Source of the DNA: Planctomycetia bacterium
Lineage (GTDB): Bacteria > Planctomycetota > Planctomycetia > Pirellulales > UBA1268
Direction of reading: 5' to 3'
NCBI GenBank assembly: GCA_021414115.1
Contig: JAIOPD010000071.1
Span: 88,123-152,122, forward strand
Length of the DNA stretch: 64,000 nt
Made by a program: the position numbers and the translations under genes. Shown one piece after another: positions 1 through 64,000 of this stretch (the stretch's first letter is position 1; each line of letters opens with the position of its first letter). The notes under the pieces were generated by a model. It did not search any database, had not been told where the DNA came from, and saw nothing but the letters and a program-made list of their open reading frames with translations.

Positions 1-1029
1 ACCACGGGTGGCGAACATGATCCGCACCTGCCCGCGAGAATCACCGACCGCGAGCGTCGTCCCGCCGAAGAGCCGCTCGACGGCCGTCGCCTCCGCGTCG
101 CCCGGTGCGGCATCGAACGACTCCATGAGCACAGGCGAGTTGATGTCGCGGATCAGATAGCGGTGGGCGTCTCCGCTCGCCGCGATCACGAAAAGCTGGT
201 CGCCGAGCGCCGACGTGCGGATGAATCGGGCCTTGAACCCAGCCGGTGGCTCGATCGATACGCCCTGCGGTGTACTCGTGACCTTGCCGGTGAGCATGTT
301 CCGCTTCGACGTCACGGTCTCGACGCGGATCTGGCCGGTGTCATCGACGGCGGCCACCAGCGGCCCACCCGCAAGCGACACCACGTCGATGTCCACGACG
401 GGCCCGCCGAGCGGCAGGGCTGGCGCTGGCCCCAGTTCGGTGACGAGCGACACGCGGGAGAATCGGTCGCCCGGTAACCGCACCACGAGCGATCCGTCGA
501 TCCTCACGGCCTCGCCTGGTTTTTTGGGAAGCTGATCCGGCTGCAGTTCTTCGGCGGGCTGGTAGGCGGAGTCGAGGCCGATGCGGCCGGTGCGAAACGA
601 ACCGTCTGTGAAACCGACCGCAGCGAGCATGCCGCCGGGCGGCACGCGAACGGCCGAACTGCCCTCGAGCCCGGTGTCGGCAGCGGACTTCTCGAGGAGC
701 GGTTTGCCGTCGGTGAGGCCCACGACGGTGATGCCTCCTGCGTCGCCTTGATCGCCGCGGAGCAGCCAGGCCACCGCCCCGGATTCATCGGCACCGAGTG
801 CTGCGGCGCGATCGGCGGCCAGCGGCGCGACACGGTCGAGCGACCCGGTTGCACCCTTGAAGAGCGGGGCGGCAACGGCGACCAGAAACACCCCCACCGC
901 GAGCACGGCCGCGATCGTGCCGATTCCGCCGAGCGTGATCACGGCACGGGCGATCGAGTCGGAGGCCTTGACCCAAGGATGGGTTTTGCGTCGCCGCAGC
1001 CGACCGGTGAATGTGGACTTGGCCTGCAT
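1..1029 (-). CDS. pstC: Phosphate ABC transporter permease PstC, 3' part cut by window edge
   Basis: Reading the minus strand from the ATG at 1029 gives an open frame of 343 codons that runs off the left edge; it is absent from the ORF track because it has no stop in the window. After a short basic N-terminus there is one hydrophobic helix (around residues 25-50, GIGTIAAVLAVGVFLVAVAA), then a long soluble stretch with beta-propeller-like phrases such as TLAVGDSRGQVRIMF. Proteobacterial long-form PstC proteins carry a similar large periplasmic insert before the permease core. The permease core itself is outside the window, so the assignment rests on this layout and on the pstS gene directly upstream. 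A GTG at 1077 is an alternative start. Confidence 0.7.
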   Translation of the reverse strand, partial: MQAKSTFTGRLRRRKTHPWVKASDSIARAVITLGGIGTIAAVLAVGVFLVAVAAPLFKGATGSLDRVAPLAADRAAALGADESGAVAWLLRGDQGDAGGITVVGLTDGKPLLEKSAADTGLEGSSAVRVPPGGMLAAVGFTDGSFRTGRIGLDSAYQPAEELQPDQLPKKPGEAVRIDGSLVVRLPGDRFSRVSLVTELGPAPALPLGGPVVDIDVVSLAGGPLVAAVDDTGQIRVETVTSKRNMLTGKVTSTPQGVSIEPPAGFKARFIRTSALGDQLFVIAASGDAHRYLIRDINSPVLMESFDAAPGDAEATAVERLFGGTTLAVGDSRGQVRIMFATRG

Positions 1030-1089
1030 GCGACCGAAGCGTGTGCGGTGTGCTCGACCCGGCCCGCGCCAGGCCACGGTGCCGGGGGA

Positions 1090-2076
1090 TCACTCGATCC
1101 CGACGTCCTTCATGGCCTGCTCGACGACGGCCACCGGGAGCGGCAGGTAGCCGTCCTTCTTCACGTCGCTCTGCCCCGAGCCGCTGAGCACGTAGCGGAG
1201 AAACTCCCGTCGGAGCGGATCGAGCGGCGCGGCGGGCTTACGGTTGACGCTGAGATACAGAAACCGAGCGAGCGGGTAGTCGCCCGAGTAGGCATTCGCG
1301 GCCACGGGCTCGACCACCGCGGTGTCGGACTTGGAAGCGAGAGGCACGGCCCGCACGTCGGCGGTCTTGTATCCAATGCCGCTGTAGCCGATGCCGAACT
1401 TGTCGCTTGCGATCGCCTGCACGACGGCCGAACTCCCCGGCTGCTCCTTCACGGTCGGCTTGAAGTCTCCCTTGAAGAGGGCGAACTCCTTGAAGTAGCC
1501 GTAGGTGCCGCTGGTCGCATTGCGGCCATAGAGGCTGATCGGTTTGTCCTTCCATTCGCCCTCGAGTCCGAGGTCGCCCCAGGTGCGAATGTCGGCGGCC
1601 GCGCCGCCGGTGCGATTCTTGGAGAAAATCGCATCGACCTGCTGCAGCGTCAGCGACTTCAGCGGGTTATCGCGATGGACGAAGACTGCCAGCATGTCGA
1701 GCGCCACTGGTACGACGGTCGGCGGGTAGCCGTGCTTCGCCTTGAAGGCGTCAATCTCGGCGGGCTTCCAGTCGCGGCTCATGGGGCCGAAACTGCAGGT
1801 GCCCTCGGCGAGCGCCGGCGGCGCCGAGGCCGAGCCCTTGCCCTCGATGCCCTCGCGGACGCTGGGATAGAACTTTTTGAATCCCTCGGCCCAGAGGGCC
1901 ACGAGATTGTTCATCGTGTCGGAACCGACGCACTTCAGCGACCCGGCGACTTCGCCCGCCGCCTTCTTGTAGGCGGGCAAGGAGGAGTCGATCTCCTGGG
2001 CCCAGGCGCCCGGAATCGCGAGTGCCGCGACCACGCACGCGACCATCGCCCCACGCCACATCAGTTGCCGCACCAT
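1090..2076 (-). CDS. pstS: Phosphate-binding protein PstS
   Basis: Periplasmic substrate-binding subunit of the high-affinity phosphate ABC transporter. After a signal peptide ending near AWA-QE, the mature protein begins with the family pattern KCVGSDTMNNLVALW. Further phosphate-site phrases are GRNATSGTYGYFKEF and GSSAVVQAIASDKFGIGYSGIGY. The ORF track starts at 2112, but the ATG at 2076 (MVRQLMWRG) has a GGGAGG ribosome site about 7 nt upstream and gives a cleaner signal peptide. The gene lies about 60 bp upstream of pstC on the same strand, as expected for a pst operon. A Pho-box-like repeat lies upstream. Confidence 0.93.
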   Translation of the reverse strand: MVRQLMWRGAMVACVVAALAIPGAWAQEIDSSLPAYKKAAGEVAGSLKCVGSDTMNNLVALWAEGFKKFYPSVREGIEGKGSASAPPALAEGTCSFGPMSRDWKPAEIDAFKAKHGYPPTVVPVALDMLAVFVHRDNPLKSLTLQQVDAIFSKNRTGGAAADIRTWGDLGLEGEWKDKPISLYGRNATSGTYGYFKEFALFKGDFKPTVKEQPGSSAVVQAIASDKFGIGYSGIGYKTADVRAVPLASKSDTAVVEPVAANAYSGDYPLARFLYLSVNRKPAAPLDPLRREFLRYVLSGSGQSDVKKDGYLPLPVAVVEQAMKDVGIE

Positions 2077-2150
2077 GCCATCGCCTCCCAAGGCATCGAT
2101 CGTCCGCGCCAAGGGTTTGGCGTCAGATCGTGGAATCTCCTTCGACTGCG

Positions 2151-2184
2151 TCTCTATAACGGCGCATTGTGAGCCTTTTGTGAG
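2151..2184 (-). promoter_or_regulatory. Pho-box-like promoter of pstS
   Basis: On the minus strand two perfect 7-bp direct repeats CTCACAA are separated by 4 bp (AAGG). This is the 11-bp periodicity of known PhoB/PhoP boxes. A possible -10 element (GTTATAG, complement of about 2152-2158) follows, then the pstS start. The geometry supports phosphate-starvation control. The exact box sequence in Planctomycetes is not known to me, so the regulator is inferred. Confidence 0.5.
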
Positions 2185-2216
2185 TCGCCGCCAGCCCCGG
2201 GGGAATCAGCGGGGAT

Positions 2217-5200
2217 TCACTGTCTCCGACCGTCGGCGGCGGGCCGCACGGGGGCAAACCCGCGACGCATCGTGTTTTCGGTGACGGTCCGGGGAACCAC
2301 GAACTGCTGGAGGTAGTCGGCCCCCCCCGTCTTGCTGCCAATGCCCGACATCCGATATCCGCCGAACGGCTGCCGGTGGACGAGGGCGCCGGTGATGCCC
2401 CGGTTGAGGTAGATGTTGCCGGCCTCGAGCGTGGTGCGGGCCAGCGCGAGCCGCGCCGGACTGCGGGAGAAGACGCCTGCCGTGAGCGCGTAGGGCGTGT
2501 CGTTGGCCAACGCGATCGCATGGTCGAAATCCCGGGCCCGCAGCACCGCGAGCACGGGCCCGAAAATCTCGTCCTGACCGAGCGGGCCGACGGGATCGAC
2601 ATCGGCGAACACGTGCGGGCCGACGAACCAGCCTTGGTCGCCGAGGCCGGCCACCTCGACGGCGATCACCTCGCGGGCCGTGCGGCGGCCGACGTCGATG
2701 AACGACCGCACGCGAGTGAGGGCCTCCTCGTCGACGAGCGGGCCGATCCGCGTCCCAGGATCGACGGCGGGGCCGACGTGGAGGCTGCCCACCGCGCCAG
2801 CGAGCCGCGCGACGAAGGCGTCGTGCACGCGGTCGAGCACGATCACCCGTGAGCAGGCGGAGCACTTCTGTCCTTGGAAGCCGAAGGCGCTCTGCGCGAC
2901 CGCGACGACCGCCTCGTCGAGGTCGGCATCGTCGTCGACGATGATCGAGTTTTTGCCCCCCATCTCCGCGATCACGCGTTTCACGAGGCGGGCCTCCCCA
3001 CCGGTGGCTTCGGCGGCGAGCCGGTTGATCGCGAGGCCGACGGCGCGGGAGCCGGTAAACGCCACGAGGGCCGTGTCGCGGTGGGACACGAGCACGGGGC
3101 CCACCACCTCGCCCCGCCCGGGCAGGAACGCGAGCGCCGCCGGCGGGATGCCGGCAGCAAGCAGGATCTCGTGGAGCTGCTTCGCGACGAGCGACGCCTG
3201 CTCGGCCGGCTTCATCACGACCGTGTTACCGGTGACGAGCGCGGCCGTCGTCATGCCCGCGAGGATCGCCAGCGGGAAGTTCCAGGGCGCGATCACCACG
3301 GCCACGCCTCGCGAGAGGTGGTTCGTCGCATTCTCCTCGCCCGGCACGTTCACGCGGCGCGGCTCGAAAAGCACGGTCGCCTGCCGCGCGTAGTACTCGC
3401 AGAAGTCGATCGCCTCGGCGACGTCGGCATCGGCCTCCCGCCATGGCTTGCCGACCTCGAACACCTGCGTGGCGGCGAGTTCCCACTTTCGTGCCCGCAT
3501 GATCGACGCGGCGGCCCGGAGGATCTCCGCCCGCCGCCCGACGTCCGTGGCCCGCCACGCCGGGAGGGCTTCACGGGCCACCGTCAGCGCGCGGACGGCG
3601 TCATCCACGGACGCCAGGGAGACTTCGGCGACGGTCTGCCTGCGGTCCGAGGGATTTTCACGAATCGAGCGGTCCGCGGTTTCAACGGTCCGGCCGTCGA
3701 TGACGACCGGAACGCGGGACGGCCGCTCCGCGAGCGTCGTGCCGAAGCGGACGACCGCCCGCTGCAGCGCGTCCCGATTGGCCTCGACCGAGAAGTCGGC
3801 GAGCGGCTCGTTGGCGAATTCTGCGGCGGCCCCTCCGCACGTCGCTGCCGGCGCCGACGACGGGGCCACATGCGGCGTTGGGGCCGCCAACAACACCTCG
3901 GCCTCGACCTGCTGGATGAATCCGGCCCTCAGGAACGACTCGTTGGATGAGTTTTCAAGGAGCCGGCGGACGAGGTAGGCCATTCCGGGCACCAGTTCTC
4001 CATACGGCATGTAGACCCGCATCCGCCAGCCGGCCTTCGTGACCGCCTCCTTCTCGGCGTCTCCCATGCCGTAGAGCATCTGCATCTCGACGGTACGCCG
4101 ATCGAGCCCGAGGTGCTCCGCGACCGCCATGCCATGGGCGAGCGACCGCAGGTTGTGGCTGCCGAGCGCGGGCCGCAGCAGGTCGGCATGTTCCATCGCG
4201 AACGTCGTGGCGGCCTCGTAGCAGGCGTCGGTCTGCCACTTTTCCTCCCAAACAGGGATCGGCCAGCCGGCGGCGCGGGCGTGGATCGTCTCGTAGTCCC
4301 AGTAGGCTCCCTTCACGAGCCGCACGCAGACGGGAGTGCCGCGGCCGCGCGCCCAGGCGGCGAGCGCCGGCAGATCGCGGGTGGACTCGTGAAGGTAGCA
4401 CTGCACCACGATGCCGCAGTGTGGCCACTCACGAAACTCGTCTTCCATGGCGATCTGCTTGAAGATGGAGAGTGTGAGGTCTTTCGTGGCGTGGCTCTCC
4501 ATGTCGACGTGGATCTGCGCGGCCGAGTCGCGGGCGAGCCGCCAGAGCGGCCGCAGTCGGGCGAGCACCCGCTCGGTCGTGCCCGCAGGATCGATCGCGT
4601 CGAATCGGCTGTCGAGCGCCGAGAGTTTGAGCGAGACGTTCACGCGGGGCAGCGGGGTGGGTCGGTCATACGCCGGGGGGCCGTCATCGACAAGTGGATC
4701 GTGAGGCCAGGCTGCGGCCTGCGCTGGAAGTTCGGTGAGCAGCCGTGCGTAGGCGGTCGCATAGGCGTCGGCCTCGGCCTCGCTCGTCACCGTCTCGCCG
4801 AGAAGGTCGAGCGTGAAGCCGCGGTGCCGGCGGCGCTCCGCGAGGGCGGCCCGTGCGGCCTCGGTCGGCGTGGTGCCGGCAATGAATCGCTTGGCCTGCG
4901 CGAGCATGGCGGCACGGACGGCCCGGGCGGCGAGGGGCGCGAGGACTCGGGTGCGTGACGCCTTGAGCGCCATGCCGAGGCCCGCAGGCATGCGATCGAT
5001 GACCTCGTCGTCGATGTATTCGCGGAGGTGGCGGTCAACGGCGGCAGGATCGTCGAGCATCGGCATGCAGTCGACGAGCCGAAAGAGGCGAACCTTCAAC
5101 TCGTCGTCCGCCGTGGCCCACTCGCCCGCCTGTTCGGCCCAGTATTCGGGCGACATGACCGAAGGCCGGGCAGCGAGGGCCGCCGCAAGGAGCTCGCGAC

Positions 5201-5318
5201 CGATCGCTTGGACGCGGGTCTCGATCCGTGCCCGATCGGCCGGCGTCAGACGACTGGGCAGGAACGGGGCCGGCCCGTCGGAACCTGCGGTGCCGAGCTG
5301 AATGGTTGCGTTTGTCAT
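2217..5318 (-). CDS. putA: Bifunctional proline dehydrogenase / glutamate-semialdehyde dehydrogenase PutA
   Basis: Oxidises proline to P5C with FAD, then the semialdehyde to glutamate with NAD. At 1033 aa it matches the two-domain PutA without the extra N-terminal DNA-binding or C-terminal domains. The first half (about residues 80-480) has proline dehydrogenase phrases (NVSLKLSALDSRFDAIDP, VRLVKGAYWDYE, LYGMGDAEKEAV). The second half (about 530-1030) is an aldehyde dehydrogenase with PWNFPLAI, FTGSRAVGLAI and the catalytic-cysteine loop GQKCSACSR. The ATG at 5318 has a strong AGGGAGG site. It is a single-gene unit; pstS lies downstream on the same strand but is preceded by its own promoter. 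Confidence 0.95.
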   Translation of the reverse strand: MTNATIQLGTAGSDGPAPFLPSRLTPADRARIETRVQAIGRELLAAALAARPSVMSPEYWAEQAGEWATADDELKVRLFRLVDCMPMLDDPAAVDRHLREYIDDEVIDRMPAGLGMALKASRTRVLAPLAARAVRAAMLAQAKRFIAGTTPTEAARAALAERRRHRGFTLDLLGETVTSEAEADAYATAYARLLTELPAQAAAWPHDPLVDDGPPAYDRPTPLPRVNVSLKLSALDSRFDAIDPAGTTERVLARLRPLWRLARDSAAQIHVDMESHATKDLTLSIFKQIAMEDEFREWPHCGIVVQCYLHESTRDLPALAAWARGRGTPVCVRLVKGAYWDYETIHARAAGWPIPVWEEKWQTDACYEAATTFAMEHADLLRPALGSHNLRSLAHGMAVAEHLGLDRRTVEMQMLYGMGDAEKEAVTKAGWRMRVYMPYGELVPGMAYLVRRLLENSSNESFLRAGFIQQVEAEVLLAAPTPHVAPSSAPAATCGGAAAEFANEPLADFSVEANRDALQRAVVRFGTTLAERPSRVPVVIDGRTVETADRSIRENPSDRRQTVAEVSLASVDDAVRALTVAREALPAWRATDVGRRAEILRAAASIMRARKWELAATQVFEVGKPWREADADVAEAIDFCEYYARQATVLFEPRRVNVPGEENATNHLSRGVAVVIAPWNFPLAILAGMTTAALVTGNTVVMKPAEQASLVAKQLHEILLAAGIPPAALAFLPGRGEVVGPVLVSHRDTALVAFTGSRAVGLAINRLAAEATGGEARLVKRVIAEMGGKNSIIVDDDADLDEAVVAVAQSAFGFQGQKCSACSRVIVLDRVHDAFVARLAGAVGSLHVGPAVDPGTRIGPLVDEEALTRVRSFIDVGRRTAREVIAVEVAGLGDQGWFVGPHVFADVDPVGPLGQDEIFGPVLAVLRARDFDHAIALANDTPYALTAGVFSRSPARLALARTTLEAGNIYLNRGITGALVHRQPFGGYRMSGIGSKTGGADYLQQFVVPRTVTENTMRRGFAPVRPAADGRRQ

Positions 5319-5480
5319 GGCGGCCTCCCTCGTGATGCAAGCCTATCCCTAGAAAGCATTTGCGTCACGCCTAGGCCCTGCAAAAAGGGCCTTCGCCAGA
5401 CGTTTCCCGGAGGCACTTGGTAGACTCTCGCCCATCAAGCGGATCCTCAGCGGTCCGCCATCCCTCCGCATCACGCACCC

Positions 5481-6200
5481 GTGACCCACCAGGCAGGACA
5501 GGCCCTCGACAGGCTGACGACGACCCTCGAGGCCCACGGCCCAGTCGTGTTGCCCGCTTTGCTGCTTTGTGATTTCGGTCACTTGGCCCACGAGGTCGAG
5601 CGGCTCGAATCGGCCGGAGCGGTGGCCCTCCATCTCGACGTCATGGACGGCCAGTTCGTGCCCCAGTTGACGTACGGGCAGGTGGTCATCGAAGCGGTTC
5701 GCAAGGCTACGCGGGTGCCGATCGAGACGCATCTCATGGTGGAGGATCCGGAGCGTGTCATCGAGCTCTATGCAAAACTCGGATCGGACATCGTCACGAT
5801 TCACATCGAAGCCTTGAGCGACCCGCGACGGGCGCTCGAGACGCTGTCGTCGCTCGGCTGCCGGGCTCATTTGGCGATCAGCCCAGGCACGCCGGTCGAA
5901 CGACTCGAACCGTATCTCGATGCCTGCGACGGGGTGCTCGTCATGAGCGTCGAACCCGGTTACGGCGGCCAGCGGTTCAATCCCGTCGCCTTGGAGAAGC
6001 TCGCCTGGCTCGCGGCGGCCCGCAGCCGGCGAAATGCGTCGTTCCGCCTCGGCGTGGACGGCGGCATCTCGACCGAAACCATCGGCCTGGTCGCTGCGGC
6101 TGGGGCCGAGTTGATCGTGGCTGGCAGCGCCGTGATCCGTTCGGCCGACTACGGCCGGGCGCTCACCGAACTCGAAGCCCTGGCTCGCGCCGCGGCCTGA
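5481..6200 (+). CDS. rpe: Ribulose-phosphate 3-epimerase
   Basis: Interconverts ribulose-5-phosphate and xylulose-5-phosphate in the pentose phosphate pathway. It is a TIM-barrel of usual length (239 aa with a GTG start). Visible family motifs are the metal-site strand HLDVMDGQFVP, ETHLMVEDP, the loop SVEPGYGGQRF and the phosphate-binding end LGVDGGISTET followed by VAGSAVI. The first about 25 residues precede the usual start of the barrel, so a slightly later start is possible. It is followed after 29 bp by the phosphatase-like gene, suggesting co-transcription. Confidence 0.93.
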   Translation: MTHQAGQALDRLTTTLEAHGPVVLPALLLCDFGHLAHEVERLESAGAVALHLDVMDGQFVPQLTYGQVVIEAVRKATRVPIETHLMVEDPERVIELYAKLGSDIVTIHIEALSDPRRALETLSSLGCRAHLAISPGTPVERLEPYLDACDGVLVMSVEPGYGGQRFNPVALEKLAWLAAARSRRNASFRLGVDGGISTETIGLVAAAGAELIVAGSAVIRSADYGRALTELEALARAAA

Positions 6201-6229
6201 AATCCCTGACCCCGGAGAACTGCCGACCC

Positions 6230-6871
6230 GTGCCCGACCATCTGATCGTGATTCGTTCAGCCGCCACCGACTACGACCTCCAGGAGAGGATCCGCGGCAC
6301 ACTCGACCTGCCGCTCGCGGCGGAAGGCATTTCGGCAGCGATGCGTGCCGGCGAACGGCTGGCGGCCGATCCACCTCAGGCTCTTTACGCCTCGACGGAC
6401 GAGTGCGCCGCTGAAACCGCTCGCCTCGTCGGCCTTGCCTGCGGCATCAAGCCGCGGCAGGTGGCGAACCTGGGCAACCTCGATCTGGGGCTCTGGCAGG
6501 GCAAACTCGTGGACGAGATCCGCGAGAAGCAGCCGCGGCTCTATCGCCAGTGGCAGGACAACCCGTGGTCAGTCGCACCGCCGGAAGGCGAACTTCTGGA
6601 GGAGGCTTGCGAGCGGGCCGAGACCGTGGTCGAAAAACTCTTCAAGCGGCATCCGGCCGGCCGCATCGCCCTGGTGGTGCCGCAGCCGCTCGACGCGATC
6701 GTCCGCTGGCTCGTGTCAGGTCGCTCGATGGGCGACCTCTGGAGCTTCGATCTGGCTGCCGACCTCATCGATCAACTCCCCGTCGCCGCCCAGTGGCAGC
6801 CGTCACGCCCCGGCGTGCCCCTGGCCCCGCCGACAGGGGCGTCTGCCTCGCACCCGTTTGTTTCCCGCTGA
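6230..6871 (+). CDS. Histidine-phosphatase-superfamily protein lacking catalytic histidines
   Basis: 213 aa, GTG start, 29 bp after rpe. The overall pattern is that of the phosphoglycerate mutase-like branch: an N-terminal strand, then GTLDLPLAAEGISAA, a GLWQGKLVDEI block and a C-terminal strand near IALVVPQPLDAIV. The hallmark RHG of active enzymes reads RSA here (VIRSAATDYD), and the second catalytic histidine region reads VVPQP instead of a His-containing VSH pattern. Both catalytic histidines therefore appear to be lost. From memory, planctomycetes carry a conserved relative with a similar altered motif, so this may be a pseudo-enzyme with a binding or regulatory role. Function is unknown. 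Confidence 0.75.
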   Translation: MPDHLIVIRSAATDYDLQERIRGTLDLPLAAEGISAAMRAGERLAADPPQALYASTDECAAETARLVGLACGIKPRQVANLGNLDLGLWQGKLVDEIREKQPRLYRQWQDNPWSVAPPEGELLEEACERAETVVEKLFKRHPAGRIALVVPQPLDAIVRWLVSGRSMGDLWSFDLAADLIDQLPVAAQWQPSRPGVPLAPPTGASASHPFVSR

Positions 6872-6975
6872 AAGCGGCGCAGCACCGCTCCCGGCAAACG
6901 CGATAAACTCGATGACCCTGGCAGGCTGGCACTGCCGCACCGTTTTCCCAAGTTCATCTTCCGCCGGTCCCGAGC

Positions 6976-7917
6976 ATGGAACGCCGCCGCCCATCAGCGA
7001 TCGCCTCCTCCGCAGCCGTGCAGACGGCCGCGCCGCAGAACTCGGCTCCGCGGCAGCCGGCGGTGGCCGAGCCCGCAGCCACGAATGGCCCTTCTGCACG
7101 CGGTCCAGCACCGCGGCCCAAGCGGGGCGTTCCCGAGGGCCTGTGGCTGAAGTGCGACGGCTGTGGAGCCACGATCTACCGCAAGGAGGCGGAGGAGCTT
7201 CTTAACGTCTGCCCGCAGTGCGGCTTCCACTGGTACGTCTCGGCCGCCACGCGCATGGAGCAACTGCTCGATGCCGGCACGTTCGAGGAGTGCGATGCCG
7301 ATCTCAAGCCGACCGACCCGCTCGGGTTTCGCGACAAGAAGCCCTATGCCGACCGGATCGTGTCGGAGCAGAAGCGAACCGGTCTCAAGGACGCGGCCCT
7401 GACCGGCACGGGCATGATTCGTGCCCGCCGCGTGGCCTGCGGGGTGACCGACTCGTCGTTCATCATGGGCAGCATGGGGAGCGTGGTGGGTGAACGGCTC
7501 GCGCGGCTCGTGGAGCGGGCCACGGCGGGCAAACTGCCGCTGATCATCATCAGCGCATCGGGCGGCGGCGCGCGGATGCACGAGGGCATCTTGTCGCTCA
7601 TGCAGATGGCGAAGGTATCGGCGGCCCTGGCCCGCTATTCGCAGGCGGGTGGCCTCTTCATCTCGGTGCTCACCAATCCCACCATGGGCGGCGTGGCGGC
7701 GAGCTTCGCCTCGCTGGGCGACCTCTGCTTCGCGGAGCCGCGAGCCCTGATCGGGTTCGCCGGTCCGCGGACGATCAAGGCGACGATCCGCGTGGAACTG
7801 CCGAAGGGATTCCAGACGAGCGAGTTTCTCCTCGAGCACGGCTTCATCGACCGGATCGTGCCGCGGAAGGATCTCAAGAGCGAGATCGCCCGAGCGATCG
7901 ACTACTGCGGCGGCTGA
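6976..7917 (+). CDS. accD: Acetyl-CoA carboxylase carboxyltransferase subunit beta
   Basis: The beta subunit of the carboxyltransferase that makes malonyl-CoA for fatty-acid synthesis; it works with AccA, which is not in the window. A proline/alanine-rich N-terminus of about 50 residues is followed by a four-cysteine zinc ribbon ([10 protein letters not shown], then VCPQCGFHW). The crotonase-like core contains [25 protein letters not shown] and [10 protein letters not shown], which bind CoA and form the oxyanion site. At 313 aa the length is normal. It follows the phosphatase-like gene by about 100 bp on the same strand. Confidence 0.95.
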
Positions 7918-8045
7918 ATCTTCCCGCTGCGGACCGAAGCGATCCGCGACACGTGATGGTGACCGTATTCCCCGCGCTTGCGGTTGGGGCTTCCTGACGG
8001 AGAGCCATGGCAATCGGGGGAGCGAGCAGGTCACTCGTCGCGGGA

Positions 8046-8414
8046 TCAGGCCGGCGGCGTGATCGCGTCGATCTTCGCGGCCAGCACGAAGTCGTTTTCC
8101 GAGAGACCGCCGATCGCGTGCGTGTGAATCTCGATCCACACGCGGCGATAGCCCTCGAGATGCAGATCAGGGTGATGCTGCTCGCGCTCGGCGAGCGCCG
8201 CGACGTTGTTGAGCATCTTGATGGCCGCCCGGAAGTCGGCGAGCGTCCAGTCGCGGCGGATCCGCGTACCGTCGTGCGTCAGCCGCCAGCCGGCGAGCCC
8301 CGCCACTTGGGCCTCCGCATCCGCCACCGAGTATCGGGCGACGCCCCCTTCGCAGGGAACGCACTTCTTCGCGGCGAGGTGGGCCGCCGACTGCGGCGGG
8401 AGGGGATCGCTCAT
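8046..8414 (-). CDS. 4a-hydroxytetrahydrobiopterin dehydratase (PCD/DCoH)
   Basis: A small enzyme that recycles the pterin cofactor after aromatic amino-acid hydroxylation. The family signature is clear: EREQHHPDLHLEGYRRVWIEI with the paired histidines, then THAIGGLSENDFVLAAKID. The track starts at 8453, but the ATG at 8414 (MSDPLPPQSAAHLAAKKCVPCEGG) matches the usual N-terminus and avoids an overlap with the upstream gene, leaving a 7-bp gap. It lies on the same strand as the BBP7 gene. No aromatic hydroxylase is visible nearby, so the physiological role is open. Confidence 0.9.
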   Translation of the reverse strand: MSDPLPPQSAAHLAAKKCVPCEGGVARYSVADAEAQVAGLAGWRLTHDGTRIRRDWTLADFRAAIKMLNNVAALAEREQHHPDLHLEGYRRVWIEIHTHAIGGLSENDFVLAAKIDAITPPA

Positions 8415-8421
8415 GGTGTCG

Positions 8422-9636
8422 TCAGTATCGCCCCTCGAATCCGGCAAATCCACCGTGCACGATCGTGCTCGATCCGGCCGCGATTCCCGAGAGCGACGTC
8501 GGCGACGTGATATCGGTGGGCCACTGGCCGTCGGCCTGGGCGATGTTGCCCACGCCCACGACGCGGTAGCCCATCCACAGGCTCCACTGGTCGGTCACGT
8601 CCCAGGCCACGGCCGTGTCGACCGAACCCAGCCATGAGAAGACACCGAGCGTCGAATGGACCTGCGATGGCGAACCGTCCGCGGTGAAGGTGCCGTAGGT
8701 CCCGTTGGTGCGCACGAGCGAACTCGTGTTGGTGATCGAGTTGCCGCCCACCATGAACTTGGGCACGATGTTGAGCCTCACCATCGGCAAAACCCGCCAG
8801 TCGAACTTGGCGCCGACCTGGGCGCCGTAGATGTTATTGTTCGTCGCGACGTCGAAGTCGAGTCCGCCGAGCGACGGGTCGCCTGTGCCGTTCTGAAGCG
8901 TGAGCGTGTCGCCCACTTGGAAGAAGCGGAAGCCGGCCAGCCACATCAGGTTCACGGCCCGCTCCCGTGGCAGGAACTCGGGCCGATCCCAGAGCGAATA
9001 GACCCAGTTGATCTCGATGTCGTTGACGACGTCGGAGCGGTTGATCTGCTGGGCCGTGGCCCCCGTCAGAAACGTTGCCGCCGGCAGCCCCGCCACCGTC
9101 ACGCCCGACGCCTGCGGAATGGCGTCGATCGCGCCGGCGCCCGACGTCACGCTGCTCGACGTGCCGATGTTGTAGACACCCCAGTAGATGGCCTCGACGG
9201 CGTGCTGCTGCCGCATCCCGAACCACCGGCCCAGATGCAGATCGATGCCGCCGGGCCAGTTCGCCGCCGCATCGGCCGTCGTGAGTTGCGTGCCGCCAAG
9301 CGGCCGCATCGTGGCGGTCCCCGCCGGCAGCGTGCGGGTCATCACCAGGCCACTGGCGCCGGCGAACCATCGTGGCCACGACTTGGCGAGGCCCGAGCCG
9401 ATGCCCACGGGCATCGCCGCGAAGGTGTCGCGATCGAGCGGGTCGGCGACGTACATCGGCGACGGGAGCGTCGTGTCGGGGCCGCTGTCGGCCATCATCA
9501 CCGCCTGGTCAACGGTGGCATCGGTCGGCTCCTCCGCGAACGAGGGCCCGATCACCGCGCACGCCGCCGACACGGCCGCCCAGAGCATGGGGCGAACCGA
9601 TACACCGCGTCGCTCGAGGGTCTCGGACTGTCGCAT
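8422..9636 (-). CDS. BBP7-family outer membrane beta-barrel protein
   Basis: 404 aa with a signal peptide (about residues 14-35, ending SFAEE). The body is rich in alternating aromatic/hydrophobic strands typical of a beta barrel: an RWFAGASGLVMTRT opening, repeated turns with G/N/S, LMWLAGFRFFQVGD, YGAQVGAKFDWR and a C-terminal strand ending in GRY. The order YWGVYNIG, WVYSLWDRPE, NLMWLAGFRFFQVGDTL and AQVGAKF matches the planctomycete-specific BBP7 family. Function is unknown, presumably surface or porin-like. This is one of the better taxonomic clues in the window. Confidence 0.8.
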   Translation of the reverse strand: MRQSETLERRGVSVRPMLWAAVSAACAVIGPSFAEEPTDATVDQAVMMADSGPDTTLPSPMYVADPLDRDTFAAMPVGIGSGLAKSWPRWFAGASGLVMTRTLPAGTATMRPLGGTQLTTADAAANWPGGIDLHLGRWFGMRQQHAVEAIYWGVYNIGTSSSVTSGAGAIDAIPQASGVTVAGLPAATFLTGATAQQINRSDVVNDIEINWVYSLWDRPEFLPRERAVNLMWLAGFRFFQVGDTLTLQNGTGDPSLGGLDFDVATNNNIYGAQVGAKFDWRVLPMVRLNIVPKFMVGGNSITNTSSLVRTNGTYGTFTADGSPSQVHSTLGVFSWLGSVDTAVAWDVTDQWSLWMGYRVVGVGNIAQADGQWPTDITSPTSLSGIAAGSSTIVHGGFAGFEGRY

Positions 9637-9834
9637 GGCACCGCCAATCAGAACGAACGGATCTGCCTCTCTGCCGGCAGGCTCGGGGCGGCGGAGAGTC
9701 AGATAAATGGTGCCCGACCGTCAATCCCTGTTTCTTGCCCACCTTCGAATAAAACACCGACTAAACTCTTCTTCTCAGCAGCCCCTCGCCGGGCCAGCCC
9801 GTTCCTCCCACGACATTCCGGCAAACTGCGCAGA

Positions 9835-11232
9835 ATGCGAAAGCGACGATCGCAACGACGAGCCGGCGCGGCCGACCGCGATCGCGTACTCGCGTGGCTC
9901 GATGGCCGCATCAACTACGAGCGGGTGCCGGCAAAGGGGCGGCAGGAGGCGGCCTTCGGCCTCACCCGCATGCGGCGACTGCTGGCCAGGCTCGGCGACC
10001 CACACCTGCACTATCCGGTCGCCCACGTGGCTGGAACCAAGGGCAAGGGTTCGACGGTGGCGATGCTCGCCGCCATCCTCGAGGAGTCGGGCCACCGTGT
10101 GGGCCGGTACATGTCGCCTCACGTGCATACCCTCGAGGAACGGATCTCGATCGATGGCGATTCGATCTCCCGGACCGATCTCGTGGCGGCGTTCGAGGAG
10201 GTCATTCCGGCCGTCGATGCCCTCGACGATGCCGCCCGCCGCCGTGGACGGGAGGGACTGACCTGGTTCGAGGTGGTCACCGCCGTCGCAATGCTGCACT
10301 TCGCCCGGAGTCAGGTCGACGTCGCCGTGCTCGAAACCGGCCTCGGTGGCAGGCTCGACGCGACGAACGTGTCGCATCCGCTCGTCACGGTCATCACGAG
10401 TATCAGCCTCGATCACATGAAACTGCTTGGTCCCACGATCACCAAGATCGCCGGCGAGAAGGCCGGGATCATCAAGCGTGGCTGCCCGGTGATCTCGGGA
10501 GTCATGCAGCCGACGGCTCGCCGTGTGATCGCCGACACGGCCGCCCGCCGCCGCGCGCCACTGCTGCAACTCGGCCGCGACTTCACCGTCCGCTACCATC
10601 CCCCAGCGACTCCCGCCGAGGCCCTCTGCGGGGCGTCGTTCGAGATCGCCCCACCGCATGCCGCTGCCACGGAGCGTCTCACATCTTCCATGCCTGGCCG
10701 GCACCAGGCCGACAACGCGGCACTCGCGGTGGTGGCCGCATTGCAGCTCGACGCCCGCGGGGTTCACACGCCGCGGCAGGCCGTCGCCCGCGGCCTCTCT
10801 CGGGCACGGCTGCCGGCCCGCATCGAGACCGCGGGACAGCGGCCACTCGTGATCGTCGATGCCGCCCACAACGTCGCCTCCATGGAGTCGCTGCTGGAGA
10901 CGCTTCGCCCCGTGCTGGCCGCGCATCGGCGGCGGGCCCTCGTCTTCGCCGCCAGCGGCGACAAGCAAGTCGAGAAGATGCTCGGCACCGCAACCGGGCT
11001 CTTCGAGCATGTCATCCTCACCCGCTATCTCCGCAATCCACGGGCTGCATCGCTCGACCGCCTGCGGGCCGCATGCCACCAGGCACGGCTGCCACGACCG
11101 GAGGCGGCAGCGTCTCCCTCCGAGGCGCTGGCGCTGGCCCGCTCACGCGTCGGGCCGGGCGGAATGATCGTCGTCGCGGGGAGTTTTTTCCTCGCCGCCG
11201 AAGTCGGGATCGAGGGGCGTGACCGGGCCTGA
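9835..11232 (+). CDS. folC: Folylpolyglutamate synthase / dihydrofolate synthase
   Basis: Mur-ligase-family enzyme that adds glutamate to dihydropteroate or folate. The ORF track gives a frame from 8656, but the first 393 codons are antisense to the BBP7 gene. The ATG at 9835 (MRKRRSQRRAG) yields 465 aa, the usual length. Motifs: P-loop HVAGTKGKGSTV, the MSPHVHTLEERI block, LETGLGGRLDATNV, ITSISLDHMKLLG with the metal-binding His, EKAGIIKRG, and the C-terminal domain DAAHNVASM. Its last 90 bp overlap the 3' end of the convergent protease gene. Confidence 0.93.
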   Translation: MRKRRSQRRAGAADRDRVLAWLDGRINYERVPAKGRQEAAFGLTRMRRLLARLGDPHLHYPVAHVAGTKGKGSTVAMLAAILEESGHRVGRYMSPHVHTLEERISIDGDSISRTDLVAAFEEVIPAVDALDDAARRRGREGLTWFEVVTAVAMLHFARSQVDVAVLETGLGGRLDATNVSHPLVTVITSISLDHMKLLGPTITKIAGEKAGIIKRGCPVISGVMQPTARRVIADTAARRRAPLLQLGRDFTVRYHPPATPAEALCGASFEIAPPHAAATERLTSSMPGRHQADNAALAVVAALQLDARGVHTPRQAVARGLSRARLPARIETAGQRPLVIVDAAHNVASMESLLETLRPVLAAHRRRALVFAASGDKQVEKMLGTATGLFEHVILTRYLRNPRAASLDRLRAACHQARLPRPEAAASPSEALALARSRVGPGGMIVVAGSFFLAAEVGIEGRDRA

Positions 11233-12579
11233 CAGACCGTCGATCGCACGGGCAAGAATCGGATCGATCTCGCGCGGCAGGCCGCGCGGTGCGGGCGGCA
11301 GGCCGCCGCCCGCTGAAACCGGCCCGGAGGCATCCCGAAACCGCCGCCATGCGTGGAGCCGCGTGACCGCCTCCGCGGGAGGCGCGACTTCGTAGCCGGG
11401 ATCCGGCGAGACGCCCCACGCACCGTCGTCATCATCGCCGCTCCGGCGGTGGATGTTGACCCGACTCGGCCGCAGATACTCCGACGTGGTCAGTTTCAGA
11501 AGCCCCCGGTCATCGGACAACGGCAGGATCGCCTGCACGGTCCCCTTGCCGAAGGTCCGGCTACCGATGATGGCGGCCCGCCCCGCATCCTGCAGGCATC
11601 CAGCGACGATCTCGGCCGCGCTGGCGGTCAGGCCGTCGACGAGCACCATCAGCGGAACATCGGGAAGGGTGGTGCCGGGGCTCGCGCGGCGTGTGTCGAG
11701 GGAAGCGGCTTCGGCCGACGAGCCGCTCGTGCGGCGGCCACGCGTGTGAACGATCACTCCCTCGTCCAGAAAGAGGTCGCAGACATCCACGGCCGCCGAC
11801 AGCAGCCCCCCCGGATTTCCGCGCAGGTCGAGCACCAGTCCACGAACGATCCCCGTGGCGGCGATCGCATCGGTCGCGGCCTTCAGTTCCCCCGCCGTTC
11901 GCTCGCCGAACGTCGTGATCCGGACCAGCGCGATGCCCGGAGCCCCCTCGATCATCCACTCCCAGCCGCCATCCGGTAGCCGCCGATCGCCGAGCACGCT
12001 CTCCGTCTTGATCACTTCGCGGACGAGCGTGACGTCACGCCGTTCGCCGTCGTCCCGGGCCCCCGCTTCCGGGTCGAGCGTCGGCGGCCACGGGGCGGCG
12101 GGTCGCACGATCCCGAGGACCACGGTCTCCCCGATCGTGCCCCGCAACCGTCCGACGATCTCGCGCAGTACGACGCCGGCGGTCGGCTTGCCATCGATCT
12201 GCTCGATGCGATCACCCGCCCGGACACCGGCCCGCCAGGCCGGCGAATCGACGACGGGCGTGGCCACGATCGGTTCGCGGGTCGCCTCGTCGATCATGAG
12301 TTCGAGCCCCACGCCGCCAAACTTCTGGTCGAGCGCCGCCTCCAGGTCCCTGCGGTCCTCGCCACGGATGTAGGCCGAATGCTCGTCAAGCTCCGACATC
12401 GCGGCATCCACCGCGGCATCGAGGAGCTGGCCGTGATCGACGCGCTCGAGGTACGAAGCGTCGATGTGCGCGAGCACTTCGCCGAAGCGACGGCCGGCCG
12501 CCGACTGCTCCCGGACCACAAAGGCCGCGAGGCAGGTGAAGCAGATCACGACGAGCAGGACGAAGTTGCGGTTGGGCAC
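11143..12579 (-). CDS. C-terminal processing protease, S41 family, with PDZ domain
   Basis: 478 aa with an N-terminal membrane anchor (FVLLVVICFTCLAAFVV). A PDZ domain (about residues 85-190) contains FGGVGLEL and SPAWRAGVRAGDRIEQIDG. The S41 core (about 215-400) has LVLDLRGNPGGLLSAAVDVCD, the serine nucleophile in GLTASAAEIVAG and the general-base lysine in GSRTFGKGTVQ. The C-terminal about 90 residues are Pro/Gly/Asp-rich and probably disordered. The 3' end overlaps folC by 90 bp tail to tail. Probable role: periplasmic tail-specific proteolysis. Confidence 0.9.
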   Translation of the reverse strand: MPNRNFVLLVVICFTCLAAFVVREQSAAGRRFGEVLAHIDASYLERVDHGQLLDAAVDAAMSELDEHSAYIRGEDRRDLEAALDQKFGGVGLELMIDEATREPIVATPVVDSPAWRAGVRAGDRIEQIDGKPTAGVVLREIVGRLRGTIGETVVLGIVRPAAPWPPTLDPEAGARDDGERRDVTLVREVIKTESVLGDRRLPDGGWEWMIEGAPGIALVRITTFGERTAGELKAATDAIAATGIVRGLVLDLRGNPGGLLSAAVDVCDLFLDEGVIVHTRGRRTSGSSAEAASLDTRRASPGTTLPDVPLMVLVDGLTASAAEIVAGCLQDAGRAAIIGSRTFGKGTVQAILPLSDDRGLLKLTTSEYLRPSRVNIHRRSGDDDDGAWGVSPDPGYEVAPPAEAVTRLHAWRRFRDASGPVSAGGGLPPAPRGLPREIDPILARAIDGLSGPVTPLDPDFGGEEKTPRDDDHSARPDA

Positions 12580-12591
12580 GGGGCGGGTGAT

Positions 12592-13896
12592 TCAGTGGAC
12601 TCTGCGGGCCATGGCGGCCGCGGGCTCGAAGGAACTGGAGTCGTCGAAACAAAAGCCCTTGGGGATGACGGTCACGCCTGCAGGCGAGACTGTCAAGCCC
12701 CGGGCGGCATCCTGCTCGGGATCGACACCGACCGTCACCCCCGGCGGAATGCGGACGTCCTTGTCGACGATCGCCCGGTGAACCACGGCGTGGCGGCCGA
12801 TGTCGACACCCTCGGACACGATGCTCTCGTCGATTCTCGCGAAACTGTTGACTCGTACGCCGGGCCCGATGATCGAGCGGCTCACGCGGCCGCCCGAGAT
12901 GATGGCTCCGGGGCAGACGAGGCTATCGGTCGCCTCGCCCCGCCGGGCGGCGGGCCCTTCTTCCGCGAACACGAACTTGGGCGGCGGGTAGGCGGGATGG
13001 TGGGTGCGGATCGGCCAGTGCTCGTCGTAGAGATTGAGCTGCGGGTCGACCTCGACGAGATCCATGTTGGCCTCGTAGTAGGCGTCGACGGTGCCCACGT
13101 CGCGCCAGTAGGCCTCGCGCTTGCGGTTCTCATCGCGGAACGGAAAGACGTGCACCGCATGAGTGTGGATGATCCGGGGCAGCAGGTCATGGCCGAAGTC
13201 GTGGCGGCTCTGGCCGTCGCCGGCGTCGAGGCGGAGCTGCTCGAGGAGAAAATCGGACCTGAAGCAGTAGATGCCCATCGAGGCGAGGCACATCCCGGGG
13301 CTGCCGGGCAGCGGCGGCGGATCCTCGACCTTCTCGTGAAACTGCCGCACCCGCGAAGAGCCATCGACCTCCATCGTGCCGAAGTCGCCGGCCATTTCGC
13401 GGGCGACCGGCAGGCCGGCGATCGTCACATCGGCACCGCTCTCCTCGTGTGCTTCGATCAGCGACTGGTAGTTCATCTTGTAGATGTGGTCGCCGGCGAG
13501 GACGACCACCAGTCGTGGCGCCGCCATCTCGAGCGAATAGATGTTTTGGTAGACGGCGTCGGCAGTGCCGAGATACCAGTGGTCGTCGACCCGCTGCTGG
13601 GGCGGGAGCACGTCGAGAAACTCGCCGAGGTCGCGACAGAAGAGCCGGTGCCATCCGAGATTCAGGTGGCGATCGAGACTCCGGGCCTTGTACTGCGTCA
13701 GCACGAGCAGTCGCCGCAGGCCGCTGTTGAGACAGTTGGAAAGCGCGAAGTCGATGATCCGGTAGGTGCCGCCGAACGGCACGGCGGGCTTGGCGCGGTC
13801 GCGGGTGAGCGGGTCGAGCCGTGCGCCACGGCCGCCGGCCAACACCACGGCCACCACGTCTCGCATGCGGGTCAGATCGACGTCTCGAGAACGCAT
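12592..13896 (-). CDS. glgC: Glucose-1-phosphate adenylyltransferase
   Basis: Makes ADP-glucose, the donor for glycogen synthesis. The protein opens with VVAVVLAGGRGARLDPLTRDRAKPAVP, the nucleotide-binding and effector region, then RIIDFALSNCLNSG, WYLGTADAVYQNI, LAGDHIYKMNY, YWRDVGTVDAYYEANMDLV and a C-terminal left-handed helix domain (CPGAIISGGRVSRSIIGPGV). The track starts at 13983, but the ATG at 13896 (MRSRDVDLTRMRD) fits the family. It is 12 bp downstream of the protease gene on the same strand, so the two may share a transcript. Confidence 0.93.
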   Translation of the reverse strand: MRSRDVDLTRMRDVVAVVLAGGRGARLDPLTRDRAKPAVPFGGTYRIIDFALSNCLNSGLRRLLVLTQYKARSLDRHLNLGWHRLFCRDLGEFLDVLPPQQRVDDHWYLGTADAVYQNIYSLEMAAPRLVVVLAGDHIYKMNYQSLIEAHEESGADVTIAGLPVAREMAGDFGTMEVDGSSRVRQFHEKVEDPPPLPGSPGMCLASMGIYCFRSDFLLEQLRLDAGDGQSRHDFGHDLLPRIIHTHAVHVFPFRDENRKREAYWRDVGTVDAYYEANMDLVEVDPQLNLYDEHWPIRTHHPAYPPPKFVFAEEGPAARRGEATDSLVCPGAIISGGRVSRSIIGPGVRVNSFARIDESIVSEGVDIGRHAVVHRAIVDKDVRIPPGVTVGVDPEQDAARGLTVSPAGVTVIPKGFCFDDSSSFEPAAAMARRVH

Positions 13897-14122
13897 CGCA
13901 GAGCCTATTACAGGAACCCGCCTCGGATGTGCATGACTATACGGCCGCCGTCCAATCCAGGACGACTCGGGACCGCTTCCCAAGAACCCCGCACCCTGAC
14001 GACCCAGGCCCGCGGCGGCGGGGAATCCCGGAAATCAGCGGCCCAAAGCGATCTGGCAGGTGAGACGGGCATTCCTTAGCATCCTCCGCCCCGCGTGCCA
14101 GTTGTCCGACTGGAACGACCGT

Positions 14123-14150
14123 CGGTGCCAGCATCCGGATGCTGGCACCG
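14123..14150. promoter_or_regulatory. Perfect 28-bp palindrome upstream of LysM gene
   Basis: The 14-bp half-site CGGTGCCAGCATCC is followed directly by its exact reverse complement, giving a perfect 28-bp dyad with no spacer. It lies 20 bp upstream of the ATG at 14171 and in the divergent gap to glgC. It could be an operator for a dimeric regulator, or a 5'-UTR hairpin just above the ribosome site. Confidence 0.5.
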
Positions 14151-14170
14151 TTCCCTGAGGAAGAAGTGCC

Positions 14171-15661
14171 ATGGCTAGCCGCTCCAAGCATTCAAGCCGC
14201 TCGGACCGGGATTCCGACTCGATGGAGGCGCTCAAGCCCCTCGTCGTTCTCGTGCTCTTCGGCACCATTCTCTACGGCGCGTATTCCGTGGTGCAGAAGG
14301 GTCCCTCGAGCACGACCGAGGATCCCGCCGCTCACGCAGCGATCGCGCCGGCCTTCACGCCCCCCGCGGTGGACCTGACGACTGCGGCCACTCCCGCGCC
14401 GCCCGCTGCTCCGCCGTTGATCGCTCCCCCGCCCGCTGCTCCTCCCCTGATCGCTCCGCCTGTCGCCGTGGCGGCGACTCCTGGAGTGGCGGTTCCCGTG
14501 GCCGCGCCTCCTGTTGCCGCGCCGACTCCGCTCGCCGCGAGCGCGGCATTTCCGCCCACAGCCTCGATGCCGGCGCCGAACGATCCCCTTGCGGCCGCCA
14601 TGCCGGCGCCGCCGACGATGCCCCCGCCGCCACCCTTGCCGGCCCAAGCGCCTGCCGCCGCGCCGCTCGAGACGGCGGCCATCGCTGCGGCTGCCGCAGG
14701 AGCCGGGGCGGCACTCGGCGCCGCAGCCGGTGACGAACCGGCCCGGATGTCGCCCGCGGCGCCTACCTACCTCACCGCAGAATCGGCACCGCCCCCCTTG
14801 CAGGCTCCTGCGGCAACGGTGACACCCGATCCCACGCCTGCCGGTAATGCCTTCGATCGCCCCGACCGATTCGCGACGCTCTCGACGGCGGCTCCCGTCA
14901 CGCCGGCATCGCTGCCTCCAGGCACGCTCGCGCCGCCATCATCCGCGGCGACCGGCTCATCTGCCGCCTTCGCGACGGCCTGGGCAGACGCCCATGAGAA
15001 ACTCGGCGCCGGCCGCTACGGCGAAGCGCTCGCCGCGCTCTCCGTGTGGTACGACGATCCATCGCTCGGTCTCGAGGAGAGCCAGCGTCTCGAGGATCTG
15101 CTCGGCCAGCTCGCGGGAACGGTCATCTACTCGCAGCAGGATTTGCTGCTCCCGCCCCATGTCGTCGCGGCAGGAGAGACGCTCCCGGCGATCGCCGCTC
15201 CGCTTGGCGTGTCGTGGGAGCTGCTCGGCAAGATCAACGGCATCATGGATCCGCAGCGGCTCACCCCGGGCGAACACGTGAAGGTCATCCGCGGTCCGTT
15301 CGACGCCGTCGTCAGCGTCTCGCGGCGGCGGCTGAGCCTCCAACTCGGCGGCAACTACGCGGGGAGCTTCCCCGTGGTGATCGGCCGCCAGTTCCTCGGC
15401 CGCGTGGGCGGTTCGATCCCGGTCGTCGAGGTGCGCCGCGGCTCCGGTCGCGACGTGCAGTCCGCGGCGGCTACGAGTCCCGAACTCACCTCCACGAAGG
15501 CGTCGATCCTGTTGGGCGAAGGATTCGTGATCGAAGCCGTCGAAGATCCGGGCGTGGTCAGCGACAGCTCTCCCGCCACGAGTCTTGTCGTGTCGGTCCG
15601 CGATCTCGACGAGCTCCTCGACATCCTCGGCCCCGGCGCGCGGGTGCTCGTCCGGCAGTGA
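14171..15661 (+). CDS. Membrane-anchored LysM protein with degenerate L,D-transpeptidase-like domain
   Basis: 496 aa. A short basic N-terminus is followed by one membrane helix (about residues 19-37, LKPLVVLVLFGTILYGAYSVV) and a long Ala/Pro-rich linker to about residue 270. A helical segment (AFATAWADAHEKLGAGRYGEAL) precedes a LysM-type domain (VVAAGETLPAIAAPLGVSWELLGKINGI). The C-terminal about 110 residues follow the YkuD outline (strands, FPVVIGR, ending ILGPGARVLVR). The catalytic HG and S-x-GC-R motifs are absent; the corresponding places read ILLGEG and ATSLVVSVRD. It is probably a cell-wall-binding protein without transpeptidase activity. The ribosome site is GAGGAAG. Confidence 0.7.
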   Translation: MASRSKHSSRSDRDSDSMEALKPLVVLVLFGTILYGAYSVVQKGPSSTTEDPAAHAAIAPAFTPPAVDLTTAATPAPPAAPPLIAPPPAAPPLIAPPVAVAATPGVAVPVAAPPVAAPTPLAASAAFPPTASMPAPNDPLAAAMPAPPTMPPPPPLPAQAPAAAPLETAAIAAAAAGAGAALGAAAGDEPARMSPAAPTYLTAESAPPPLQAPAATVTPDPTPAGNAFDRPDRFATLSTAAPVTPASLPPGTLAPPSSAATGSSAAFATAWADAHEKLGAGRYGEALAALSVWYDDPSLGLEESQRLEDLLGQLAGTVIYSQQDLLLPPHVVAAGETLPAIAAPLGVSWELLGKINGIMDPQRLTPGEHVKVIRGPFDAVVSVSRRRLSLQLGGNYAGSFPVVIGRQFLGRVGGSIPVVEVRRGSGRDVQSAAATSPELTSTKASILLGEGFVIEAVEDPGVVSDSSPATSLVVSVRDLDELLDILGPGARVLVRQ

Positions 15662-15679
15662 CTGCGGCCCCGCGGCCCG

Positions 15680-16582
15680 TCACGCCCAGAGGTTCACCGG
15701 GTATTCCCCGGCCTCCACGAGTGCCGCGATGCTCCGCTGCACGATCGCCTTGTCTTCACTGTAGGTGGCGCCAAACCACGACGCCGTCGTCCGCAGCACC
15801 TCGCAGGTCGCCTGCCCCGACTTCACGAGCTGGCCGACCGACATCGGGATGTAACACTCGCTCTTCTGCTCGGCGGCGTGCGTGGCGAGAAATTCGCGAA
15901 AGCAGCCGTCGAGTTGGCCGAACACGTGCGGCGTGAAGCCCCACATGTTCATCGACACCGGTTCCTTGCCCGTGAGCACGGTCACGCCCGCAGGGCCGCC
16001 ATCCTCGGCGCCGGCGGCTGTCCGGCGGACCTGCGTCAGCTCCCGAATGTCGGTGAGGAAGCCCCGGTCGTCGGTCTGACACACGCCCCGCGCGACCGTG
16101 CCGTGTTCGGAGAGCGTGTTCTCGAGCGTGAAGCCGACCATGCAGTAGGCCGACGATTCGACGGTCAGATTCGCCAGCCTTCCGCCCAGCACGGCGAAGG
16201 AATCACGGCCGTAAAAATCATCGGCGTTGATCATGGCGAACGGCGTGGCAATGGCGTCCTTGCCGCAGAGGACCGCGTGGGTCGTGCCCCAGGGCTTCGT
16301 GCGGCCTGCGGGCAGCGTGAAGCCCGCGGGCAGCATGTCGAGCGTCTGAAAGACGCAGTCGGCATCGATCCGGCCGGTGAACCGGCTCAGCACCCGGTCG
16401 CGAAAATCACGCTCGAAGTCGGGCCGGATCACGAACACGACCCGGCCGAACCCCGCGCGGGCGGCATCGAACACGGAGTAGTCGAGGATCGTCTCCCCCG
16501 ACGGGCCCATCGGGTCGATCTGCTTGAGGCCGCCGTACCGGCTGCCCATGCCGGCGGCGAGGATCATGAGTGTCGGTTTCAT
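15680..16582 (-). CDS. Sugar-phosphate nucleotidyltransferase family protein
   Basis: 300 aa from the ATG at 16582 (MKPTLMILAAGMGSRYGGLKQID); the track extends it upstream by 64 codons without support. The N-terminal AAGMGSRYGGLKQ is the nucleotide-binding loop of the NTP_transferase family, followed by GETILDYSVFDA and the metal-site region MINADDFYGRDSF. Planctomycetes and Firmicutes carry relatives annotated as nucleotidyltransferases of the UTP-glucose-1-phosphate uridylyltransferase type. The substrate is not determinable from sequence. It converges on the LysM gene with an 18-bp gap. Confidence 0.82.
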   Translation of the reverse strand: MKPTLMILAAGMGSRYGGLKQIDPMGPSGETILDYSVFDAARAGFGRVVFVIRPDFERDFRDRVLSRFTGRIDADCVFQTLDMLPAGFTLPAGRTKPWGTTHAVLCGKDAIATPFAMINADDFYGRDSFAVLGGRLANLTVESSAYCMVGFTLENTLSEHGTVARGVCQTDDRGFLTDIRELTQVRRTAAGAEDGGPAGVTVLTGKEPVSMNMWGFTPHVFGQLDGCFREFLATHAAEQKSECYIPMSVGQLVKSGQATCEVLRTTASWFGATYSEDKAIVQRSIAALVEAGEYPVNLWA

Positions 16583-16616
16583 GCGGCGAAAGATAGCACA
16601 AGCGGTCCGGCCCTTT

Positions 16617-17562
16617 GAAACCGCATCCGATTTTGGTGGATCGCCTGACGCGGGCCCGAGTGGTGGGTCGGGGCTGCCCGTGCCCCGCGAGCCGGACGTT
16701 CGCGTCGGGCATCCTGCCCGCCGCTCACTCGGACGCCGCCTGCGCTTCGCCATCCTGGCTGCGATTGGCGGCATACGCCGGCTCTCGGGGCACGGGCAGC
16801 CCCTCGCGGGTTCTCGGTTGGGTCCGTTGCTGCTGGGGAAGCCCGGAGCGCGAGCGACGGGTATCCGGGTCGTGACCCTGGCCAGCGGCGGGGAGCCGTT
16901 TGAGGTTGAGGACGGAGCTCTCGCGGAGAAGCTTCTTCACTAGATCGCGTCTGAAATAGGCCTAGCGCCCTCTGCGCAGGATGGGTAGCGTGGGCACCTG
17001 CAAGGAGGTGTCCATGAAGCCGTATTCAAAAGAGTTCCGCGGCGAGGTGCCGGCGGCCTGCGATCGCGGTCGTGGGACGCGCGAGGTTGCCACGCACTTC
17101 AACGGCAGCGAGTCGTAGGTTCGCCTCGTCAAACAGGAGCGTCGCGAACTCAACAAGATTGCGCCGTGCCTGACGCGACGGCGCACGCCCTCATGGGCGG
17201 CAAGATCGCCGAGGCTCCTCGAGCGTGCGCTGATCCCCGTCAGGAAGCCCCAAGCGCCAGCGCGGGGAATATGTCCTCCACGTCGAACGGCTCCCCGCCA
17301 TCAACACGGTCGCGTCGCGTTTACCCGTCGCTCGCGCTCCGGGCTTCCCCAGCAACCGGCACCATCGAGTACCCGCGAGGGGCTGCCCGTGCCCCGAGAG
17401 CCGGCGTTGCTGGCCAGCGTAGGCAGGATGCCGAAGCGCAGGCAGCATCGAGTGAGTGAAGCCCAGGATGGGCGGAACGAACGTCGGGCTCTCGGGGCAC
17501 GGGCAGCCCCGACCCACCACTCGGGCCCCCTTTAGGCGACAAACCAAAATCGGATGCGCTCT
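16617..17562. repeat. Nested inverted-repeat structure around IS630-type debris
   Basis: This 1.1-kb gene-free stretch holds outer arms (about 16617-16702 and 17479-17562) that are close reverse complements of each other, both containing GGGTCGGGGCTGCCCGTGCC. Inner arms (about 16771-16867 and 17321-17410) are also inverted copies, containing GAAGCCCGGAGCGCGAGCGA. The inner unit recurs at 19.17 kb and 27.35 kb, so it belongs to a dispersed family. A dead transposase fragment lies between the arms. Confidence 0.75.
17013..17225 (+). pseudogene. IS630-type transposase N-terminal remnant
   Basis: Starting at an ATG preceded by GGAGGTG, the plus strand reads MKPYSKEFRGEVPAACDRG, then GTREVATHFNGSES, an in-frame TAG, and VRLVKQERRELNKIAPCLTRRRTPSWAA. 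This is the helix-turn-helix start of IS630-family transposases. The normal tryptophan after SES appears mutated to a stop. The rest of the transposase is missing, so it is a decayed fragment. Confidence 0.65.
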
Positions 17563-17693
17563 AGCACTGCGGGCCCGCGGCGCGTGTGCGCCGCGGGCCC
17601 GTTCGTGTCGTGCGTGGGCCCCTGGTGGACCGCTCACACCCTGATTCGCGCCGGCCGACTTTGAGGCACGGTCGCGGCGATTCGCTCAGCGGC

Positions 17694-18569
17694 TTAGCGC
17701 ACCGCCTCCTGTAGCATCTTCGAGTTGGGGATCGAGTGCCGCGACACGCCGCCGCCATCGCGGGTCTCGATGATCGTGGCCACCGGCCCCACTTCGCGGA
17801 CCGTGCCCTCGAAGCCGGCCACGCTCACCGTGTCTCCGGCCTGGAGACGCTGGCGGACGTAGTAGCCCGACAAGATGCCCGACATCACGTCGCGGCCGCC
17901 GAGGCCGAAGGCGAGGGCGAAACCCGCGGCGAGACCAGCTGAGCCGATCAGGATCAACTTCTCGAGCAGGGCGAACTGGATGCCGAGCTGGTTGAAGGCC
18001 GCGATGAAGGTCAGGATCGAGAGCACCCAGTAGCAGCCGCCGGCCAGATACTCGGCGTATGACAGCCCGACACGGTCGGCACTCGTCGCCACCACGCCGC
18101 GGACGAAGGTCGCCGCCAACAGGCCCACCACCACCACCACGGTCGCCACGAGCACCTTCGGGATGTAGTTCACGACCTCTTTCATCGCGAGCGAGACGCT
18201 CTCGAGTCCGAGGATGCTGAACGCCGCCATCACGAACACGCTCATCAGCAGCCAGAACGTCAGGCCGCCGACGATCGCCGGCACCGCGCGGCGGATGCCC
18301 ACGTCGTGCATGCTCTGCGCCAGGCCGCTCTTCTCGGCCGCCGTCTGCAGGCCGATCTTCTCGCTGATCACGGTGATCAGGCCGCCGATCCAGCGGGCCA
18401 GCACGTAGCCCACGACGAGCACCACCACCATCGCCACCAGTTTCGGGGCGATCAGGATCACCTGGCTCCATGCCTGCGTGAAGCTGTCCACGAGCGCCTG
18501 CCGCGACACGTTCACCGTTTCGCGAGCCGTCTCGGCGGCGGTCTGCCCGAATACCACGAAGTCCGTCAT
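17694..18569 (-). CDS. Small-conductance mechanosensitive channel-like (MscS/CmpX) protein
   Basis: 291 aa with about four to five membrane helices: VAMVVVLVVGYVLARWIGG, AIVGGLTFWLLMSVFVMAAF, VLVATVVVVVGLLAATF and a region up to LILIGSAGLAAGFALAFGLGGRDVMSGILSGYY. The last matches the MscS pore-lining TM3 and the start of the beta domain (VSVAGFEGTVREVGPVATIIET). The N-terminal part resembles the conserved-TM-helix arrangement of CmpX-like proteins. It lacks the long C-terminal vestibule of classical MscS. The start is supported by AAAGGAG. Predicted role: osmotic or membrane-tension response in the inner membrane. Confidence 0.8.
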   Translation of the reverse strand: MTDFVVFGQTAAETARETVNVSRQALVDSFTQAWSQVILIAPKLVAMVVVLVVGYVLARWIGGLITVISEKIGLQTAAEKSGLAQSMHDVGIRRAVPAIVGGLTFWLLMSVFVMAAFSILGLESVSLAMKEVVNYIPKVLVATVVVVVGLLAATFVRGVVATSADRVGLSYAEYLAGGCYWVLSILTFIAAFNQLGIQFALLEKLILIGSAGLAAGFALAFGLGGRDVMSGILSGYYVRQRLQAGDTVSVAGFEGTVREVGPVATIIETRDGGGVSRHSIPNSKMLQEAVR

Positions 18570-18692
18570 CTCATGCTCCTTTGTTGCCGCAACCGTCCCT
18601 CATGGACGATCGCGGCGACCCCTGCGGGAATTGTCTCGTTGGCCCGCAACCCAACCCATCCCGCCGGCAGCCGTGCCGGCGTGTGTCTTGTG

Positions 18693-18944
18693 TCATCGCG
18701 CGTCGCCGCGCGTTCCCCCGTGCCTTGTCGCTTTCGGCCACGAACCCGTCACCGTGTAGTGCACCGCGGCGAACAGGGCGGCGGCCATGTGCATGACGGC
18801 CCAGCCCGTCGCGCCAAGCGCGAACTCGATCACGTGCACGATCAGGAGCCGCGGGTTCAGCTTCCGCCGCACCCCCGCCGTGAACGTCCGCTGAGCCGGC
18901 ACCGGCGGCACCGCCACGTCAGCCAGTTGGTCGAGCAGGTCCAT
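18693..18944 (-). CDS. Small membrane protein beside ECF sigma factor
   Basis: 83 aa. The N-terminal segment MDLLDQLADVAVPPVPAQRTF precedes RRKLNPRLLIVHVIEFALGATGWAVMHMAAALFAAVHYTVTG, which is one or two membrane helices. I recall planctomycetes often having a comparable small protein with the same VPPVP...LNP layout next to sigma factors, so a regulatory or anti-sigma-like role is possible but unproven. It lies about 280 bp downstream of the sigma gene on the same strand, separated by a dispersed repeat. Confidence 0.6.
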   Translation of the reverse strand: MDLLDQLADVAVPPVPAQRTFTAGVRRKLNPRLLIVHVIEFALGATGWAVMHMAAALFAAVHYTVTGSWPKATRHGGTRGDAR

Positions 18945-19077
18945 GCACCACGCCCCTCGAGGCCCCGGTTGTCGGCACCCCGCCGACGCCGTTTGGCCTC
19001 ACTCCATCTGTTGCCGCCGCCGCCCGCCGTGTCACACGAATTTTTTGAAGCCGTGTTTTCCCGCGGATTTCGCGGCC

Positions 19078-19204
19078 GCGGCTCTCCCGTCGGGAAGCCC
19101 CAAGCGCGATCGCTGGGTATACGCCCTCCACCCCAACTCGCTCCGCAGCGCCTCCGCACGATTCACCCGCTTACCCGTCGCTCGCGCTCCGGGCTTCCCG
19201 AGCA
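19078..19204. repeat. Dispersed GC-rich inverted intergenic repeat, copy near sigma gene
   Basis: One arm reads GGGAAGCCCCAAGCGCGATC and the other, inverted, reads GCTCGCGCTCCGGGCTTCCC. It is the same family as at 16.8, 17.3 and 27.35 kb. The pair can fold into an imperfect hairpin in the gap between the sigma factor and the small membrane protein genes. Confidence 0.65.
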
Positions 19205-19221
19205 CCCAAGGCCACCGCTCG

Positions 19222-19782
19222 CTAATCGCCGAGCATGCGGCCGGCTTTGGTGGCGAGCCGTTCACGAATCCGGCTGATCCGCATCCGCAGGGCGCCGGAC
19301 GTCGTGCCGAACATCTCCGCGAGCTCGTCGTAGTCGTGATTCTCCGCGAACCGCATCAGCACGAGGGCGCGTTCCTCCTCGTCGAGCTGCTCGAGCACCT
19401 TCTGCGCGTCGTGCGCGGCGTCGACCGCCTGGCTCGGCGACGCCTGCGGATCCGCGTGTGTCTCCGCGAGGCCACACTCGCCGCCCGACTCCGGCGATTC
19501 ACGCCGGCGCCGACGGGTCCGCGACCGTCGCAGCGTCAGGCAGGTGCGGATCGCCACGCCGTGGAGCCATGTCGAGTAGCGGCTGCGACCGGCGAACTTG
19601 CCGCGTTCGAAAAACAGCCGCACGAACACCTCCTGGGCCGCGTCCTCCGCGTCGTGCTCGGTGCCCATCAACCGCCAGCAGACCCGCCACACCCGCTCCC
19701 GAAACCGGTCCATGAGCGCCGTAAACGCGACGCCGTCGGACCCCTCGCGGGCGGCCTGCGCCGCGAGTTCCTCGTCGCTCAT
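19222..19782 (-). CDS. ECF-type RNA polymerase sigma factor
   Basis: 186 aa from the ATG at 19782 (MSDEELAAQAAREG). Region 2 includes FRERVWRVCWRLMGTEHDAEDAAQEVFVRLF, and the region 2.3-2.4 part continues GRSRYSTWLHGVAIRTCLTLRR. Region 4 contains LDEEERALVLMRFAENHDYDELAEMFGTTSGALRMRISRIRERL, the helix-turn-helix that reads the -35. The track extends the frame to 19962, but this N-terminal extension is unlike sigma factors and would nearly reach into glmM. It follows glmM by 62 bp, so the two may be co-transcribed. Confidence 0.88.
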   Translation of the reverse strand: MSDEELAAQAAREGSDGVAFTALMDRFRERVWRVCWRLMGTEHDAEDAAQEVFVRLFFERGKFAGRSRYSTWLHGVAIRTCLTLRRSRTRRRRRESPESGGECGLAETHADPQASPSQAVDAAHDAQKVLEQLDEEERALVLMRFAENHDYDELAEMFGTTSGALRMRISRIRERLATKAGRMLGD

Positions 19783-19844
19783 CTCGTCGGTGCGGGGGGC
19801 GCCTGAAGCATCCACGCGGCTCGTCCCTCGCAGCGAGGGGCTCC

Positions 19845-21224
19845 CTATCCTCGGAGCGCCGCGGCGGCGCGGGCGATCGCCGCGTCGGCCAGGGCGCTGT
19901 CGCAGGCCTCGGCCACGATGCGCACGATCGGCTCGGTGTTGCTCGCGCGGACGAGCAGCCAACCACCGGTCCAGTCGAGCCGCAGGCCGTCGAGGTGACT
20001 CGCCGTGGCCTCCGGAAACGCTCGCTCGATCCGGCCAAGGCCGGCGGCCAGGGCGGGACCGCGGAGATCGGGCGAGAGATCGATCTTCGTCTTGACCATC
20101 ACCATGCTCGGCAGGGCCGCGGCGAGGCTCTCGATCGTCTCCGTGCCGGCAGCCAGCCGGTCGAGCACGAGGGCCATCCCCACGAAACTGTCGCGGACGA
20201 GCACCACTCGCGGATCGATCACGCCGCCGTTGCCCTCGCCACCGAGCACGGCCCCGCAGGCGAGCATCTCATCGACGACGTTGGCCTCGCCCACCTTCGA
20301 CACGCGGCAGGTCACGCCGTGCCGCGCCGCGATCGCGGCCGTCATGCCGCTCGTCGAGCAGTTCACGACGACCGGGCCGGGCGTCTTCGCGAGCACGCCT
20401 TCGACCGCCAGCGCGAGCGTCGCCTCCTCGCCGATATACCGTCCGTCGGCCGTGGCGATCGCGAGCCGATCGGCGTCGGGATCCTGAAAGAAGCCGACGT
20501 CGGCTGAGTGCCGCCTGATCAGCGGGAGCAGCCCGGCGAGGTTGGCGGCCGTGGGCTCGGGCTCGTGCGCGAACAGGCCGTCGGGAGTGCCCCCTTCGAT
20601 CACGATCTCGCAGCCGAGATGCTCGAGAAGCGGCCGCGCCACGCGACTGCCGGCGCCATGACCACTGTCGAGCCAGACCCGGGGCCGACGGCGACGGATC
20701 GCCCCGACATCGACGATCGCGGCGACCAGCCGCACATGGGCGGCCGTGCCATCCCACGACGTCGTGCGGCCGCAGGCCGCTCCTGCCGAAATCGGCGGGA
20801 GGCCCGGTGGCAGTGCTTCGTAGTGCGTGAGCACCTCGCGGCCGGCGGCCGCCGTGAGCACCCGACCGGCGGAGGAAAAGAGTTTGAGGCCGTTGTAGCG
20901 GGCGGGATTGTGGCTCGCCGAGATCTGGATGCCCCCCGCGGCCCCGCGGTCGCGGACCACGATCCCGATCGTGGGCGTGGCCGCCAGGCCGCAGTCGATG
21001 ACATCGCGGCCGAGCCGCGTGAGATGGTCGGCGAGGGCGAAGGCGAGTGCCGGGCCGCTCTGCCGGCCGTCACGGCCGATGACGATCGGCCCCGGCGGCA
21101 GCGTGGCGGCGAAGGCGTGGACGTAGCGAACGGCCACGTCGGTCGTGAGCGACGCGGCCACGACGCCCCGCAGGCCCGACACGCTCACGATCAACGGCTC
21201 GTCGGGAAAGGTTGGGTGGCTCAT
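19845..21224 (-). CDS. glmM: Phosphoglucosamine mutase-like phosphohexomutase
   Basis: 459 aa from the ATG at 21224 (MSHPTFPDEPLIVSVSGLRG). Alpha-D-phosphohexomutase motifs in order: IVIGRDGRQSGP, the phospho-serine loop QISASHNPARYNGLK, the metal-binding loop DPDADRLAIA, the sugar-specificity loop GGEGNGGVIDP and the phosphate-binding end RASNTEPIVRIVAEA. The GEGNGGV loop is typical of glucosamine/mannose-type enzymes, so GlmM (peptidoglycan precursor supply) is likely, but a phosphomannomutase role is not excluded. Divergently transcribed from the pgm-like gene with a 64-bp gap. Confidence 0.85.
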   Translation of the reverse strand: MSHPTFPDEPLIVSVSGLRGVVAASLTTDVAVRYVHAFAATLPPGPIVIGRDGRQSGPALAFALADHLTRLGRDVIDCGLAATPTIGIVVRDRGAAGGIQISASHNPARYNGLKLFSSAGRVLTAAAGREVLTHYEALPPGLPPISAGAACGRTTSWDGTAAHVRLVAAIVDVGAIRRRRPRVWLDSGHGAGSRVARPLLEHLGCEIVIEGGTPDGLFAHEPEPTAANLAGLLPLIRRHSADVGFFQDPDADRLAIATADGRYIGEEATLALAVEGVLAKTPGPVVVNCSTSGMTAAIAARHGVTCRVSKVGEANVVDEMLACGAVLGGEGNGGVIDPRVVLVRDSFVGMALVLDRLAAGTETIESLAAALPSMVMVKTKIDLSPDLRGPALAAGLGRIERAFPEATASHLDGLRLDWTGGWLLVRASNTEPIVRIVAEACDSALADAAIARAAAALRG

Positions 21225-21288
21225 GGGGGCCGCAGTATAAAGTTCCGCACCCCCAGCCCTGAAACCCGCCCTGCCCCGGAGCCCCGTC

Positions 21289-23154
21289 ATGCCCCCGCCG
21301 TCCGCCGCCGACGTCGCCCGACTTCTCGACTCGATCGCCGCCGCTCGTGCCGCCGGCACGATCACGGAGCACTCGGCCGCGACGATGCGGGACTGGCTCA
21401 CGCAGCCGCGATATGCGGAATTCACCGCGGAACTGGCGAGTCGGATCGACCGCGGGCTCTGGAAGGAACTCGACGACGTCTACTGGACCGTGATCCCGTT
21501 CGGCACCGGCGGCCGCCGCGGGATGATGTATCCGGTCGGTTCCAACGCCATCAACGACCGGACGATCGGCGAGAGCGCCCAGGGGCTTGCCGACCATGTG
21601 CGGAGCACGCTTCCCGCAGGCGAGACGCCGACCTGCGCGATCGCCTATGACACCCGGCACCGCTCGGAGCACTTCGCGAAGCTCTGCACCGAGGTGCTGC
21701 TGGCCGCCGGCTTCAAGGTGTATTTCCTGAGAGGTGTGCGCAGCACGCCCGAGCTCTCGTTCGCGGTGCGTTTTACGAAGAGCACCTGCGGCATCATGGT
21801 GACCGCAAGCCACAACCCGCCCACCGACAACGCCGTGAAGGTCTACTGGGAGGGGGGCGTGCAGGTGCTACCGCCGCACGATCGAGGGATCATCGACCGC
21901 GTGATGAAGGTCGACACGATCCACCGGGAGTCGTTCGAGTCAGGAGTGGCCAGCGGCCGCGTGCAGTTCGTGGAGCAAGAGATCGACCCCGCGTTCGTGA
22001 AGGCGGTGCTTCTGCAATCGGCCGCCGGCCCGCGCGACATCTCCATTCTTTACACCCCGCTCCACGGTGTGGGCGCGACGGCCGTGGTGCCGGTGCTCAC
22101 CGGGGCGGGCTTCGAGCGGCTGCGGCTCTACGGCCCGCACGAGACGCCCGACGGCGACTTCCCCAACGTGCCCGGCCACGTGGCCAACCCGGAAAACCCG
22201 GCCGTGCTCGGCGGGCCGATCGAGGAGGCCAAGGCCCGCGGCGACGACCTCGTGCTGGCGAGCGACCCAGACTGCGACCGGCTCGGCGCCGCGGCGCCGC
22301 TCACGCGGCAGCCTGGTGCCGGCTGGAGCACGTTCACGGGCAACCAGCTCTGCGGCCTGCTCTGCGAGCAGGCGATCGCGGGCCGCCGGGCCCGCGGCGA
22401 ATCGACGCCGGGCGACTACGTGGTGACCACGATCGTGACCAGCGGACTGGTGCGCCGGGTGGCCGAGTCGCACGGCCTGAAGGTCGACGACACGCAGCTC
22501 GTGGGCTTCAAATGGATCTGCTCGGCGATCGACGGGCATGGGCCGGCGGGCTTCGTGTTCGGCACGGAGGAGTCGCACGGCTACCTCGCCGGCACGCATG
22601 TTCGCGACAAGGACGCCGCCGTGGCCGCGTTGCTCATGGCCGAACAGACGGCGGCCCTCAAGGCCGAGGGCCGCACGCCGCACGAAAAACTCGACGAACT
22701 CTTCACGCAGCATGGCTGCCATCAGGAGCGGCAGATCAACGTGATGCTGCCGGGGGCCACGGGCATGGAACGCATGCAGGAGATCATGGCGGCCCTGCGG
22801 GCCACGCCGCCCAAGTCGTTCGGCGGGCTCGACGTGGCCCGCACCCGCGATCAGGCGAGCCTGCGCACCTGGACCCCGAGCTCGACTCCCGCGGCTTACG
22901 CGGGAGTGCCGAGCGACGTGGTGCTGTTTGACCTCGCCGGGCCGGGGGCCGGAGTGCTGTTGCCCGACGGCCGGTTTCCGCCGCTCGGCAACGCGGTGGC
23001 GGCGCGACCCTCGGGCACGGAGCCCAAGATCAAGTTTTATCTCTTCGCCTACGCGCCGCCGGGCAGCGCGGCCGCCCTTCCCGCGACGAAGCAGCTGCTC
23101 CACGAGCGGCTCGACGCGATCGAAAAAGATTTACGGGCGATCGTCGGCGTGTGA
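21289..23154 (+). CDS. Phosphoglucomutase/phosphomannomutase-type phospho-sugar mutase
   Basis: 621 aa, the long form typical of PgcA-like enzymes. Motifs: a PFGTGGRRGMMYPVGSNAIN start region, the active serine in MVTASHNPPTDNAVKVYW, the metal loop ASDPDCDRLGAA, the sugar loop GTEESHGYLAG and the C-terminal phosphate site ARPSGTEPKIKFYL. It probably interconverts glucose-1-P and glucose-6-P, feeding the glycogen pathway that includes glgC in this window. Its 3' end overlaps the convergent HEXXH gene by 24 bp. Confidence 0.9.
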   Translation: MPPPSAADVARLLDSIAAARAAGTITEHSAATMRDWLTQPRYAEFTAELASRIDRGLWKELDDVYWTVIPFGTGGRRGMMYPVGSNAINDRTIGESAQGLADHVRSTLPAGETPTCAIAYDTRHRSEHFAKLCTEVLLAAGFKVYFLRGVRSTPELSFAVRFTKSTCGIMVTASHNPPTDNAVKVYWEGGVQVLPPHDRGIIDRVMKVDTIHRESFESGVASGRVQFVEQEIDPAFVKAVLLQSAAGPRDISILYTPLHGVGATAVVPVLTGAGFERLRLYGPHETPDGDFPNVPGHVANPENPAVLGGPIEEAKARGDDLVLASDPDCDRLGAAAPLTRQPGAGWSTFTGNQLCGLLCEQAIAGRRARGESTPGDYVVTTIVTSGLVRRVAESHGLKVDDTQLVGFKWICSAIDGHGPAGFVFGTEESHGYLAGTHVRDKDAAVAALLMAEQTAALKAEGRTPHEKLDELFTQHGCHQERQINVMLPGATGMERMQEIMAALRATPPKSFGGLDVARTRDQASLRTWTPSSTPAAYAGVPSDVVLFDLAGPGAGVLLPDGRFPPLGNAVAARPSGTEPKIKFYLFAYAPPGSAAALPATKQLLHERLDAIEKDLRAIVGV

Positions 23155-24480
23155 CGCGGGCTGGATGTCGACCGCGAGCGAACCCTTGTCGTCGGCGAGA
23201 CTTCCCGGCGGTTCGTTGAGCTTGACGTAGAGCGGTCCGTCGGTGACGGCCGTGAGGGTAGCCCGGGCACCGTCGCCGAGGATCATGAACCTCGGCCTGC
23301 CGCCATCCGCAGGCCGATCGACCCACTGCGCGGCGAGCAGGCGGCCCAGCGGGCGGCCGCGGTACCAGTCGAGCGAGATGCCGTCGGCCTCGCTTTCGAT
23401 CGTGGCGTCTTTCATCGAGCCGATCGTGCACCGGCCGGTCGCCAGAAGGTCGTATCGGCGGCCTTTCGCCAGCGCGAAGCCGGCATTTTGCCAGCCGCGG
23501 CCGGCGGCGACATCGATCCGCTGCTTCGATTCGAGCGCCGAGCCGGCCGACCAGTCGATCGCTGACCGCGCGAAGTCGTAGCCGTAATCGAGGTCGTCGA
23601 TGAAGGCCTCGAAATCGCGGGCGGCGCGCGGGGGATCGTAGCCGGGGAGGGCCGCGAGCCGCGTGTTGAACTCCGCGTCGAGCGTGCCGCGTTCGAGCTC
23701 GCGGAAGGCCGTGGCATACGCGGGATGACCCGCGAACATGGCGACGGCGGCCCAGCTCGACGCGTAGTCGGCGATCCGTGTGTGGTGGCCGGGGGGCGTG
23801 GCCAGCACGTCGGCGAGTGCGGGCGCCGTGCCCGCGGCATGCACGTCGCGAAGATTCTCGATGCGGCCGAGTTGCTCGACGTCCGTGGCACGATCCGGCA
23901 TCGGTGTCGGGACATACCGGCCGGCATTCCCAACCCCTTCGAGGCGGTGCGTGGCGAGATACTCCGCGATTCCCTCGTTGTACCACGTGGGAGTCGCCAG
24001 GCTGCGGACGGTGAGCGTGAAGGCATGCACGCCCTCGTGCAGGAGCAGGTGCCGGCGATAGGCGGAGTTGGACTGGTCCATCAGCCAGAAACGGTTGCGA
24101 TCGCAGAATCCGTTGACGAACTCGGGAATCGCATCGGGGAGCAGGCCCGCGGTGCGGAATCGCTCGCGATCGACGACCAGGCAGCCAAACGCCCGCCACG
24201 TGCGGAGCGATTCGGGTGGGAGCCGATAGTGACGACACCAGGCCGCGAACGCTTCGTCGAAGACCCGCGGTAGGTCGTCCACGCCGTCGCCGTCACGCGC
24301 TGGCCGGTCGGTCGCCAGGACCAGGTGGGTGGATTCGAGTACGCGAAGCCCGGCCCGTCGCGCCGTCATCTTCAGCGGCTCCACCGCCACGAGGTCGCTG
24401 GCCTGGGCGAGCGCGGATGCCAGCGCGGCCGCGGTGATGGCGGCTTGGACGGCGATCACGACGAGATTCACTCCACGCAT
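23131..24480 (-). CDS. Exported protein with HEGVH zinc-protease motif
   Basis: 449 aa from ATG 24480, which puts a signal peptide (LVVIAVQAAITAAALASALAQA) at the N-terminus; the track start at 24516 is an alternative. The middle (about residues 140-170) contains HLLLHEGVHAFTLTV, then WYNEGIAEYLATH, which is the HEXXH...NE-GxAEY arrangement of gluzincin-like metallopeptidases. The C-terminal third has beta-rich lectin-like phrases (RFMILGDGARATL). I do not recognise a named family beyond DUF1570-like secreted zincins. Tail-to-tail overlap with the phosphohexomutase gene. Confidence 0.7.
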   Translation of the reverse strand: MRGVNLVVIAVQAAITAAALASALAQASDLVAVEPLKMTARRAGLRVLESTHLVLATDRPARDGDGVDDLPRVFDEAFAAWCRHYRLPPESLRTWRAFGCLVVDRERFRTAGLLPDAIPEFVNGFCDRNRFWLMDQSNSAYRRHLLLHEGVHAFTLTVRSLATPTWYNEGIAEYLATHRLEGVGNAGRYVPTPMPDRATDVEQLGRIENLRDVHAAGTAPALADVLATPPGHHTRIADYASSWAAVAMFAGHPAYATAFRELERGTLDAEFNTRLAALPGYDPPRAARDFEAFIDDLDYGYDFARSAIDWSAGSALESKQRIDVAAGRGWQNAGFALAKGRRYDLLATGRCTIGSMKDATIESEADGISLDWYRGRPLGRLLAAQWVDRPADGGRPRFMILGDGARATLTAVTDGPLYVKLNEPPGSLADDKGSLAVDIQPASHADDRP

Positions 24481-24573
24481 TTCCCCCAGTTCACCCAGCC
24501 GCCGCCGAACCGGCAAGGCGAACCGTGGCTTGGCGGGGCAAGGTGATGGATTGGGCCGGAATGTCCGATCGCA

Positions 24574-25944
24574 GTGAACGGGGAGTCGGTGCTACAAGCC
24601 CGTCTCGCCAGGAGGGCGGACGCCGTGCGGCAGGGAAGCCGAGAACGTGCCGGTGCGCGACGCTGCGGAATCATCGCAGCGGTGTGCGTCGTCGTTGCAT
24701 CATCGCCGCCTGAAGCGGGAGCACAGACGCCCTCCGACGAGGCGAAGGTCAGCGCTTGGGCCAGCGGAGGAACATCGACCACGACGACGCCCGCCGACAA
24801 GGACGGCAAGCCAGGTGCGGGCGTCGCACCCGTTGGGGCGATTCCATTTTGGCAGGCCCCCGCGACGCCGCAGGCCGTCGTGCAGGGCGGGGCGATTCCG
24901 CCTGGCTGGCAGCCGCAGGCCGTGCCCTACCAGGGCATCGGGCCCGACGGGAGGCCGATGACGATGTACATCGCGCCGACGTACGTGTTTACCTATCAAT
25001 CGGGGCCGCCCGTGCTCGCCGCGCCCACGGTCAATCGCAGTCAGGCATACGGCGCGCCGCAGCAGCCCTATCCGCCTGGATGGAACTTCGCGACCAGCGG
25101 CGCGCAGCCGGTGACCCCGACGCTCCCGCCGGCGACCGTCGCGCGGTACCAGCCGACTCCTTATCAGTTTCCGACCGACTCACGGGCGCTCACCGGCACA
25201 CCGGTCGCGCCGCCGGCGGGCGTGCCCGCGCCGCCGCCACAGACATGGGGAACGGCTCCACCCGCGCCGCAGCCGCCGACGCAGTGGGGGGCGTCCGACG
25301 CCGCGCCGGCGGCCGCAGCGCCGTCATCAGGCGACTGGGTGACGGTCGTACCGCCGGCTGTTGCGGGCGCCGCGTTGGCCGCCGGGGCGACGGCAGCAGA
25401 CACGCCGTCGTCGGAGCCGCAGATGGCGGCGCTGCCGCCTCCCGTCACGCCGGTGCCAGCGCCGTCTTCGATTCCCGCGCAGCCGGTCAGTTCGAGTGGC
25501 ATGTCGTCACCGCCGTCCGCGAGTCGCGCGGCCAACTCGCATCTCTGGCGGGTGGTGGGCGTGAGCGACGGCGACACGGTGACCTGCCTCGACGAAAACA
25601 ACCAGCAGCAGAAGGTCCGGTTGGCGGAGATCGACGCTCCCGAGATCGGGCAGGACTACGGCAAGAACTCGCGGGAGGCGCTCGCCGGCATGGTGTTCGG
25701 CAAGACCGTCGAGGTGGTCGATGACGGCCGCGACCGCTATGGCCGCTGGATCGGCCACCTGTCCGTCGATGGAATGGACGTCAATCGGCAGATGGTGGCC
25801 ACGGGCAATGCCTGGCACTACGCCGCCTATTCGACCGACCAGAACCTCGCGGCCCTCCAGGCCCAGGCCCAATCGCAACGGATCGGCCTCTGGTCGCAGC
25901 CCAATCCGACGTCGCCGTGGGACTACCGCGCGAGCGGCAAGTAG
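24574..25944 (+). CDS. Exported protein with C-terminal thermonuclease (SNase) domain
   Basis: 456 aa, GTG start. An N-terminal basic segment and hydrophobic stretch (CGIIAAVCVVVASS) ending in EAGAQ look like a signal peptide. Residues about 40-310 are Pro/Ala/Gln-rich linker with a conserved-looking island (IPPGWQPQAVPYQGIGPDGRPMTMYI). The last about 135 residues are an SNase fold: VVGVSDGDTVTCL, VRLAEIDAPEIGQDYG, DDGRDRYGRWIGHL and MVATGNAWHY, retaining the catalytic Asp/Arg/Glu pattern. Likely a secreted or envelope nuclease; the long linker may tether it to the wall. Confidence 0.85.
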   Translation: MNGESVLQARLARRADAVRQGSRERAGARRCGIIAAVCVVVASSPPEAGAQTPSDEAKVSAWASGGTSTTTTPADKDGKPGAGVAPVGAIPFWQAPATPQAVVQGGAIPPGWQPQAVPYQGIGPDGRPMTMYIAPTYVFTYQSGPPVLAAPTVNRSQAYGAPQQPYPPGWNFATSGAQPVTPTLPPATVARYQPTPYQFPTDSRALTGTPVAPPAGVPAPPPQTWGTAPPAPQPPTQWGASDAAPAAAAPSSGDWVTVVPPAVAGAALAAGATAADTPSSEPQMAALPPPVTPVPAPSSIPAQPVSSSGMSSPPSASRAANSHLWRVVGVSDGDTVTCLDENNQQQKVRLAEIDAPEIGQDYGKNSREALAGMVFGKTVEVVDDGRDRYGRWIGHLSVDGMDVNRQMVATGNAWHYAAYSTDQNLAALQAQAQSQRIGLWSQPNPTSPWDYRASGK

Positions 25945-25947
25945 CAC

Positions 25948-27309
25948 TTGGCCGAGCGAGCCTTGAAAGAAGCCGTCTCTGAATCGCGGGCGTCGGCCAG
26001 CCGGCAGCGCTGGGTGATCTGTGCCGTCCTGTTTTTCGCCGCGGCGATCAACTACATCGACCGGCAGGTGATCGGGATTCTCAAGCCAACGCTCCAGGAC
26101 GAGTTTCACTTCAGTGAACGCGACTACGCGGCCATCGTGTTCAGCTTCCAGGCCGCCTACGCCGTGGGGCTGCTGCTGGCCGGCCGGATCATCGACCGAA
26201 TCGGGGTGCGGATCGGTTTTGCGCTGGCCGTCGTCGTCTGGAGCGTGGGGGCCGCGGTGCATGCGTGCGCCGACTGGCTGCCGTGGCTAAAACTGCCGAC
26301 GGTGTCGATCGACCCGCCCGCGGTGACCCTGCTGGGCGGAGCCGCGGCGGGCCTGGCGTTGGCCCGGCTCGTGCTCGGCATCGGCGAGGCCGGCAACTTC
26401 CCCGCCTCCATCAAGACCGTGGCGGAATGGTTTCCCAAACGCGAGCGGGCCTTCGCGACTGGCATCTTCAACTCCGGCACGAACATCGGAGCGCTCATCA
26501 CGCCATTGGTGGTTCCCTGGATCACGCTGCAGTTCGGCTGGCAGTGGGCCTTCGTGGTCACCGGCCTGCTCGGGTTCGCCTGGGTCGGGTGGTGGTGGCT
26601 GGCCTATGCACCGCCCGAACGACACCCCCGGGTGAATGCCGCCGAACTGGCCATCATCCAGTCCGATCCGCCCGAGTCGTCCGAGCGGGTGGCCTGGAGC
26701 AGCCTGCTGCCGCACCGACAGACCTGGGCCTTCGCACTCGGCAAGTTTCTCACCGATCCGATCTGGTGGCTGTATCTCTTCTGGGTGCCCGACTTTCTCA
26801 AGCGAAATCACGGGCTCGACCTGAAGACGATGGGGCTCCCGCTGATCGTGATTTACCTCGTGGCTGACATCGGCAGCATCGGCGGCGGCTGGCTCTCGTC
26901 GCACCTCATGCAGCGCGGCTGGTCGACGAACGCGGCCCGAAAAACGGCGATGCTCGTCAGCGCTCTGGCCGTGGTGCCGATGCTCTTTGCGGCGCAGGCC
27001 AAGAGCCTCTGGGTGGCGGTGGGCCTGGTGTCGCTCGCGGCGGCGGCTCACCAGGGCTGGTCAGCCAACCTCTTTACACTGGCGTCTGACATGTTTCCAA
27101 AGCGGGCCGTCGGGTCGGTGGTCGGCATCGGTGGAATGGCCGGATCGGTGGGCGGGATGCTGATCGCGCTCGTCGTCGGCGCCATCCTGGAGAAGACCGG
27201 CAGCTACGTGCCGATCTTCGTGATCGCGGCACTGGCCTACTTGGTGGCGCTCACCGTGATCCAACTCCTCGTTCCCAGGCTCGAGCCAGCCACGATCGAG
27301 CCCAGGTGA
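25948..27309 (+). CDS. MFS transporter, ACS/hexuronate type
   Basis: 453 aa, TTG start 3 bp after the preceding stop. Twelve membrane helices are visible. The first block INYIDRQVIGILKPTLQDEF, then GIGEAGNFPASIKTVAEWFPKRERAFATGIFNSGTNIGALI, is the signature of the anion:cation symporter family (ExuT-like). DFLKRNHGLDLKTMGLPLI and SANLFTLASDMFPKRAVGSVVGIGGMAGSVGGML follow. The predicted substrate is a sugar acid, not determinable more precisely. Likely translationally coupled to the thermonuclease gene. It is the last core gene before the island edge. Confidence 0.88.
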   Translation: MAERALKEAVSESRASASRQRWVICAVLFFAAAINYIDRQVIGILKPTLQDEFHFSERDYAAIVFSFQAAYAVGLLLAGRIIDRIGVRIGFALAVVVWSVGAAVHACADWLPWLKLPTVSIDPPAVTLLGGAAAGLALARLVLGIGEAGNFPASIKTVAEWFPKRERAFATGIFNSGTNIGALITPLVVPWITLQFGWQWAFVVTGLLGFAWVGWWWLAYAPPERHPRVNAAELAIIQSDPPESSERVAWSSLLPHRQTWAFALGKFLTDPIWWLYLFWVPDFLKRNHGLDLKTMGLPLIVIYLVADIGSIGGGWLSSHLMQRGWSTNAARKTAMLVSALAVVPMLFAAQAKSLWVAVGLVSLAAAAHQGWSANLFTLASDMFPKRAVGSVVGIGGMAGSVGGMLIALVVGAILEKTGSYVPIFVIAALAYLVALTVIQLLVPRLEPATIEPR

Positions 27310-27350
27310 TTTTCCCCGGGGCAATCCGTGGGCCGCGGCATCGGGTGCTC

Positions 27351-27465
27351 GGGAAGCCCGGAGCGCGAGCGACGGGTATCCGCGCGGCGATCAGTGGTGA
27401 TGATGCGGAGCGGGCTGAGGTGGAGGGCGGAGTCCCATCGCTTCCGCTCCGGGCTTCCTGGCGGA
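27351..27465. repeat. Dispersed GC-rich inverted intergenic repeat, copy at island edge
   Basis: The left arm GGGAAGCCCGGAGCGCGAGC is identical to the copy at 16.84 kb. A partly matching inverted arm GCTTCCGCTCCGGGCTTCCT follows about 80 bp later. This lies in the 530-bp gene-free gap between the MFS gene and the GIY-YIG gene. The rest of the gap holds only the tRNA fragment and unassigned sequence. Confidence 0.65.
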
Positions 27466-27517
27466 GACTCGCCGGTTCAGCGATTGCCGCGATGAATCAA
27501 CCGAGGTTCAACACCAG

Positions 27518-27561
27518 AGCGGGCGAAGGGACTCGAACCCTCGACATCCAGCTTGGGAAGC
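27518..27561 (-). tRNA. 3' half of tRNA-Gly(CCC), probable integration (att) site
   Basis: On the minus strand the 44 bp run from the anticodon loop (GCTTCCCAAGC, anticodon CCC), through the variable loop and T-arm (GAGGGTTCGAGTCCCTT), to the acceptor 3' strand CGCCCGCT. The 5' half is absent: the bases before the loop break the anticodon stem and no GCGGGCG acceptor strand is found upstream. This is the usual form of a duplicated attachment site left when an element integrates into a tRNA 3' end. The geometry predicts the intact tRNA at higher coordinates, beyond the window. Confidence 0.7.
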
Positions 27562-27840
27562 AGCGGAGACGTAGTTCTAAGTCCAGCAGCCAAAGCACTT
27601 GCGGCTCGTCGACGCAAGCGTTGTACCGCTCGTTGTACCAGCTCTGAGGCCGGGGCGTCCGCCGGGAAGAGGCAGGCCTGCCGCGAAGCTCCTGTACTGG
27701 ATCACAATCGGGCGGGCACTGTCGGGCCAGCAGGTCAGCTAGAAGTCGCGGGCCTCGCCGAGCAACTCGCGGCACTTCCCCCCGAAGTACTCGCTGCCCT
27801 TCAGGTCCTGTTCAGCGGCCTGCCCCGGAGGAAATGATCG

Positions 27841-28107
27841 ATGCATACGGCTGCCGCTAGCTCTTGGACCGTCTACATCCTCCGCTGCCGCGACGGCTCG
27901 CTCTACACCGGCATCACGAACGATCTACCAAAGCGACTGAAGGCCCACGCCGCCGGGAAGGCGTCGAGCTACACCCGCAGCAGGCTCCCCGTGCGGCTGG
28001 CCTACCAGGAGCCCCAGCCGACCAAGTCCCGAGCCCTGAAGCGGGAGGTGGCGATCAAGATGCTCCCGCGATCCCAAAAGCTCGACCTGCTCACCCGGGG
28101 CCCCTAA
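27841..28107 (+). CDS. GIY-YIG endonuclease-domain protein (YhbQ/UPF0213 type)
   Basis: 88 aa. The single-domain GIY-YIG pattern is clear: WTVYILRCRDGSLYTGITNDLPKRLKAHAAGKAS, then TRSRLPVRLAYQEPQ and SRALKREVAIKMLPRSQKLDLL. The variant VYI...YTG and the late glutamate in KREVAIK match the small stand-alone YhbQ-like family linked to DNA repair or mobile DNA. The ribosome site is GGAGG. It is the first gene inside the predicted island. Confidence 0.88.
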   Translation: MHTAAASSWTVYILRCRDGSLYTGITNDLPKRLKAHAAGKASSYTRSRLPVRLAYQEPQPTKSRALKREVAIKMLPRSQKLDLLTRGP

Positions 28108-28130
28108 AGCTCATTGATTTCAATGAGCTT
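28107..28130. terminator. 24-bp perfect hairpin after GIY-YIG gene
   Basis: AAGCTCATTGA, 2 nt, then its exact reverse complement TCAATGAGCTT begins at the stop codon of the GIY-YIG gene. No long T tract follows, so it may be a bidirectional or processing structure rather than a classical terminator. Confidence 0.45.
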
Positions 28131-28216
28131 CAACGCTCAGAGCCCGACTGCCCAAATCCGCTCTCGGCGCTGATCCCAGCCCCGGCGAGGACGACGACCC
28201 GCGGTATGCAGGCCGA

Positions 28217-28426
28217 CTACCGCTCCATCTCCGCCCTGGCAGCCCGCAGGTGCTTGGCGTCGTCGGAACCGAACGCGTCGAGTCCGTCGTCGCTGGAGTC
28301 CATGACGGCCGCGTCGGCTTTCATCTCCTGGAGTGCCTGCCGAAATTGCTGCCGGACCGAGTTGCACCCCGCCGTGAAGACGGCCAGGACGCAGACGGCG
28401 ACGGCTAGGGATCGAGCGGGGTTCAT
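28217..28426 (-). CDS. Small predicted lipoprotein
   Basis: 69 aa from ATG 28426 (MNPARSLAVAVCVLAVFTAGCNSVRQQ). The hydrophobic signal ends in a lipobox FTAGC. The mature part is a short helical, charged stretch (QFRQALQEMKADAAVMDSS...KHLRAARAEMER). I do not recognise a family. Convergent with the GIY-YIG gene. Confidence 0.55.
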   Translation of the reverse strand: MNPARSLAVAVCVLAVFTAGCNSVRQQFRQALQEMKADAAVMDSSDDGLDAFGSDDAKHLRAARAEMER

Positions 28427-28635
28427 TGAGAGGAAGCTAGGCTCGTGCACACCGGCCGGTCAACGGCTATAGCCTGCGGCGTTCCCCACGGCGTTGGTCT
28501 GGCTCGGCGTCGCGATCTTGTGGCTCTTCAAGGCGTTCTGACACGCGCCCCGCATGCCAGACGCTTTCGATCGCTATCAAGGGCCGGTAGAACCTTTGAA
28601 TTGGCTGCGCTGCCCTTTCACACTCATCCCCGCCC

Positions 28636-29274
28636 ATGCCCGCCCCAATCCCCCTCCTCATCGCCTGCCCCACGGAACTCGTCCGGGCGGGCCTACGGGC
28701 GATGCTAACTGGCTCGCCCGTGAAGATCGTCGCCGAAGCCGAAACCGCGTCCAGCACCATCACGCTCGCCAAGAAGCACAAGCCCACCGTCGTGCTGCTC
28801 GACGCGGCCATCCCGGGCGGCGACGCGTTCGAGCTGATCAAGAAATTGGCCAAGACCCTGCCAGCCACCAAGTGCATCCTGCTGTCAGCCCTCGACAATC
28901 CGACCTACATGGCCCGGGCTCACGCGATCGGGGCCGCGAACTGCCTGCTCATGGGGTTCAGCCAGCGAGAACTCATCACGGCCATCGAGAGCGCCGCGGC
29001 AGGAAAGGCACCTTCGGGAGTGACACCATTCGCAAAGGTCGCGGCAGCGATGGGACTACGCGACCCTCAGGCTGCTCGAACCAATGGCCTGACGCCACGG
29101 GAAGGCCAAGTTCTTTCCCACGTCGCCTACGGTCTTTCCAATGACGAACTCGCTCGTGCCCTCGGCATCAGCATCGAGACCGTGAAGGAGCACGTCCAAA
29201 AAATCCGTAGCAAGATCGCCGCGAAGGATCGAACGCACGCTGCGGTCTGGGCGGTCAAAGCTGGGGTGGTGTAG
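28636..29274 (+). CDS. NarL/LuxR-type response regulator
   Basis: 212 aa. The receiver domain (residues 1-120) has the phospho-acceptor aspartate in PTVVLLDAAIPGGDAF, a Thr/Ser switch in CILLSALDN and lysine replaced near the end (CLLMGFSQ). Acidic residues at the metal site are poorly conserved at the very N-terminus (IACPTELVRAGLR instead of a DD pair), so phosphorylation may be atypical. The C-terminal LuxR helix-turn-helix is normal: LTPREGQVLSHVAYGLSNDELARALGISIETVKEHVQKIRSKI. No histidine kinase is adjacent. The target is unknown. Confidence 0.85.
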   Translation: MPAPIPLLIACPTELVRAGLRAMLTGSPVKIVAEAETASSTITLAKKHKPTVVLLDAAIPGGDAFELIKKLAKTLPATKCILLSALDNPTYMARAHAIGAANCLLMGFSQRELITAIESAAAGKAPSGVTPFAKVAAAMGLRDPQAARTNGLTPREGQVLSHVAYGLSNDELARALGISIETVKEHVQKIRSKIAAKDRTHAAVWAVKAGVV

Positions 29275-29283
29275 GGTCGCACA

Positions 29284-29622
29284 ATGGGCTTCATGGTCTC
29301 GGGTCGCTGTTCGTGCGGGTACGCTGCCAAAGGCCTTATGGTTGGCGTCGGCATGCGTGACCCCCGGGGCACATGGCTGGCGCCATGTATCTGCCGGAAG
29401 TGCCATCAGGCCGTCTCGGCAAACGTGCAGGCCAAGACCCTGAAATGCCCCAAGTGCAAAGCCAAAGGGGTCGAGCCGTATGTGGACCCCGACGCTGGCA
29501 AGGAAGAGGGCGAAGAGTACCCCAGTTGTGCTGCTTCGGAGCCGCTCTTTGACTCCGGGTTCGAATGCCCGGCCTGCGCCAAGAAGAGCCTGAAGTTCGA
29601 GTTTGCCGGGATGTGGGACTAA
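29284..29622 (+). CDS. Zinc-ribbon protein of unknown function
   Basis: 112 aa with three Cys pairs: CSCGY near the N-terminus, CICRKC with KCPKCKAKG in the middle and FECPACAKK near the C-terminus. This gives one or two zinc ribbons. Nine bp after the response regulator, with the CIA30-like gene 15 bp downstream, so it is probably in one operon. No family name recognised. Confidence 0.65.
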   Translation: MGFMVSGRCSCGYAAKGLMVGVGMRDPRGTWLAPCICRKCHQAVSANVQAKTLKCPKCKAKGVEPYVDPDAGKEEGEEYPSCAASEPLFDSGFECPACAKKSLKFEFAGMWD

Positions 29623-29637
29623 CCAGAGGAGCCAGCA

Positions 29638-30210
29638 ATGACCGCGACCAAACTCCCCCTGCTCTTGGCTGTGCTTCTCATGCAGGCGGTCGCGGAAAAG
29701 GCCCTCGTGCCGCTTCTGGATTTTGCTGGCCCCGAGGCGGCTGAGAAGTGGCAGGCCGTGAACGATGGCGTGATGGGCGGCGTTTCAGACGGCCGGTTCA
29801 AGATCACTCCCGAGGAAACCCTGGAGTTCTTCGGCACGCTCTCGCTGGAAAACAACGGGGGCTTTGCGTCTGTTCGGACCAAGCCCACGGAACTCGGCGT
29901 CAAGGCCGGGGATACGCTCGTCGTCCGAGTGAAAGGTGATGGCCGTGAGTACGTGCTGAACCTCTACACGAAGAGCCGCCGGATGGCTTTCTCGTACAGG
30001 GCGCCGCTACCGACCACGAAAGACGAATGGCGGGAGGTCGAGATCCCGCTGGCAGACTTCATTCCCACGGCCTTCGGCAGGCGCGTTCAGGGCATGGGGC
30101 CAGTCGAGCCGGACCAGATCAACGGGTTGGGCTTCATGCTCAGTGATAAGAAGCCGGGAAAGTTCCAGATGCAGGTCGAATGGGTGAAGGTGGTGCGGGC
30201 CGAGAAATAA
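29638..30210 (+). CDS. CIA30-like (NADH:ubiquinone oxidoreductase intermediate-associated 30) protein
   Basis: 190 aa with a short signal-like N-terminus (LPLLLAVLLMQAVAEKA). The fold signature of the CIA30 jelly-roll family is visible: WQAVNDGVMGGVSDGRF, LSLENNGGFASVRTK, GDTLVVRVKGDGREYVLNLYT, WREVEIPLADFIPTAFGR and INGLGFMLSDKKPGKFQMQVEWVKV. In bacteria this family is mostly of unknown, possibly carbohydrate-binding, role. Ribosome site AGAGGAG; last gene of the three-gene plus-strand run. Confidence 0.85.
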   Translation: MTATKLPLLLAVLLMQAVAEKALVPLLDFAGPEAAEKWQAVNDGVMGGVSDGRFKITPEETLEFFGTLSLENNGGFASVRTKPTELGVKAGDTLVVRVKGDGREYVLNLYTKSRRMAFSYRAPLPTTKDEWREVEIPLADFIPTAFGRRVQGMGPVEPDQINGLGFMLSDKKPGKFQMQVEWVKVVRAEK

Positions 30211-30244
30211 TCCCGGCCAGCAGCCCTCCGAATGCCCCCGGCCG

Positions 30245-30517
30245 CTAGTTCAGGCTGGGGTCTGAATCTGAATCATCGTCGAGATCCGGGTCGTCGCTCT
30301 CTTCACCAAGACCGTCAGTGGGGTCGAAGCACCGTCCGGCTGAATCCACGCAGAACGTGTAGGCCATCTCGAACGGCTCTGTGTCCGGGCCGAAGATGGT
30401 TTTCTTCACGATGCAGTCTTCACACTGGAAGACCGGCAACTCGTAGTCCCCGACAGAGACCACGCCCTCGCACTTGAGGAGCCGTGAGCATTTCGGGCAG
30501 TGGTAGACGTCGATCAT
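30245..30517 (-). CDS. Small zinc-ribbon protein with acidic tail
   Basis: 90 aa. The N-terminus MIDVYHCPKCSRLLKCEG and FQCEDCIVKK supply four cysteines for a zinc ribbon. The last 18 residues are almost all Asp/Glu/Ser. The ATG overlaps the stop of the upstream hydrolase gene by 4 bp (ATGA), so the two are translationally coupled. Family unknown. Confidence 0.6.
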   Translation of the reverse strand: MIDVYHCPKCSRLLKCEGVVSVGDYELPVFQCEDCIVKKTIFGPDTEPFEMAYTFCVDSAGRCFDPTDGLGEESDDPDLDDDSDSDPSLN

Positions 30518-30984
30518 GCGGGTTCTGATCTCCCCTCAACAGCCCGCAACAGGGCAGCCAGTGATTCCGGATCAGCAAGGCGATGATCGCGGCCGCCTTC
30601 GATAAGGCTCGTCTTGGCCAGTCCGGAGTTCGCCACCAGCTCGAGCGAGTCCTCGAACGGCACCACGTCGTCAGCCCGGGAGTGAAGAATCTGGGTGCCG
30701 GGCTTCACGCTCTTGGCCGTCCCCCACTTCTTCCACGCCGGGCAGATCAAGACGAGCCGGGCCGATCCAGACTCCAGATTCACAGCCACTGCTCCCCCAC
30801 GGCTTGAACCAACCACGACTTCGGGCTGGTGCTGGTCGAAGGCTGCTTGGGCCGTTGTGAGCGCCGCCTCGAAATCATCGTGGTCCAGTGCCGGCTCGAT
30901 AACCTCGTGGCCGTGCGACTTCAGGTACGTCGGCTTTACGCCCCCGACCACCGAATTCCAACCGTGCAGATACAGGACTTTCAT
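30514..30984 (-). CDS. Small alpha/beta hydrolase (RBBP9/YqiA-like)
   Basis: 156 aa. The first strand MKVLYLHGWNS supplies the oxyanion turn, the nucleophile elbow is VVVGSSRGGAVAV, and the acid and histidine are probably in HSRADDVVPFED and GRDHRLADP. This is the compact serine-hydrolase layout of YqiA/RBBP9 proteins. The substrate is unknown. It is coupled by ATGA overlaps both to the upstream 59-aa zinc-ribbon gene and to the downstream zinc-ribbon gene. Confidence 0.8.
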   Translation of the reverse strand: MKVLYLHGWNSVVGGVKPTYLKSHGHEVIEPALDHDDFEAALTTAQAAFDQHQPEVVVGSSRGGAVAVNLESGSARLVLICPAWKKWGTAKSVKPGTQILHSRADDVVPFEDSLELVANSGLAKTSLIEGGRDHRLADPESLAALLRAVEGRSEPA

Positions 30985-31160
30985 TCGTAGGCCGCCTGTT
31001 TCTCAGCCATGGCAGCTAGGCACCGCGGGCAATACCACGGCGCCGGAGTCTTCACGGGCTTCGGGCTGCGTTTTCGGCATTTGGCACAGAGGTATCTCTT
31101 GCCTTTTACCGCCGTCTTGGGCCGGTATCTCTTGCCGGTACGCGGGATGTTCTTGGGCAT
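30981..31160 (-). CDS. 59-aa zinc-ribbon protein (below ORF-track cutoff)
   Basis: Minus-strand reading from the ATG at 31160 gives MPKNIPRTGKRYRPK, then RYLCAKCRKRSPKPV and WYCPRCLAAMAEKQ, stopping at a TGA that overlaps the hydrolase start by 4 bp. Two CxxC pairs form a zinc ribbon in a strongly basic protein. The ORF track misses it because of length. The coupling to the next gene supports it being real. Confidence 0.6.
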   Translation of the reverse strand: MPKNIPRTGKRYRPKTAVKGKRYLCAKCRKRSPKPVKTPAPWYCPRCLAAMAEKQAAYE

Positions 31161-31172
31161 GCTTTTCTCCGG

Positions 31173-31418
31173 CTACCTGACGAGCACAGCCGCGACAGCG
31201 ATTCCAGCCAGCTCTATCACCCAGAAGATCAGCACCACCAAGCACCCGCGCGTCGTCCGGTTATAGACCCGGTTGTAGGCGGCTTTCCTCGGGTTCGTCA
31301 GCCAGCCCCAGCCTCTCGGTGCCTTGAGCCCGAGACCGTGCCGAACATATCGCTTCAGGCTCGTTCTGGCCGAGAGGCGTTTTTTCAGCGACGGGACTCT
31401 GAAGCCGAATCGGACCAT
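31173..31418 (-). CDS. Conserved small membrane protein with NPRKAAYNRVYNRTT motif
   Basis: 81 aa. The basic N-terminal half (PSLKKRLSARTSLKRYVRHGLGLKAPRGWGWLTNPRKAAYNRVYNRTT) is a pattern I recall from many small hypothetical proteins in mobile elements and varied phyla. One C-terminal membrane helix follows (CLVVLIFWVIELAGIAVAAVLV). Function unknown. It is 12 bp upstream of the 59-aa zinc-ribbon gene, same strand. Confidence 0.6.
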   Translation of the reverse strand: MVRFGFRVPSLKKRLSARTSLKRYVRHGLGLKAPRGWGWLTNPRKAAYNRVYNRTTRGCLVVLIFWVIELAGIAVAAVLVR

Positions 31419-31429
31419 ATCGCAGTCAC

Positions 31430-31738
31430 CTAGGATGCCACTGGGTCTACATGCTCTTTACCGGTCAGTTCGAACTCCTCTCGCGTGCGTTCGATGAAGC
31501 CTGCGACGACTTCACGATGACGACGATCTGGAATCAGGTGCATCAACGCCGGATAGTGCGCCTTGAACCACGCCCCGATAGCAGCTTTCTCGTTGCGCCT
31601 GACGTGCCCAGATAGACACATCACCAGTCGTCGCCATAGTCGAGCGTTGAACTGCGCAGGCCGGACCTCAGCAACACGTCCGGCAAGTCGATAGCCGACG
31701 TCGCGATAGCCCCGCTGCATCGACCCACTCCTCGCCAT
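31430..31738 (-). CDS. Hypothetical helical protein
   Basis: 102 aa from ATG 31738 (MARSGSMQRGYRDVGYRL); the track frame extends to 31822 without a ribosome site. Composition looks protein-like (LWRRLVMCLSGHVRRNEKAAIGAWFKAHYPALMHLIPDRRHREVVAGFIERTREEFEL) and mainly alpha-helical. No recognised family. It heads the minus-strand run of small genes. Confidence 0.45.
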   Translation of the reverse strand: MARSGSMQRGYRDVGYRLAGRVAEVRPAQFNARLWRRLVMCLSGHVRRNEKAAIGAWFKAHYPALMHLIPDRRHREVVAGFIERTREEFELTGKEHVDPVAS

Positions 31739-32039
31739 ACAACACCACCCGCGCACGTAGCTGGGGAAGCCATCGACCGTGGCATAACCCGCTCGCAATC
31801 TCCGCCGCCTCGTTGCCGCCATTGAAAACCAATGCCAAAGGATGGCGTCAGGCTACACCCCCTACACCGCGGGGGCCAAGAGGGGGGCGGTCAGTTATGC
31901 GAGCAAAATCACGCCTTCCAGAAGTTCACGATCAACGCCCTTTTCAAGGGCAGAAACGAGACACGCCCCAAGGTTGTCTCTCCGGTCTGGTTCAATTCGC
32001 GAACCGGATTACCCCGGCAACACCCCGACGGAGGCCCCA

Positions 32040-32150
32040 ATGAACGGTCCCGCGAAGAACAGACTGCATGACTATGAAGCTGGCTGGCTGACGCTGCACC
32101 TAGATATGGGCGTTGCGGAGAAGAAAGAACTCCGTGAGGACCAGAACTAG
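32040..32150 (+). CDS. Possible 36-aa small ORF
   Basis: An ATG at 32040 with a GGAGG 5 nt upstream opens a 36-codon frame: MNGPAKNRLHDYEAGW, then LHLDMGVAEKKELREDQN. It lies in the about 650-bp region (31739-32384) upstream of the cas operon where nothing else is evident. Protein-like composition and a good ribosome site are the only support. Confidence 0.3.
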   Translation: MNGPAKNRLHDYEAGWLTLHLDMGVAEKKELREDQN

Positions 32151-32384
32151 GTCGCGCAGCAGCCGATCGACGTCACGGACGAGCGGCGGGGAACGACGGA
32201 CGGAGCGGAAGCAGAGAACGAAACCACGGCAAAACGATGGATTGTGATTCCTCCCCGCAGTCATGGCATGCCCCCTATTACGAGGGCACTCTGAGGCCTA
32301 CGATAATCGGACTGAAACCAAATAGGCTCACGCACCGGGTGCGGTATTTGGATTTCAACAAAACATCTTCGAAAGGCTCTGCTT
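32151..32384. other. Upstream region of the cas operon
   Basis: 234 bp without a convincing gene. It is more AT-rich toward the end (about 32300-32370) and probably holds the cas promoter, but I see no confident -35/-10 pair. GAAAGG at about 32371 could serve as the cas6 ribosome site. Confidence 0.4.
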
Positions 32385-33011
32385 GTGAAGGTTGATCTGG
32401 TCTTCGCTGCGAAGGGCACGACCATCCCGACGGATCACGCCTACCAGTTGTACGCGGCCCTAAGTTCGTTGGTTCCTGCGTTTCATTCTGCAGAGTCACT
32501 GCTCCGATTTTCTCCGATCTCAGGCATAGGGCAGCCTGATGGCACGCTTCAATTAGGTCCGCACTCCTGTTTGCGGGTGCGGCTGCCGGCCGAACAAGTA
32601 CGAGTCGCCTTGCCGCTGGCGGGGAAGCGGTTTGATATCGCCGGGTCGTGGGTTCGGTTAGGCGTGCCCGCGATCCGCACGCTTGAGACGGCTCCAGCGG
32701 TAGTCGCCCGAATGGTCACCTTCAAGAACGCCGATACGCCAGAACAATTCCTGATCACAGCCCGTGCCAAATTGGCTGAGCTCGGTGTGGCTGGCGAACC
32801 GAGCCTCCCCATCCATCTGGAAGGTAAGCGAGCGGGCGAGCCGAAGCGCCGGATCATCCGCATCAAGGGCGTGTCGATCGTGGGCTACTCGCTGCTGGTG
32901 GGCGAGTTGACCGCGGCGCACTCGCTGGTACTCCAGGAGCAAGGTCTTGGCGGCCGTACCCATCTTGGCTGTGGGTTTTTTTCACCCGTAAAGGCCGGGG
33001 CCAATAAATGA
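32385..33011 (+). CDS. cas6: Cas6 pre-crRNA endonuclease, MYXAN (Cmx6) type
   Basis: 208 aa, GTG start. It opens with MKVDLVFAAKGTTIPTDHAYQLYAALS, the RAMP beginning of the Cmx6 family, and ends with the glycine-rich loop LQEQGLGGRTHLGCGFFSPVK common to Cas6 proteins. The middle has GVSIVGYSLLVGELTAAHS. Cas6 cuts the repeat at the base of its hairpin to release crRNAs. It is the first gene of the operon, and its stop overlaps the cas3 ATG by 4 bp. Confidence 0.85.
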   Translation: MKVDLVFAAKGTTIPTDHAYQLYAALSSLVPAFHSAESLLRFSPISGIGQPDGTLQLGPHSCLRVRLPAEQVRVALPLAGKRFDIAGSWVRLGVPAIRTLETAPAVVARMVTFKNADTPEQFLITARAKLAELGVAGEPSLPIHLEGKRAGEPKRRIIRIKGVSIVGYSLLVGELTAAHSLVLQEQGLGGRTHLGCGFFSPVKAGANK

Positions 33012-35263
33012 CCCTCGACCCAAAACACCTGTGGGCGAAAAGCAAACGGGATGACGAACCGGAACGACCTTCCATGAGGTTGCTCCAGCATTTGAAGGAC
33101 GTTCATGCCGCGGCCGGCAGTGTGCTGGAAGCGACAGCCAATGATCAACTGCGAGCCTTAGGACTCGACCCATCCCACTATGGCGCTCGCTTTCGCCGCT
33201 GTGTGCAACTCGCTGCCGCCACCCATGACCTCGGGAAAGCCAACGATCACTTTCAGGGGATGCTGCGTGGCAGCCGGGATGTAAGGGAGAATCCGCAGGG
33301 AATGCGTCACGAGTGGGTGACAGTACTCGTGCTTCAGAGGCTCAAGGAGTGGCTCCTCCCGGTCATTGATGGAAGTGAGGTTGATTTCTCCATTGTTGAG
33401 TGGGCAGTCGCCGGCCACCACCCAGCACATGACCACGCGAGTCCACCGGAGTCCGTCCCGACAGGAGGTGGAAGTGGGCCAGAGATGACGCTTCTCTGCG
33501 GACATCCAGACTTCTCGGCAATCCTGGATTGGCTCGGTGATGTATTTGGGCTGCCAAGCCCCCCGCAGTTCGAGGACATCGAGCGGGACCTGTCAGGGAG
33601 CACCGGCGTTTTTGAGAGCGAGATCCTGCCATGGAAGCGAAAGACCAACCGCCTTTGGAATCGGCTGGCGGAATCGCCTGATTCAAAACTCGTTGCCGCC
33701 GTAAAGAACTGCGTGGTCGCAGCGGATATAGCCGGTTCTGCGCTACCCAAAGCACGCCCCCATGATCGGGACCGCTGGTCCTGGATTGATGGAGTTTTCC
33801 AGGACCGTCCTCAACTGGGCGATCTTCAGGCAGTAGTGGACCACCGCCTCGGGATAAACAAACCACGTGAATTCCAGCAGCGTGTCGCGGACTCAACCGC
33901 ACGGGTCACGCTTGTAAAGGCCGGGTGTGGGGGGGGGAAGACGCTAGCCGCTTACTTGTGGGCGGCGAAGAACTACCCAACTCATCGGTTGTACTTCTGT
34001 TACCCCACGACAGGCACCGCCACTGAAGGGTTTCGCGACTACCTGTTTGACGAGGCCGAGCAGACACCACGTGTTGGGGCAGACCTGTTCCACGGGAGAG
34101 CGGACGTCGACTTTGAAATCGTCCTCGGCGCTGAGCGGGACATCGACGACGAGGAGGTCCGGCTGGAGTGTCTGCGGGCATGGCGGACGCCGGTGGTGGC
34201 CTGCACGGTCGATACTGTGCTCGGTGTGATGCAAGTGAATCGTCGCGGGCTTTTCAGTTGGCCGGCGCTCGCCCAGTCAGCTTTTGTATTCGATGAAATC
34301 CACGCGTATGACGACGCTCTGTTTGGAGTGCTGCTTCGCTTTCTCAAGGACGTAAGCGGCGTGCCGGTGTTGCTGATGACGGCGAGTCTGCCCGAGTACC
34401 GGGAGGCCGCGCTGCGAAATGTGTTGGGCCGCCTCGATCCGATTCCGGGCGAGAGCGATCTTGAGCAGTTGCCTCGCTATCACAAGCATCAACTCGCAGG
34501 CATCAATCCGGCCGAGGTTGTACGCCACACGCTTGACATGGGCGGCAAGGTGCTCTGGGTGTGCAACACGGTTGGCCGAGTGATGGATGCTGCCAAGCGG
34601 ATGGTGGACCACTTTCCGCTCATCTACCACAGCCGATTCAAATACGAAGACCGCGTTGAGCGGCACCGCGACGTCATCGCTGCGTTTCGAAAAGAGGGAC
34701 CGGCGCAAGCAATTTGTTCCCAGGTCGCGGAAATGTCGCTTGATTTGTCAGCGGATTTGCTCGTCACCGATCTCGCACCGGTGCCGGCGATCATTCAGCG
34801 GCTTGGTCGCTTAAACCGGCGGGCAAAGCCAGGCGACCCAACAAAGCCGTTCGTGGTCATCGAACCTGATGGGCCTCTGCCATACACCCAGAAAGAGTTG
34901 GATGCAGCGAGGGAATGGCTTAAACGATTGGACAACGACGGGATTGCACAATCTCAGTTGGTCGATCGATGGAAACAGCCGGAGACTCCGTCAGTGAGGC
35001 CGGGTGGCAGCGCGTGGCTCGATGGCGGCCCTGTGACAGTGCCAAGGGAATTGCGCGCCCCCTCCGTCGGCATCAGCGTACTCATGGCTGAGGACGTGCC
35101 GCGCGTGAGGGCGTGTCCAAGAGGCCTGCCGCGCTTTGTGCTGCCGATGCCCGTCCCGCCGCGAGGATGGCAGGCGTGGCCTCGAGAACACGGTCTGCCG
35201 ATCGCCCCGGCGGGAGCAATCAATTACGACCCGAAAGTTGGTGCCGAATGGCAAAAGTCTTGA
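33008..35263 (+). CDS. cas3: Cas3 helicase-nuclease (HD + DExH)
   Basis: 751 aa. The N-terminal HD nuclease (residues 20-240) has HLKDVHAAAG, AAATHDLGKANDHFQ, MRHEW and VAGHHPAHD. The SF2 helicase follows, with Walker A KAGCGGGKTLAAYLWA, motif II VFDEIHAYDDAL, motif III LLMTASLPEYR and motif VI IQRLGRLNRRAKPG. It is recruited by Cascade to nick and degrade target DNA. ATGA overlap with cas6; cas8 starts 16 bp before its end. Confidence 0.95.
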   Translation: MTLDPKHLWAKSKRDDEPERPSMRLLQHLKDVHAAAGSVLEATANDQLRALGLDPSHYGARFRRCVQLAAATHDLGKANDHFQGMLRGSRDVRENPQGMRHEWVTVLVLQRLKEWLLPVIDGSEVDFSIVEWAVAGHHPAHDHASPPESVPTGGGSGPEMTLLCGHPDFSAILDWLGDVFGLPSPPQFEDIERDLSGSTGVFESEILPWKRKTNRLWNRLAESPDSKLVAAVKNCVVAADIAGSALPKARPHDRDRWSWIDGVFQDRPQLGDLQAVVDHRLGINKPREFQQRVADSTARVTLVKAGCGGGKTLAAYLWAAKNYPTHRLYFCYPTTGTATEGFRDYLFDEAEQTPRVGADLFHGRADVDFEIVLGAERDIDDEEVRLECLRAWRTPVVACTVDTVLGVMQVNRRGLFSWPALAQSAFVFDEIHAYDDALFGVLLRFLKDVSGVPVLLMTASLPEYREAALRNVLGRLDPIPGESDLEQLPRYHKHQLAGINPAEVVRHTLDMGGKVLWVCNTVGRVMDAAKRMVDHFPLIYHSRFKYEDRVERHRDVIAAFRKEGPAQAICSQVAEMSLDLSADLLVTDLAPVPAIIQRLGRLNRRAKPGDPTKPFVVIEPDGPLPYTQKELDAAREWLKRLDNDGIAQSQLVDRWKQPETPSVRPGGSAWLDGGPVTVPRELRAPSVGISVLMAEDVPRVRACPRGLPRFVLPMPVPPRGWQAWPREHGLPIAPAGAINYDPKVGAEWQKS

Positions 35264-36864
35264 AGTCGCCTGCGCCTGATCGGCTCACGATGCGATTATT
35301 TGACCCCGGCATGTCGATGCTGCATCGGGCCGGGCTGGGAGGGTTGGCATGTTCACTCAGGGCGATGGAGTCTCAGTTTCCCAAAGGGAAGTGTCCATGG
35401 CTCATAGAACCACATGCCGTGACATTGGACTTCGGTGATCCGAGTAAAGCCGGAAAATACCTACGACGACTTTTTGAGTGTTCGTTCACCGTAGGGAAGA
35501 AAGACGGGCTGATCCGCCTGCCGGGTCAATATGCCATTGAACCCAGCGTTGCTGTGTTGGCTGACCTGCAATCTGGACTTACCCTCACCTTCCTTCAGCA
35601 CGGCAAGGTTCGTCAGCTGGCGAAGGAGCCAACTGCGGTTAGCTACGCCCCCGAGGGAGACGACGCCCCGCTGATCGTTGAGTATCGCAAGTGTTCGGGT
35701 TTCAAGCATCAGGAGGGCTGGAAAGTCTTCGTGGAGCGGGACGGCACCCTGACCCGCAAACAGCTGCGGGTCGATGGTCCCATCAATCCTGGTGCCGTCG
35801 TGCGACACGTTGCCTTTACCAGCCACACAGCGGCCGAAGACCCCCCGGAGCGCATGCTGCCACTGTACTTCGCCCCAGTCGGGTGTTTGACATTGTCGGT
35901 CAACCGCGGGGTCGCCGCGTTGCTCGTGCCGGAGGTGGATGACCTGACGTCGTTTGTGGAAGACCGCCCGAGCCTTACGCCCACGACCGCCCGTGAATGC
36001 CAAATAGCCAACGCCGCTGATGCGGTGCTCCAGGCTCAGTTGCGAGTGCGCGGCAGGAAAACGGCGAAGGGATTGGACGTTCCGGGATGCTACGCCATGA
36101 CGTTTCAGCCGACGATATGGTCCACCCAACAGAAGTCGCGGGTCGCAACTGTTCACGTTCCCAGAGTGCCACCGGACGACCCAATGCTCGATCGGTTTCA
36201 ACGAGCATGGGACCGACTGCCGAACCGTGTGGTGACCCGTACCATCAAGGAACACAGCGGTAAGGGCAAATCGAAAAAAACAACCGAACGACAGCAATCA
36301 TTCCGCGCAGACAGCGTTGTTCGGCCGCTGGTCGCAGAGAATCTGGCGCTCGGTCGCCGGTGGTACGCAGGGTTCCATAGGTTGATGACAAAGGCTAATC
36401 CAGCCACAGACAAACCTTTTCGGGATTCCATCCAGTTTGAGCGCAAAGGGCTACATGACATGATCTCTGACAAGAAAATGTGGGACGAGGCCGGGGAGCA
36501 GTTCGTCGTCCAGGCAGTCCACGAAGCCATAGCCAGCCGGCTCGGCCAAATCCGGGCTGAGACGGATGGCGAAAGCTCCAAGCCGCTTTCCCAGGCGACA
36601 AAAAACCGTTGGCAGCGTTTCCGCGAGAAACTTCGCCTCGATCTGGCGGGGGCAAAAACCGAGGCCCATGTTCGGTTCGCGCTTGCCGATCTGTTTAGCC
36701 GCGGCAACGTCAACCGTGTACTTCGCGAACACTGGGCAACCGTGCTGCCGGTAGTCCGCAAAGATTGGCAGCTTGCCCGTGACCTCGGACTGCTTGCCTT
36801 GGCCAGTTATTCCGGTCGTGGCACGAATGATTCGGCCGACATCCCAAACAACCCCCAGGAGTGA
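35248..36864 (+). CDS. cas8: Cas8 large subunit, Cmx8/MYXAN type
   Basis: 538 aa from the ATG at 35248 (MAKVLKSPAPDRLTMRLFDPGMSMLHRAGLGGL); the track start at 35113 is inside cas3. The opening with HRAGLGGLACSLRAM resembles the Cmx8-type large subunits of Myxococcus dev-like loci. Residues about 300-400 contain WDRLPNRVVTRTIKEHSGKGKSKKTTERQQSF, a basic stretch that may bind nucleic acid. In type I systems the large subunit recognises the PAM. Position between cas3 and cas7 fits. Subtype name rests on gene order and this similarity. Confidence 0.8.
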   Translation: MAKVLKSPAPDRLTMRLFDPGMSMLHRAGLGGLACSLRAMESQFPKGKCPWLIEPHAVTLDFGDPSKAGKYLRRLFECSFTVGKKDGLIRLPGQYAIEPSVAVLADLQSGLTLTFLQHGKVRQLAKEPTAVSYAPEGDDAPLIVEYRKCSGFKHQEGWKVFVERDGTLTRKQLRVDGPINPGAVVRHVAFTSHTAAEDPPERMLPLYFAPVGCLTLSVNRGVAALLVPEVDDLTSFVEDRPSLTPTTARECQIANAADAVLQAQLRVRGRKTAKGLDVPGCYAMTFQPTIWSTQQKSRVATVHVPRVPPDDPMLDRFQRAWDRLPNRVVTRTIKEHSGKGKSKKTTERQQSFRADSVVRPLVAENLALGRRWYAGFHRLMTKANPATDKPFRDSIQFERKGLHDMISDKKMWDEAGEQFVVQAVHEAIASRLGQIRAETDGESSKPLSQATKNRWQRFREKLRLDLAGAKTEAHVRFALADLFSRGNVNRVLREHWATVLPVVRKDWQLARDLGLLALASYSGRGTNDSADIPNNPQE

Positions 36865-36870
36865 TCATCC

Positions 36871-37794
36871 ATGAGTCTGCATGTGTTCGCCAACGTCGTC
36901 ACCCCCTTCGGCACGGCCGCAAATAACCGTGCCGAGACTGAGGGAAACATCACAACCCTTCAGAAACTCATCTGGCAAGGAGATACGCACAGCACCGTCA
37001 GTGCTGAAGCCATTCGGTTTGCCCTGCGCCGCCGGCTCGCGGAGGCGGAGCCGACCAACCGTGTGTGGGATGAGGCGGCTCGTGCCAATGTGTGGGACGA
37101 TCACCAGTTCAAAGGGTGGGCGACAGAGAAGGGGAAAACGTTCATTGACGACGACCTGCTTGGCTACATGATCGCCGAAGCTGCGAAGGAGGAGGGCGGC
37201 AACGATGGGAAGGGCAAGGCGACCGTCCGGCGAGCAGTTCTCGAGGTTACGCGGGCCGTGTCGCTCACACCTTGGGCCGGCGATGTGACCTTCAACGCCG
37301 CTTCTCCGGGAGCTACGCCATCTGCTCAGAAGAAGGGCAGCAATCCTGTGCCCTACGGTACCGAGGTGCATGCAACCCGGTATCAGTACGGCATCGCGAT
37401 GACTCCGGAGCGATTGCATGAGAAAAGCCGAGCAGCCAAGGCTCTTCATGCGCTCTGCGGCCTACACACCGTCGCAGGCAACCACGGCAGGTTTCTTTTC
37501 GATTTCTCGCCGGAAGTGGTGGTCATACGAATCACCCAAGACCCGGCTCCGCGGCTCTTGTACTGCTTTGGAACGCACGACGATGGAAAGACGGTGCACG
37601 CGAAAACCCTGATCGATCGGCTTGTCTCGGAAGACATCAGGGCCGAGGAGCTGATTGTTGGGATGGCGGATACGGGATCGACACTAGCGGCTGATCTAAA
37701 AGAGAAGGGCGTGACCGTGCTGGGGGTGATGAAAGCCTGCGAAAGAGCGGTTGTGGAAATCAACAAGCACCTCGGAATCGGTCCCAAGGAGTGA
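36871..37794 (+). CDS. cas7: Cas7 backbone subunit (Cst2/DevR family)
   Basis: 307 aa. The N-terminus MSLHVFANVVTPFGTAANNRAETEGNITTLQKLIWQGDTHSTVSAEAIRFALRRRL is the typical Cst2/DevR start. Then FIDDDLLGYMIAEA, RRAVLEVTRAVSLTPWAGDVTFNAASP and GTEVHATRYQYGIAM follow. It forms the helical backbone of Cascade along the crRNA. The gap to cas8 is 6 bp and to cas5 4 bp. Confidence 0.92.
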   Translation: MSLHVFANVVTPFGTAANNRAETEGNITTLQKLIWQGDTHSTVSAEAIRFALRRRLAEAEPTNRVWDEAARANVWDDHQFKGWATEKGKTFIDDDLLGYMIAEAAKEEGGNDGKGKATVRRAVLEVTRAVSLTPWAGDVTFNAASPGATPSAQKKGSNPVPYGTEVHATRYQYGIAMTPERLHEKSRAAKALHALCGLHTVAGNHGRFLFDFSPEVVVIRITQDPAPRLLYCFGTHDDGKTVHAKTLIDRLVSEDIRAEELIVGMADTGSTLAADLKEKGVTVLGVMKACERAVVEINKHLGIGPKE

Positions 37795-37798
37795 CCCC

Positions 37799-38422
37799 AT
37801 GCTTGGTGTGTACGTGACGGTGCCTGTCGCTTGCTTCCGCAAAGGACTGGCCAGGGAATACCTGGAAACCGATCCACTTCCTCCACCAGCGACCTGCTAC
37901 GGATTCCTGCTATCGCTTGTTGGCGAGACCGACCGGAATAAGTACATCGACTGTCGGGTTGCGCCCGTGTTGTTGAGCAAGCCTCCGACAAGCACGGTTT
38001 TGCGGACTGTCTGGAGAGTGAAACAGACGCCGCTCGGCTCACCGGGGAATACCCGTCCTGACTACCAGCAATTGCTGACCAACGTTGAGTTGGCCATCTG
38101 GCTGGCGTCGTCAACGGACCTAGAGGACAGGGTGACAAATGCGTTGTCCAACCCGGGTTCCACTGTGCGGTTTGGCGGCTTGTCTCTGGGCGAGAGTACG
38201 CACATGGTTGATGAAGTGTCCCTGCTCGATCGAGTGCGGGCGCGTTTGCCCGCAACCGGGCATGCATTCCTCGAACGGGAAGACAAAAAAGGCCGTCTCA
38301 GTATGCCCGTGTGGGTCGACCACGTAGGATCGGCTGGCAGTCGATATGTGACTGGCGACTTAGAATTGGGGCCCCTCGTCGCGCCTGCTCTCGATCGCAT
38401 GCCGCGAATCTCGCCGGTCTGA
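37799..38422 (+). CDS. cas5: Cas5 (DevS/Cmx5 family)
   Basis: 207 aa from ATG 37799 (MLGVYVTVPVACFRKGLAREYLETDPLPPPATCYGFLLSLVGE). The PPATCYGFLLSLVGE helix is the Cas5 signature, followed by a beta-rich RAMP body. It binds the 5' handle of the crRNA. The track start at 37751 is inside cas7 and is rejected. It lies 10 bp before cas4-cas1. Confidence 0.9.
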   Translation: MLGVYVTVPVACFRKGLAREYLETDPLPPPATCYGFLLSLVGETDRNKYIDCRVAPVLLSKPPTSTVLRTVWRVKQTPLGSPGNTRPDYQQLLTNVELAIWLASSTDLEDRVTNALSNPGSTVRFGGLSLGESTHMVDEVSLLDRVRARLPATGHAFLEREDKKGRLSMPVWVDHVGSAGSRYVTGDLELGPLVAPALDRMPRISPV

Positions 38423-38432
38423 GACATGAACT

Positions 38433-40094
38433 ATGCCCCCGCCGCCTGCTGGCAACTCACACCAGCCGCCCGTACGAGTTATGGCGTTACACGCGCTGGC
38501 CTACTGCAGGCGGCTCTTCTACCTCGAAGAGGTGGAGGAAATCCGTGTTGCTGACAGCCGGGTCTTCGCCGGTCGTCACCTGCATACCGCTCTAGAAGCC
38601 AACGAAGAAGGGGAATCCGTCTCACTGGAACTGGCCTCCGATAGTCTGGGGCTTGTCGGCAAGACAGACTGCATTCGCCGTAGGGACGGGTCGTACTTGC
38701 CTTATGAGCACAAGCGCGGCAGGCCCGCGCGCGCAGCCGACAACAGCCCTCAGCCGTGGCCGTCAGACCGCCTGCAAATCATCGCGTATGCGGTATTACT
38801 GGAAGAGGCTTTCAACCAGCCAATCACTGAGGGCCGCATACGCTATCACGCGGCAAACGTAACCGCCCGAGTATCTATCGACACACAAGCTCGGTCTGAC
38901 CTTGAGAATGCCATAGCGGATGCCCAGCAGCTTCGCGAGACGGTGGACCGGCCGCCGATAACCGACAACCCTCGTCTATGCGAGAAATGTTCGCTCGCTC
39001 CGGTCTGCCTGCCTGAGGAAGTGCGGCATGATCGGGAGCCTGAGCGTGATCCATTACGCCTGTTCCCGCCTGATCGAGACGGTACGACCCTCCATGTCGT
39101 CGGACATGGCACGAACGTCGGTGTCTCAGCCGATGCGATTGTGCTAAAGAAACAAGATGGTTCGAAGACCAAACTTCCCGCCCGAGGAGTAGAGTCGGTT
39201 TTGCTCCACGGGTTCAATCAGATCAGCACGCAGGCAATCCGTAAGTGCGTCGAGCACGGCATCGGCGTTCACTGGTTGAGTGCGAGTGGTTATCACACTG
39301 CGAGTTTGGTGCCAACCGCTGGGCAGGTGCAGCGACGGATTCGACAGTACCAGGCACTCACTGCCGAAGAGACCTGCCTTCGACTCTCCCGGAAGTTGGC
39401 GGCCGCCAAGGTCGAAGGTCAGTACCGTTACTTGATGCGGGCCAGCCGCGGTGACGACGAAACCAGATCGACGATTCAACGGTCGCTGAACGGCATACAG
39501 CCTTTGCTGGCCGATGTCCACAACTGCCCGTCCCGTGACACGCTCCGCGGTTTGGAGGGGTCGGCTGCCGCACATTATTTCACTGCGATCCGCCAGTTGC
39601 TCGGCAGACAAGTCCATGCCGATCTTCGAGCTACCGACCGTTCGCGCCGCCCGCCAAGGGATCGATTCAACGCCCTGCTGAGCTACGGATACGGCCTTCT
39701 GCACACAGCTGTGATGCGCGCTGTACTCGCGTCTGGGTTGGAGCCGGCCATTGGATTCTTCCACACCCCCCGGAGCGCCGCCTACCCGCTCGTACTTGAC
39801 GTGATGGAGCTCTTCCGAGTCTCACTATGGGACATGCCGCTGGTGGGGTCGCTAAACCGCGGGCAGTGGGACCCAGACGCCGACTTCGTTGTCACCGCTG
39901 CCAAGACATGGCTGAGTGAGGTGGGACGGACGAAGGCTATCGGGCTTTTCGAGGACCGGCTTCAGGAGACCTGGAAGCACCCGGTGTTGAACTACTCGCT
40001 CAGCTACGCACGCAGCATAGAACTGGAGGCAAGGCTGCTGGAGAAAGAATGGACGGGCGAGCCGGGACTGTTTGCCCGAAGCCGCCTCAGATGA
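38433..40094 (+). CDS. cas4-cas1: Cas4-Cas1 fusion, adaptation nuclease/integrase
   Basis: 553 aa. Residues 1-205 are Cas4: ALAYCRRLFYLE with the first cluster cysteine, RecB-type LVGKTDCIRRR and LPYEHKRG, and the C-terminal CEKCSLAPVC cluster. Residues about 215-553 are Cas1: TLHVVGHGTNVGVSADAIVLK, GLEGSAAAHYF with the catalytic Glu, and GFFHTPRSAAYPLVLDVMELFR with the catalytic His and acidic pair. Fusions like this occur in MYXAN and I-G systems; Cas4 selects and trims PAM-bearing prespacers for Cas1-Cas2. Confidence 0.95.
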   Translation: MPPPPAGNSHQPPVRVMALHALAYCRRLFYLEEVEEIRVADSRVFAGRHLHTALEANEEGESVSLELASDSLGLVGKTDCIRRRDGSYLPYEHKRGRPARAADNSPQPWPSDRLQIIAYAVLLEEAFNQPITEGRIRYHAANVTARVSIDTQARSDLENAIADAQQLRETVDRPPITDNPRLCEKCSLAPVCLPEEVRHDREPERDPLRLFPPDRDGTTLHVVGHGTNVGVSADAIVLKKQDGSKTKLPARGVESVLLHGFNQISTQAIRKCVEHGIGVHWLSASGYHTASLVPTAGQVQRRIRQYQALTAEETCLRLSRKLAAAKVEGQYRYLMRASRGDDETRSTIQRSLNGIQPLLADVHNCPSRDTLRGLEGSAAAHYFTAIRQLLGRQVHADLRATDRSRRPPRDRFNALLSYGYGLLHTAVMRAVLASGLEPAIGFFHTPRSAAYPLVLDVMELFRVSLWDMPLVGSLNRGQWDPDADFVVTAAKTWLSEVGRTKAIGLFEDRLQETWKHPVLNYSLSYARSIELEARLLEKEWTGEPGLFARSRLR

Positions 40095-40113
40095 ATCAAC
40101 CAGAGGGGTGCTC

Positions 40114-40413
40114 ATGCCCGACGCCAAATGGTGGCTCGTATGCTATGACGTGCGTGACGACAAGCGATTGCGAAAGTGCGCACAACATATGGAGGGATAC
40201 GGCAACCGACTTCAGTACTCGGTGTTCCGCTGTTGGCTGACACCGCTTCAAGTGGAGCGGTTGCGATGGGAACTTACGAAGAAGCTGGCCGTTGAAGACG
40301 AGGTGCTCTTCATTCCGTTGTGCGACCGATGCGTGAGCGGTGTAGCAGGAATTTTCGCCCGTGATCGCCCAACTGAGTGGGCCGAACAGCCGCCCCGCCA
40401 TACAGTTGTATGA
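40114..40413 (+). CDS. cas2: Cas2 adaptation subunit
   Basis: 99 aa from ATG 40114 (MPDAKWWLVCYDVRDDKRLRKCAQHMEGYGNRLQYSVFRCWL). The first strand VCYDVRDD with its acidic residue, the QYSVF strand and the VEDEVLFIPLCDRC end are standard Cas2. The track start at 40072 overlaps cas1 and is not preferred, since GAGGGG precedes 40114. It forms the Cas1-Cas2 integration complex. Confidence 0.93.
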   Translation: MPDAKWWLVCYDVRDDKRLRKCAQHMEGYGNRLQYSVFRCWLTPLQVERLRWELTKKLAVEDEVLFIPLCDRCVSGVAGIFARDRPTEWAEQPPRHTVV

Positions 40414-40655
40414 AACAATCATGCACCTCTCGCTGTTCGACCGACTAACTCCGGAAAAGCAACGCAACCCCTTCCACAGCAAGGGGGGTCGCCATGTGCC
40501 GATCCTCTCAGACGCATGAACGGCGGGAATCCGCGGGCTGGTCGTTGGAAAAGGTTGTGGCCGGGGCGGAGTCGGCCATCGTTCCGTGCCCATTAACAGA
40601 TGCTTGAAAGTAGTCGATTTTCTGCCCACGAAAGCAAGGACTTTAGAGGTGGGCT
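40414..40655 (+). promoter_or_regulatory. Probable CRISPR leader
   Basis: 242 bp between cas2 and the first repeat. No gene is evident. A hairpin ACCCCTT / AAGGGGG (40467-40488) may end the cas transcript. The last about 60 bp are less GC-rich (CCATTAACAGATGCTTGAAAG...). Repeat hairpin geometry supports transcription from this side. Confidence 0.5.
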
Positions 40656-42666
40656 ATGAATCGATCAGTGACGCCCCCGGGCGTTGAGCACACAACTATG
40701 GCCGGGGCCGCAACCAGGCGTACGACATGAATCGATCAGTGACGCCCCCGGGCGTTGAGCACGACGGCATCACGCTCACCGACGCGGAGCGGGAGGCATG
40801 AATCGATCAGTGACGCCCCCGGGCGTTGAGCACATCGGTGTCTTGTAGGGCTGGTATTTCGGCTTCCAGATGAATCGATCAGTGACGCCCCCGGGCGTTG
40901 AGCACCCGAGTCGCTTGGCAAGCCTGTAGCCAGTGACCTATGAATCGATCAGTGACGCCCCCGGGCGTTGAGCACGCGTCAGCGTGGACGACCGCCGCGG
41001 TCGGCATCCAATGAATCGATCAGTGACGCCCCCGGGCGTTGAGCACGTCAGGGCCATCGGCTGCACGCTTTCAGCTCCAGATGAATCGATCAGTGACGCC
41101 CCCGGGCGTTGAGCACTTCAACGATTCAACGCACCACCCCGATCGCGGCATATGAATCGATCAGTGACGCCCCCGGGCGTTGAGCACAACGGCGTGCCGA
41201 ACTTGGCCGCGAACGTGGTCACATGAATCGATCAGTGACGCCCCCGGGCGTTGAGCACAAACGCCCCGGCTGGCGATCCTCCGGCGGTTGCCCGATGAAT
41301 CGATCAGTGACGCCCCCGGGCGTTGAGCACTCGCTTGACCTATGTCAACTTGCCGAGATCGGCTGATGAATCGATCAGTGACGCCCCCGGGCGTTGAGCA
41401 CTTGAGCACGCCCCAGCGGGCAACGTCGGCCCCTGTATGAATCGATCAGTGACGCCCCCGGGCGTTGAGCACTCGCGGACTGTGATCCCCTCGCGCTGGA
41501 GCAGGGTATGAATCGATCAGTGACGCCCCCGGGCGTTGAGCACTGTGGGAGCGAGCCGGCGGAACTACTAGCGTTCCGGATGAATCGATCAGTGACGCCC
41601 CCGGGCGTTGAGCACATCGGGCCGGCGAAGGTCGAGGCGCCACGGGTCTCATGAATCGATCAGTGACGCCCCCGGGCGTTGAGCACATGAAATCCCGCGT
41701 CTCCGTCCGCACCGCCTGGCCGATGAATCGATCAGTGACGCCCCCGGGCGTTGAGCACTCGCCGTTGAGCAGAAGGGCCGATAGCTTCGCGTCATGAATC
41801 GATCAGTGACGCCCCCGGGCGTTGAGCACCTGCGGCCTCCTCGGCGGTCCGTTCGTCGGGACGGATGAATCGATCAGTGACGCCCCCGGGCGTTGAGCAC
41901 AGCCAACCACCGCTGACTGACGCCTACCTCACGCCCCCGGGCGTTGAGCACACGCAAAATCCACGCGGCTACCCACTGGCTGACGAATGAATCGATCAGT
42001 GACGCCCCCGGGCGTTGAGCACGCGATCCTGTGGCGATGGCTGACGGCAATCCTCACCATGAATCGATCAGTGACGCCCCCGGGCGTTGAGCACATCTGC
42101 GCCCAGTCGGCGACCGTGAGGGGCTCGCGATGAATCGATCAGTGACGCCCCCGGGCGTTGAGCACTGGTTCAAGGCCAAGGGCGGCGACACTGAGGCCCG
42201 ATGAATCGATCAGTGACGCCCCCGGGCGTTGAGCACACCGGACGATTGAGCTTTGCCGCTACACGATCCGCATGAATCGATCAGTGACGCCCCCGGGCGT
42301 TGAGCACACGGTTCGGCCGCACGTCCTCGTCGTGTGCCCGCAGGATGAATCGATCAGTGACGCCCCCGGGCGTTGAGCACTCAAGAACGACGGCGACGGT
42401 CTGCGGAGCGTCTCGCATGAATCGATCAGTGACGCCCCCGGGCGTTGAGCACAGCAGCGAGCAATTCGGCGCGACGCCGTCCGAGATATGAATCGATCAG
42501 TGACGCCCCCGGGCGTTGAGCACCCGGGCCTGATTCGGGCACACAACCTGCCCGAGCGAATGAATCGATCAGTGACGCCCCCGGGCGTTGAGCACAGATA
42601 CCACGCCGTGCCGTCACGCGCGATGGCACAATGAATCGATCAGTGACGCCCCCGGGCGTTGAGCAC
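40656..42666 (+). CRISPR. CRISPR array, 28 full repeats plus 1 truncated, 28 spacers
   Basis: The 36-bp repeat begins ATGAATCGATCAGTGACG and ends GGGCGTTGAGCAC. I located full copies starting at 40656, 40727, 40798, 40870, 40940, 41011, 41081, 41152, 41223, 41295, 41366, 41437, 41508, 41580, 41651, 41723, 41794, 41865, 41987, 42059, 42130, 42201, 42272, 42345, 42417, 42488, 42560 and 42631, with no sequence variants seen. Spacers are 34-37 bp. A partial repeat (only the last 21 bp) is at 41931-41951 after a 30-bp spacer remnant. The repeat contains a stem ACGCC/GGCGT placed about 7 nt from its 3' end, which fits plus-strand transcription and a TTGAGCAC-type 5' handle. Confidence 0.99.
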
Positions 42667-42898
42667 CCGCCTGCGGTGAAGCACACCTCCAAGCTGATCA
42701 CGTCATATCCACGGTTCTTCTAAAGCTGTCTCGCCACCTAAATCCCCGCCCTTCAACGACCATCTTCAGTGAATGGAAAAATAGCCACCAGCAGGTCGAG
42801 CGCACTCTCCGTCTTTAGCCGCTGAGTTCTTCAGCCGCCCAAAGTCTTTTCCTCGACTGTGGTCCTCGCATGCAACTAGGGGACCTACCCACATACGG

Positions 42899-43236
42899 AT
42901 GCACGTCACAGTGATTCCGATTTTCTAGTCCCGCTACCCCCCGAGTTCTGAGCCTCCTGAGCATATCTACCGCTACACGATCGGCTCGAGGCTCTGTCAG
43001 ATGTTCAACTCCAACGCCATCAAGCGCACGGCCGCCAAGATTACGCCACATGACAAGCTGGTCGCGTGTTTCAGCACATCGGGCCAGTGGGATCCGACCG
43101 CAACGAAAGTCCCAGTACCGGACATGCAGGGCCAGATCGAGACGGCCAAGGCCCAAGGCGGTGTCGTCCGAATCGCAGTCCCGGGAATGTGCGCACCGTA
43201 TGTGTTTCCGCACCTGCCCATGATCGCCGGCACGAG
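42899..43236 (+). pseudogene. Decayed copy of the ART-like gene
   Basis: Reading from ATG 42899 gives MHVTVIPIF, an in-frame TAG at codon 10, then SRYPPSSEPPEHIYRYTIGSRLCQM..., KITPHDKLVACFSTSGQWDPTATKVPVP and AKAQGGVVRIAVPGMCAPYVF up to IAGTSP. This matches the intact gene at 43941 codon for codon, with high nucleotide identity in the middle. The nonsense codon and loss of the last about 55 codons make it non-functional. It ends about 50 bp before the macro-domain gene. Confidence 0.75.
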
Positions 43237-43285
43237 CCCACGATCTGGCTGGCGGTGCACTATTCGGGAAATGAATGAGACGGGG

Positions 43286-43804
43286 CTACGCCACCCCCAC
43301 CGCCTGATAGGCTCCCAGCACCTCGTCGCTGAAACACGTGAACACGACCTGCGTGACTCTAGTCTCACCGGCGAGATGTTCTCGGACTGTTTTCACGGCA
43401 ATATCCGTGGCGACTTGCAGCGGGAACCCGAATATCCCGGTGCTAATCGCTGGGAACGCGATACTCCGGCAGTCGTGCTCGTCGGCAAGCTTCAGAGCTG
43501 AGCGATACGCAGAGGCCAGTAGGTCTTCTTCGCCTTGACCTCCGCCGTGCCAGACGGGGCCTACGGCGTGAATGATGAATCTGGCCGGCAGGAGAAACCC
43601 GGGCCTAATCCGGGCTTCGTCGGTTGTGCACGGGGCGAGTTTCCGACAGGCGTCTTGAAGCCCCGGCCCAGCTGCTCGAAAGATCGCCCCGCAGACGCCA
43701 CCGCCTTGGGCCAGATGCTCATTGGCCGCGTTGACGATGGCGTCTACGTCGAGCGTCGTGATGTCCGCGATGAGCGCCGTGAGTTGTGGTTCGCTCCAAA
43801 CCAT
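43286..43804 (-). CDS. Macro-domain ADP-ribose-processing protein (MacroD type)
   Basis: 172 aa. Signature phrases: LIADITTLDVDAIVNAANEHLAQGGGVCGAIFRAAGPGLQDAC (Asn and Gly-rich ADP-ribose pocket), PARFIIHAVGPVWHGGGQGEEDLLASAYRSAL and SIAFPAISTGIFGFPLQVATDIAVKTVREH. MacroD-type proteins hydrolyse mono-ADP-ribose from targets or O-acetyl-ADP-ribose. It sits between the decayed and intact copies of an ART-like gene and is transcribed against them. This suggests, but does not prove, a paired ADP-ribosylation function. Confidence 0.93.
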   Translation of the reverse strand: MVWSEPQLTALIADITTLDVDAIVNAANEHLAQGGGVCGAIFRAAGPGLQDACRKLAPCTTDEARIRPGFLLPARFIIHAVGPVWHGGGQGEEDLLASAYRSALKLADEHDCRSIAFPAISTGIFGFPLQVATDIAVKTVREHLAGETRVTQVVFTCFSDEVLGAYQAVGVA

Positions 43805-43940
43805 CTCCCGTGCGTCCTTGCTGATATCTACAAAAAGCCGATTTGGCGGGCATATTCCCTGAAGGACGTTCTGCCATCAGGGCTTTGGGGCGGCGTTCTT
43901 CGTCAGGATATCAAAGCCTCCCCTGCACTCGGCTGTCACA

Positions 43941-44465
43941 ATGCAAATCCACGTCACGCTGATTCCCATCTCCAGCACCGACCAGCCCCCTCCCAGCCCC
44001 GATCCGCCCGAGTACGTCTACCACTACACGACGGGCTTGAAACTCAGGCAGATCATCAACTCGGGACACATCCGGCCCACGACTGCCCAAATCGAGCCCC
44101 ACGAGAAACCCGTCGCGTGGTTCAGCACATCTAGCCAGTGGGAGCCGACCGCCACGAAAGTCCCAGTACCGGGCATGCAGGGCCAGATCGAGACGGCCAA
44201 GGCCCAAGGCGGTCTCGTCAGGATCACGGTCCCTGGTACCTGTGCCCCGTACGTCTTTCCGCAACTTCCGCTGATCGCCGGCACGAGCCCAACTGCTTGT
44301 ATTGGCTTGCTTCTGGCCGGCCTCGAACTCGGCAGCGAACCGGACACGTGGAGATTCACGCCCACGCCGGTCCCGACTGCCTTGTTTCACGACGTCGAGT
44401 TCTACGACTTCGCCAGCGACAGGTGGATGGCCATTGATCTGGCCGAACTCTCCTGCCGCAACTGA
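43941..44465 (+). CDS. Possible ADP-ribosyltransferase-fold protein
   Basis: 174 aa. A short N-terminal strand (MQIHVTLIPI) precedes YVYHYTTGLKLRQIINSGHIRPTTAQ, which resembles the first ART-fold block of DarT- and KptA-like proteins (aromatic-His, then helix with sGxI). VAWFSTSSQWEPTATK and GGLVRITVP follow. I recall this VWFS-WEPTA pattern from hypothetical proteins only. The ART assignment is therefore inference from pattern and from the macro-domain neighbour. Catalytic residues cannot be fixed from sequence alone. 136 bp downstream of the macro gene start, divergent. Confidence 0.5.
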   Translation: MQIHVTLIPISSTDQPPPSPDPPEYVYHYTTGLKLRQIINSGHIRPTTAQIEPHEKPVAWFSTSSQWEPTATKVPVPGMQGQIETAKAQGGLVRITVPGTCAPYVFPQLPLIAGTSPTACIGLLLAGLELGSEPDTWRFTPTPVPTALFHDVEFYDFASDRWMAIDLAELSCRN

Positions 44466-44496
44466 TTCCCAACTCCCTCTCTCAAAAGGAGCCCCC

Positions 44497-44685
44497 ATGA
44501 CCATCGTCGGGGTGATTCTGTCCATCTTGGCCGCGGGCTTGGCGTTCTTGCTCGCCCGCGAAACCAAGCTCCGTCGGGCCCTTCAGGCTCTCTGCACCCG
44601 GCTCCTGGCCCGGCTCGTCGACACCCAACGCCGGCACTTTTCCGCTCATTCCGCAACCAACCGATCCCGTCCCCGCAGGAGATGA
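44497..44685 (+). CDS. Small single-helix membrane protein
   Basis: 62 aa from ATG 44497, with AAAAGGAG upstream. One membrane helix (MTIVGVILSILAAGLAFLLAR) is followed by a basic Arg-rich tail (KLRRALQALCTRLLARLVDTQRRHF...RPRRR). It lies 7 bp before the next membrane protein gene. No family recognised. Confidence 0.5.
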   Translation: MTIVGVILSILAAGLAFLLARETKLRRALQALCTRLLARLVDTQRRHFSAHSATNRSRPRRR

Positions 44686-44692
44686 CTGACCT

Positions 44693-45460
44693 ATGAATGC
44701 CTTGACCGGTTTTCTGGGCACGCTGTTCTGGGCCCTGCTCGCTCTCGCCCAGTTCGTGGCGGGCCTCCTAATGCGGGTGTTCATGGTCGTGCTCTGGCTG
44801 TGCTGGCCGCTTCTGATCATGGGCTTCCTGATCGCCACGGCCCAGTCTGCCGAAGCAGGCTGGTTCTCTTGGCTCTGGGGCTCTGATACGGAGCAGCTCG
44901 AACACTCACTGGAGGTCGCCCAGGAAGCCGCCCGGGTCGCGAGCCAGGCTGCCGAGGCACAGGCCCGGCACGCGGCGGCCCAAGCAGACCAGAACTCAAA
45001 GCTGGCGGAAACACTTGGCCAGCTATCGAGCGAGCGGAGCAACCTCGCCGACCATCTGCATGCCTTGATGGAATTCGGCCTGAAGGATTCGCAGTGGGCC
45101 GCGGCGATCAATGCCAGCGGGCCCCTGTTGGTCTGCATCACGGCGATCATCGTGGCCGGCTTGGCTCTCTGGCTCGTTGGTCGACCTGGAGAGAGCCAGC
45201 AGTCGGCGAAGCTAGCCGAGACCGTGGACCTGCTCATGGAAGAGATCGCCGTCTACAGGTCCGCGGACGACAGGCAGAACTACGGTTCCAGGCGGCTGTT
45301 GGGGCCGCGGGCTGCAAATCACACGACAGCCCTTGCACGGTTCGCGATTCCGGTGGGCCACGATCCCGAAGAGCCGACCTGGGAAGACGAGTTGCCTCCG
45401 GACGACGCTGACCCGGATGAGTCGCAACCAGCCAGCGACTCCGGACCGCTGCCGTTCTGA
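44693..45460 (+). CDS. Membrane protein with coiled coil
   Basis: 255 aa. Two or three N-terminal helices (LFWALLALAQFVAGLLMRVFMVVLWLCWPLLIMGFLIATAQ) are followed by an amphipathic Ala/Glu-rich region (LEHSLEVAQEAARVASQAAEAQARHAAAQADQNSKLAETLGQLSSE) that looks like a coiled coil. Another helix (LLVCITAIIVAGLALWLVG) and a charged Asp/Pro-rich C-terminus end the protein. Function unknown; probably co-transcribed with the 62-aa protein and with the DUF1257 gene 77 bp downstream. Confidence 0.6.
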   Translation: MNALTGFLGTLFWALLALAQFVAGLLMRVFMVVLWLCWPLLIMGFLIATAQSAEAGWFSWLWGSDTEQLEHSLEVAQEAARVASQAAEAQARHAAAQADQNSKLAETLGQLSSERSNLADHLHALMEFGLKDSQWAAAINASGPLLVCITAIIVAGLALWLVGRPGESQQSAKLAETVDLLMEEIAVYRSADDRQNYGSRRLLGPRAANHTTALARFAIPVGHDPEEPTWEDELPPDDADPDESQPASDSGPLPF

Positions 45461-45537
45461 CGCCCGAGCCCCTGAAGACCAGCCTCGGACCATGAATTCA
45501 ATCCCCGCTCTATGACAACAAAAAGGAGACCCCGGCC

Positions 45538-45906
45538 TTGAGCCACATCGTCGAGATCAAAACTGAAATACGGGACGAGGCGGCGGTGAAAGCCGCCTGT
45601 GCCCGCCTGAATCTCTCCCAGCCCGAACACAAGACCGTCCGGCTGTACAACGCCACCGCGACCGGCCTGTGCGTCCAGCTTCCCCAATGGCAATACCCCG
45701 TCGTGTGCAACCTCCAGACCGGCCAAGTGAGCTACGACAACTTCAACGGCCACTGGGGCGAGCAGAAGCACCTGAACGCGTTCCTGCAGGGCTACGCCGT
45801 CGAGAAGGCCAAGATCGAGGCCCGCAAGAAGGGCCACTCGGTCACTGAGAGCCAGCTGCAGGACGGCTCGATCCGTGTCACCGTTCGTGTGGGAGGTGCC
45901 GCCTGA
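45538..45906 (+). CDS. DUF1257 (Ycf35-like) protein
   Basis: 122 aa, TTG start with AAAAAGGAG. It begins MSHIVEIKTEIRDEAAVKAACARLNL and continues TATGLCVQLPQWQYPVVCNLQTGQVSYDNFNGHWGEQKHLNAFLQGYAVEKAKIEARKKGHSVTES. These are the hallmarks of DUF1257, related to the chloroplast/cyanobacterial Ycf35. Biochemical role unknown. It overlaps DUF2997 by one base (TGATG). It is repeatedly found beside DUF2997 and a Ycf46-like AAA ATPase, as here. Confidence 0.88.
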   Translation: MSHIVEIKTEIRDEAAVKAACARLNLSQPEHKTVRLYNATATGLCVQLPQWQYPVVCNLQTGQVSYDNFNGHWGEQKHLNAFLQGYAVEKAKIEARKKGHSVTESQLQDGSIRVTVRVGGAA

Positions 45907-46121
45907 TGAGCACCCCCACCAGCACCAGCGAGAAGAAGATCGAGATCACGGTCTCGCCCGAGGGCACTGTGAGCATCAAGACCTCGGGATTCACCGGCGG
46001 CTCCTGCCGGGGTGCCACGCGGGACATCGAGCGGGCCCTTGGCGTATCCGGCCGCGAGAGCCTGCTGCCCGAGTTCTACAACCAGACCGGGGCCGGCGAG
46101 CAGCTCCGGCAGGGCCACTAA
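45906..46121 (+). CDS. DUF2997 small protein
   Basis: 71 aa. KKIEITVSPEGTVSIKTSGFTGGSCRGATRDIERALGVSGRESLLPEFYNQ is a full DUF2997 pattern (two strands, GFxGxSC, then a helix). Translationally coupled to DUF1257. Function unknown; the two families almost always travel together, so they probably act in one complex or pathway. Confidence 0.88.
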   Translation: MSTPTSTSEKKIEITVSPEGTVSIKTSGFTGGSCRGATRDIERALGVSGRESLLPEFYNQTGAGEQLRQGH

Positions 46122-46134
46122 GGGCGGGCTCCAC

Positions 46135-46203
46135 GGCGGCGGCGAATTCACCGCCGCCATGAATCTGGGCGTGGATGGCGGAAATGGACTCGTTTCCGCC
46201 ATC
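46135..46203 (+). terminator. Two consecutive hairpins after DUF2997
   Basis: First is a 24-bp near-palindrome GGCGGCGGCGAA/TTCACCGCCGCC (46135-46158, one mismatch). Second is an 11-bp perfect stem GATGGCGGAAA/TTTCCGCCATC with an 8-nt loop (46174-46203). They lie between DUF2997 and the next gene, probably tuning read-through or mRNA stability. Confidence 0.5.
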
Positions 46204-46257
46204 TATCCCAGCCCGGCCCGGCCGCCACCACCTCCCCACCCCAGGATTCAGAAGTCT

Positions 46258-46683
46258 ATGCCCACCCCCAACACTCCAGCAGACCCCGGCGACGAGTTCC
46301 GGCAGATCATTGCCCAGTTCCGTCAGGCTGAGCAGGCACGCATGGACGACGCCAAGAAGCGGCTGCGGACCCAGGTTCTTCCCCGGCTCGTACAGCAACG
46401 GGTCGCCAACATTGAGGCGGCCTACAGCGGCTTCGGTGACTCGGGGGCGATCGACGGGCTCCAGTTTCGAGACGCAGCCGGACAACGAGTGGACCGAACG
46501 ACCCTGCCCCTGGAGGTCATCGAGCAACTGGAAAACTGCATTTACGAGTTCCTGCCGGCCGGCTTCGAGATCAACGACGGCGGCCAAGGGTCCGTGCTGA
46601 TCGAGACCCTGACGGCCAAGGTCACGATCCAGCATCAGAACTACACCGAGCCCCGCGACAGCACCCGGGAGTTCACGCTCTGA
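46258..46683 (+). CDS. DUF6878-like protein
   Basis: 141 aa from ATG 46258 (MPTPNTPADPGDEFRQIIAQF). A helical N-terminal half is followed by a segment ending LPAGFEINDGGQGSVLIETLTAKVTIQHQNY. This G-E-INDGGxGxV pattern is what I associate with DUF6878. The name is from memory and should be checked. The track frame to 46012 includes non-coding hairpins. Overlaps the next gene by one base (TGATG). Confidence 0.6.
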   Translation: MPTPNTPADPGDEFRQIIAQFRQAEQARMDDAKKRLRTQVLPRLVQQRVANIEAAYSGFGDSGAIDGLQFRDAAGQRVDRTTLPLEVIEQLENCIYEFLPAGFEINDGGQGSVLIETLTAKVTIQHQNYTEPRDSTREFTL

Positions 46684-47021
46684 TGGCACATCCCTATCAC
46701 CACGCTGTGTCGTCGGCCAAGAAATACGGCGGCGAGCCAGACGAATACATCCGGCTGCACGAATGGCTCGACGGCAGCAAGGCCCACCTGGCTGACTTCC
46801 GGCACCGTGCGCTACGGCATCACAGCGAGGGCATCTTCATGCTGGAGGCCCTGTTTGGCGCCACCATCACGCTCTCGACCGGCAGGGTTGTCCCAGTCCG
46901 AGTCATCGGCGAGCAGCACGTCCTCGAAGACCTCGGCCGGATTCCCACTGTGGCTGACTGGCTGGGAAAGATTCAGCCCGAGCGTTGGATGTTGGGGAAA
47001 AACAGTGGGGAGCAGGCATGA
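46683..47021 (+). CDS. DUF6915-like protein
   Basis: 112 aa. MAHPYHHAVSSAKKYGGEPDEYIRLHEWLDGSKAHLADFRHRALRHHSEGIFMLEALFG is rich in histidines with spacing suggestive of a metal site (HHA, H-x-W, H, DFRHRALRHH). VRVIGEQHVLEDLGRIPTVADWL ends it. I recall this as DUF6915, common in diverse bacteria and phages. Function unknown. Translationally coupled to the preceding gene; its stop lies in a strong hairpin. Confidence 0.65.
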   Translation: MAHPYHHAVSSAKKYGGEPDEYIRLHEWLDGSKAHLADFRHRALRHHSEGIFMLEALFGATITLSTGRVVPVRVIGEQHVLEDLGRIPTVADWLGKIQPERWMLGKNSGEQA

Positions 47022-47035
47022 GCCTGCTCCCCACT
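47004..47035. terminator. 14-bp perfect hairpin over the stop codon
   Basis: AGTGGGGAGCAGGC, loop ATGA, then GCCTGCTCCCCACT. The loop contains the TGA stop of the DUF6915-like gene. It probably ends transcription between this operon and the convergent gene. Confidence 0.6.
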
Positions 47036-47071
47036 CCATCAACCCGCACTCGATGACCGACTCCGACGGCT

Positions 47072-47614
47072 CTATCTCCAGCGGCGACTCGTGCCTCGCG
47101 TAAAAGATTCAAACTTCTTCAACCCCTCCTTTAGATAATGCGCGAGGTGGCTCTTGCTGCTCATATAGTCACCAGCGTGGTCGGCGCTGCCGCGGGCATC
47201 GCTCAATAAGCTCGCAATGCTCGAAGCAGTCAGTCGTATGTCATGCTGCCCGGCAAACATCACCTTGATGAAAAGCGTCCGATCCTCGAATCGCTGCTCG
47301 TCGATGAACGCCTTCAACTTACGAGTCTCCGGAGTTGGCAAGTGATTCGACATATCTGAGCCGAATTCGGGCATCCAGCATGCGTTAACCTCGCTCCTTG
47401 GACGCCGCCTTGCCCGGGCAGCTTCGGCGAGATCGGCGGCCTCCGCCAGCGCAATCACCTCACAGACAAGTATCGCTTGGGTGTCCGTAATTGCACCCGG
47501 CGCGAGGGGCAGCGGGAAACTGCTGACGCGTCGCGGTGCGTGCGGGACGCGGCCCGCCGTGCCGTCGTCCTTCTGATCTTCACGGTTCTTCTCCTTGGGT
47601 TTCCAGCCGTTCAT
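47072..47614 (-). CDS. Hypothetical protein
   Basis: 180 aa from ATG 47614 (MNGWKPKEKNREDQKDDG), preceded by AAGGAA; the track start at 47692 lacks one. The N-terminal 40 residues are charged and likely disordered. Then a helical region (ITDTQAILVCEVIALAEAADLAEAARARRRP) and a C-terminal domain (RKLKAFIDEQRFEDRTLFIKVMFAGQHDIRLTASSIASLLS...YMSSKSHLAHYLKEGLKKF). No family recognised. Transcribed toward the hairpin at 47.0 kb. Confidence 0.5.
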   Translation of the reverse strand: MNGWKPKEKNREDQKDDGTAGRVPHAPRRVSSFPLPLAPGAITDTQAILVCEVIALAEAADLAEAARARRRPRSEVNACWMPEFGSDMSNHLPTPETRKLKAFIDEQRFEDRTLFIKVMFAGQHDIRLTASSIASLLSDARGSADHAGDYMSSKSHLAHYLKEGLKKFESFTRGTSRRWR

Positions 47615-47732
47615 GTTCGGTTCCTTGTACGAAAGCATGTGATATTGATGCGGCCACGTGGACGCACCCTCCGCCCGAAACTTACCGGTCACGGGCGGCG
47701 ATTACTCTCCGCGAAAACGCAGAGATCCTCGG

Positions 47733-48296
47733 TCACACACTGACGGCCGCATTTTCCCCAGCGGAGACAGACGATCGCGGCCAGGGCGAGCGCCGGCCCC
47801 CAACCGGCATTTCCCACACGACTTTCTCCTTCTGGGCGGATCTGCGCCACGACCGTGAAGGCTGTGAGGATTCTATTTCGTCATCATCGGCGGCCCGGTA
47901 TTCGTCGTCGTCCCCCGATTCGCTGTCGTTTCCACCAGGATGGTCATCACCGTCGCCGTCGCCGTCGCCACGGCCGTCGCCGCCCTCCCCTCCAGCGCTC
48001 TCGTCGCTGTCGTCTTCACCGTCCTGGTCTGCGACTTCCCAATCTTTGAGGGCCGTATTCCAACGATGGAGATCGGCTGGCACGCCTTGGTCACCGACGG
48101 CCATTTTCAGGCAGGCCTGCACCACGCAGGCCGCAACATGAAACCCACGGGCACGAGCGGCCTCTAACTGCTTCAACATCAGCTCCATGCGGATGACAGT
48201 GTGAGCACACCCGTAGCCGACGACTCTGAAAAGAGCCAAGGGGAGCAGTTGCACAACCGCTCCCCTTGGCGACGAACACGGAAAGGGCTTCTTCAC
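47733..48296 (-). CDS. Short paralogue of the downstream-numbered acidic protein, possibly truncated
   Basis: 187 aa in the track. The part LEAARARGFHVAACVVQACLKMAVGDQ... NTALKDWE parallels CVELAEQRGVHVPPGVVKACIKMASMSEED...TNDWKS in the gene at 48293-49168, and an Asp/Gly-rich tail (DGRGDGDGDGDDHPG) follows. The first 35 codons overlap a strong hairpin (48236-48269), so the real start may be the ATG at 48188. It looks like a duplicated, N-terminally shortened copy that may or may not be expressed. Confidence 0.4.
   Translation of the reverse strand: MKKPFPCSSPRGAVVQLLPLALFRVVGYGCAHTVIRMELMLKQLEAARARGFHVAACVVQACLKMAVGDQGVPADLHRWNTALKDWEVADQDGEDDSDESAGGEGGDGRGDGDGDGDDHPGGNDSESGDDDEYRAADDDEIESSQPSRSWRRSAQKEKVVWEMPVGGRRSPWPRSSVSAGENAAVSV
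48236..48269. terminator. Hairpin between the two acidic paralogues
   Basis: CCAAGGGGAGC, 12-nt loop, then its exact complement GCTCCCCTTGG. It sits just downstream (in the minus-strand sense) of the 48293-49168 gene and is probably its terminator. Confidence 0.5.
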
Positions 48297-49168
48297 TCAA
48301 AGCCGGCGTATTGCCGACCCTGCCAGTCCGCCCGCTGGGACTCGACGTATTCGGCATAGGCTTGGGCTTCGAGGAGGTCACCACTGGGCGGATCGCCGGC
48401 ATCGGCCCCAGGATCACCGTCGTCGTCGTCACGGTCTTCGTCGCCGTCGTCGCGACCACCGCCGTCATCGGAATCGTCATCAGGCTCGTCGTCCTCGGCA
48501 TCACGGTCGTCATCATCGGCGTCCGCCACCGATTTCCAATCATTCGTCCGGGGGTCCCAAACAAAATCGCTTGGATTTCGCCTGTACGCCGCAAAGTCTT
48601 CTTCGCTCATGGACGCCATCTTGATGCACGCCTTCACGACGCCGGGGGGAACATGCACGCCCCGCTGTTCAGCAAGTTCCACACATTGCTGCACGGAGTC
48701 AATCGACTCCTGCTCGCACCCTTCGTTGAACTGCCACCAGACGTCTAGCGTCGAGGCGAGCTGCCGGCTACACACGGCATGTTGTGTGACGCACTCGATC
48801 TCAAAGGCGTCCGCGGGCATCGGCCATTCCTCGCCGTAGAGCGCCTCCAAAGGCACCGGCTGAAGGCGTCCACTCCGACCTTGCGGGCATCGGCACGCAT
48901 CACCGTCTAGGTTCTCGATCACGAACGGAAGACGCGATTTGGTGCCATGCCTTTCGATGCGATCCACATCACTCCATTCGAACGGTTGCTGACTCGCTCG
49001 ACAGGCATAACGCCACTCCTGTTGGGTCGGCGATCTCACGCTGCCCAGCTCAAGCGTTTCCAAGCACTGCACAAGCAGCCACTCGTGTTCACGGCTGACG
49101 TCGTAGACCACCCAGCGACCACCTTCCCCTGCTGGCTCGGGGTTCTTCTGATTTTCTGGCTGAAACAC
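48293..49168 (-). CDS. Acidic-tailed hypothetical protein
   Basis: 291 aa from GTG 49168, with AAGGAG 7 nt upstream; the track uses a TTG at 49189. The first 175 residues look globular: GGRWVVYDVSREHEWLLVQCLETLELGSV, QQEWRYACRASQQPFEWSDV and four or more cysteines. The last about 90 residues are dominated by Asp/Glu/Gly (DDDDRDAEDDEPDDDSDDGG). Acidic tails like this can mimic nucleic acid or recruit basic partners, but no function is known. Paralogue at 47733-48296. Confidence 0.55.
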   Translation of the reverse strand: MFQPENQKNPEPAGEGGRWVVYDVSREHEWLLVQCLETLELGSVRSPTQQEWRYACRASQQPFEWSDVDRIERHGTKSRLPFVIENLDGDACRCPQGRSGRLQPVPLEALYGEEWPMPADAFEIECVTQHAVCSRQLASTLDVWWQFNEGCEQESIDSVQQCVELAEQRGVHVPPGVVKACIKMASMSEEDFAAYRRNPSDFVWDPRTNDWKSVADADDDDRDAEDDEPDDDSDDGGGRDDGDEDRDDDDGDPGADAGDPPSGDLLEAQAYAEYVESQRADWQGRQYAGFE

Positions 49169-49425
49169 AGGATCGCTCCTTAACAACACGCACTTTTAAA
49201 CCCCGCAGTTCTTCGCACCCACGCGGATGCACTGCGGTCTCAGCAACGGTAGCGGGAGCCAACACGAAAGGCTCTCCGCGAAAACGAACAGACCTGAGGC
49301 GATGTTCCCAGGGGCGTCCCTTCTGTGTCGGTCGCATTCTTTCCGAAACCCGGGCCACCCCTTCGGCGATCAGCCCGACCGCCGTTTCCACCTCTCAGCC
49401 ACCACAACACATACATGGAGAGCTC

Positions 49426-50982
49426 ATGCCTAAGAACACTCCGTCTGCAAACCGACAACCACCCGTTCCGCCTTCTCTTCCGTCGCTCGCCACCCGCCTC
49501 CACGAACTCATCTCGGCCTGCTTCACCGGACTGTGGGTCCAGACGAACGAGCCCTCCGAAGCCACCCGCGACCTGACGACCCTATGCCGCACCGAAGGCT
49601 GGCGGCTCGGCACCTGGGACTGCGACCGCGGCATGACGTTCCCGCTGGAGCCAGTCCAGATGCCCGGGGTGACCGATGCCCAAGATCCGCTCGCCGTCAT
49701 CCGGGCGCTGCCGCAGGTCGCCAACGGCTCCGGGACGACCCTCGTGGTCTTCGAGAGCCTGCACCGGTTCCTCGGGGCCACGGAGATCATCCAGGCCCTC
49801 GCCCGGCAGATTCATGCGGGCAAGAACAGCCGGTGCTTCATCGTGGTGCTCGCGCCGATCGTCCAGATCCCCGCGGAACTGGACAAGCTCTTCACGGTCG
49901 TCGATCGCGAGCTGCCCGGCCGTGCGCAACTGGAGGAGATCGCCCGCGGGGTTGCTACGCAGGACGGCGAACTGCCCGAGGGCGACGAACTGGCCCGCGT
50001 GATCGAGGCTGCCGCAGGGCTCACCGCCAGCGAGGCCGAGAACGCCTACAGCCTGGCCCTGGTTCGGCACGGCAAGCTGGAGCCCGAGACGCTCTGGGAA
50101 CTGAAGAGCCAACAGCTAAAAAAGAGCGGGCTCGTTTCCCTTCACAGGGGCACCGAGTCGTTCGACCAGCTCGGGGGCTTGGAGAACCTCAAGGCGTTTT
50201 GCCTGCGGGCCATGCGCCGCCAGAGCGAAGGCACCGTCAGCAACAGGCCCCGCGGCGTCCTACTGCTCTCTCCTCCCGGCTGCGGCAAATCCCAGTTCGC
50301 GAAGGCACTGGGCAATGAGACCGGCAGGCCCACAGTCGTGCTCGATGTCGGGAACCTGCTGGGAAGTCTCGTGGGTCAGTCGGAGAGCAACGTCCGTGCA
50401 GCCCTCAAGTTGGCCGACGCGATGGCCCCGTGTGTCCTGTTCTGCGACGAGATCGAGAAGGCACTGGCTGGGGCGACGAGTTCGGGCCAGACAGATTCCG
50501 GCGTCACAGCCCGCGTGTTCGGCTCGCTGCTCACGTGGCTGAACGATCATGACTCGGACGTCTTCTTCGTCGGCACCTGCAATGACGCCTCGAAGTTGCC
50601 GCCAGAGTTCGCAAGGGCCGAGAGGTTCGACGGCGTGTTCTTCGTCGATCTCCCCGGCCGTGACCAGAAGGACGGTATCTGGTCGATCTATCAGCGGCAC
50701 TACGGGCTGGACGCGAAGCAGGCCCGGCCGGACGACGCCAACTGGACTGGGGCCGAGATCAAGTCGTGCTGCAGGCTGGCGTCACTCTTGGACGTACCGC
50801 TCGTTCAGGCCGCGCAGAACGTCGTACCCGTGGCTGTCACTGCGGGCGACAAGATCGAGAGCCTGCGGCAGTGGGCTTCCGGTCGGTGCCTCTCGGCGGA
50901 TCGGGCGGGGGTGTATTCGCGGGTGGAAAGTGGCAGTGGCGGTCGAGTCAGGCGGGTGGTGAGGGAGCCGGGGGTGAATTGA
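49426..50982 (+). CDS. Ycf46-like AAA+ ATPase
   Basis: 518 aa. Residues 20-215 form a Ycf46-type N-domain (LATRLHELISACFTGLWVQTNEPSEATRDLTTL, NGSGTTLVVFESLHRFL, CFIVVLAPIVQIPAELDKLFTVVDRELPGR). The AAA+ core follows: Walker A SPPGCGKSQFAKAL, Walker B CVLFCDEIEKAL, sensor 1 VFFVGTCNDASKLPPEF and the arginine-finger region ARAERFDGVFFVDLPGR. The C-terminal lid is WTGAEIKSCCRLASLLD. It is presumably the energy-using part of the DUF1257/DUF2997 module; substrate unknown. Convergent with the lectin-like gene. Confidence 0.9.
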   Translation: MPKNTPSANRQPPVPPSLPSLATRLHELISACFTGLWVQTNEPSEATRDLTTLCRTEGWRLGTWDCDRGMTFPLEPVQMPGVTDAQDPLAVIRALPQVANGSGTTLVVFESLHRFLGATEIIQALARQIHAGKNSRCFIVVLAPIVQIPAELDKLFTVVDRELPGRAQLEEIARGVATQDGELPEGDELARVIEAAAGLTASEAENAYSLALVRHGKLEPETLWELKSQQLKKSGLVSLHRGTESFDQLGGLENLKAFCLRAMRRQSEGTVSNRPRGVLLLSPPGCGKSQFAKALGNETGRPTVVLDVGNLLGSLVGQSESNVRAALKLADAMAPCVLFCDEIEKALAGATSSGQTDSGVTARVFGSLLTWLNDHDSDVFFVGTCNDASKLPPEFARAERFDGVFFVDLPGRDQKDGIWSIYQRHYGLDAKQARPDDANWTGAEIKSCCRLASLLDVPLVQAAQNVVPVAVTAGDKIESLRQWASGRCLSADRAGVYSRVESGSGGRVRRVVREPGVN

Positions 50983-50990
50983 CCGCCGCT

Positions 50991-51836
50991 CTATTCGTCC
51001 CATTCACACAGGTAGCCCTCAACAAATCCAGCGACATCTGGTTGAGCGATTCTTCCGCCCGTGTCTCCTCGCGTAGTAGCGAGAAACTTGTTATCACCGC
51101 CTTTACCGGCTGGAACAGGCGAAGCAACTCCAGTCGTCCAGACCCAGCGACCATCTACTTCGCGCCCGCCAAGCCAACTTCGCTTTCCGACTCGAAGCGA
51201 ATACAGAAACTCAAACTCCTCCGGCGTTTCTCCGCACGCCAGATAGCCCCCCACTTCTCGACATTGCTGCTGCGCTTCCGACCACGAGATAGAGCCCGGC
51301 ATGGCATAGAACTTGTAGTGGTGCCCGGTCTTGGGCCACTTGGTTGCATCAGCCGGAATTACAGGCTTGGGCCGAGGTCGCGGCGTACGAATGATTGCAT
51401 GCTCTGCTAGCTGCCCGTCCAGTTGTTGCGATTCTCGTCTTACTGCTTCAGCACGCTTGTCGTTTCCCTGTCTGACGTAGTCTCGCTCAACATCGCGGTA
51501 CTCAGACAGCAACTTGTTTTTCGCACGAGTCAGGTCGCGCTTTGCCTGCTCCACGGCACCCTTCAAAAGTTGCAGCGTCGGCATTTCCCCTCTCTGTAGC
51601 GACGCCTCAGCAGCCTCAATTGACTTCTTAAGGTCGAGGTCGCCTCTTCCTTGTGCCGTCGCAAGTTTTCCTTGGATGTACTCAGCGAGAGACTTGGTCT
51701 CTTTTTCTACGGACTCGTTGTAGACGGCTACCGCTTTGTCGAGTCGCTCTTGCAGCGGATCTCCTTGTGCTGAAGCCTCGGCCCCGATTAAGGCAACTAA
51801 GGTCACAGCCATTGCGCACAGAGACCGCAAAGTCAT
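50991..51836 (-). CDS. Exported coiled-coil protein with C-type-lectin-like domain
   Basis: 281 aa. Signal peptide (LCAMAVTLVALIGAEASAQ). Residues 25-145 are a charged coiled coil (EKETKSLAEYIQGKLATAQ...KNKLLSEYRDVERDYVRQGN). Residues about 165-281 match a C-type lectin fold: GHHYKFYAMPGSISWSEAQQQCREVGGYLACGETPEEFEFLYSL, RSWLGGREVDGRWVWTTG and an ending GYLCEWDE. The WIGG- and WxW-like turns are clear. It probably binds sugar or protein at the cell surface. Confidence 0.75.
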   Translation of the reverse strand: MTLRSLCAMAVTLVALIGAEASAQGDPLQERLDKAVAVYNESVEKETKSLAEYIQGKLATAQGRGDLDLKKSIEAAEASLQRGEMPTLQLLKGAVEQAKRDLTRAKNKLLSEYRDVERDYVRQGNDKRAEAVRRESQQLDGQLAEHAIIRTPRPRPKPVIPADATKWPKTGHHYKFYAMPGSISWSEAQQQCREVGGYLACGETPEEFEFLYSLRVGKRSWLGGREVDGRWVWTTGVASPVPAGKGGDNKFLATTRGDTGGRIAQPDVAGFVEGYLCEWDE

Positions 51837-51973
51837 CGCGTTTCACTCCTTGTTCGATCCGTTCGTTAGCCGACAAACCGCCACCTAGGGTACCCCTCCG
51901 TATAGCGAGCGTCCACCTCGGGATACAGCCATCTGGGACTAGCCGTTTCACTCCTTCACCCAGCAGGAATCAC

Positions 51974-52735
51974 ATGTCCGCAGCAACCACCACCGAGCCC
52001 ACAACCGGCCAGAGCACATCTCGCCGGACCACAACTCAGCCCACCAATACGCCCGTCACCCAGACCACCCCCAACGCCACCCAGAGGCTCCGCACCACCA
52101 TGGCCGCCGTGAAACTCGCCTTCACGTGGCTGGGCGTCCGTAAGACTCTCGCCCCGGAGCAGCGAACTACGGCAGCCCGAGCGTTTCATGCCGACCGGGA
52201 ACTTCTCTCGGCCAGCAAACTCATCCTCGACCTCAAACATCCCGCCTACCGTGCCGTTGCTGCCGTTCGCTCGGAAGCCTCGTCGTACTGGCGCACGGTC
52301 ACGCTGCCGTTTCCTGAGGCTGGCATTCGGCTTCTTCCGCAGAACTCGCTCGGGCTGTTCGCGACCACCATGCAGACGTACCGCGAGCGTCTTCAGGAAG
52401 CGGCCCGAGAACTTGCCAGCCAGTACGACACGATCAAGAGTGAAGCAGAACGCAGACTCGGCACGCTCTTCAACGCCAGCGACTATCCCAGCACGCTCGA
52501 CGGCTTGTTCGATATGGAATGGAGCGTGGTCCCGATTGAGCCGCCGAATTATCTCGTGGCCGTGAACCCCGAAGTATTCCAGCAAGAGCAAGCCCGAGTC
52601 CGTGAGCGATTCGAGAGTGCTGTCGAGTTGGCCGAGCAGGCTTTCGCCACGGAACTCCAGCGGCTCACGGCTCATCTCGCTGAAAGGCTCACGGGCCTAC
52701 ACGACGGCCAGCCGAAGGTCTTTCGTGATTCGGCC
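51974..52735 (+). pseudogene. DUF3150-like gene, 3'-truncated by IS3 debris
   Basis: From ATG 51974 (MSAATTTEPTTGQST) the frame matches the intact gene at 55017 closely, including MAAVKLAFTWLGVRKTLAPEQRTTAARAFHADRELL, YWRTVTLPFPEAGIRLLPQ and ERLTGLHDGQPKVFRDSA. At 52735 the similarity stops abruptly, and what follows is the end of a transposase. About 85 C-terminal codons are missing, so the copy is probably inactive. The 676-aa track ORF is a chimera. Confidence 0.75.
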
Positions 52736-52985
52736 ACCGCTATGTGGAGAGCTTCAACGGGAGGCGTTCGACATGCTGCTCGAGGCCAAGGTGCTCATCG
52801 AGCGGTGGCGGCAGGCCTACAACTCTGTCCGGCCGCACAGCGCGTTGGGGTAAAGGCCCCCGACTCCCGATGCGCGGCAGCCCTTTGTGGTTGCCGCGGC
52901 TTAGCCTCGGCAACCGCACAGGGCTGGTCTGCCGGAGGGCAAAACCCTAACTTAAAAACCGGCGTCATTCATGGGGACAGGTCAG
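52736..52985 (+). mobile_element. IS3-family element remnant (transposase C-terminus and right end)
   Basis: Across two frames the sequence encodes YVESFNGR, then REAFDMLLEAKVLIERWRQAYNSVRPHSALG, which is the end of the IS3 OrfB integrase core. After about 100 bp the segment ends TGGGGACAGGTCA, similar to IS3-type termini. The rest of the element is missing; the frameshift and deletion show it is dead. Confidence 0.65.
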
Positions 52986-53047
52986 CTGCCAGTGGATGGA
53001 GGCTACGTCGGGCTGGCATGACTTCGGCAGGTGATTTGTGCGGCACG

Positions 53048-54148
53048 TCAGGGAGCGGTGGCTGTCGAATGGCCCGCCGCCCGCAGCTTCGCCAGGAGGA
53101 ATTCGACGGCCCGCGGCGGCGGCCCCGGGTGATCCTGGCGCACGATGCACTCGACGCCGTCGGCGGCACACTCGGCCCGCACGGCGCGAGCGTGCTTGAT
53201 CGAATGCACGACGTGGCTGCGGGTAGTCGGCACCGCGGCCGTCTCGGGGCTGTCGAGCAAGAGCGGCGGGTCGTCTGCGGTGATCCAGCGGAGCATGTCA
53301 CACTCCTCCCTGATCGCCCGGCCACGGTCGGACTCGAGCGACTCGATCGACGGCAGGTGGTAAAACCGGGCCGCCTCCGCGTCGCTATCGCGGACGACCG
53401 CCGAGAAGTCGCCGAGGAACGACTCCCACCGAGAGAAGTTGTAGGTCGCCTGCGTGGCATAGCACACGGCGCACATCGGCCGCGTCGACTCCCGCAGGAC
53501 AGGATCCGAGGCGGCCGGGTCGGCCAGGTCGTCCCGCGTCGCGAGCCAAAGCGCGGTGCCCGCGCCGGCGGAGCCGCCCATGATCGCGACCCGCGTCGGA
53601 TCGAGCCGCCACTCGTCCGCATGCGCCCGCAGGAACTGCACGGCGCGGCCGCACTGCCGCAGGACGTCCTGGATCGGCATTGAGTCGACAAACGGGTAGT
53701 TGATCGCCGCGCAGGCGACGCCCTTGTCGAGCAGCTCGCGGGTGACGTCGTTCGTCGCCCACTGCCGCTTATCACCCTGCTTGAACCCGCCGCCATGAAT
53801 GAGCACCACCAGCGGTGTTGGGCTCGCGGCCCGCTGCGGCAGATAGAGGTCGAGTCGGCAACGCTCGTGCGGGCCGTACGCCACGTCGGCGACGTCGGCA
53901 GCGAGAGCGTTTGCCCTCCCTGCGTCGGGCGTCCGCAGGGCCTCGGCCGCGGTCATGCCCCGCTTCGCGAGGAATGCCTGCCCTTCCTTCATCGTGAGCA
54001 CGCCGTCGCCGTCGGCATCCGCCTCTGGATACCGCTTCAGTCCCTCCCGTAGCCGCGGATCGTCCTTGGTCGTCTGCGCATGGCCGACGGGGGCGGCGCA
54101 GATCGAAGTCGCGAGACACCACGCCCAGAGTGCTTTGCACCGGCCCAT
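53048..54148 (-). CDS. Exported alpha/beta-hydrolase (esterase) with EF-hand-like loop
   Basis: 366 aa. Signal peptide (ALWAWCLATSICAAPVGHAQ). Residues 45-60 include DADGDGVLTMKE, a dockerin/EF-hand-like calcium loop common in planctomycete secreted proteins. The hydrolase domain then has VVLIHGGGFKQGDKR (oxyanion HGGG), the nucleophile elbow MGGSAGAGTALWLA and a late HPGPPPRAVEFLL for the histidine. It resembles the hormone-sensitive-lipase/carboxylesterase group. No neighbour suggests a substrate. Confidence 0.83.
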   Translation of the reverse strand: MGRCKALWAWCLATSICAAPVGHAQTTKDDPRLREGLKRYPEADADGDGVLTMKEGQAFLAKRGMTAAEALRTPDAGRANALAADVADVAYGPHERCRLDLYLPQRAASPTPLVVLIHGGGFKQGDKRQWATNDVTRELLDKGVACAAINYPFVDSMPIQDVLRQCGRAVQFLRAHADEWRLDPTRVAIMGGSAGAGTALWLATRDDLADPAASDPVLRESTRPMCAVCYATQATYNFSRWESFLGDFSAVVRDSDAEAARFYHLPSIESLESDRGRAIREECDMLRWITADDPPLLLDSPETAAVPTTRSHVVHSIKHARAVRAECAADGVECIVRQDHPGPPPRAVEFLLAKLRAAGHSTATAP

Positions 54149-55016
54149 GCGTCACTACTACCCCTTCCGCTGAGCCGTGGTCGTCGCCATCATGGCGGCA
54201 ACCCGTGCCCGCATCGGTCCCGAGTGTACCGCAGGCTCCGCGTCGCCGGCGACTGGTCAGACCTGGAGCAGTCTCGTAAAAGGTATAGCCCGGTCAATGG
54301 CATCTCCGCTACGGTTTCGCGGCTGACGGACGGCTCGTGAGCGGCAGGATCGGCCCTCTCGGCCGTCCAGGGGCAGGTCACCGGAGCGTTCCTCAACGCC
54401 CTGTGGTGGCGATTTCGTGGCATCAGCGCAGACCGTCTCCCAGTCCGCCGATCCCGGGGCTTCGGCGCCTTGCGTCCGGCACTGGTCAGAGGCTGTGGAT
54501 GTCGATCACGGGCAGTTCGTCGGGCGACGCCTGCATTTCGTCGCGGTCGTCATGGGCCTGCACGAGATCACCCCAGTCGGTGGGCGGGCCACGGGCGGGA
54601 GAAACGGGCGGCAATGCAACGCCTTGCTGGTTGGACCGAGGGACTGTCTTCAACCTCCACACCCATGCCGGCCTAATTCCGCACTCTTGCGGACCCACAT
54701 CGGCGCCACTGCGGAACCGGTTCAATTTTTCTAGTAGTTCTTTCTCTTCTTCATTCTTCTATCTACCTATGGGGTATGCCTAACAGCCCCATCCCTCCGC
54801 TCGATAGAAGCCTGCCCGTTCGTCCAGAGTTTTCGACCCCGATTCCGGCTTTTTCTGGCAGGCGGCTCCATGGTCGCCTCGGTGGCTGATCGGGCTTCCC
54901 AGCGCCCCAAAACAGTCACTAGCCAAGGGTTTTTCCCAGCCCGAGCCGCCATCAGTCTGGCAGCAGTCTTGGCGACCGGGCCTTCCATCCAACCTTCAAG
55001 GAGATCCCGCGCACCG
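54149..55016. other. Gene-poor gap before the intact DUF3150-like gene
   Basis: 868 bp. The only candidate is a minus-strand frame at 54486-54725 listed separately. A pyrimidine-rich run (TTCTTTCTCTTCTTCATTCTTC, about 54735-54760) lies in the middle. The last about 100 bp probably hold the promoter of the downstream gene. I see no tRNA or array. Confidence 0.4.
54486..54725 (-). CDS. Possible small protein
   Basis: 79 aa. The C-terminal part TDWGDLVQAHDDRDEMQASPDELPVIDIHSL has protein-like composition and reminds me of small planctomycete hypothetical proteins, but I cannot place it in a family. No ribosome site is obvious. Marginal call. Confidence 0.3.
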   Translation of the reverse strand: MNRFRSGADVGPQECGIRPAWVWRLKTVPRSNQQGVALPPVSPARGPPTDWGDLVQAHDDRDEMQASPDELPVIDIHSL

Positions 55017-56033
55017 ATGTCCACAGCAACCACCACATCCCACGACACCGGCCAGACCAGTTCTCGCCGGACCACAACTCAGCCCACCAACAACCCGACA
55101 ACCCAACTCGAACGCAACGCCGCCCAGAGGCTCCGCACCACGATGGCAGCGGTGAAACTCGCATTCACGTGGCTCGGCGTCAGAAAGACCCTCGCCCCGG
55201 AGCAACGAACGACAGCCGCCCGGGCGTTCCATGCGGATCGGGAACTGCTCACGGCCAGCAAACTCATCCTCGACACCAAGAACCCCGCCTATCGTGCCGT
55301 GGCTGCCGTCAGGTCGGAAGCATCGGGCTACTGGCGGACTGTGACGCTACCGTTCCCCGAGGCTGGCATTCGGCTCCTTCCGCAGGCATTGCTCGGCACG
55401 TTCGCCAGCACGATGCAGACGTACCGCGAGAGGCTCCAAGAGGCCGCCCGGGAACTCAGCAGCCAGTACGACACGATCAAGTCGGAAGCCCAGCGGCGTC
55501 TCGGCACGCTCTTCAACGCCAGCGACTATCCCAGCACGCTCGACGGCTTGTTTGACCTCGAAGTCTCGTATCCGACCATCGAACCGCCTGCGTATCTCGT
55601 GAGTCTGCACCCCGACGTGTACCAGCAAGAGCAAGCCCGGGTGCGTGAGCGGTTCGAGAGTGCCGTCGAACTGGCCGAGCAGGCTTTCGCCACGGAACTC
55701 CAGCGGCTCACGGCCCACCTCGCTGAACGACTGACGGGCCTGCACGACGGCCAGCCCAAGGTGTTTCGTGATTCAGCCGTCGAGAACCTTCGGGAATTCT
55801 TCGAGCGGTTCCGGCGGTTGAACATTCGGTCTAGTCCCGAGTTGGATGCCCTCGTCGAACAAGCCCAGCAGACGATCAATGGCGTCGAGCCGCAGACGCT
55901 GAGAGATTCCAACAGGCTCCGGCAGATGGTGGCCCGGGACTTCGAGCAGATTCAGGCCAGTGTTGGAGAGATGCTCGTGGATCGGCCCCGCAGGAACATT
56001 CTCAGGCGCGGCGGGGTGGGAGGGGCCGTATGA
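55017..56033 (+). CDS. DUF3150-like protein, intact copy
   Basis: 338 aa from ATG 55017 with AAGGAG upstream; the track start at 54870 is unsupported. A Thr-rich N-terminal 35 residues precede a helical domain (AAVKLAFTWLGVRKTLAPEQRTTAARAFHADRELLTASK, FASTMQTYRERLQEAARELSSQYDTIKSEAQRRL). Then VYQQEQARVRERFESAVELAEQAFATELQRLTAHLAERL and a coiled-coil end. Length and helical layout resemble DUF3150 proteins that occur with AAA ATPases in mobile elements; the family name is tentative. Overlaps the next gene by 4 bp (ATGA). Confidence 0.6.
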   Translation: MSTATTTSHDTGQTSSRRTTTQPTNNPTTQLERNAAQRLRTTMAAVKLAFTWLGVRKTLAPEQRTTAARAFHADRELLTASKLILDTKNPAYRAVAAVRSEASGYWRTVTLPFPEAGIRLLPQALLGTFASTMQTYRERLQEAARELSSQYDTIKSEAQRRLGTLFNASDYPSTLDGLFDLEVSYPTIEPPAYLVSLHPDVYQQEQARVRERFESAVELAEQAFATELQRLTAHLAERLTGLHDGQPKVFRDSAVENLREFFERFRRLNIRSSPELDALVEQAQQTINGVEPQTLRDSNRLRQMVARDFEQIQASVGEMLVDRPRRNILRRGGVGGAV

Positions 56034-56266
56034 CCAGCGAGATGGAGTTGGTGGTGGATGCTGGGGGTGATGTTCGATGTGTGTATGGTGAGGAGTTGGA
56101 CCTGCGGGAACTCGGGAAGTTGCAGATCACCCGGGCGAGCCATGTTGAGCCAGATAGGGACGGCTTCTGGTGGGCGGATATGGGGCCTGTTGATGGGCCT
56201 GTCTTGGGGCCGTACAGGAACCGGACGGAAGCGTTGCAGGCGGAGAGGGGGTGGCTGATGGCCTGA
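56030..56266 (+). CDS. Small conserved protein (RASHVEP/GPxLGPY motif)
   Basis: 78 aa, ATG overlaps the previous stop. MELVVDAGGDVRCVYGEELDLRELGKLQITRASHVEPDRDGFWWADMGPVDGPVLGPYRNRTEALQAERGWL is compact and well-ordered. I recall similar short proteins in planctomycete and phage-like contexts, with the RASHVEP and GPVLGPF motifs. Function unknown; it is coupled to the DUF3150-like gene. Confidence 0.6.
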   Translation: MTSEMELVVDAGGDVRCVYGEELDLRELGKLQITRASHVEPDRDGFWWADMGPVDGPVLGPYRNRTEALQAERGWLMA

Positions 56267-56437
56267 TGCTCGCCACGAGTAACTGCAAGCTTTGCCGCCT
56301 TTGCCCCAGCGAGGCTGTCGCGAGGCCAGTGTTTAGTGCTAGACTTTTCCAGACCATACGGCTGTCATCTCGTTTCGCACCCCCACAGATCATGAAATAT
56401 GACGGCGGACTTTCACATCAGGGCCTAAGGTGCGACT

Positions 56438-57622
56438 ATGCGCAATCTCGCACGAACTGTGGCAGTGACCATGTCGATCGGGTTGGCTACTTCCCAGTCT
56501 TCGCCACCGCTATTTGCGGATACGAGCGACGCACACATGCTCACAGTAGATGTCGCGAGACATCTACTAAAGGCTGAGCTTGCCCTTGGTGCCCTTTGGC
56601 CACTGCCTTACTCCACGATCGCGAATGACGCGAGCATCTTGCTAGCGAAGCATAAGCATGACATCTACCTCAATGGGCTGACGACGCTATCCGACAAGGC
56701 AGCCGAAGCGCTGGCCAAGCATGAGCACGGCCTGTCCCTTGACGGGCTGCCTGAGATCTCAGATCGGGCCGCTGTTTGGCTGGCGAAGCACAAGGGTCGG
56801 TTCCTAAGCCTCAATGGCCTAACTGTGCTTTCAGAGAAGGCGGTTGACGCATTTGCGAAGCACGAGGGCGACTGGCTAAGCCTGAACGGGCTGACCACGC
56901 TGTCGGACAAGGCCATTTCGCAGCTAGCAACGCACAAGGGCCGATTGACTCTCGATGGGATAGCATCGCTCTCAGGCCATGCTGCAGAATCGCTGGCTCA
57001 GCGCAAACACTATTTAACCCTTCGTGGAGTGAAGACGCTTACTCACGAGGCGGCAAAAGCATTGGCAAAGCACAAAGAGGGTTTGCACCTAGATGGACTA
57101 ACAATGCTCTCGACCGAGTCGGCCGAGCAACTAGCCAAGCACGAGGGCACAACTCTTTCCCTAAATGGCCTAATCACGCTTACAGTTGAAACCGCGGAAG
57201 CATTAGCCACTCATAAAGGTAGCGAACGGAACGGCAAGTGGCATAGCAACCTGGAGTTACGTCAGCTAAGAACCCTCTCGGATGATGCAGCCGCCGCTTT
57301 GGCCAAGCACAGGGGTGCTCTGAACCTTTGTAGCTTGACCATGCTCTCGGACGAGGCGGCAAAGGCGCTGGCGCAGCATGAGGGGGCGTTGTTCCTCAGC
57401 GGCCTAACTACGCTCTCTGACGAGGCTGCCAAGGCGCTAGGGCAGCACAAAGACTGGCTGTCCCTCCGCGGCGTAACCGCGCTCTCTACCGAGGCGGCTA
57501 AGGCGCTAGCACAACACAAGGGCAGGCTGGACTTTGGCCGGTTGAACACGCTTTCTGACGAAGGGGCCGCCGCATTGAGAGCAAACGCTGAAATCGACCT
57601 GCCTCTTAAGTATCGCCGCTGA
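56438..57622 (+). CDS. Exported protein of 13 leucine-rich-like repeats
   Basis: 394 aa with a signal peptide (MRNLARTVAVTMSIGLATSQSSPPLFA). From about residue 70 it is a run of about 13 repeats of 22-24 aa with consensus L-x-G-L-T-x-L-S-D-x-A-A-x-A-L-A-x-H-x-G-x-L. One repeat carries a longer insert (SERNGKWHS). This builds a solenoid, probably a binding surface. The lower GC usage and composition differ from core genes. Such LRR-like repeats occur in planctomycete exported proteins; ligand unknown. Confidence 0.75.
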   Translation: MRNLARTVAVTMSIGLATSQSSPPLFADTSDAHMLTVDVARHLLKAELALGALWPLPYSTIANDASILLAKHKHDIYLNGLTTLSDKAAEALAKHEHGLSLDGLPEISDRAAVWLAKHKGRFLSLNGLTVLSEKAVDAFAKHEGDWLSLNGLTTLSDKAISQLATHKGRLTLDGIASLSGHAAESLAQRKHYLTLRGVKTLTHEAAKALAKHKEGLHLDGLTMLSTESAEQLAKHEGTTLSLNGLITLTVETAEALATHKGSERNGKWHSNLELRQLRTLSDDAAAALAKHRGALNLCSLTMLSDEAAKALAQHEGALFLSGLTTLSDEAAKALGQHKDWLSLRGVTALSTEAAKALAQHKGRLDFGRLNTLSDEGAAALRANAEIDLPLKYRR

Positions 57623-57845
57623 AGCCACTTGTCCTCCATTAACGTCGTCCGAGCTTCTCGCTGAGTCCTGCGAGCCGACTCACGGGTGCGGAGCTGAGTG
57701 ATCACAAAACACCGGCCTGCTATTAGCTGCTTCATCACGTGTGAGGCGTTATTCGCTTTAGCGCCGCGAACTCGGAACGCAGTTTGTCCGCAAGAATACG
57801 GAATTCTACATCTTAGGAGACCAGCTCCCCCACGCAATTTGGGTT

Positions 57846-59312
57846 CTAAGGCACCAGATACACCGGCGATTCTCCTCGTAGGTCTCGTACTCCGTTTTTA
57901 TTTCTCCAGTTTTCCAGCATGGCCGACTTCCCATCCGGCCCAAAGGTCAGCTTCCACTCGCGGAAGTCATTCGGCGGATCTGTCGTCGACCAGTACTTGA
58001 TAGTGATGCACCGCGATCCCTCGTCCCTCGCCAACACCTCCCAGCGGTACGACTCGTCGACGTTCCCGCCATCTGTGACAAGCACTTTGCCACCTGCGTC
58101 GAATTGCCAAATGACGCCCCGACTCAGCCCGTCTCTTTTGGTCCATCGTCCGCCGAGCAAGAGAGACTCGACCGCGCTTGCCTTTTCTAAAGACGGTGTT
58201 GCTGTTTCCGCAGGTCGCATCGTGACTGAATCACGGTCTTCATCAGCAGGGGTTACACTTGAGAAGACGCCTCCGCCCATACTATCCCACCATGCGTGGG
58301 CCACAACGCCTACACCAACTGCGATGAGAAACGGTCGGACAACTGCTGCCAAAGGTGGCGGGACCGTTGCGAGCAGCCGTCGCGTCACGGCCCCAGCGAT
58401 GTACAGCGGACGGCGATCCGGCATCTTGACCTCAAAGTCTCCCGCACCACTACCTGATGACGCCGCAGCGACAATCGTTCGTCGCTGGCCAATCTGCGGC
58501 AAGGACGACAAGCTTTTTCTGGATGAACACATGAACGCTGCGACTGCGCCCAATACGGCAATGGCCGCTGTCGATACCACGCTAATGACAAACCCACCGC
58601 CACCGCTGGAAATATCACGAGGCTCCTTCGCAGCATCGACAAAACGGATTGCGGAACGTGCTGCTTCCGTCGTGGCGTTGTTCAATTCGTTCAAGGTGCG
58701 ATCGTTCGGCTGAGTTGTGTAGGCAGCCATCGCATGATCCGCAGCCGCTTGTGCTGCATTACTCCGTGAGTGAAGTGCTTTTAGGCCCGCTTCCTGCTGG
58801 CTTGCGCCATGGGAGGAAAAGGCGTACACGATTAGAAATGCAACGCAGCCACCAATGCACGCCCCCAGAGCCTGTCCTAACCATTGGCCATTCGGCTGCC
58901 CCGCAGGGTGATATGTTGCACGGCAGTACTTGGGACTAGAAAGGGTCGCGAGGACTCCGTGCGTTGCCGCACGAAACGTTCTCTCGATCTCGGATTCTCG
59001 CTTAGTGGCCCTGCCATCGGCGTTCACTAGCGCGTCGAGAGACTCTAGCAAGGCGGTCGCTACATCGCGGTCGCAGCTAACGAATAAACGGGCTGCAAGG
59101 TCCCTCGCGTAGAGACTGGTCCCCTTCTCGTGAATTGTTTTGGATAGCTCTATCACGGCTGGCCTAATCTGCTCCGGCGAGGTGGGGAATCCGGCCTTCG
59201 TCAGAGCTTCTGCGATGACCGTGATCTCTCGCCCGCTAACCCGGCCATCTGCCGCGACAACGCAGCACATTGCTTTGAGAAGCAGGTCTTTGTCGCTGTC
59301 GGTGAGTGTCAT
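57846..59312 (-). CDS. TerB-like domain membrane protein
   Basis: 488 aa. Residues 1-125 are TerB-like: KDLLLKAMCCVVAADGRVSGREITVIAEALTKAGF and LLESLDALVNADGRATKRESEIERTF, two repeats of the A-DGxxxxxE motif. Membrane helices follow (ALGACIGGCVAFLIVYAF; VISVVSTAAIAVLGAVAAFM; FLIAVGVGVVAHAWW). The C-terminal about 100 residues (GGRWTKRDGLSRGVIWQFDAGGKVLVTDGG...YRWEVLARDEGSRCITIKYW) look like a lipocalin-type beta domain. TerB-type domains occur in stress and anti-phage membrane modules, but the role here is unknown. Confidence 0.7.
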   Translation of the reverse strand: MTLTDSDKDLLLKAMCCVVAADGRVSGREITVIAEALTKAGFPTSPEQIRPAVIELSKTIHEKGTSLYARDLAARLFVSCDRDVATALLESLDALVNADGRATKRESEIERTFRAATHGVLATLSSPKYCRATYHPAGQPNGQWLGQALGACIGGCVAFLIVYAFSSHGASQQEAGLKALHSRSNAAQAAADHAMAAYTTQPNDRTLNELNNATTEAARSAIRFVDAAKEPRDISSGGGGFVISVVSTAAIAVLGAVAAFMCSSRKSLSSLPQIGQRRTIVAAASSGSGAGDFEVKMPDRRPLYIAGAVTRRLLATVPPPLAAVVRPFLIAVGVGVVAHAWWDSMGGGVFSSVTPADEDRDSVTMRPAETATPSLEKASAVESLLLGGRWTKRDGLSRGVIWQFDAGGKVLVTDGGNVDESYRWEVLARDEGSRCITIKYWSTTDPPNDFREWKLTFGPDGKSAMLENWRNKNGVRDLRGESPVYLVP

Positions 59313-59394
59313 TTGCGCTAGTGATCCTTAGAGATGAGTCACTCAATACGTGGCCTTGGACGCTTTACTCTTCGAATGACTGCATTTTGGCGAT

Positions 59395-60558
59395 TTACGG
59401 CTTTGACTCAACCGAAGCGGCAAAGAGTTCGCTCTTAAGCCCCGCATCTCCGAGTACATCCCTGAGTATCGCCCTTGCACCTTCGTTGCCACATGCCGCT
59501 GCTGAAATCATGAGCGGGATAGCCTCTAGCCGTCCGAGATCCTTGTGGCTCTCGATCAGGACTGACTCCCATGCGACGGCGCTAATGTCCCGATGCTTAA
59601 GCGCGTCGTCGAGAAAAAGTATAGCTGGCTCAAGCAGTACGCCTATGTGGTACGGCACATCGTCAACCGTTTCAGGAAATATGTGGCGTAGTTGATAACC
59701 TCCTTCCGTCCACGTTCTGGAGTCAGGGTCTTTGTGCCATGCGGAAATGGTGTCCTGTCTGTCAATGCAAGCCTGTTGCAATGCGTCGATGATCTCGGGA
59801 TGGTTGTCGTACAAGAAGCCTTGGATGTCGTGAAATGCCTCGTGGGCTAGCGTCCCCTCGTCTCTGCCGGAGCGAATGTCAATCTTGTCTTTCGTGCCGA
59901 ATTGTTCGAGCGATTTGTCCACAAATCGCTTGAGACCGCAGTACTCGTCCTCGGGCAGCGTGTCGCGGACCTTTTCGAGACGACGCCGGAGAGGTTTATA
60001 AGGAAGCCCGCCTGAGAACCCAGCACGTCCGTCGTAAATTGGATCGTCGGGCGTTTCTTTGAATCCGATCGCTGACGAGCCGTTACTCGTCACGATACAG
60101 ATTGGCTCCGGTTTCCCGTCGCGGCCTTTTAGAAAGCCGTCTTGAGTCAAGAAGTCCTGTGGCAATAGCCCCGCCAGCACACGTTTGTATTCGTCCAGTG
60201 CGGCAGCCGGGTTCTTGTAGAACCCTGAACGACGCCGATTGGCGCTACGTCTCCACGCGAGAGCCAGCAGCAGAACAAGCAGCGGAACAAGCGACCACGT
60301 AACAAATCGGGGCAGCCCCAACAGCACAAGCAGGATCAGTGCTATGGCAATCGGGAACATTGGCATAGCAATAAGGAGCAGCGGCGGCAGCACGCATAAC
60401 GCAGCTACCAACGCAAACGTTCCAAGCCCTGAAAGCGCCGACTGCCGTTCCTGACGCAACTTCCGCACAAGGCGAAGGCGTGCCTTGGTGGTCGTCGCCT
60501 CACACCACGATGGTTGTGACGCTGATGCCTTGGCCTCGCCTTGTGTCGATGTCTTCAT
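59395..60558 (-). CDS. Membrane protein with HEAFH zincin-like motif
   Basis: 387 aa. Two or three membrane helices (about residues 45-100; TFALVAALCVLPPLLLIAMPMFPIAIALILLVLLGLPRFVTWSLVPLLVLLLALAW). The soluble C-terminal part (about 115-387) contains GRDEGTLAHEAFHDIQGFLYDNHPEIIDAL at about 235-265, a HEXXH zinc motif, then WTEGGYQLRHIFPE. It may be a membrane-anchored metallopeptidase. It is 82 bp upstream of the TerB-like gene on the same strand, so likely in one operon. Family not recognised. Confidence 0.65.
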   Translation of the reverse strand: MKTSTQGEAKASASQPSWCEATTTKARLRLVRKLRQERQSALSGLGTFALVAALCVLPPLLLIAMPMFPIAIALILLVLLGLPRFVTWSLVPLLVLLLALAWRRSANRRRSGFYKNPAAALDEYKRVLAGLLPQDFLTQDGFLKGRDGKPEPICIVTSNGSSAIGFKETPDDPIYDGRAGFSGGLPYKPLRRRLEKVRDTLPEDEYCGLKRFVDKSLEQFGTKDKIDIRSGRDEGTLAHEAFHDIQGFLYDNHPEIIDALQQACIDRQDTISAWHKDPDSRTWTEGGYQLRHIFPETVDDVPYHIGVLLEPAILFLDDALKHRDISAVAWESVLIESHKDLGRLEAIPLMISAAACGNEGARAILRDVLGDAGLKSELFAASVESKP

Positions 60559-60924
60559 GAGGTGATGGGGATCGGCAGGTTCGTCGCTTTATGCACCACG
60601 AGACTACGGCCCTACAACTACAGCGGTAGGGCAAAGCGCCCCCTTGCGGTGACCAGAATATCCGCTGCGGAGGGGGTACGGCTAGCGCACAAGCTAATGT
60701 GAGTGGTTCGGCTCTAGCCGCCCGCCCACCAGCCGACCAACACTGATCATCTTTTTGCCTCTTACCCGCACCGGGTCGTTCCCGCGGGCGGCTTTTTCGT
60801 CCTCCCGCCCGCCCCTCTGGCTGCCGGGCGCTTTTCCCTTCTTCCGGCTCGCTGCGTTGGCGGCCGGTGTCCCTGTGTGTTTCCCAGATTCTCACTTTCC
60901 CACTTTTCAGGAGATCGAGAACCC
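60559..60924. other. Divergent intergenic region with promoters
   Basis: 366 bp. No credible gene. GC-rich inverted segments (CCCGCGGGCGGCTTTTTCG and CTCCCGCCCGCC, about 60780-60815) could terminate or fold the plus-strand leader. AGGAG at 60909 is the ribosome site of the next gene. Confidence 0.4.
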
Positions 60925-61200
60925 ATGAGTGACTCTGACCTGTTCGCCGCCGTGGCCCATGTCACCGGCGAGGATTCCCAAGAGATCCGGCGCCGGGGCT
61001 TTACTCTGACCGGCCCCGAAGATTCTGGTTCCAATCCAGAGCCGGAGTGCATGCTCGACCTGATCGACCTCCCGGAAACGGGCACGGTCGACTGGGATGC
61101 CCTCGGCTTTGGCTGCCGCGAGCCGTTCTATACGAGCACGCTGAAGGCCCGGCGCAAGCCCAAGGCCGGCGTGAAGAAGCAGGCGGCCCGAGCGGCGTGA
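60925..61200 (+). CDS. Small basic-tailed protein of the nuclease set
   Basis: 91 aa from ATG 60925 (MSDSDLFAAVAHVTGEDSQEIRRRGFTLTGP); the track start 60877 lacks the ribosome site that 60925 has (AGGAG). The start resembles a short helix-turn-helix (AAVAHVTGEDSQEIRRRGF), the middle is acidic and the tail is Lys/Arg-rich. Possibly DNA-binding. A strong terminator-like hairpin follows. Confidence 0.5.
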   Translation: MSDSDLFAAVAHVTGEDSQEIRRRGFTLTGPEDSGSNPEPECMLDLIDLPETGTVDWDALGFGCREPFYTSTLKARRKPKAGVKKQAARAA

Positions 61201-61240
61201 CCTGCTGACCGGCTCGAAGATTCCGCGCGATCCCATAAGT

Positions 61241-61300
61241 GACGGGCGTGGAGTGTGGTGGAGGTGCCCAAGCCTTCCTGCACCCACGCCCGTCGCTTTT
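61241..61300 (+). terminator. Rho-independent-type terminator
   Basis: GACGGGCGTGG and its exact complement CCACGCCCGTC (61241-61251, 61284-61294) enclose a 32-nt loop and are followed by GCTTTTCTATTT. This is the best terminator seen in the window. Confidence 0.6.
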
Positions 61301-61393
61301 CTATTTGCAACAAATTCAACGGGCTGGACGGTGGCGGTGAAATCGACGCCGCCATCCTGCCGCCCGTAATCCAACCCAAGAAAGACTCAACCC

Positions 61394-61951
61394 ATGTTGA
61401 AACTCCACGCAGGCGTCTCCAAGAAAGTCGGCCTGCCAAACTTCTCCAGCGCCTCAGCCTCCTGCACCATCGAGGCCGAACTCGATTCCAGCCTGCTCCA
61501 AGACCACGAGGGCTTTCAGGTCGTCGTTCGCCGGGCCTACCAGTCGTGCGAGCAGGCCGTGCAGGACCAGATCGCTCGGCTGACCAGCGACGGCACCGAT
61601 AACCTCAATCAGCCGCAGGAAGTGATCGAGGTGCGCACCAGCCCGACGATCAGCGGCGCACGGATCACGACCAACGGTGCCGACCAGCCCGTGACCAACC
61701 GTACCGTCTTCCGTGACGCCCCCAGCCCCCGTCCCGCCACGGCTTCGCAGGTGAAAGCCATCCGGGCCATTGCCGCTCGCCGAAAGATCGACCTCGTGGG
61801 GCTGCTCCGGGAACGCTTCGGCCTCACAACCGCGGATGAACTCGGCATCCGGCAGGCTTCGGCTCTGATCGATGAACTCAAAGGCGACGAGCCGACCAAC
61901 GGGCATGCGAACGCCAACGGGGCATACGCGGTGACTGGGGGTGCTCGATGA
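61394..61951 (+). CDS. Two-domain protein paired with the RecB-like nuclease
   Basis: 185 aa. The N-terminal part (MLKLHAGVSKKVGLPNFSSASASCTIEAELDSSLLQDHEGFQVVVRRAYQSCEQAVQDQIARL) is beta-rich then helical. After a Thr/Pro-rich linker, the C-terminal part (TASQVKAIRAIAARRKIDLVGLLRERFGLTTADELGIRQASALIDELKG) is a helical module seen at the ends of phage/plasmid DNA-processing proteins. Overlaps the nuclease gene by 4 bp (ATGA). Likely works on the same DNA substrate; function unknown. Confidence 0.6.
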   Translation: MLKLHAGVSKKVGLPNFSSASASCTIEAELDSSLLQDHEGFQVVVRRAYQSCEQAVQDQIARLTSDGTDNLNQPQEVIEVRTSPTISGARITTNGADQPVTNRTVFRDAPSPRPATASQVKAIRAIAARRKIDLVGLLRERFGLTTADELGIRQASALIDELKGDEPTNGHANANGAYAVTGGAR

Positions 61952-62808
61952 TCGCCGGGGTGGAAGGAACCCTGCTGCCGGTGCTCACGCCCGCTAGCAC
62001 CAATCCCGCCAATGAGGTCGCCAAGAAACTCACCGGGCGGGACTACGTGAGTTGGTCGGCCCTCTCCACGTTCCGGACCTGCCCGCTGAAATACAAGTTC
62101 CGGTACATCGACGGCCTGCCAGAAGAGTCCGTCTCCAGCGCCCTCGTCTTCGGCACCGGGATTCATTCAGCGGTCGAGCAGCACTACCAAGCTCTACTGT
62201 CTGGCGATCCCAAGCCCGACCTCGATGCCTTGCTGTTCGCTTATCGGAGTGCATGGCTGCCGCACGACCCGGAGGCGATCCAGTTCGGCAGCACGGAAAC
62301 ACGGGCTTCGCTGGACGCTCTGGCCTCGCGGATGCTTGCGGCGTTCCTGAACAGCCCTGCGGCGAGCGTTCAGGGGCGGGTGCTTGGCGTCGAGGAGGAA
62401 ATTCGGGGCACGTTGATCGAGGGCGTGCCGGATTTGTACGGGAGGGTTGATCTGCTGACCGAGGATGCCGACACGCTTGTTGTGACCGACATCAAGACCA
62501 GCCGCGGGAAATGGAGTCAGGAGCAGGTCGAGGACAGTGGCGAGCAACTCCTGCTGTACTCGCACTTGGCTTCGGAGATCGCACCCGGAAAGAAGATCGC
62601 GACCAGATTCTTGGTCCTGACGAAGACCAAGGAGCCGGTCATCGAGGAGCACACCCGCGAGGTCGAGCCAGCCTCCGTGAAACGCACCTTGGTAGGCGTG
62701 GAGCGGGTCTGGAGGGCGATCGAGTCGGGCGTGTTCTATCCGGCGCCGTCTACCGTCTCGTGCTCGTCATGCGGCTATCGGGCTGCGTGTCGGGCGTGGG
62801 CGGGCTGA
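61948..62808 (+). CDS. RecB/Cas4-like PD-(D/E)XK nuclease
   Basis: 286 aa. YVSWSALSTFRTCPLKYKFRYIDGLPE has the first cluster cysteine in the SxSxxxxFxxCPxxYKFRY motif. LYGRVDLLTEDADTLVVTDIKTSRGKW supplies the catalytic D...DIKT, QLLLYSHLA the Q-x3-Y helix, and VSCSSCGYRAACRAW the C-terminal cysteines of an iron-sulfur cluster. This is the PDDEXK_1/RecB exonuclease type, related to Cas4 and AddB C-domains. Not the Cas4 of the CRISPR locus, which is fused to Cas1. Confidence 0.88.
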   Translation: MIAGVEGTLLPVLTPASTNPANEVAKKLTGRDYVSWSALSTFRTCPLKYKFRYIDGLPEESVSSALVFGTGIHSAVEQHYQALLSGDPKPDLDALLFAYRSAWLPHDPEAIQFGSTETRASLDALASRMLAAFLNSPAASVQGRVLGVEEEIRGTLIEGVPDLYGRVDLLTEDADTLVVTDIKTSRGKWSQEQVEDSGEQLLLYSHLASEIAPGKKIATRFLVLTKTKEPVIEEHTREVEPASVKRTLVGVERVWRAIESGVFYPAPSTVSCSSCGYRAACRAWAG

Positions 62809-63020
62809 TGGGCTGGAGGAAAGGGCGGTCGGGGTTGAAACACACCCTGGCCGCTTTTTCTTAGGTGTCACGGCCCATATATTGATCGGCCATCGAACTC
62901 AAAACGAAGTCGCGTTGCATTAACTACCTTCTTTGACCGAAACGATCGACACCCGCATTTCCAAATTAACTTCTGCAACTCACTTTTAGTCTCCTCGAAG
63001 ACTTCGATAAGGACCTCGCC

Positions 63021-63587
63021 GTGAAACGACTACTCGCGAAGCTCCTGTGTTGTACCGTCGCCCTATCAATGTGCGAGCCATTGAACGCACAGACTCTCGA
63101 TGGATTCCGTCGTATGGAGTGGGGTGATCCTCCGACGCCCGATTTCATCGTTGCTGAAAAACCTGCCTTAACTAAGCATGCTGAAAAACTGATTCGACCA
63201 CAGGCGGTTCCCTACACACGCAAAGAAGACAAGCTGAGCGTCGGCCCTTTGCAAGTCGAATCGATTCACTATTGGTTCTTCGAAAACAAATTAAGGGCAG
63301 TAACTCTCACACTAACCGCAAAAAACAGGTCTGGGGATTGGCACGAAGTGCTTTCCAAGGCTTACGGAAACGACCATCAGGTGCCGATGAGCATAGACGC
63401 CCGCGGATTCGGAGGGTTTTGGGCGCCCAATGACAGTGTCACCTGGGTCTACCTTGATAGGCCACTACTCAATGATGAGCCGGCGACGCAGGTCACGATT
63501 CTTGACTCACGTGACTTCAAACGACAGCAGCAGGAGAAAGCTGAACAAGAAGGCGCGAAACTTAAAGGTGTCGAAAAGGACTTCTGA
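63021..63587 (+). CDS. Exported hypothetical protein
   Basis: 188 aa with a signal peptide (LLAKLLCCTVALSMCEPLNAQ). The mature part begins FRRMEWGDPPTPDFIVAEK and includes VESIHYWFFENKLRAVTLTLT, WHEVLSKAYGND and FWAPNDSVTWVYLD, an all-purpose beta/alpha sandwich. The composition is less GC-rich than its neighbours. No family recognised. Confidence 0.6.
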   Translation: MKRLLAKLLCCTVALSMCEPLNAQTLDGFRRMEWGDPPTPDFIVAEKPALTKHAEKLIRPQAVPYTRKEDKLSVGPLQVESIHYWFFENKLRAVTLTLTAKNRSGDWHEVLSKAYGNDHQVPMSIDARGFGGFWAPNDSVTWVYLDRPLLNDEPATQVTILDSRDFKRQQQEKAEQEGAKLKGVEKDF

Positions 63588-63859
63588 TCCGCTCGGGCCG
63601 TGCACATGACGCGATGTTTAGTTGCTCTCGCGTCGTGGAGTCGCCCGCTCGGCGTGCTGGCGAGTCCCGCGCGTGAATATGTGGCCTTTGGGTCTTAACA
63701 GACTGCGGACAACCTATTCCTGGGGCCTCCGCACCAAGAGCGGCTAATCAGGATTCTCGACGCGGCGCGTGTCTTTTCGTTCAACGGAGTGGCGGATGTT
63801 TCCCGCCGCCTCTATGCGATCAAATTGTCGCCTCGTGAGCCCGCGCACTTTAAAAATAT
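63588..63859. other. Gene-free gap before the ISL3 end
   Basis: About 270 bp with no credible gene. An 84-aa minus-strand track ORF (63744-63998) crosses the IS end and is not supported. The bases just before the IS end are AT-rich (TTTAAAAATAT). Confidence 0.4.
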
Positions 63860-64000
63860 GGGTCTTCAGCAGAATCTGTGGGTAACAACGGGTTTTGAGT
63901 GCGCTTTGGCACGACCTTCGAGAGGTGCGGGAAGCCGCGCGGTCACCGCCCAGTGCTGCAGGCCCGCCGTGCATCGAGGCGTGAGCGATATCAGGCAAGG
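63860..64000 (+). mobile_element. Left end of a probable ISL3-family insertion sequence, cut by window edge
   Basis: At 63860 the sequence GGGTCTTCAGCAGAATCTGTGG matches the ISL3 terminal pattern GG-TCTTC-...-GTGG that I recall from IS204, IS1001 and IS1096. AT-rich bases precede it, as expected for an 8-bp target duplication. The transposase would begin beyond the window. Confidence 0.55.

Follow-up and report, generated by a model that had tools for sequence, protein, structure and literature searches.

The 44-nt remnant of a tRNA-Gly(CCC) gene described here is very probably the attR site of an integrated element of approximately 54.9 kb. As read from its sequence, the integrase gene of this element spans its own attachment site (attP), such that integration would exchange the C-terminus of the integrase. 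The remnant lies on the minus strand at 27518-27561 of the analysed stretch of 64,000 nucleotides (the window), reads gcttcccaagctggatgtcgagggttcgagtcccttcgcccgct, and takes in the CCC anticodon loop and everything 3' of it up to the acceptor end; the 5' half of the tRNA is absent beside it. ARAGORN returned no tRNA calls over the window, and an Rfam search of the window gave no match at gathering scores. Across the whole genome (G000), the fragment occurs once in the window and once, exactly, at C14:17102-17145, where an intact tRNA-Gly(CCC) (C14:17102-17174(-), equivalent to L002:1501-1573(-)) has it as its 3' portion. The bases bordering the repeat differ between the two copies on both sides, and the coordinates of the fragment are therefore exact. 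A tyrosine integrase gene (C14:15415-17148(+); PF00589, E=1.1e-13) adjoins the intact tRNA on the element side, with an excisionase-like HTH_17 ORF (C14:14993-15370) just upstream of it. Chromosomal DNA on the left is followed by the displaced fragment, the element with the integrase at its far end, the regenerated tRNA and the right-hand chromosome, which is the orientation produced by integration into the 3' end of a tRNA gene. Shortly to the right of the fragment, at 28-29 kb, GC content falls from about 0.69 to about 0.60. Direct repeats, a tyrosine integrase at the tRNA end, and a site that is empty or differently occupied in relatives together identify a tRNA island. These results support the island interpretation of the first-pass annotation, which had read the fragment and its missing 5' half from the sequence. 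It had also foreseen a second copy of the 44 bp within an intact tRNA-Gly(CCC) and a tyrosine recombinase next to it; each was found, the recombinase in the predicted orientation. The annotation had placed this pair further right along the same DNA; the pair lies on a different contig, because an insertion sequence breaks the assembly.

Contig C65 closes with the window, which makes up its terminal 64 kb, and the left end of an ISL3-like element occupies the final 141 bases; the right end of one opens C14, and full copies sit elsewhere in the genome. The 8-bp target duplication AAAAATAT found at both ends indicates that C65 and C14 flank a single insertion, and the 1,581-bp length of a sister copy sets the size of the integrated element at about 54.9 kb. 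A genome assembled from metagenomic data into 144 contigs, with 2.76% contamination, could in principle join unrelated or mis-binned contigs, in which case the 44-bp match would not bound one element. This is scarcely credible here, as the target duplication spans the break, the 44-bp repeat is exact and correctly oriented, and a relative (G180) keeps the gene order on a single contig. That contig carries homologues of two stretches of the element (window 61.6-62.9 kb and C14 13.2-17.2 kb) with their order kept, and its integrase is 95% identical to that of the window element. The earlier proposal that everything from 27.56 kb to beyond 64 kb belongs to one element is borne out by the insertion sequence ends, the duplication and the gene order in G180. 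The coordinates of the features are given in Table 1.

Table 1. Features of the integrated element and its left flank in the window
Feature	Position in window	Strand	Remark
Chromosomal left flank	23155..25958	.	Adjoins tRNA-Gly in relatives
MFS-like gene between conserved flank and attR	25948..27309	+	MFS-like from sequence reading, not Pfam
attR core, displaced tRNA-Gly(CCC) 3' end	27518..27561	-	44 bp, exact repeat of C14:17102-17145
Integrated element, left ~36.5 kb	27518..64000	.	After the IS interior, continues in C14:1-17145
Orphaned integrase gene 3' end, 91-codon tail plus stop	27562..27837	+	In frame across predicted attP
P' arm-type repeat, GTTGTACC-gctc-GTTGTACC	27620..27639	+	Matches integrase-side GTTGTACC-aatt-GTTGTACC, C14:16954-16973
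Protein with a GIY-YIG domain; the element's first separate gene	27841..28107	+	
Type I-B (MYXAN-like) cas6, cas3, cas8, cas7, cas5, cas4-cas1 fusion, cas2	32385..40413	+	
CRISPR array of 28 repeats, 36 bp each, all identical	40656..42666	+	
Macro-domain protein	43286..43804	-	
Target duplication AAAAATAT, 8 bp	63852..63859	+	Repeated directly after IS right end near C14:139-146
ISL3-like IS left end, where the contig breaks	63860..64000	+	Right end opens C14

The same chromosomal site was compared among relatives. In G228, G050 and G025, the left flank (23.2-26 kb) lies near tRNA-Gly without this island, and in G188 and G168 different elements occupy the same tRNA-Gly site; synteny of 27.6-64 kb, which would have contradicted the island interpretation, is thus not conserved. 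At the G228 site, contigs C90 and C115 (L064/L065) have an exact 55-bp stretch in common, which stops at the att core, at the tRNA. This overlap resembles an assembly fork, perhaps because the population is mixed for occupancy of the site. The G050 site retains a scar of about 0.5 kb with the final bases of an integrase gene, and about 2.5 kb separates the left flank from tRNA-Gly in G025. Two att cores about 0.7 kb apart on G224:C610 (L062), with integrase 3' and tail-side remnants between them, represent a nearly deleted element. The tRNA-Gly site is a hotspot with stacked remnants. Gene content had been described as changing from core to accessory exactly at the fragment. The element does begin there, but the MFS-like gene just to its left is missing at the corresponding G228 position, and a gene about 80% identical is found on separate contigs in other relatives. 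The roughly 150 bp to the left of attR (window 27319-27474) are part of a dispersed repeat family with more than 12 copies (77-82%) in the genome and many in G050.

The cargo includes a complete type I-B (MYXAN-like) gene set with its array (window 32385-42666), a PD-(D/E)XK protein, a DnaB-like protein and IS genes. A DUF1257 protein (45538-45906) accompanies an AAA ATPase (49426-50982); both show 74-84% identity with the other element that occupies this site in G168, which shares genes like those of window 45.5-56 kb at this level of identity, and the CRISPR region had no match in that element. The CRISPR and ATPase modules of the first-pass annotation are thus on the element. Of its macro/ART pair, the macro-domain protein was recovered, and the ART partner was not confirmed. 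The ORFs near the macro-domain gene are without Pfam matches. Among the element proteins scanned against Pfam and PHROGs, which covered part of the genes, none was a conjugation or virion structural protein.

The relationship between the integrase gene and the attachment site was absent from the earlier annotation. On C14, the integrase frame crosses the 44-bp core, encoding RAKGLEPSTSSLGS, and meets a TAG directly afterwards that comes from the 5' half of the tRNA. At the predicted circle junction, the frame instead stays open for 91 more codons (window 27562-27834) and ends in GLPRRK. The window tail holds no ATG, GTG or TTG codon downstream of the core; with those starts, it could therefore be translated only as part of the integrase or from a TTG inside the core. 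The attR sites of G188, G168 and G267 encode the same tail, at about 40-58% identity to that of the window according to the aligner used, with score z of 12-20 against shuffles. Each tail comprises a stretch overlapping the arm repeats, a variable linker and the motif LAxxLAxLPPExxAALxxLFSG; most of the linker is poorly conserved. Tail pairs gave NG86 dN/dS values of about 0.24-0.5 on these short, divergent sequences, and the codon-position excess in tail DNA was significant in only two of six pairwise comparisons. AlphaFold2 modeled the C-terminal part of the tail as a helical hairpin (pLDDT block means of 81-94) and the rest as disordered, with a pTM of 0.30. A shared degradation tag at the tail ends was considered and set aside, the C-termini having no common motif by eye. 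The integrase as integrated has 577 residues, with its catalytic domain whole and no tail, and the attP junction was not found in the window's own genome. In its catalytic box, the His present in most relatives (AMRHSS) is Val (AMRVSS), a change also seen in integrases of 95% (G180) and 85% (G258) identity. With this His replaced, the window element's copy might be weak.

The same arrangement extends well beyond this genome. Among 297 genomes sampled within one order, 46 had an integrase homologue, as did 50 of 249 in a class-level sample. Most close relatives with a named record are planctomycete MAGs. Thirty order-level and 30 class-level integrase loci were surveyed, several of them in both sets. 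At all tRNA-bearing loci (29 order-level and 26 class-level), across many tRNA identities, the integrase ORF ends inside or passes through an antisense tRNA. As a control, the reading frames were compared over a stretch that begins where the catalytic domain ends and reaches 42 nt into the antisense tRNA (a median of 240 nt plus these 42 nt). The integrase frame was open at 48 of 48 loci and each other frame at 1 of 48; the core begins approximately 60-90 codons past the catalytic domain. Four loci without a recognised tRNA (L167, L168, L172 and L018) have ends that look damaged or truncated. To view both ends at once, 60-100 kb was taken from each of seven relatives whose att ends lie on one contig, 7.2-21.7 kb apart, at tRNA-Cys, -Arg, -Ala, -Val (twice), -Gly and -Met. 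In all seven, the integrase frame passes through the core and stays open for 54-77 further codons, longer than either other frame. An in-frame tail beyond the core was found in 11 of 11 elements with an attR, covering six tRNA identities.

A doubled arm repeat of the form N8-N4-N8, identical on either side of the core, occurs in all eight elements compared (the seven relatives and that of the window), with the P arm 137-148 bp left of the core and the P' arm about 60 bp right of it. Their arrangement is the one expected of arm-type integrase sites, which they are predicted to be. Related tails also accompany cores that are shorter and lack a close T-arm match upstream (G105, G137, G192, G276 and others). 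A second orphan-tail subfamily (L093, L094, L096 and L097) has GDVKSDV-type arm peptides, corresponding to GACGTC repeats, and its tails adjoin shorter sequences resembling only the 3'-most part of a tRNA. Several more distant homologues on viral contigs stop about 15 residues after the catalytic domain, which suggests that the C-terminal extension is a separate addition and not part of catalysis. The window integrase had no match among plasmids and phages, and no free element was found there.

The unsplit form was sought in 397 genomes with a pattern of doubled arms on both sides of a core, and two genomes matched; the integrase loci examined before this search contained no attP signature. 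On G250:C516, a single ORF of 594 codons starts with the N-terminal and catalytic domains, crosses a tRNA-Val-like core with arms on either side and finishes in the tail. The terminal 77 bp of contig C38 from the same genome are identical to the integrase-core side of C516 and run into an intact tRNA-Val. We infer that this exact contig-end overlap is the trace of a de Bruijn assembly fork, and such a fork implies that integrase-core-tail and integrase-core-tRNA junctions are both present in the assembly. The two junctions could reflect a mixture of circular and integrated forms, or tandem copies; no terminal overlap was seen in the unsplit contig. The pattern with the window's exact arms was absent from viral contigs. 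A generic arm pattern gave 13 viral-contig matches, with no integrase-tail fusion among them; the open-frame ones proved to be repetitive or unrelated sequence.

L215 (G536) was likewise rejected as an attP, since an intact integrase and tRNA-Val lie 9.9 kb away and the junction is one with the integrase remnant of an older element. There, the final codons of the older integrase run in frame into the tail that belongs to the next element; judged by this junction, a newcomer can probably pass its tail on to the integrase already in place. Final codons of an older integrase also precede attR at L059, L061 and L092 (left of the core), as at L215. In these stacked integrations, the incoming tail thus stands in frame behind the resident integrase remnant.

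Element boundaries, core, arm sites, frame continuity, conserved tail and one unsplit ORF in a relative are established at the level of sequence, and they suggest the following cycle. The excised circle would encode a long integrase consisting of the catalytic domain, a P-arm linker, a core peptide of 14-15 residues that is the antisense of the tRNA, a P'-arm linker and the helical-hairpin tail. Recombination in the anticodon-loop region would restore the tRNA and cut the integrase gene just after the core. The cut gene would acquire the host-supplied TAG, and the tail would be stranded at the far end of the element (27562-27837), leaving in the chromosome a short integrase with a whole catalytic domain and no tail. 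The long and short forms presumably act differently, so that the product of the reaction would reset the enzyme. Most likely, the long form would favour integration, and the short form would be integration-poor, stable, or excision-competent with the HTH_17 protein. The tail itself would most likely favour the integration complex or adjust the integrase level, and without it the integrated element would stay stable until excision is prompted by the HTH_17 protein.

Integrase 3' ends that overlap att sites are common in phages and islands, and the locus might accordingly be an ordinary tRNA island in which the overlap is an accident of a GC-rich genome and the DNA beyond the core is a non-coding P' arm. 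Parts of the tail (VVLSP, KRCTxxCTS) do coincide with conserved DNA sites. However, this explanation is unlikely, as accidental openness would hardly single out the integrase frame in 48 of 48 cases against 1 of 48 for each other frame, nor in all 11 attR tails. The C-terminal helical motif lies outside the DNA sites, tail dN/dS is below 1, and the ORF in G250 is unsplit. Even less probable is a reading of the tail as a small gene of its own at the left end of the element, for example one for a recombination factor. Internal start codons in some tails (G188, G168) would allow it; nevertheless, the window tail has none of the usual starts after the core, tails always begin in the integrase frame at the core, and in G250 the tail is fused to the catalytic domain.

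A further possibility concerns not the tail but the fate of the enzyme. In archaeal suicidal integrases (PMC8371274), the gene follows the same logic, and decayed, stacked remnants are common at the present site; the tailless integrated form could thus be inactive, and excision would need integrase in trans. We regard this as possible but doubtful, since the entire catalytic domain lies upstream of the cut and several related integrases end just past that domain without a tail. The exchange of an integrase C-terminus by integration remains our preferred reading of the locus.

Archaeal SSV-type suicidal tyrosine integrases (SSV1, pTN3, pT26-2) carry attP inside the integrase gene, which integration splits, at a site usually of 40-50 bp and often of tRNA sequence; excision by integrase supplied in trans has been proposed for them (PMC8371274). 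The present element shares an attP within the integrase coding frame and a gene severed by integration. However, the SSV-type split separates Int(N), which is short, from the catalytic Int(C), whereas here the catalytic domain stays whole and the C-terminal tail alone is lost. SSV-type integrases also carry PF16795 (Phage_integr_3) and have archaeal hosts, whereas only PF00589 was found here, in Planctomycetota. Mycobacteriophage BPs has attP in its repressor gene, and integration removes a C-terminal stretch, so that the protein changes with the state of the cell (PMC4557955). The likeness lies in an attP inside coding sequence and a C-terminus trimmed by integration; in BPs the repressor gene is cut, and here the integrase itself. 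The BPs scheme also has a long form tagged for degradation and a truncated form that is the more stable, whereas the tail C-termini here have no common degradation motif by eye. Islander-type tRNA islands (PMC4383910) share the displaced 3' fragment, the regenerated tRNA, the adjacent tyrosine integrase and the empty or differently occupied sites in relatives. The integrase frame that continues through the tRNA core into the opposite element end sets the present element apart. Lambda-type arm-binding integrases likewise have arm sites that are repeated left and right of the core, which would suit heterobivalent binding; here, in contrast, both arms are doubled as N8-N4-N8, inside the coding frame and at fixed distances.

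A 2021 review described self-disrupting recombinases as exclusively archaeal (PMC8371274), and the limited open-access literature searched contained no bacterial integrase of the self-splitting kind. The self-splitting arrangement is nonetheless found across one bacterial class, in a milder version that leaves the catalytic domain whole. How integrases choose between integration and excision is a central question, for which the usual answer is a separate directionality factor; here, DNA rearrangement itself alters the integrase. The arrangement also offers a testable system and a signature for the exact ends of islands in Planctomycetota, namely an integrase frame running through an antisense tRNA, doubled arms and an orphan tail. 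Moreover, a CRISPR-Cas system is carried by such an element. We tentatively propose, at somewhat less than even confidence, that planctomycete integrases of this family are switched by their own product, the long form existing only when the element is circular or is given a tail by a later integrant, and the short form only in the chromosome. If this is true, the integrase C-terminus would be a DNA-encoded sensor of integration state and superinfection.
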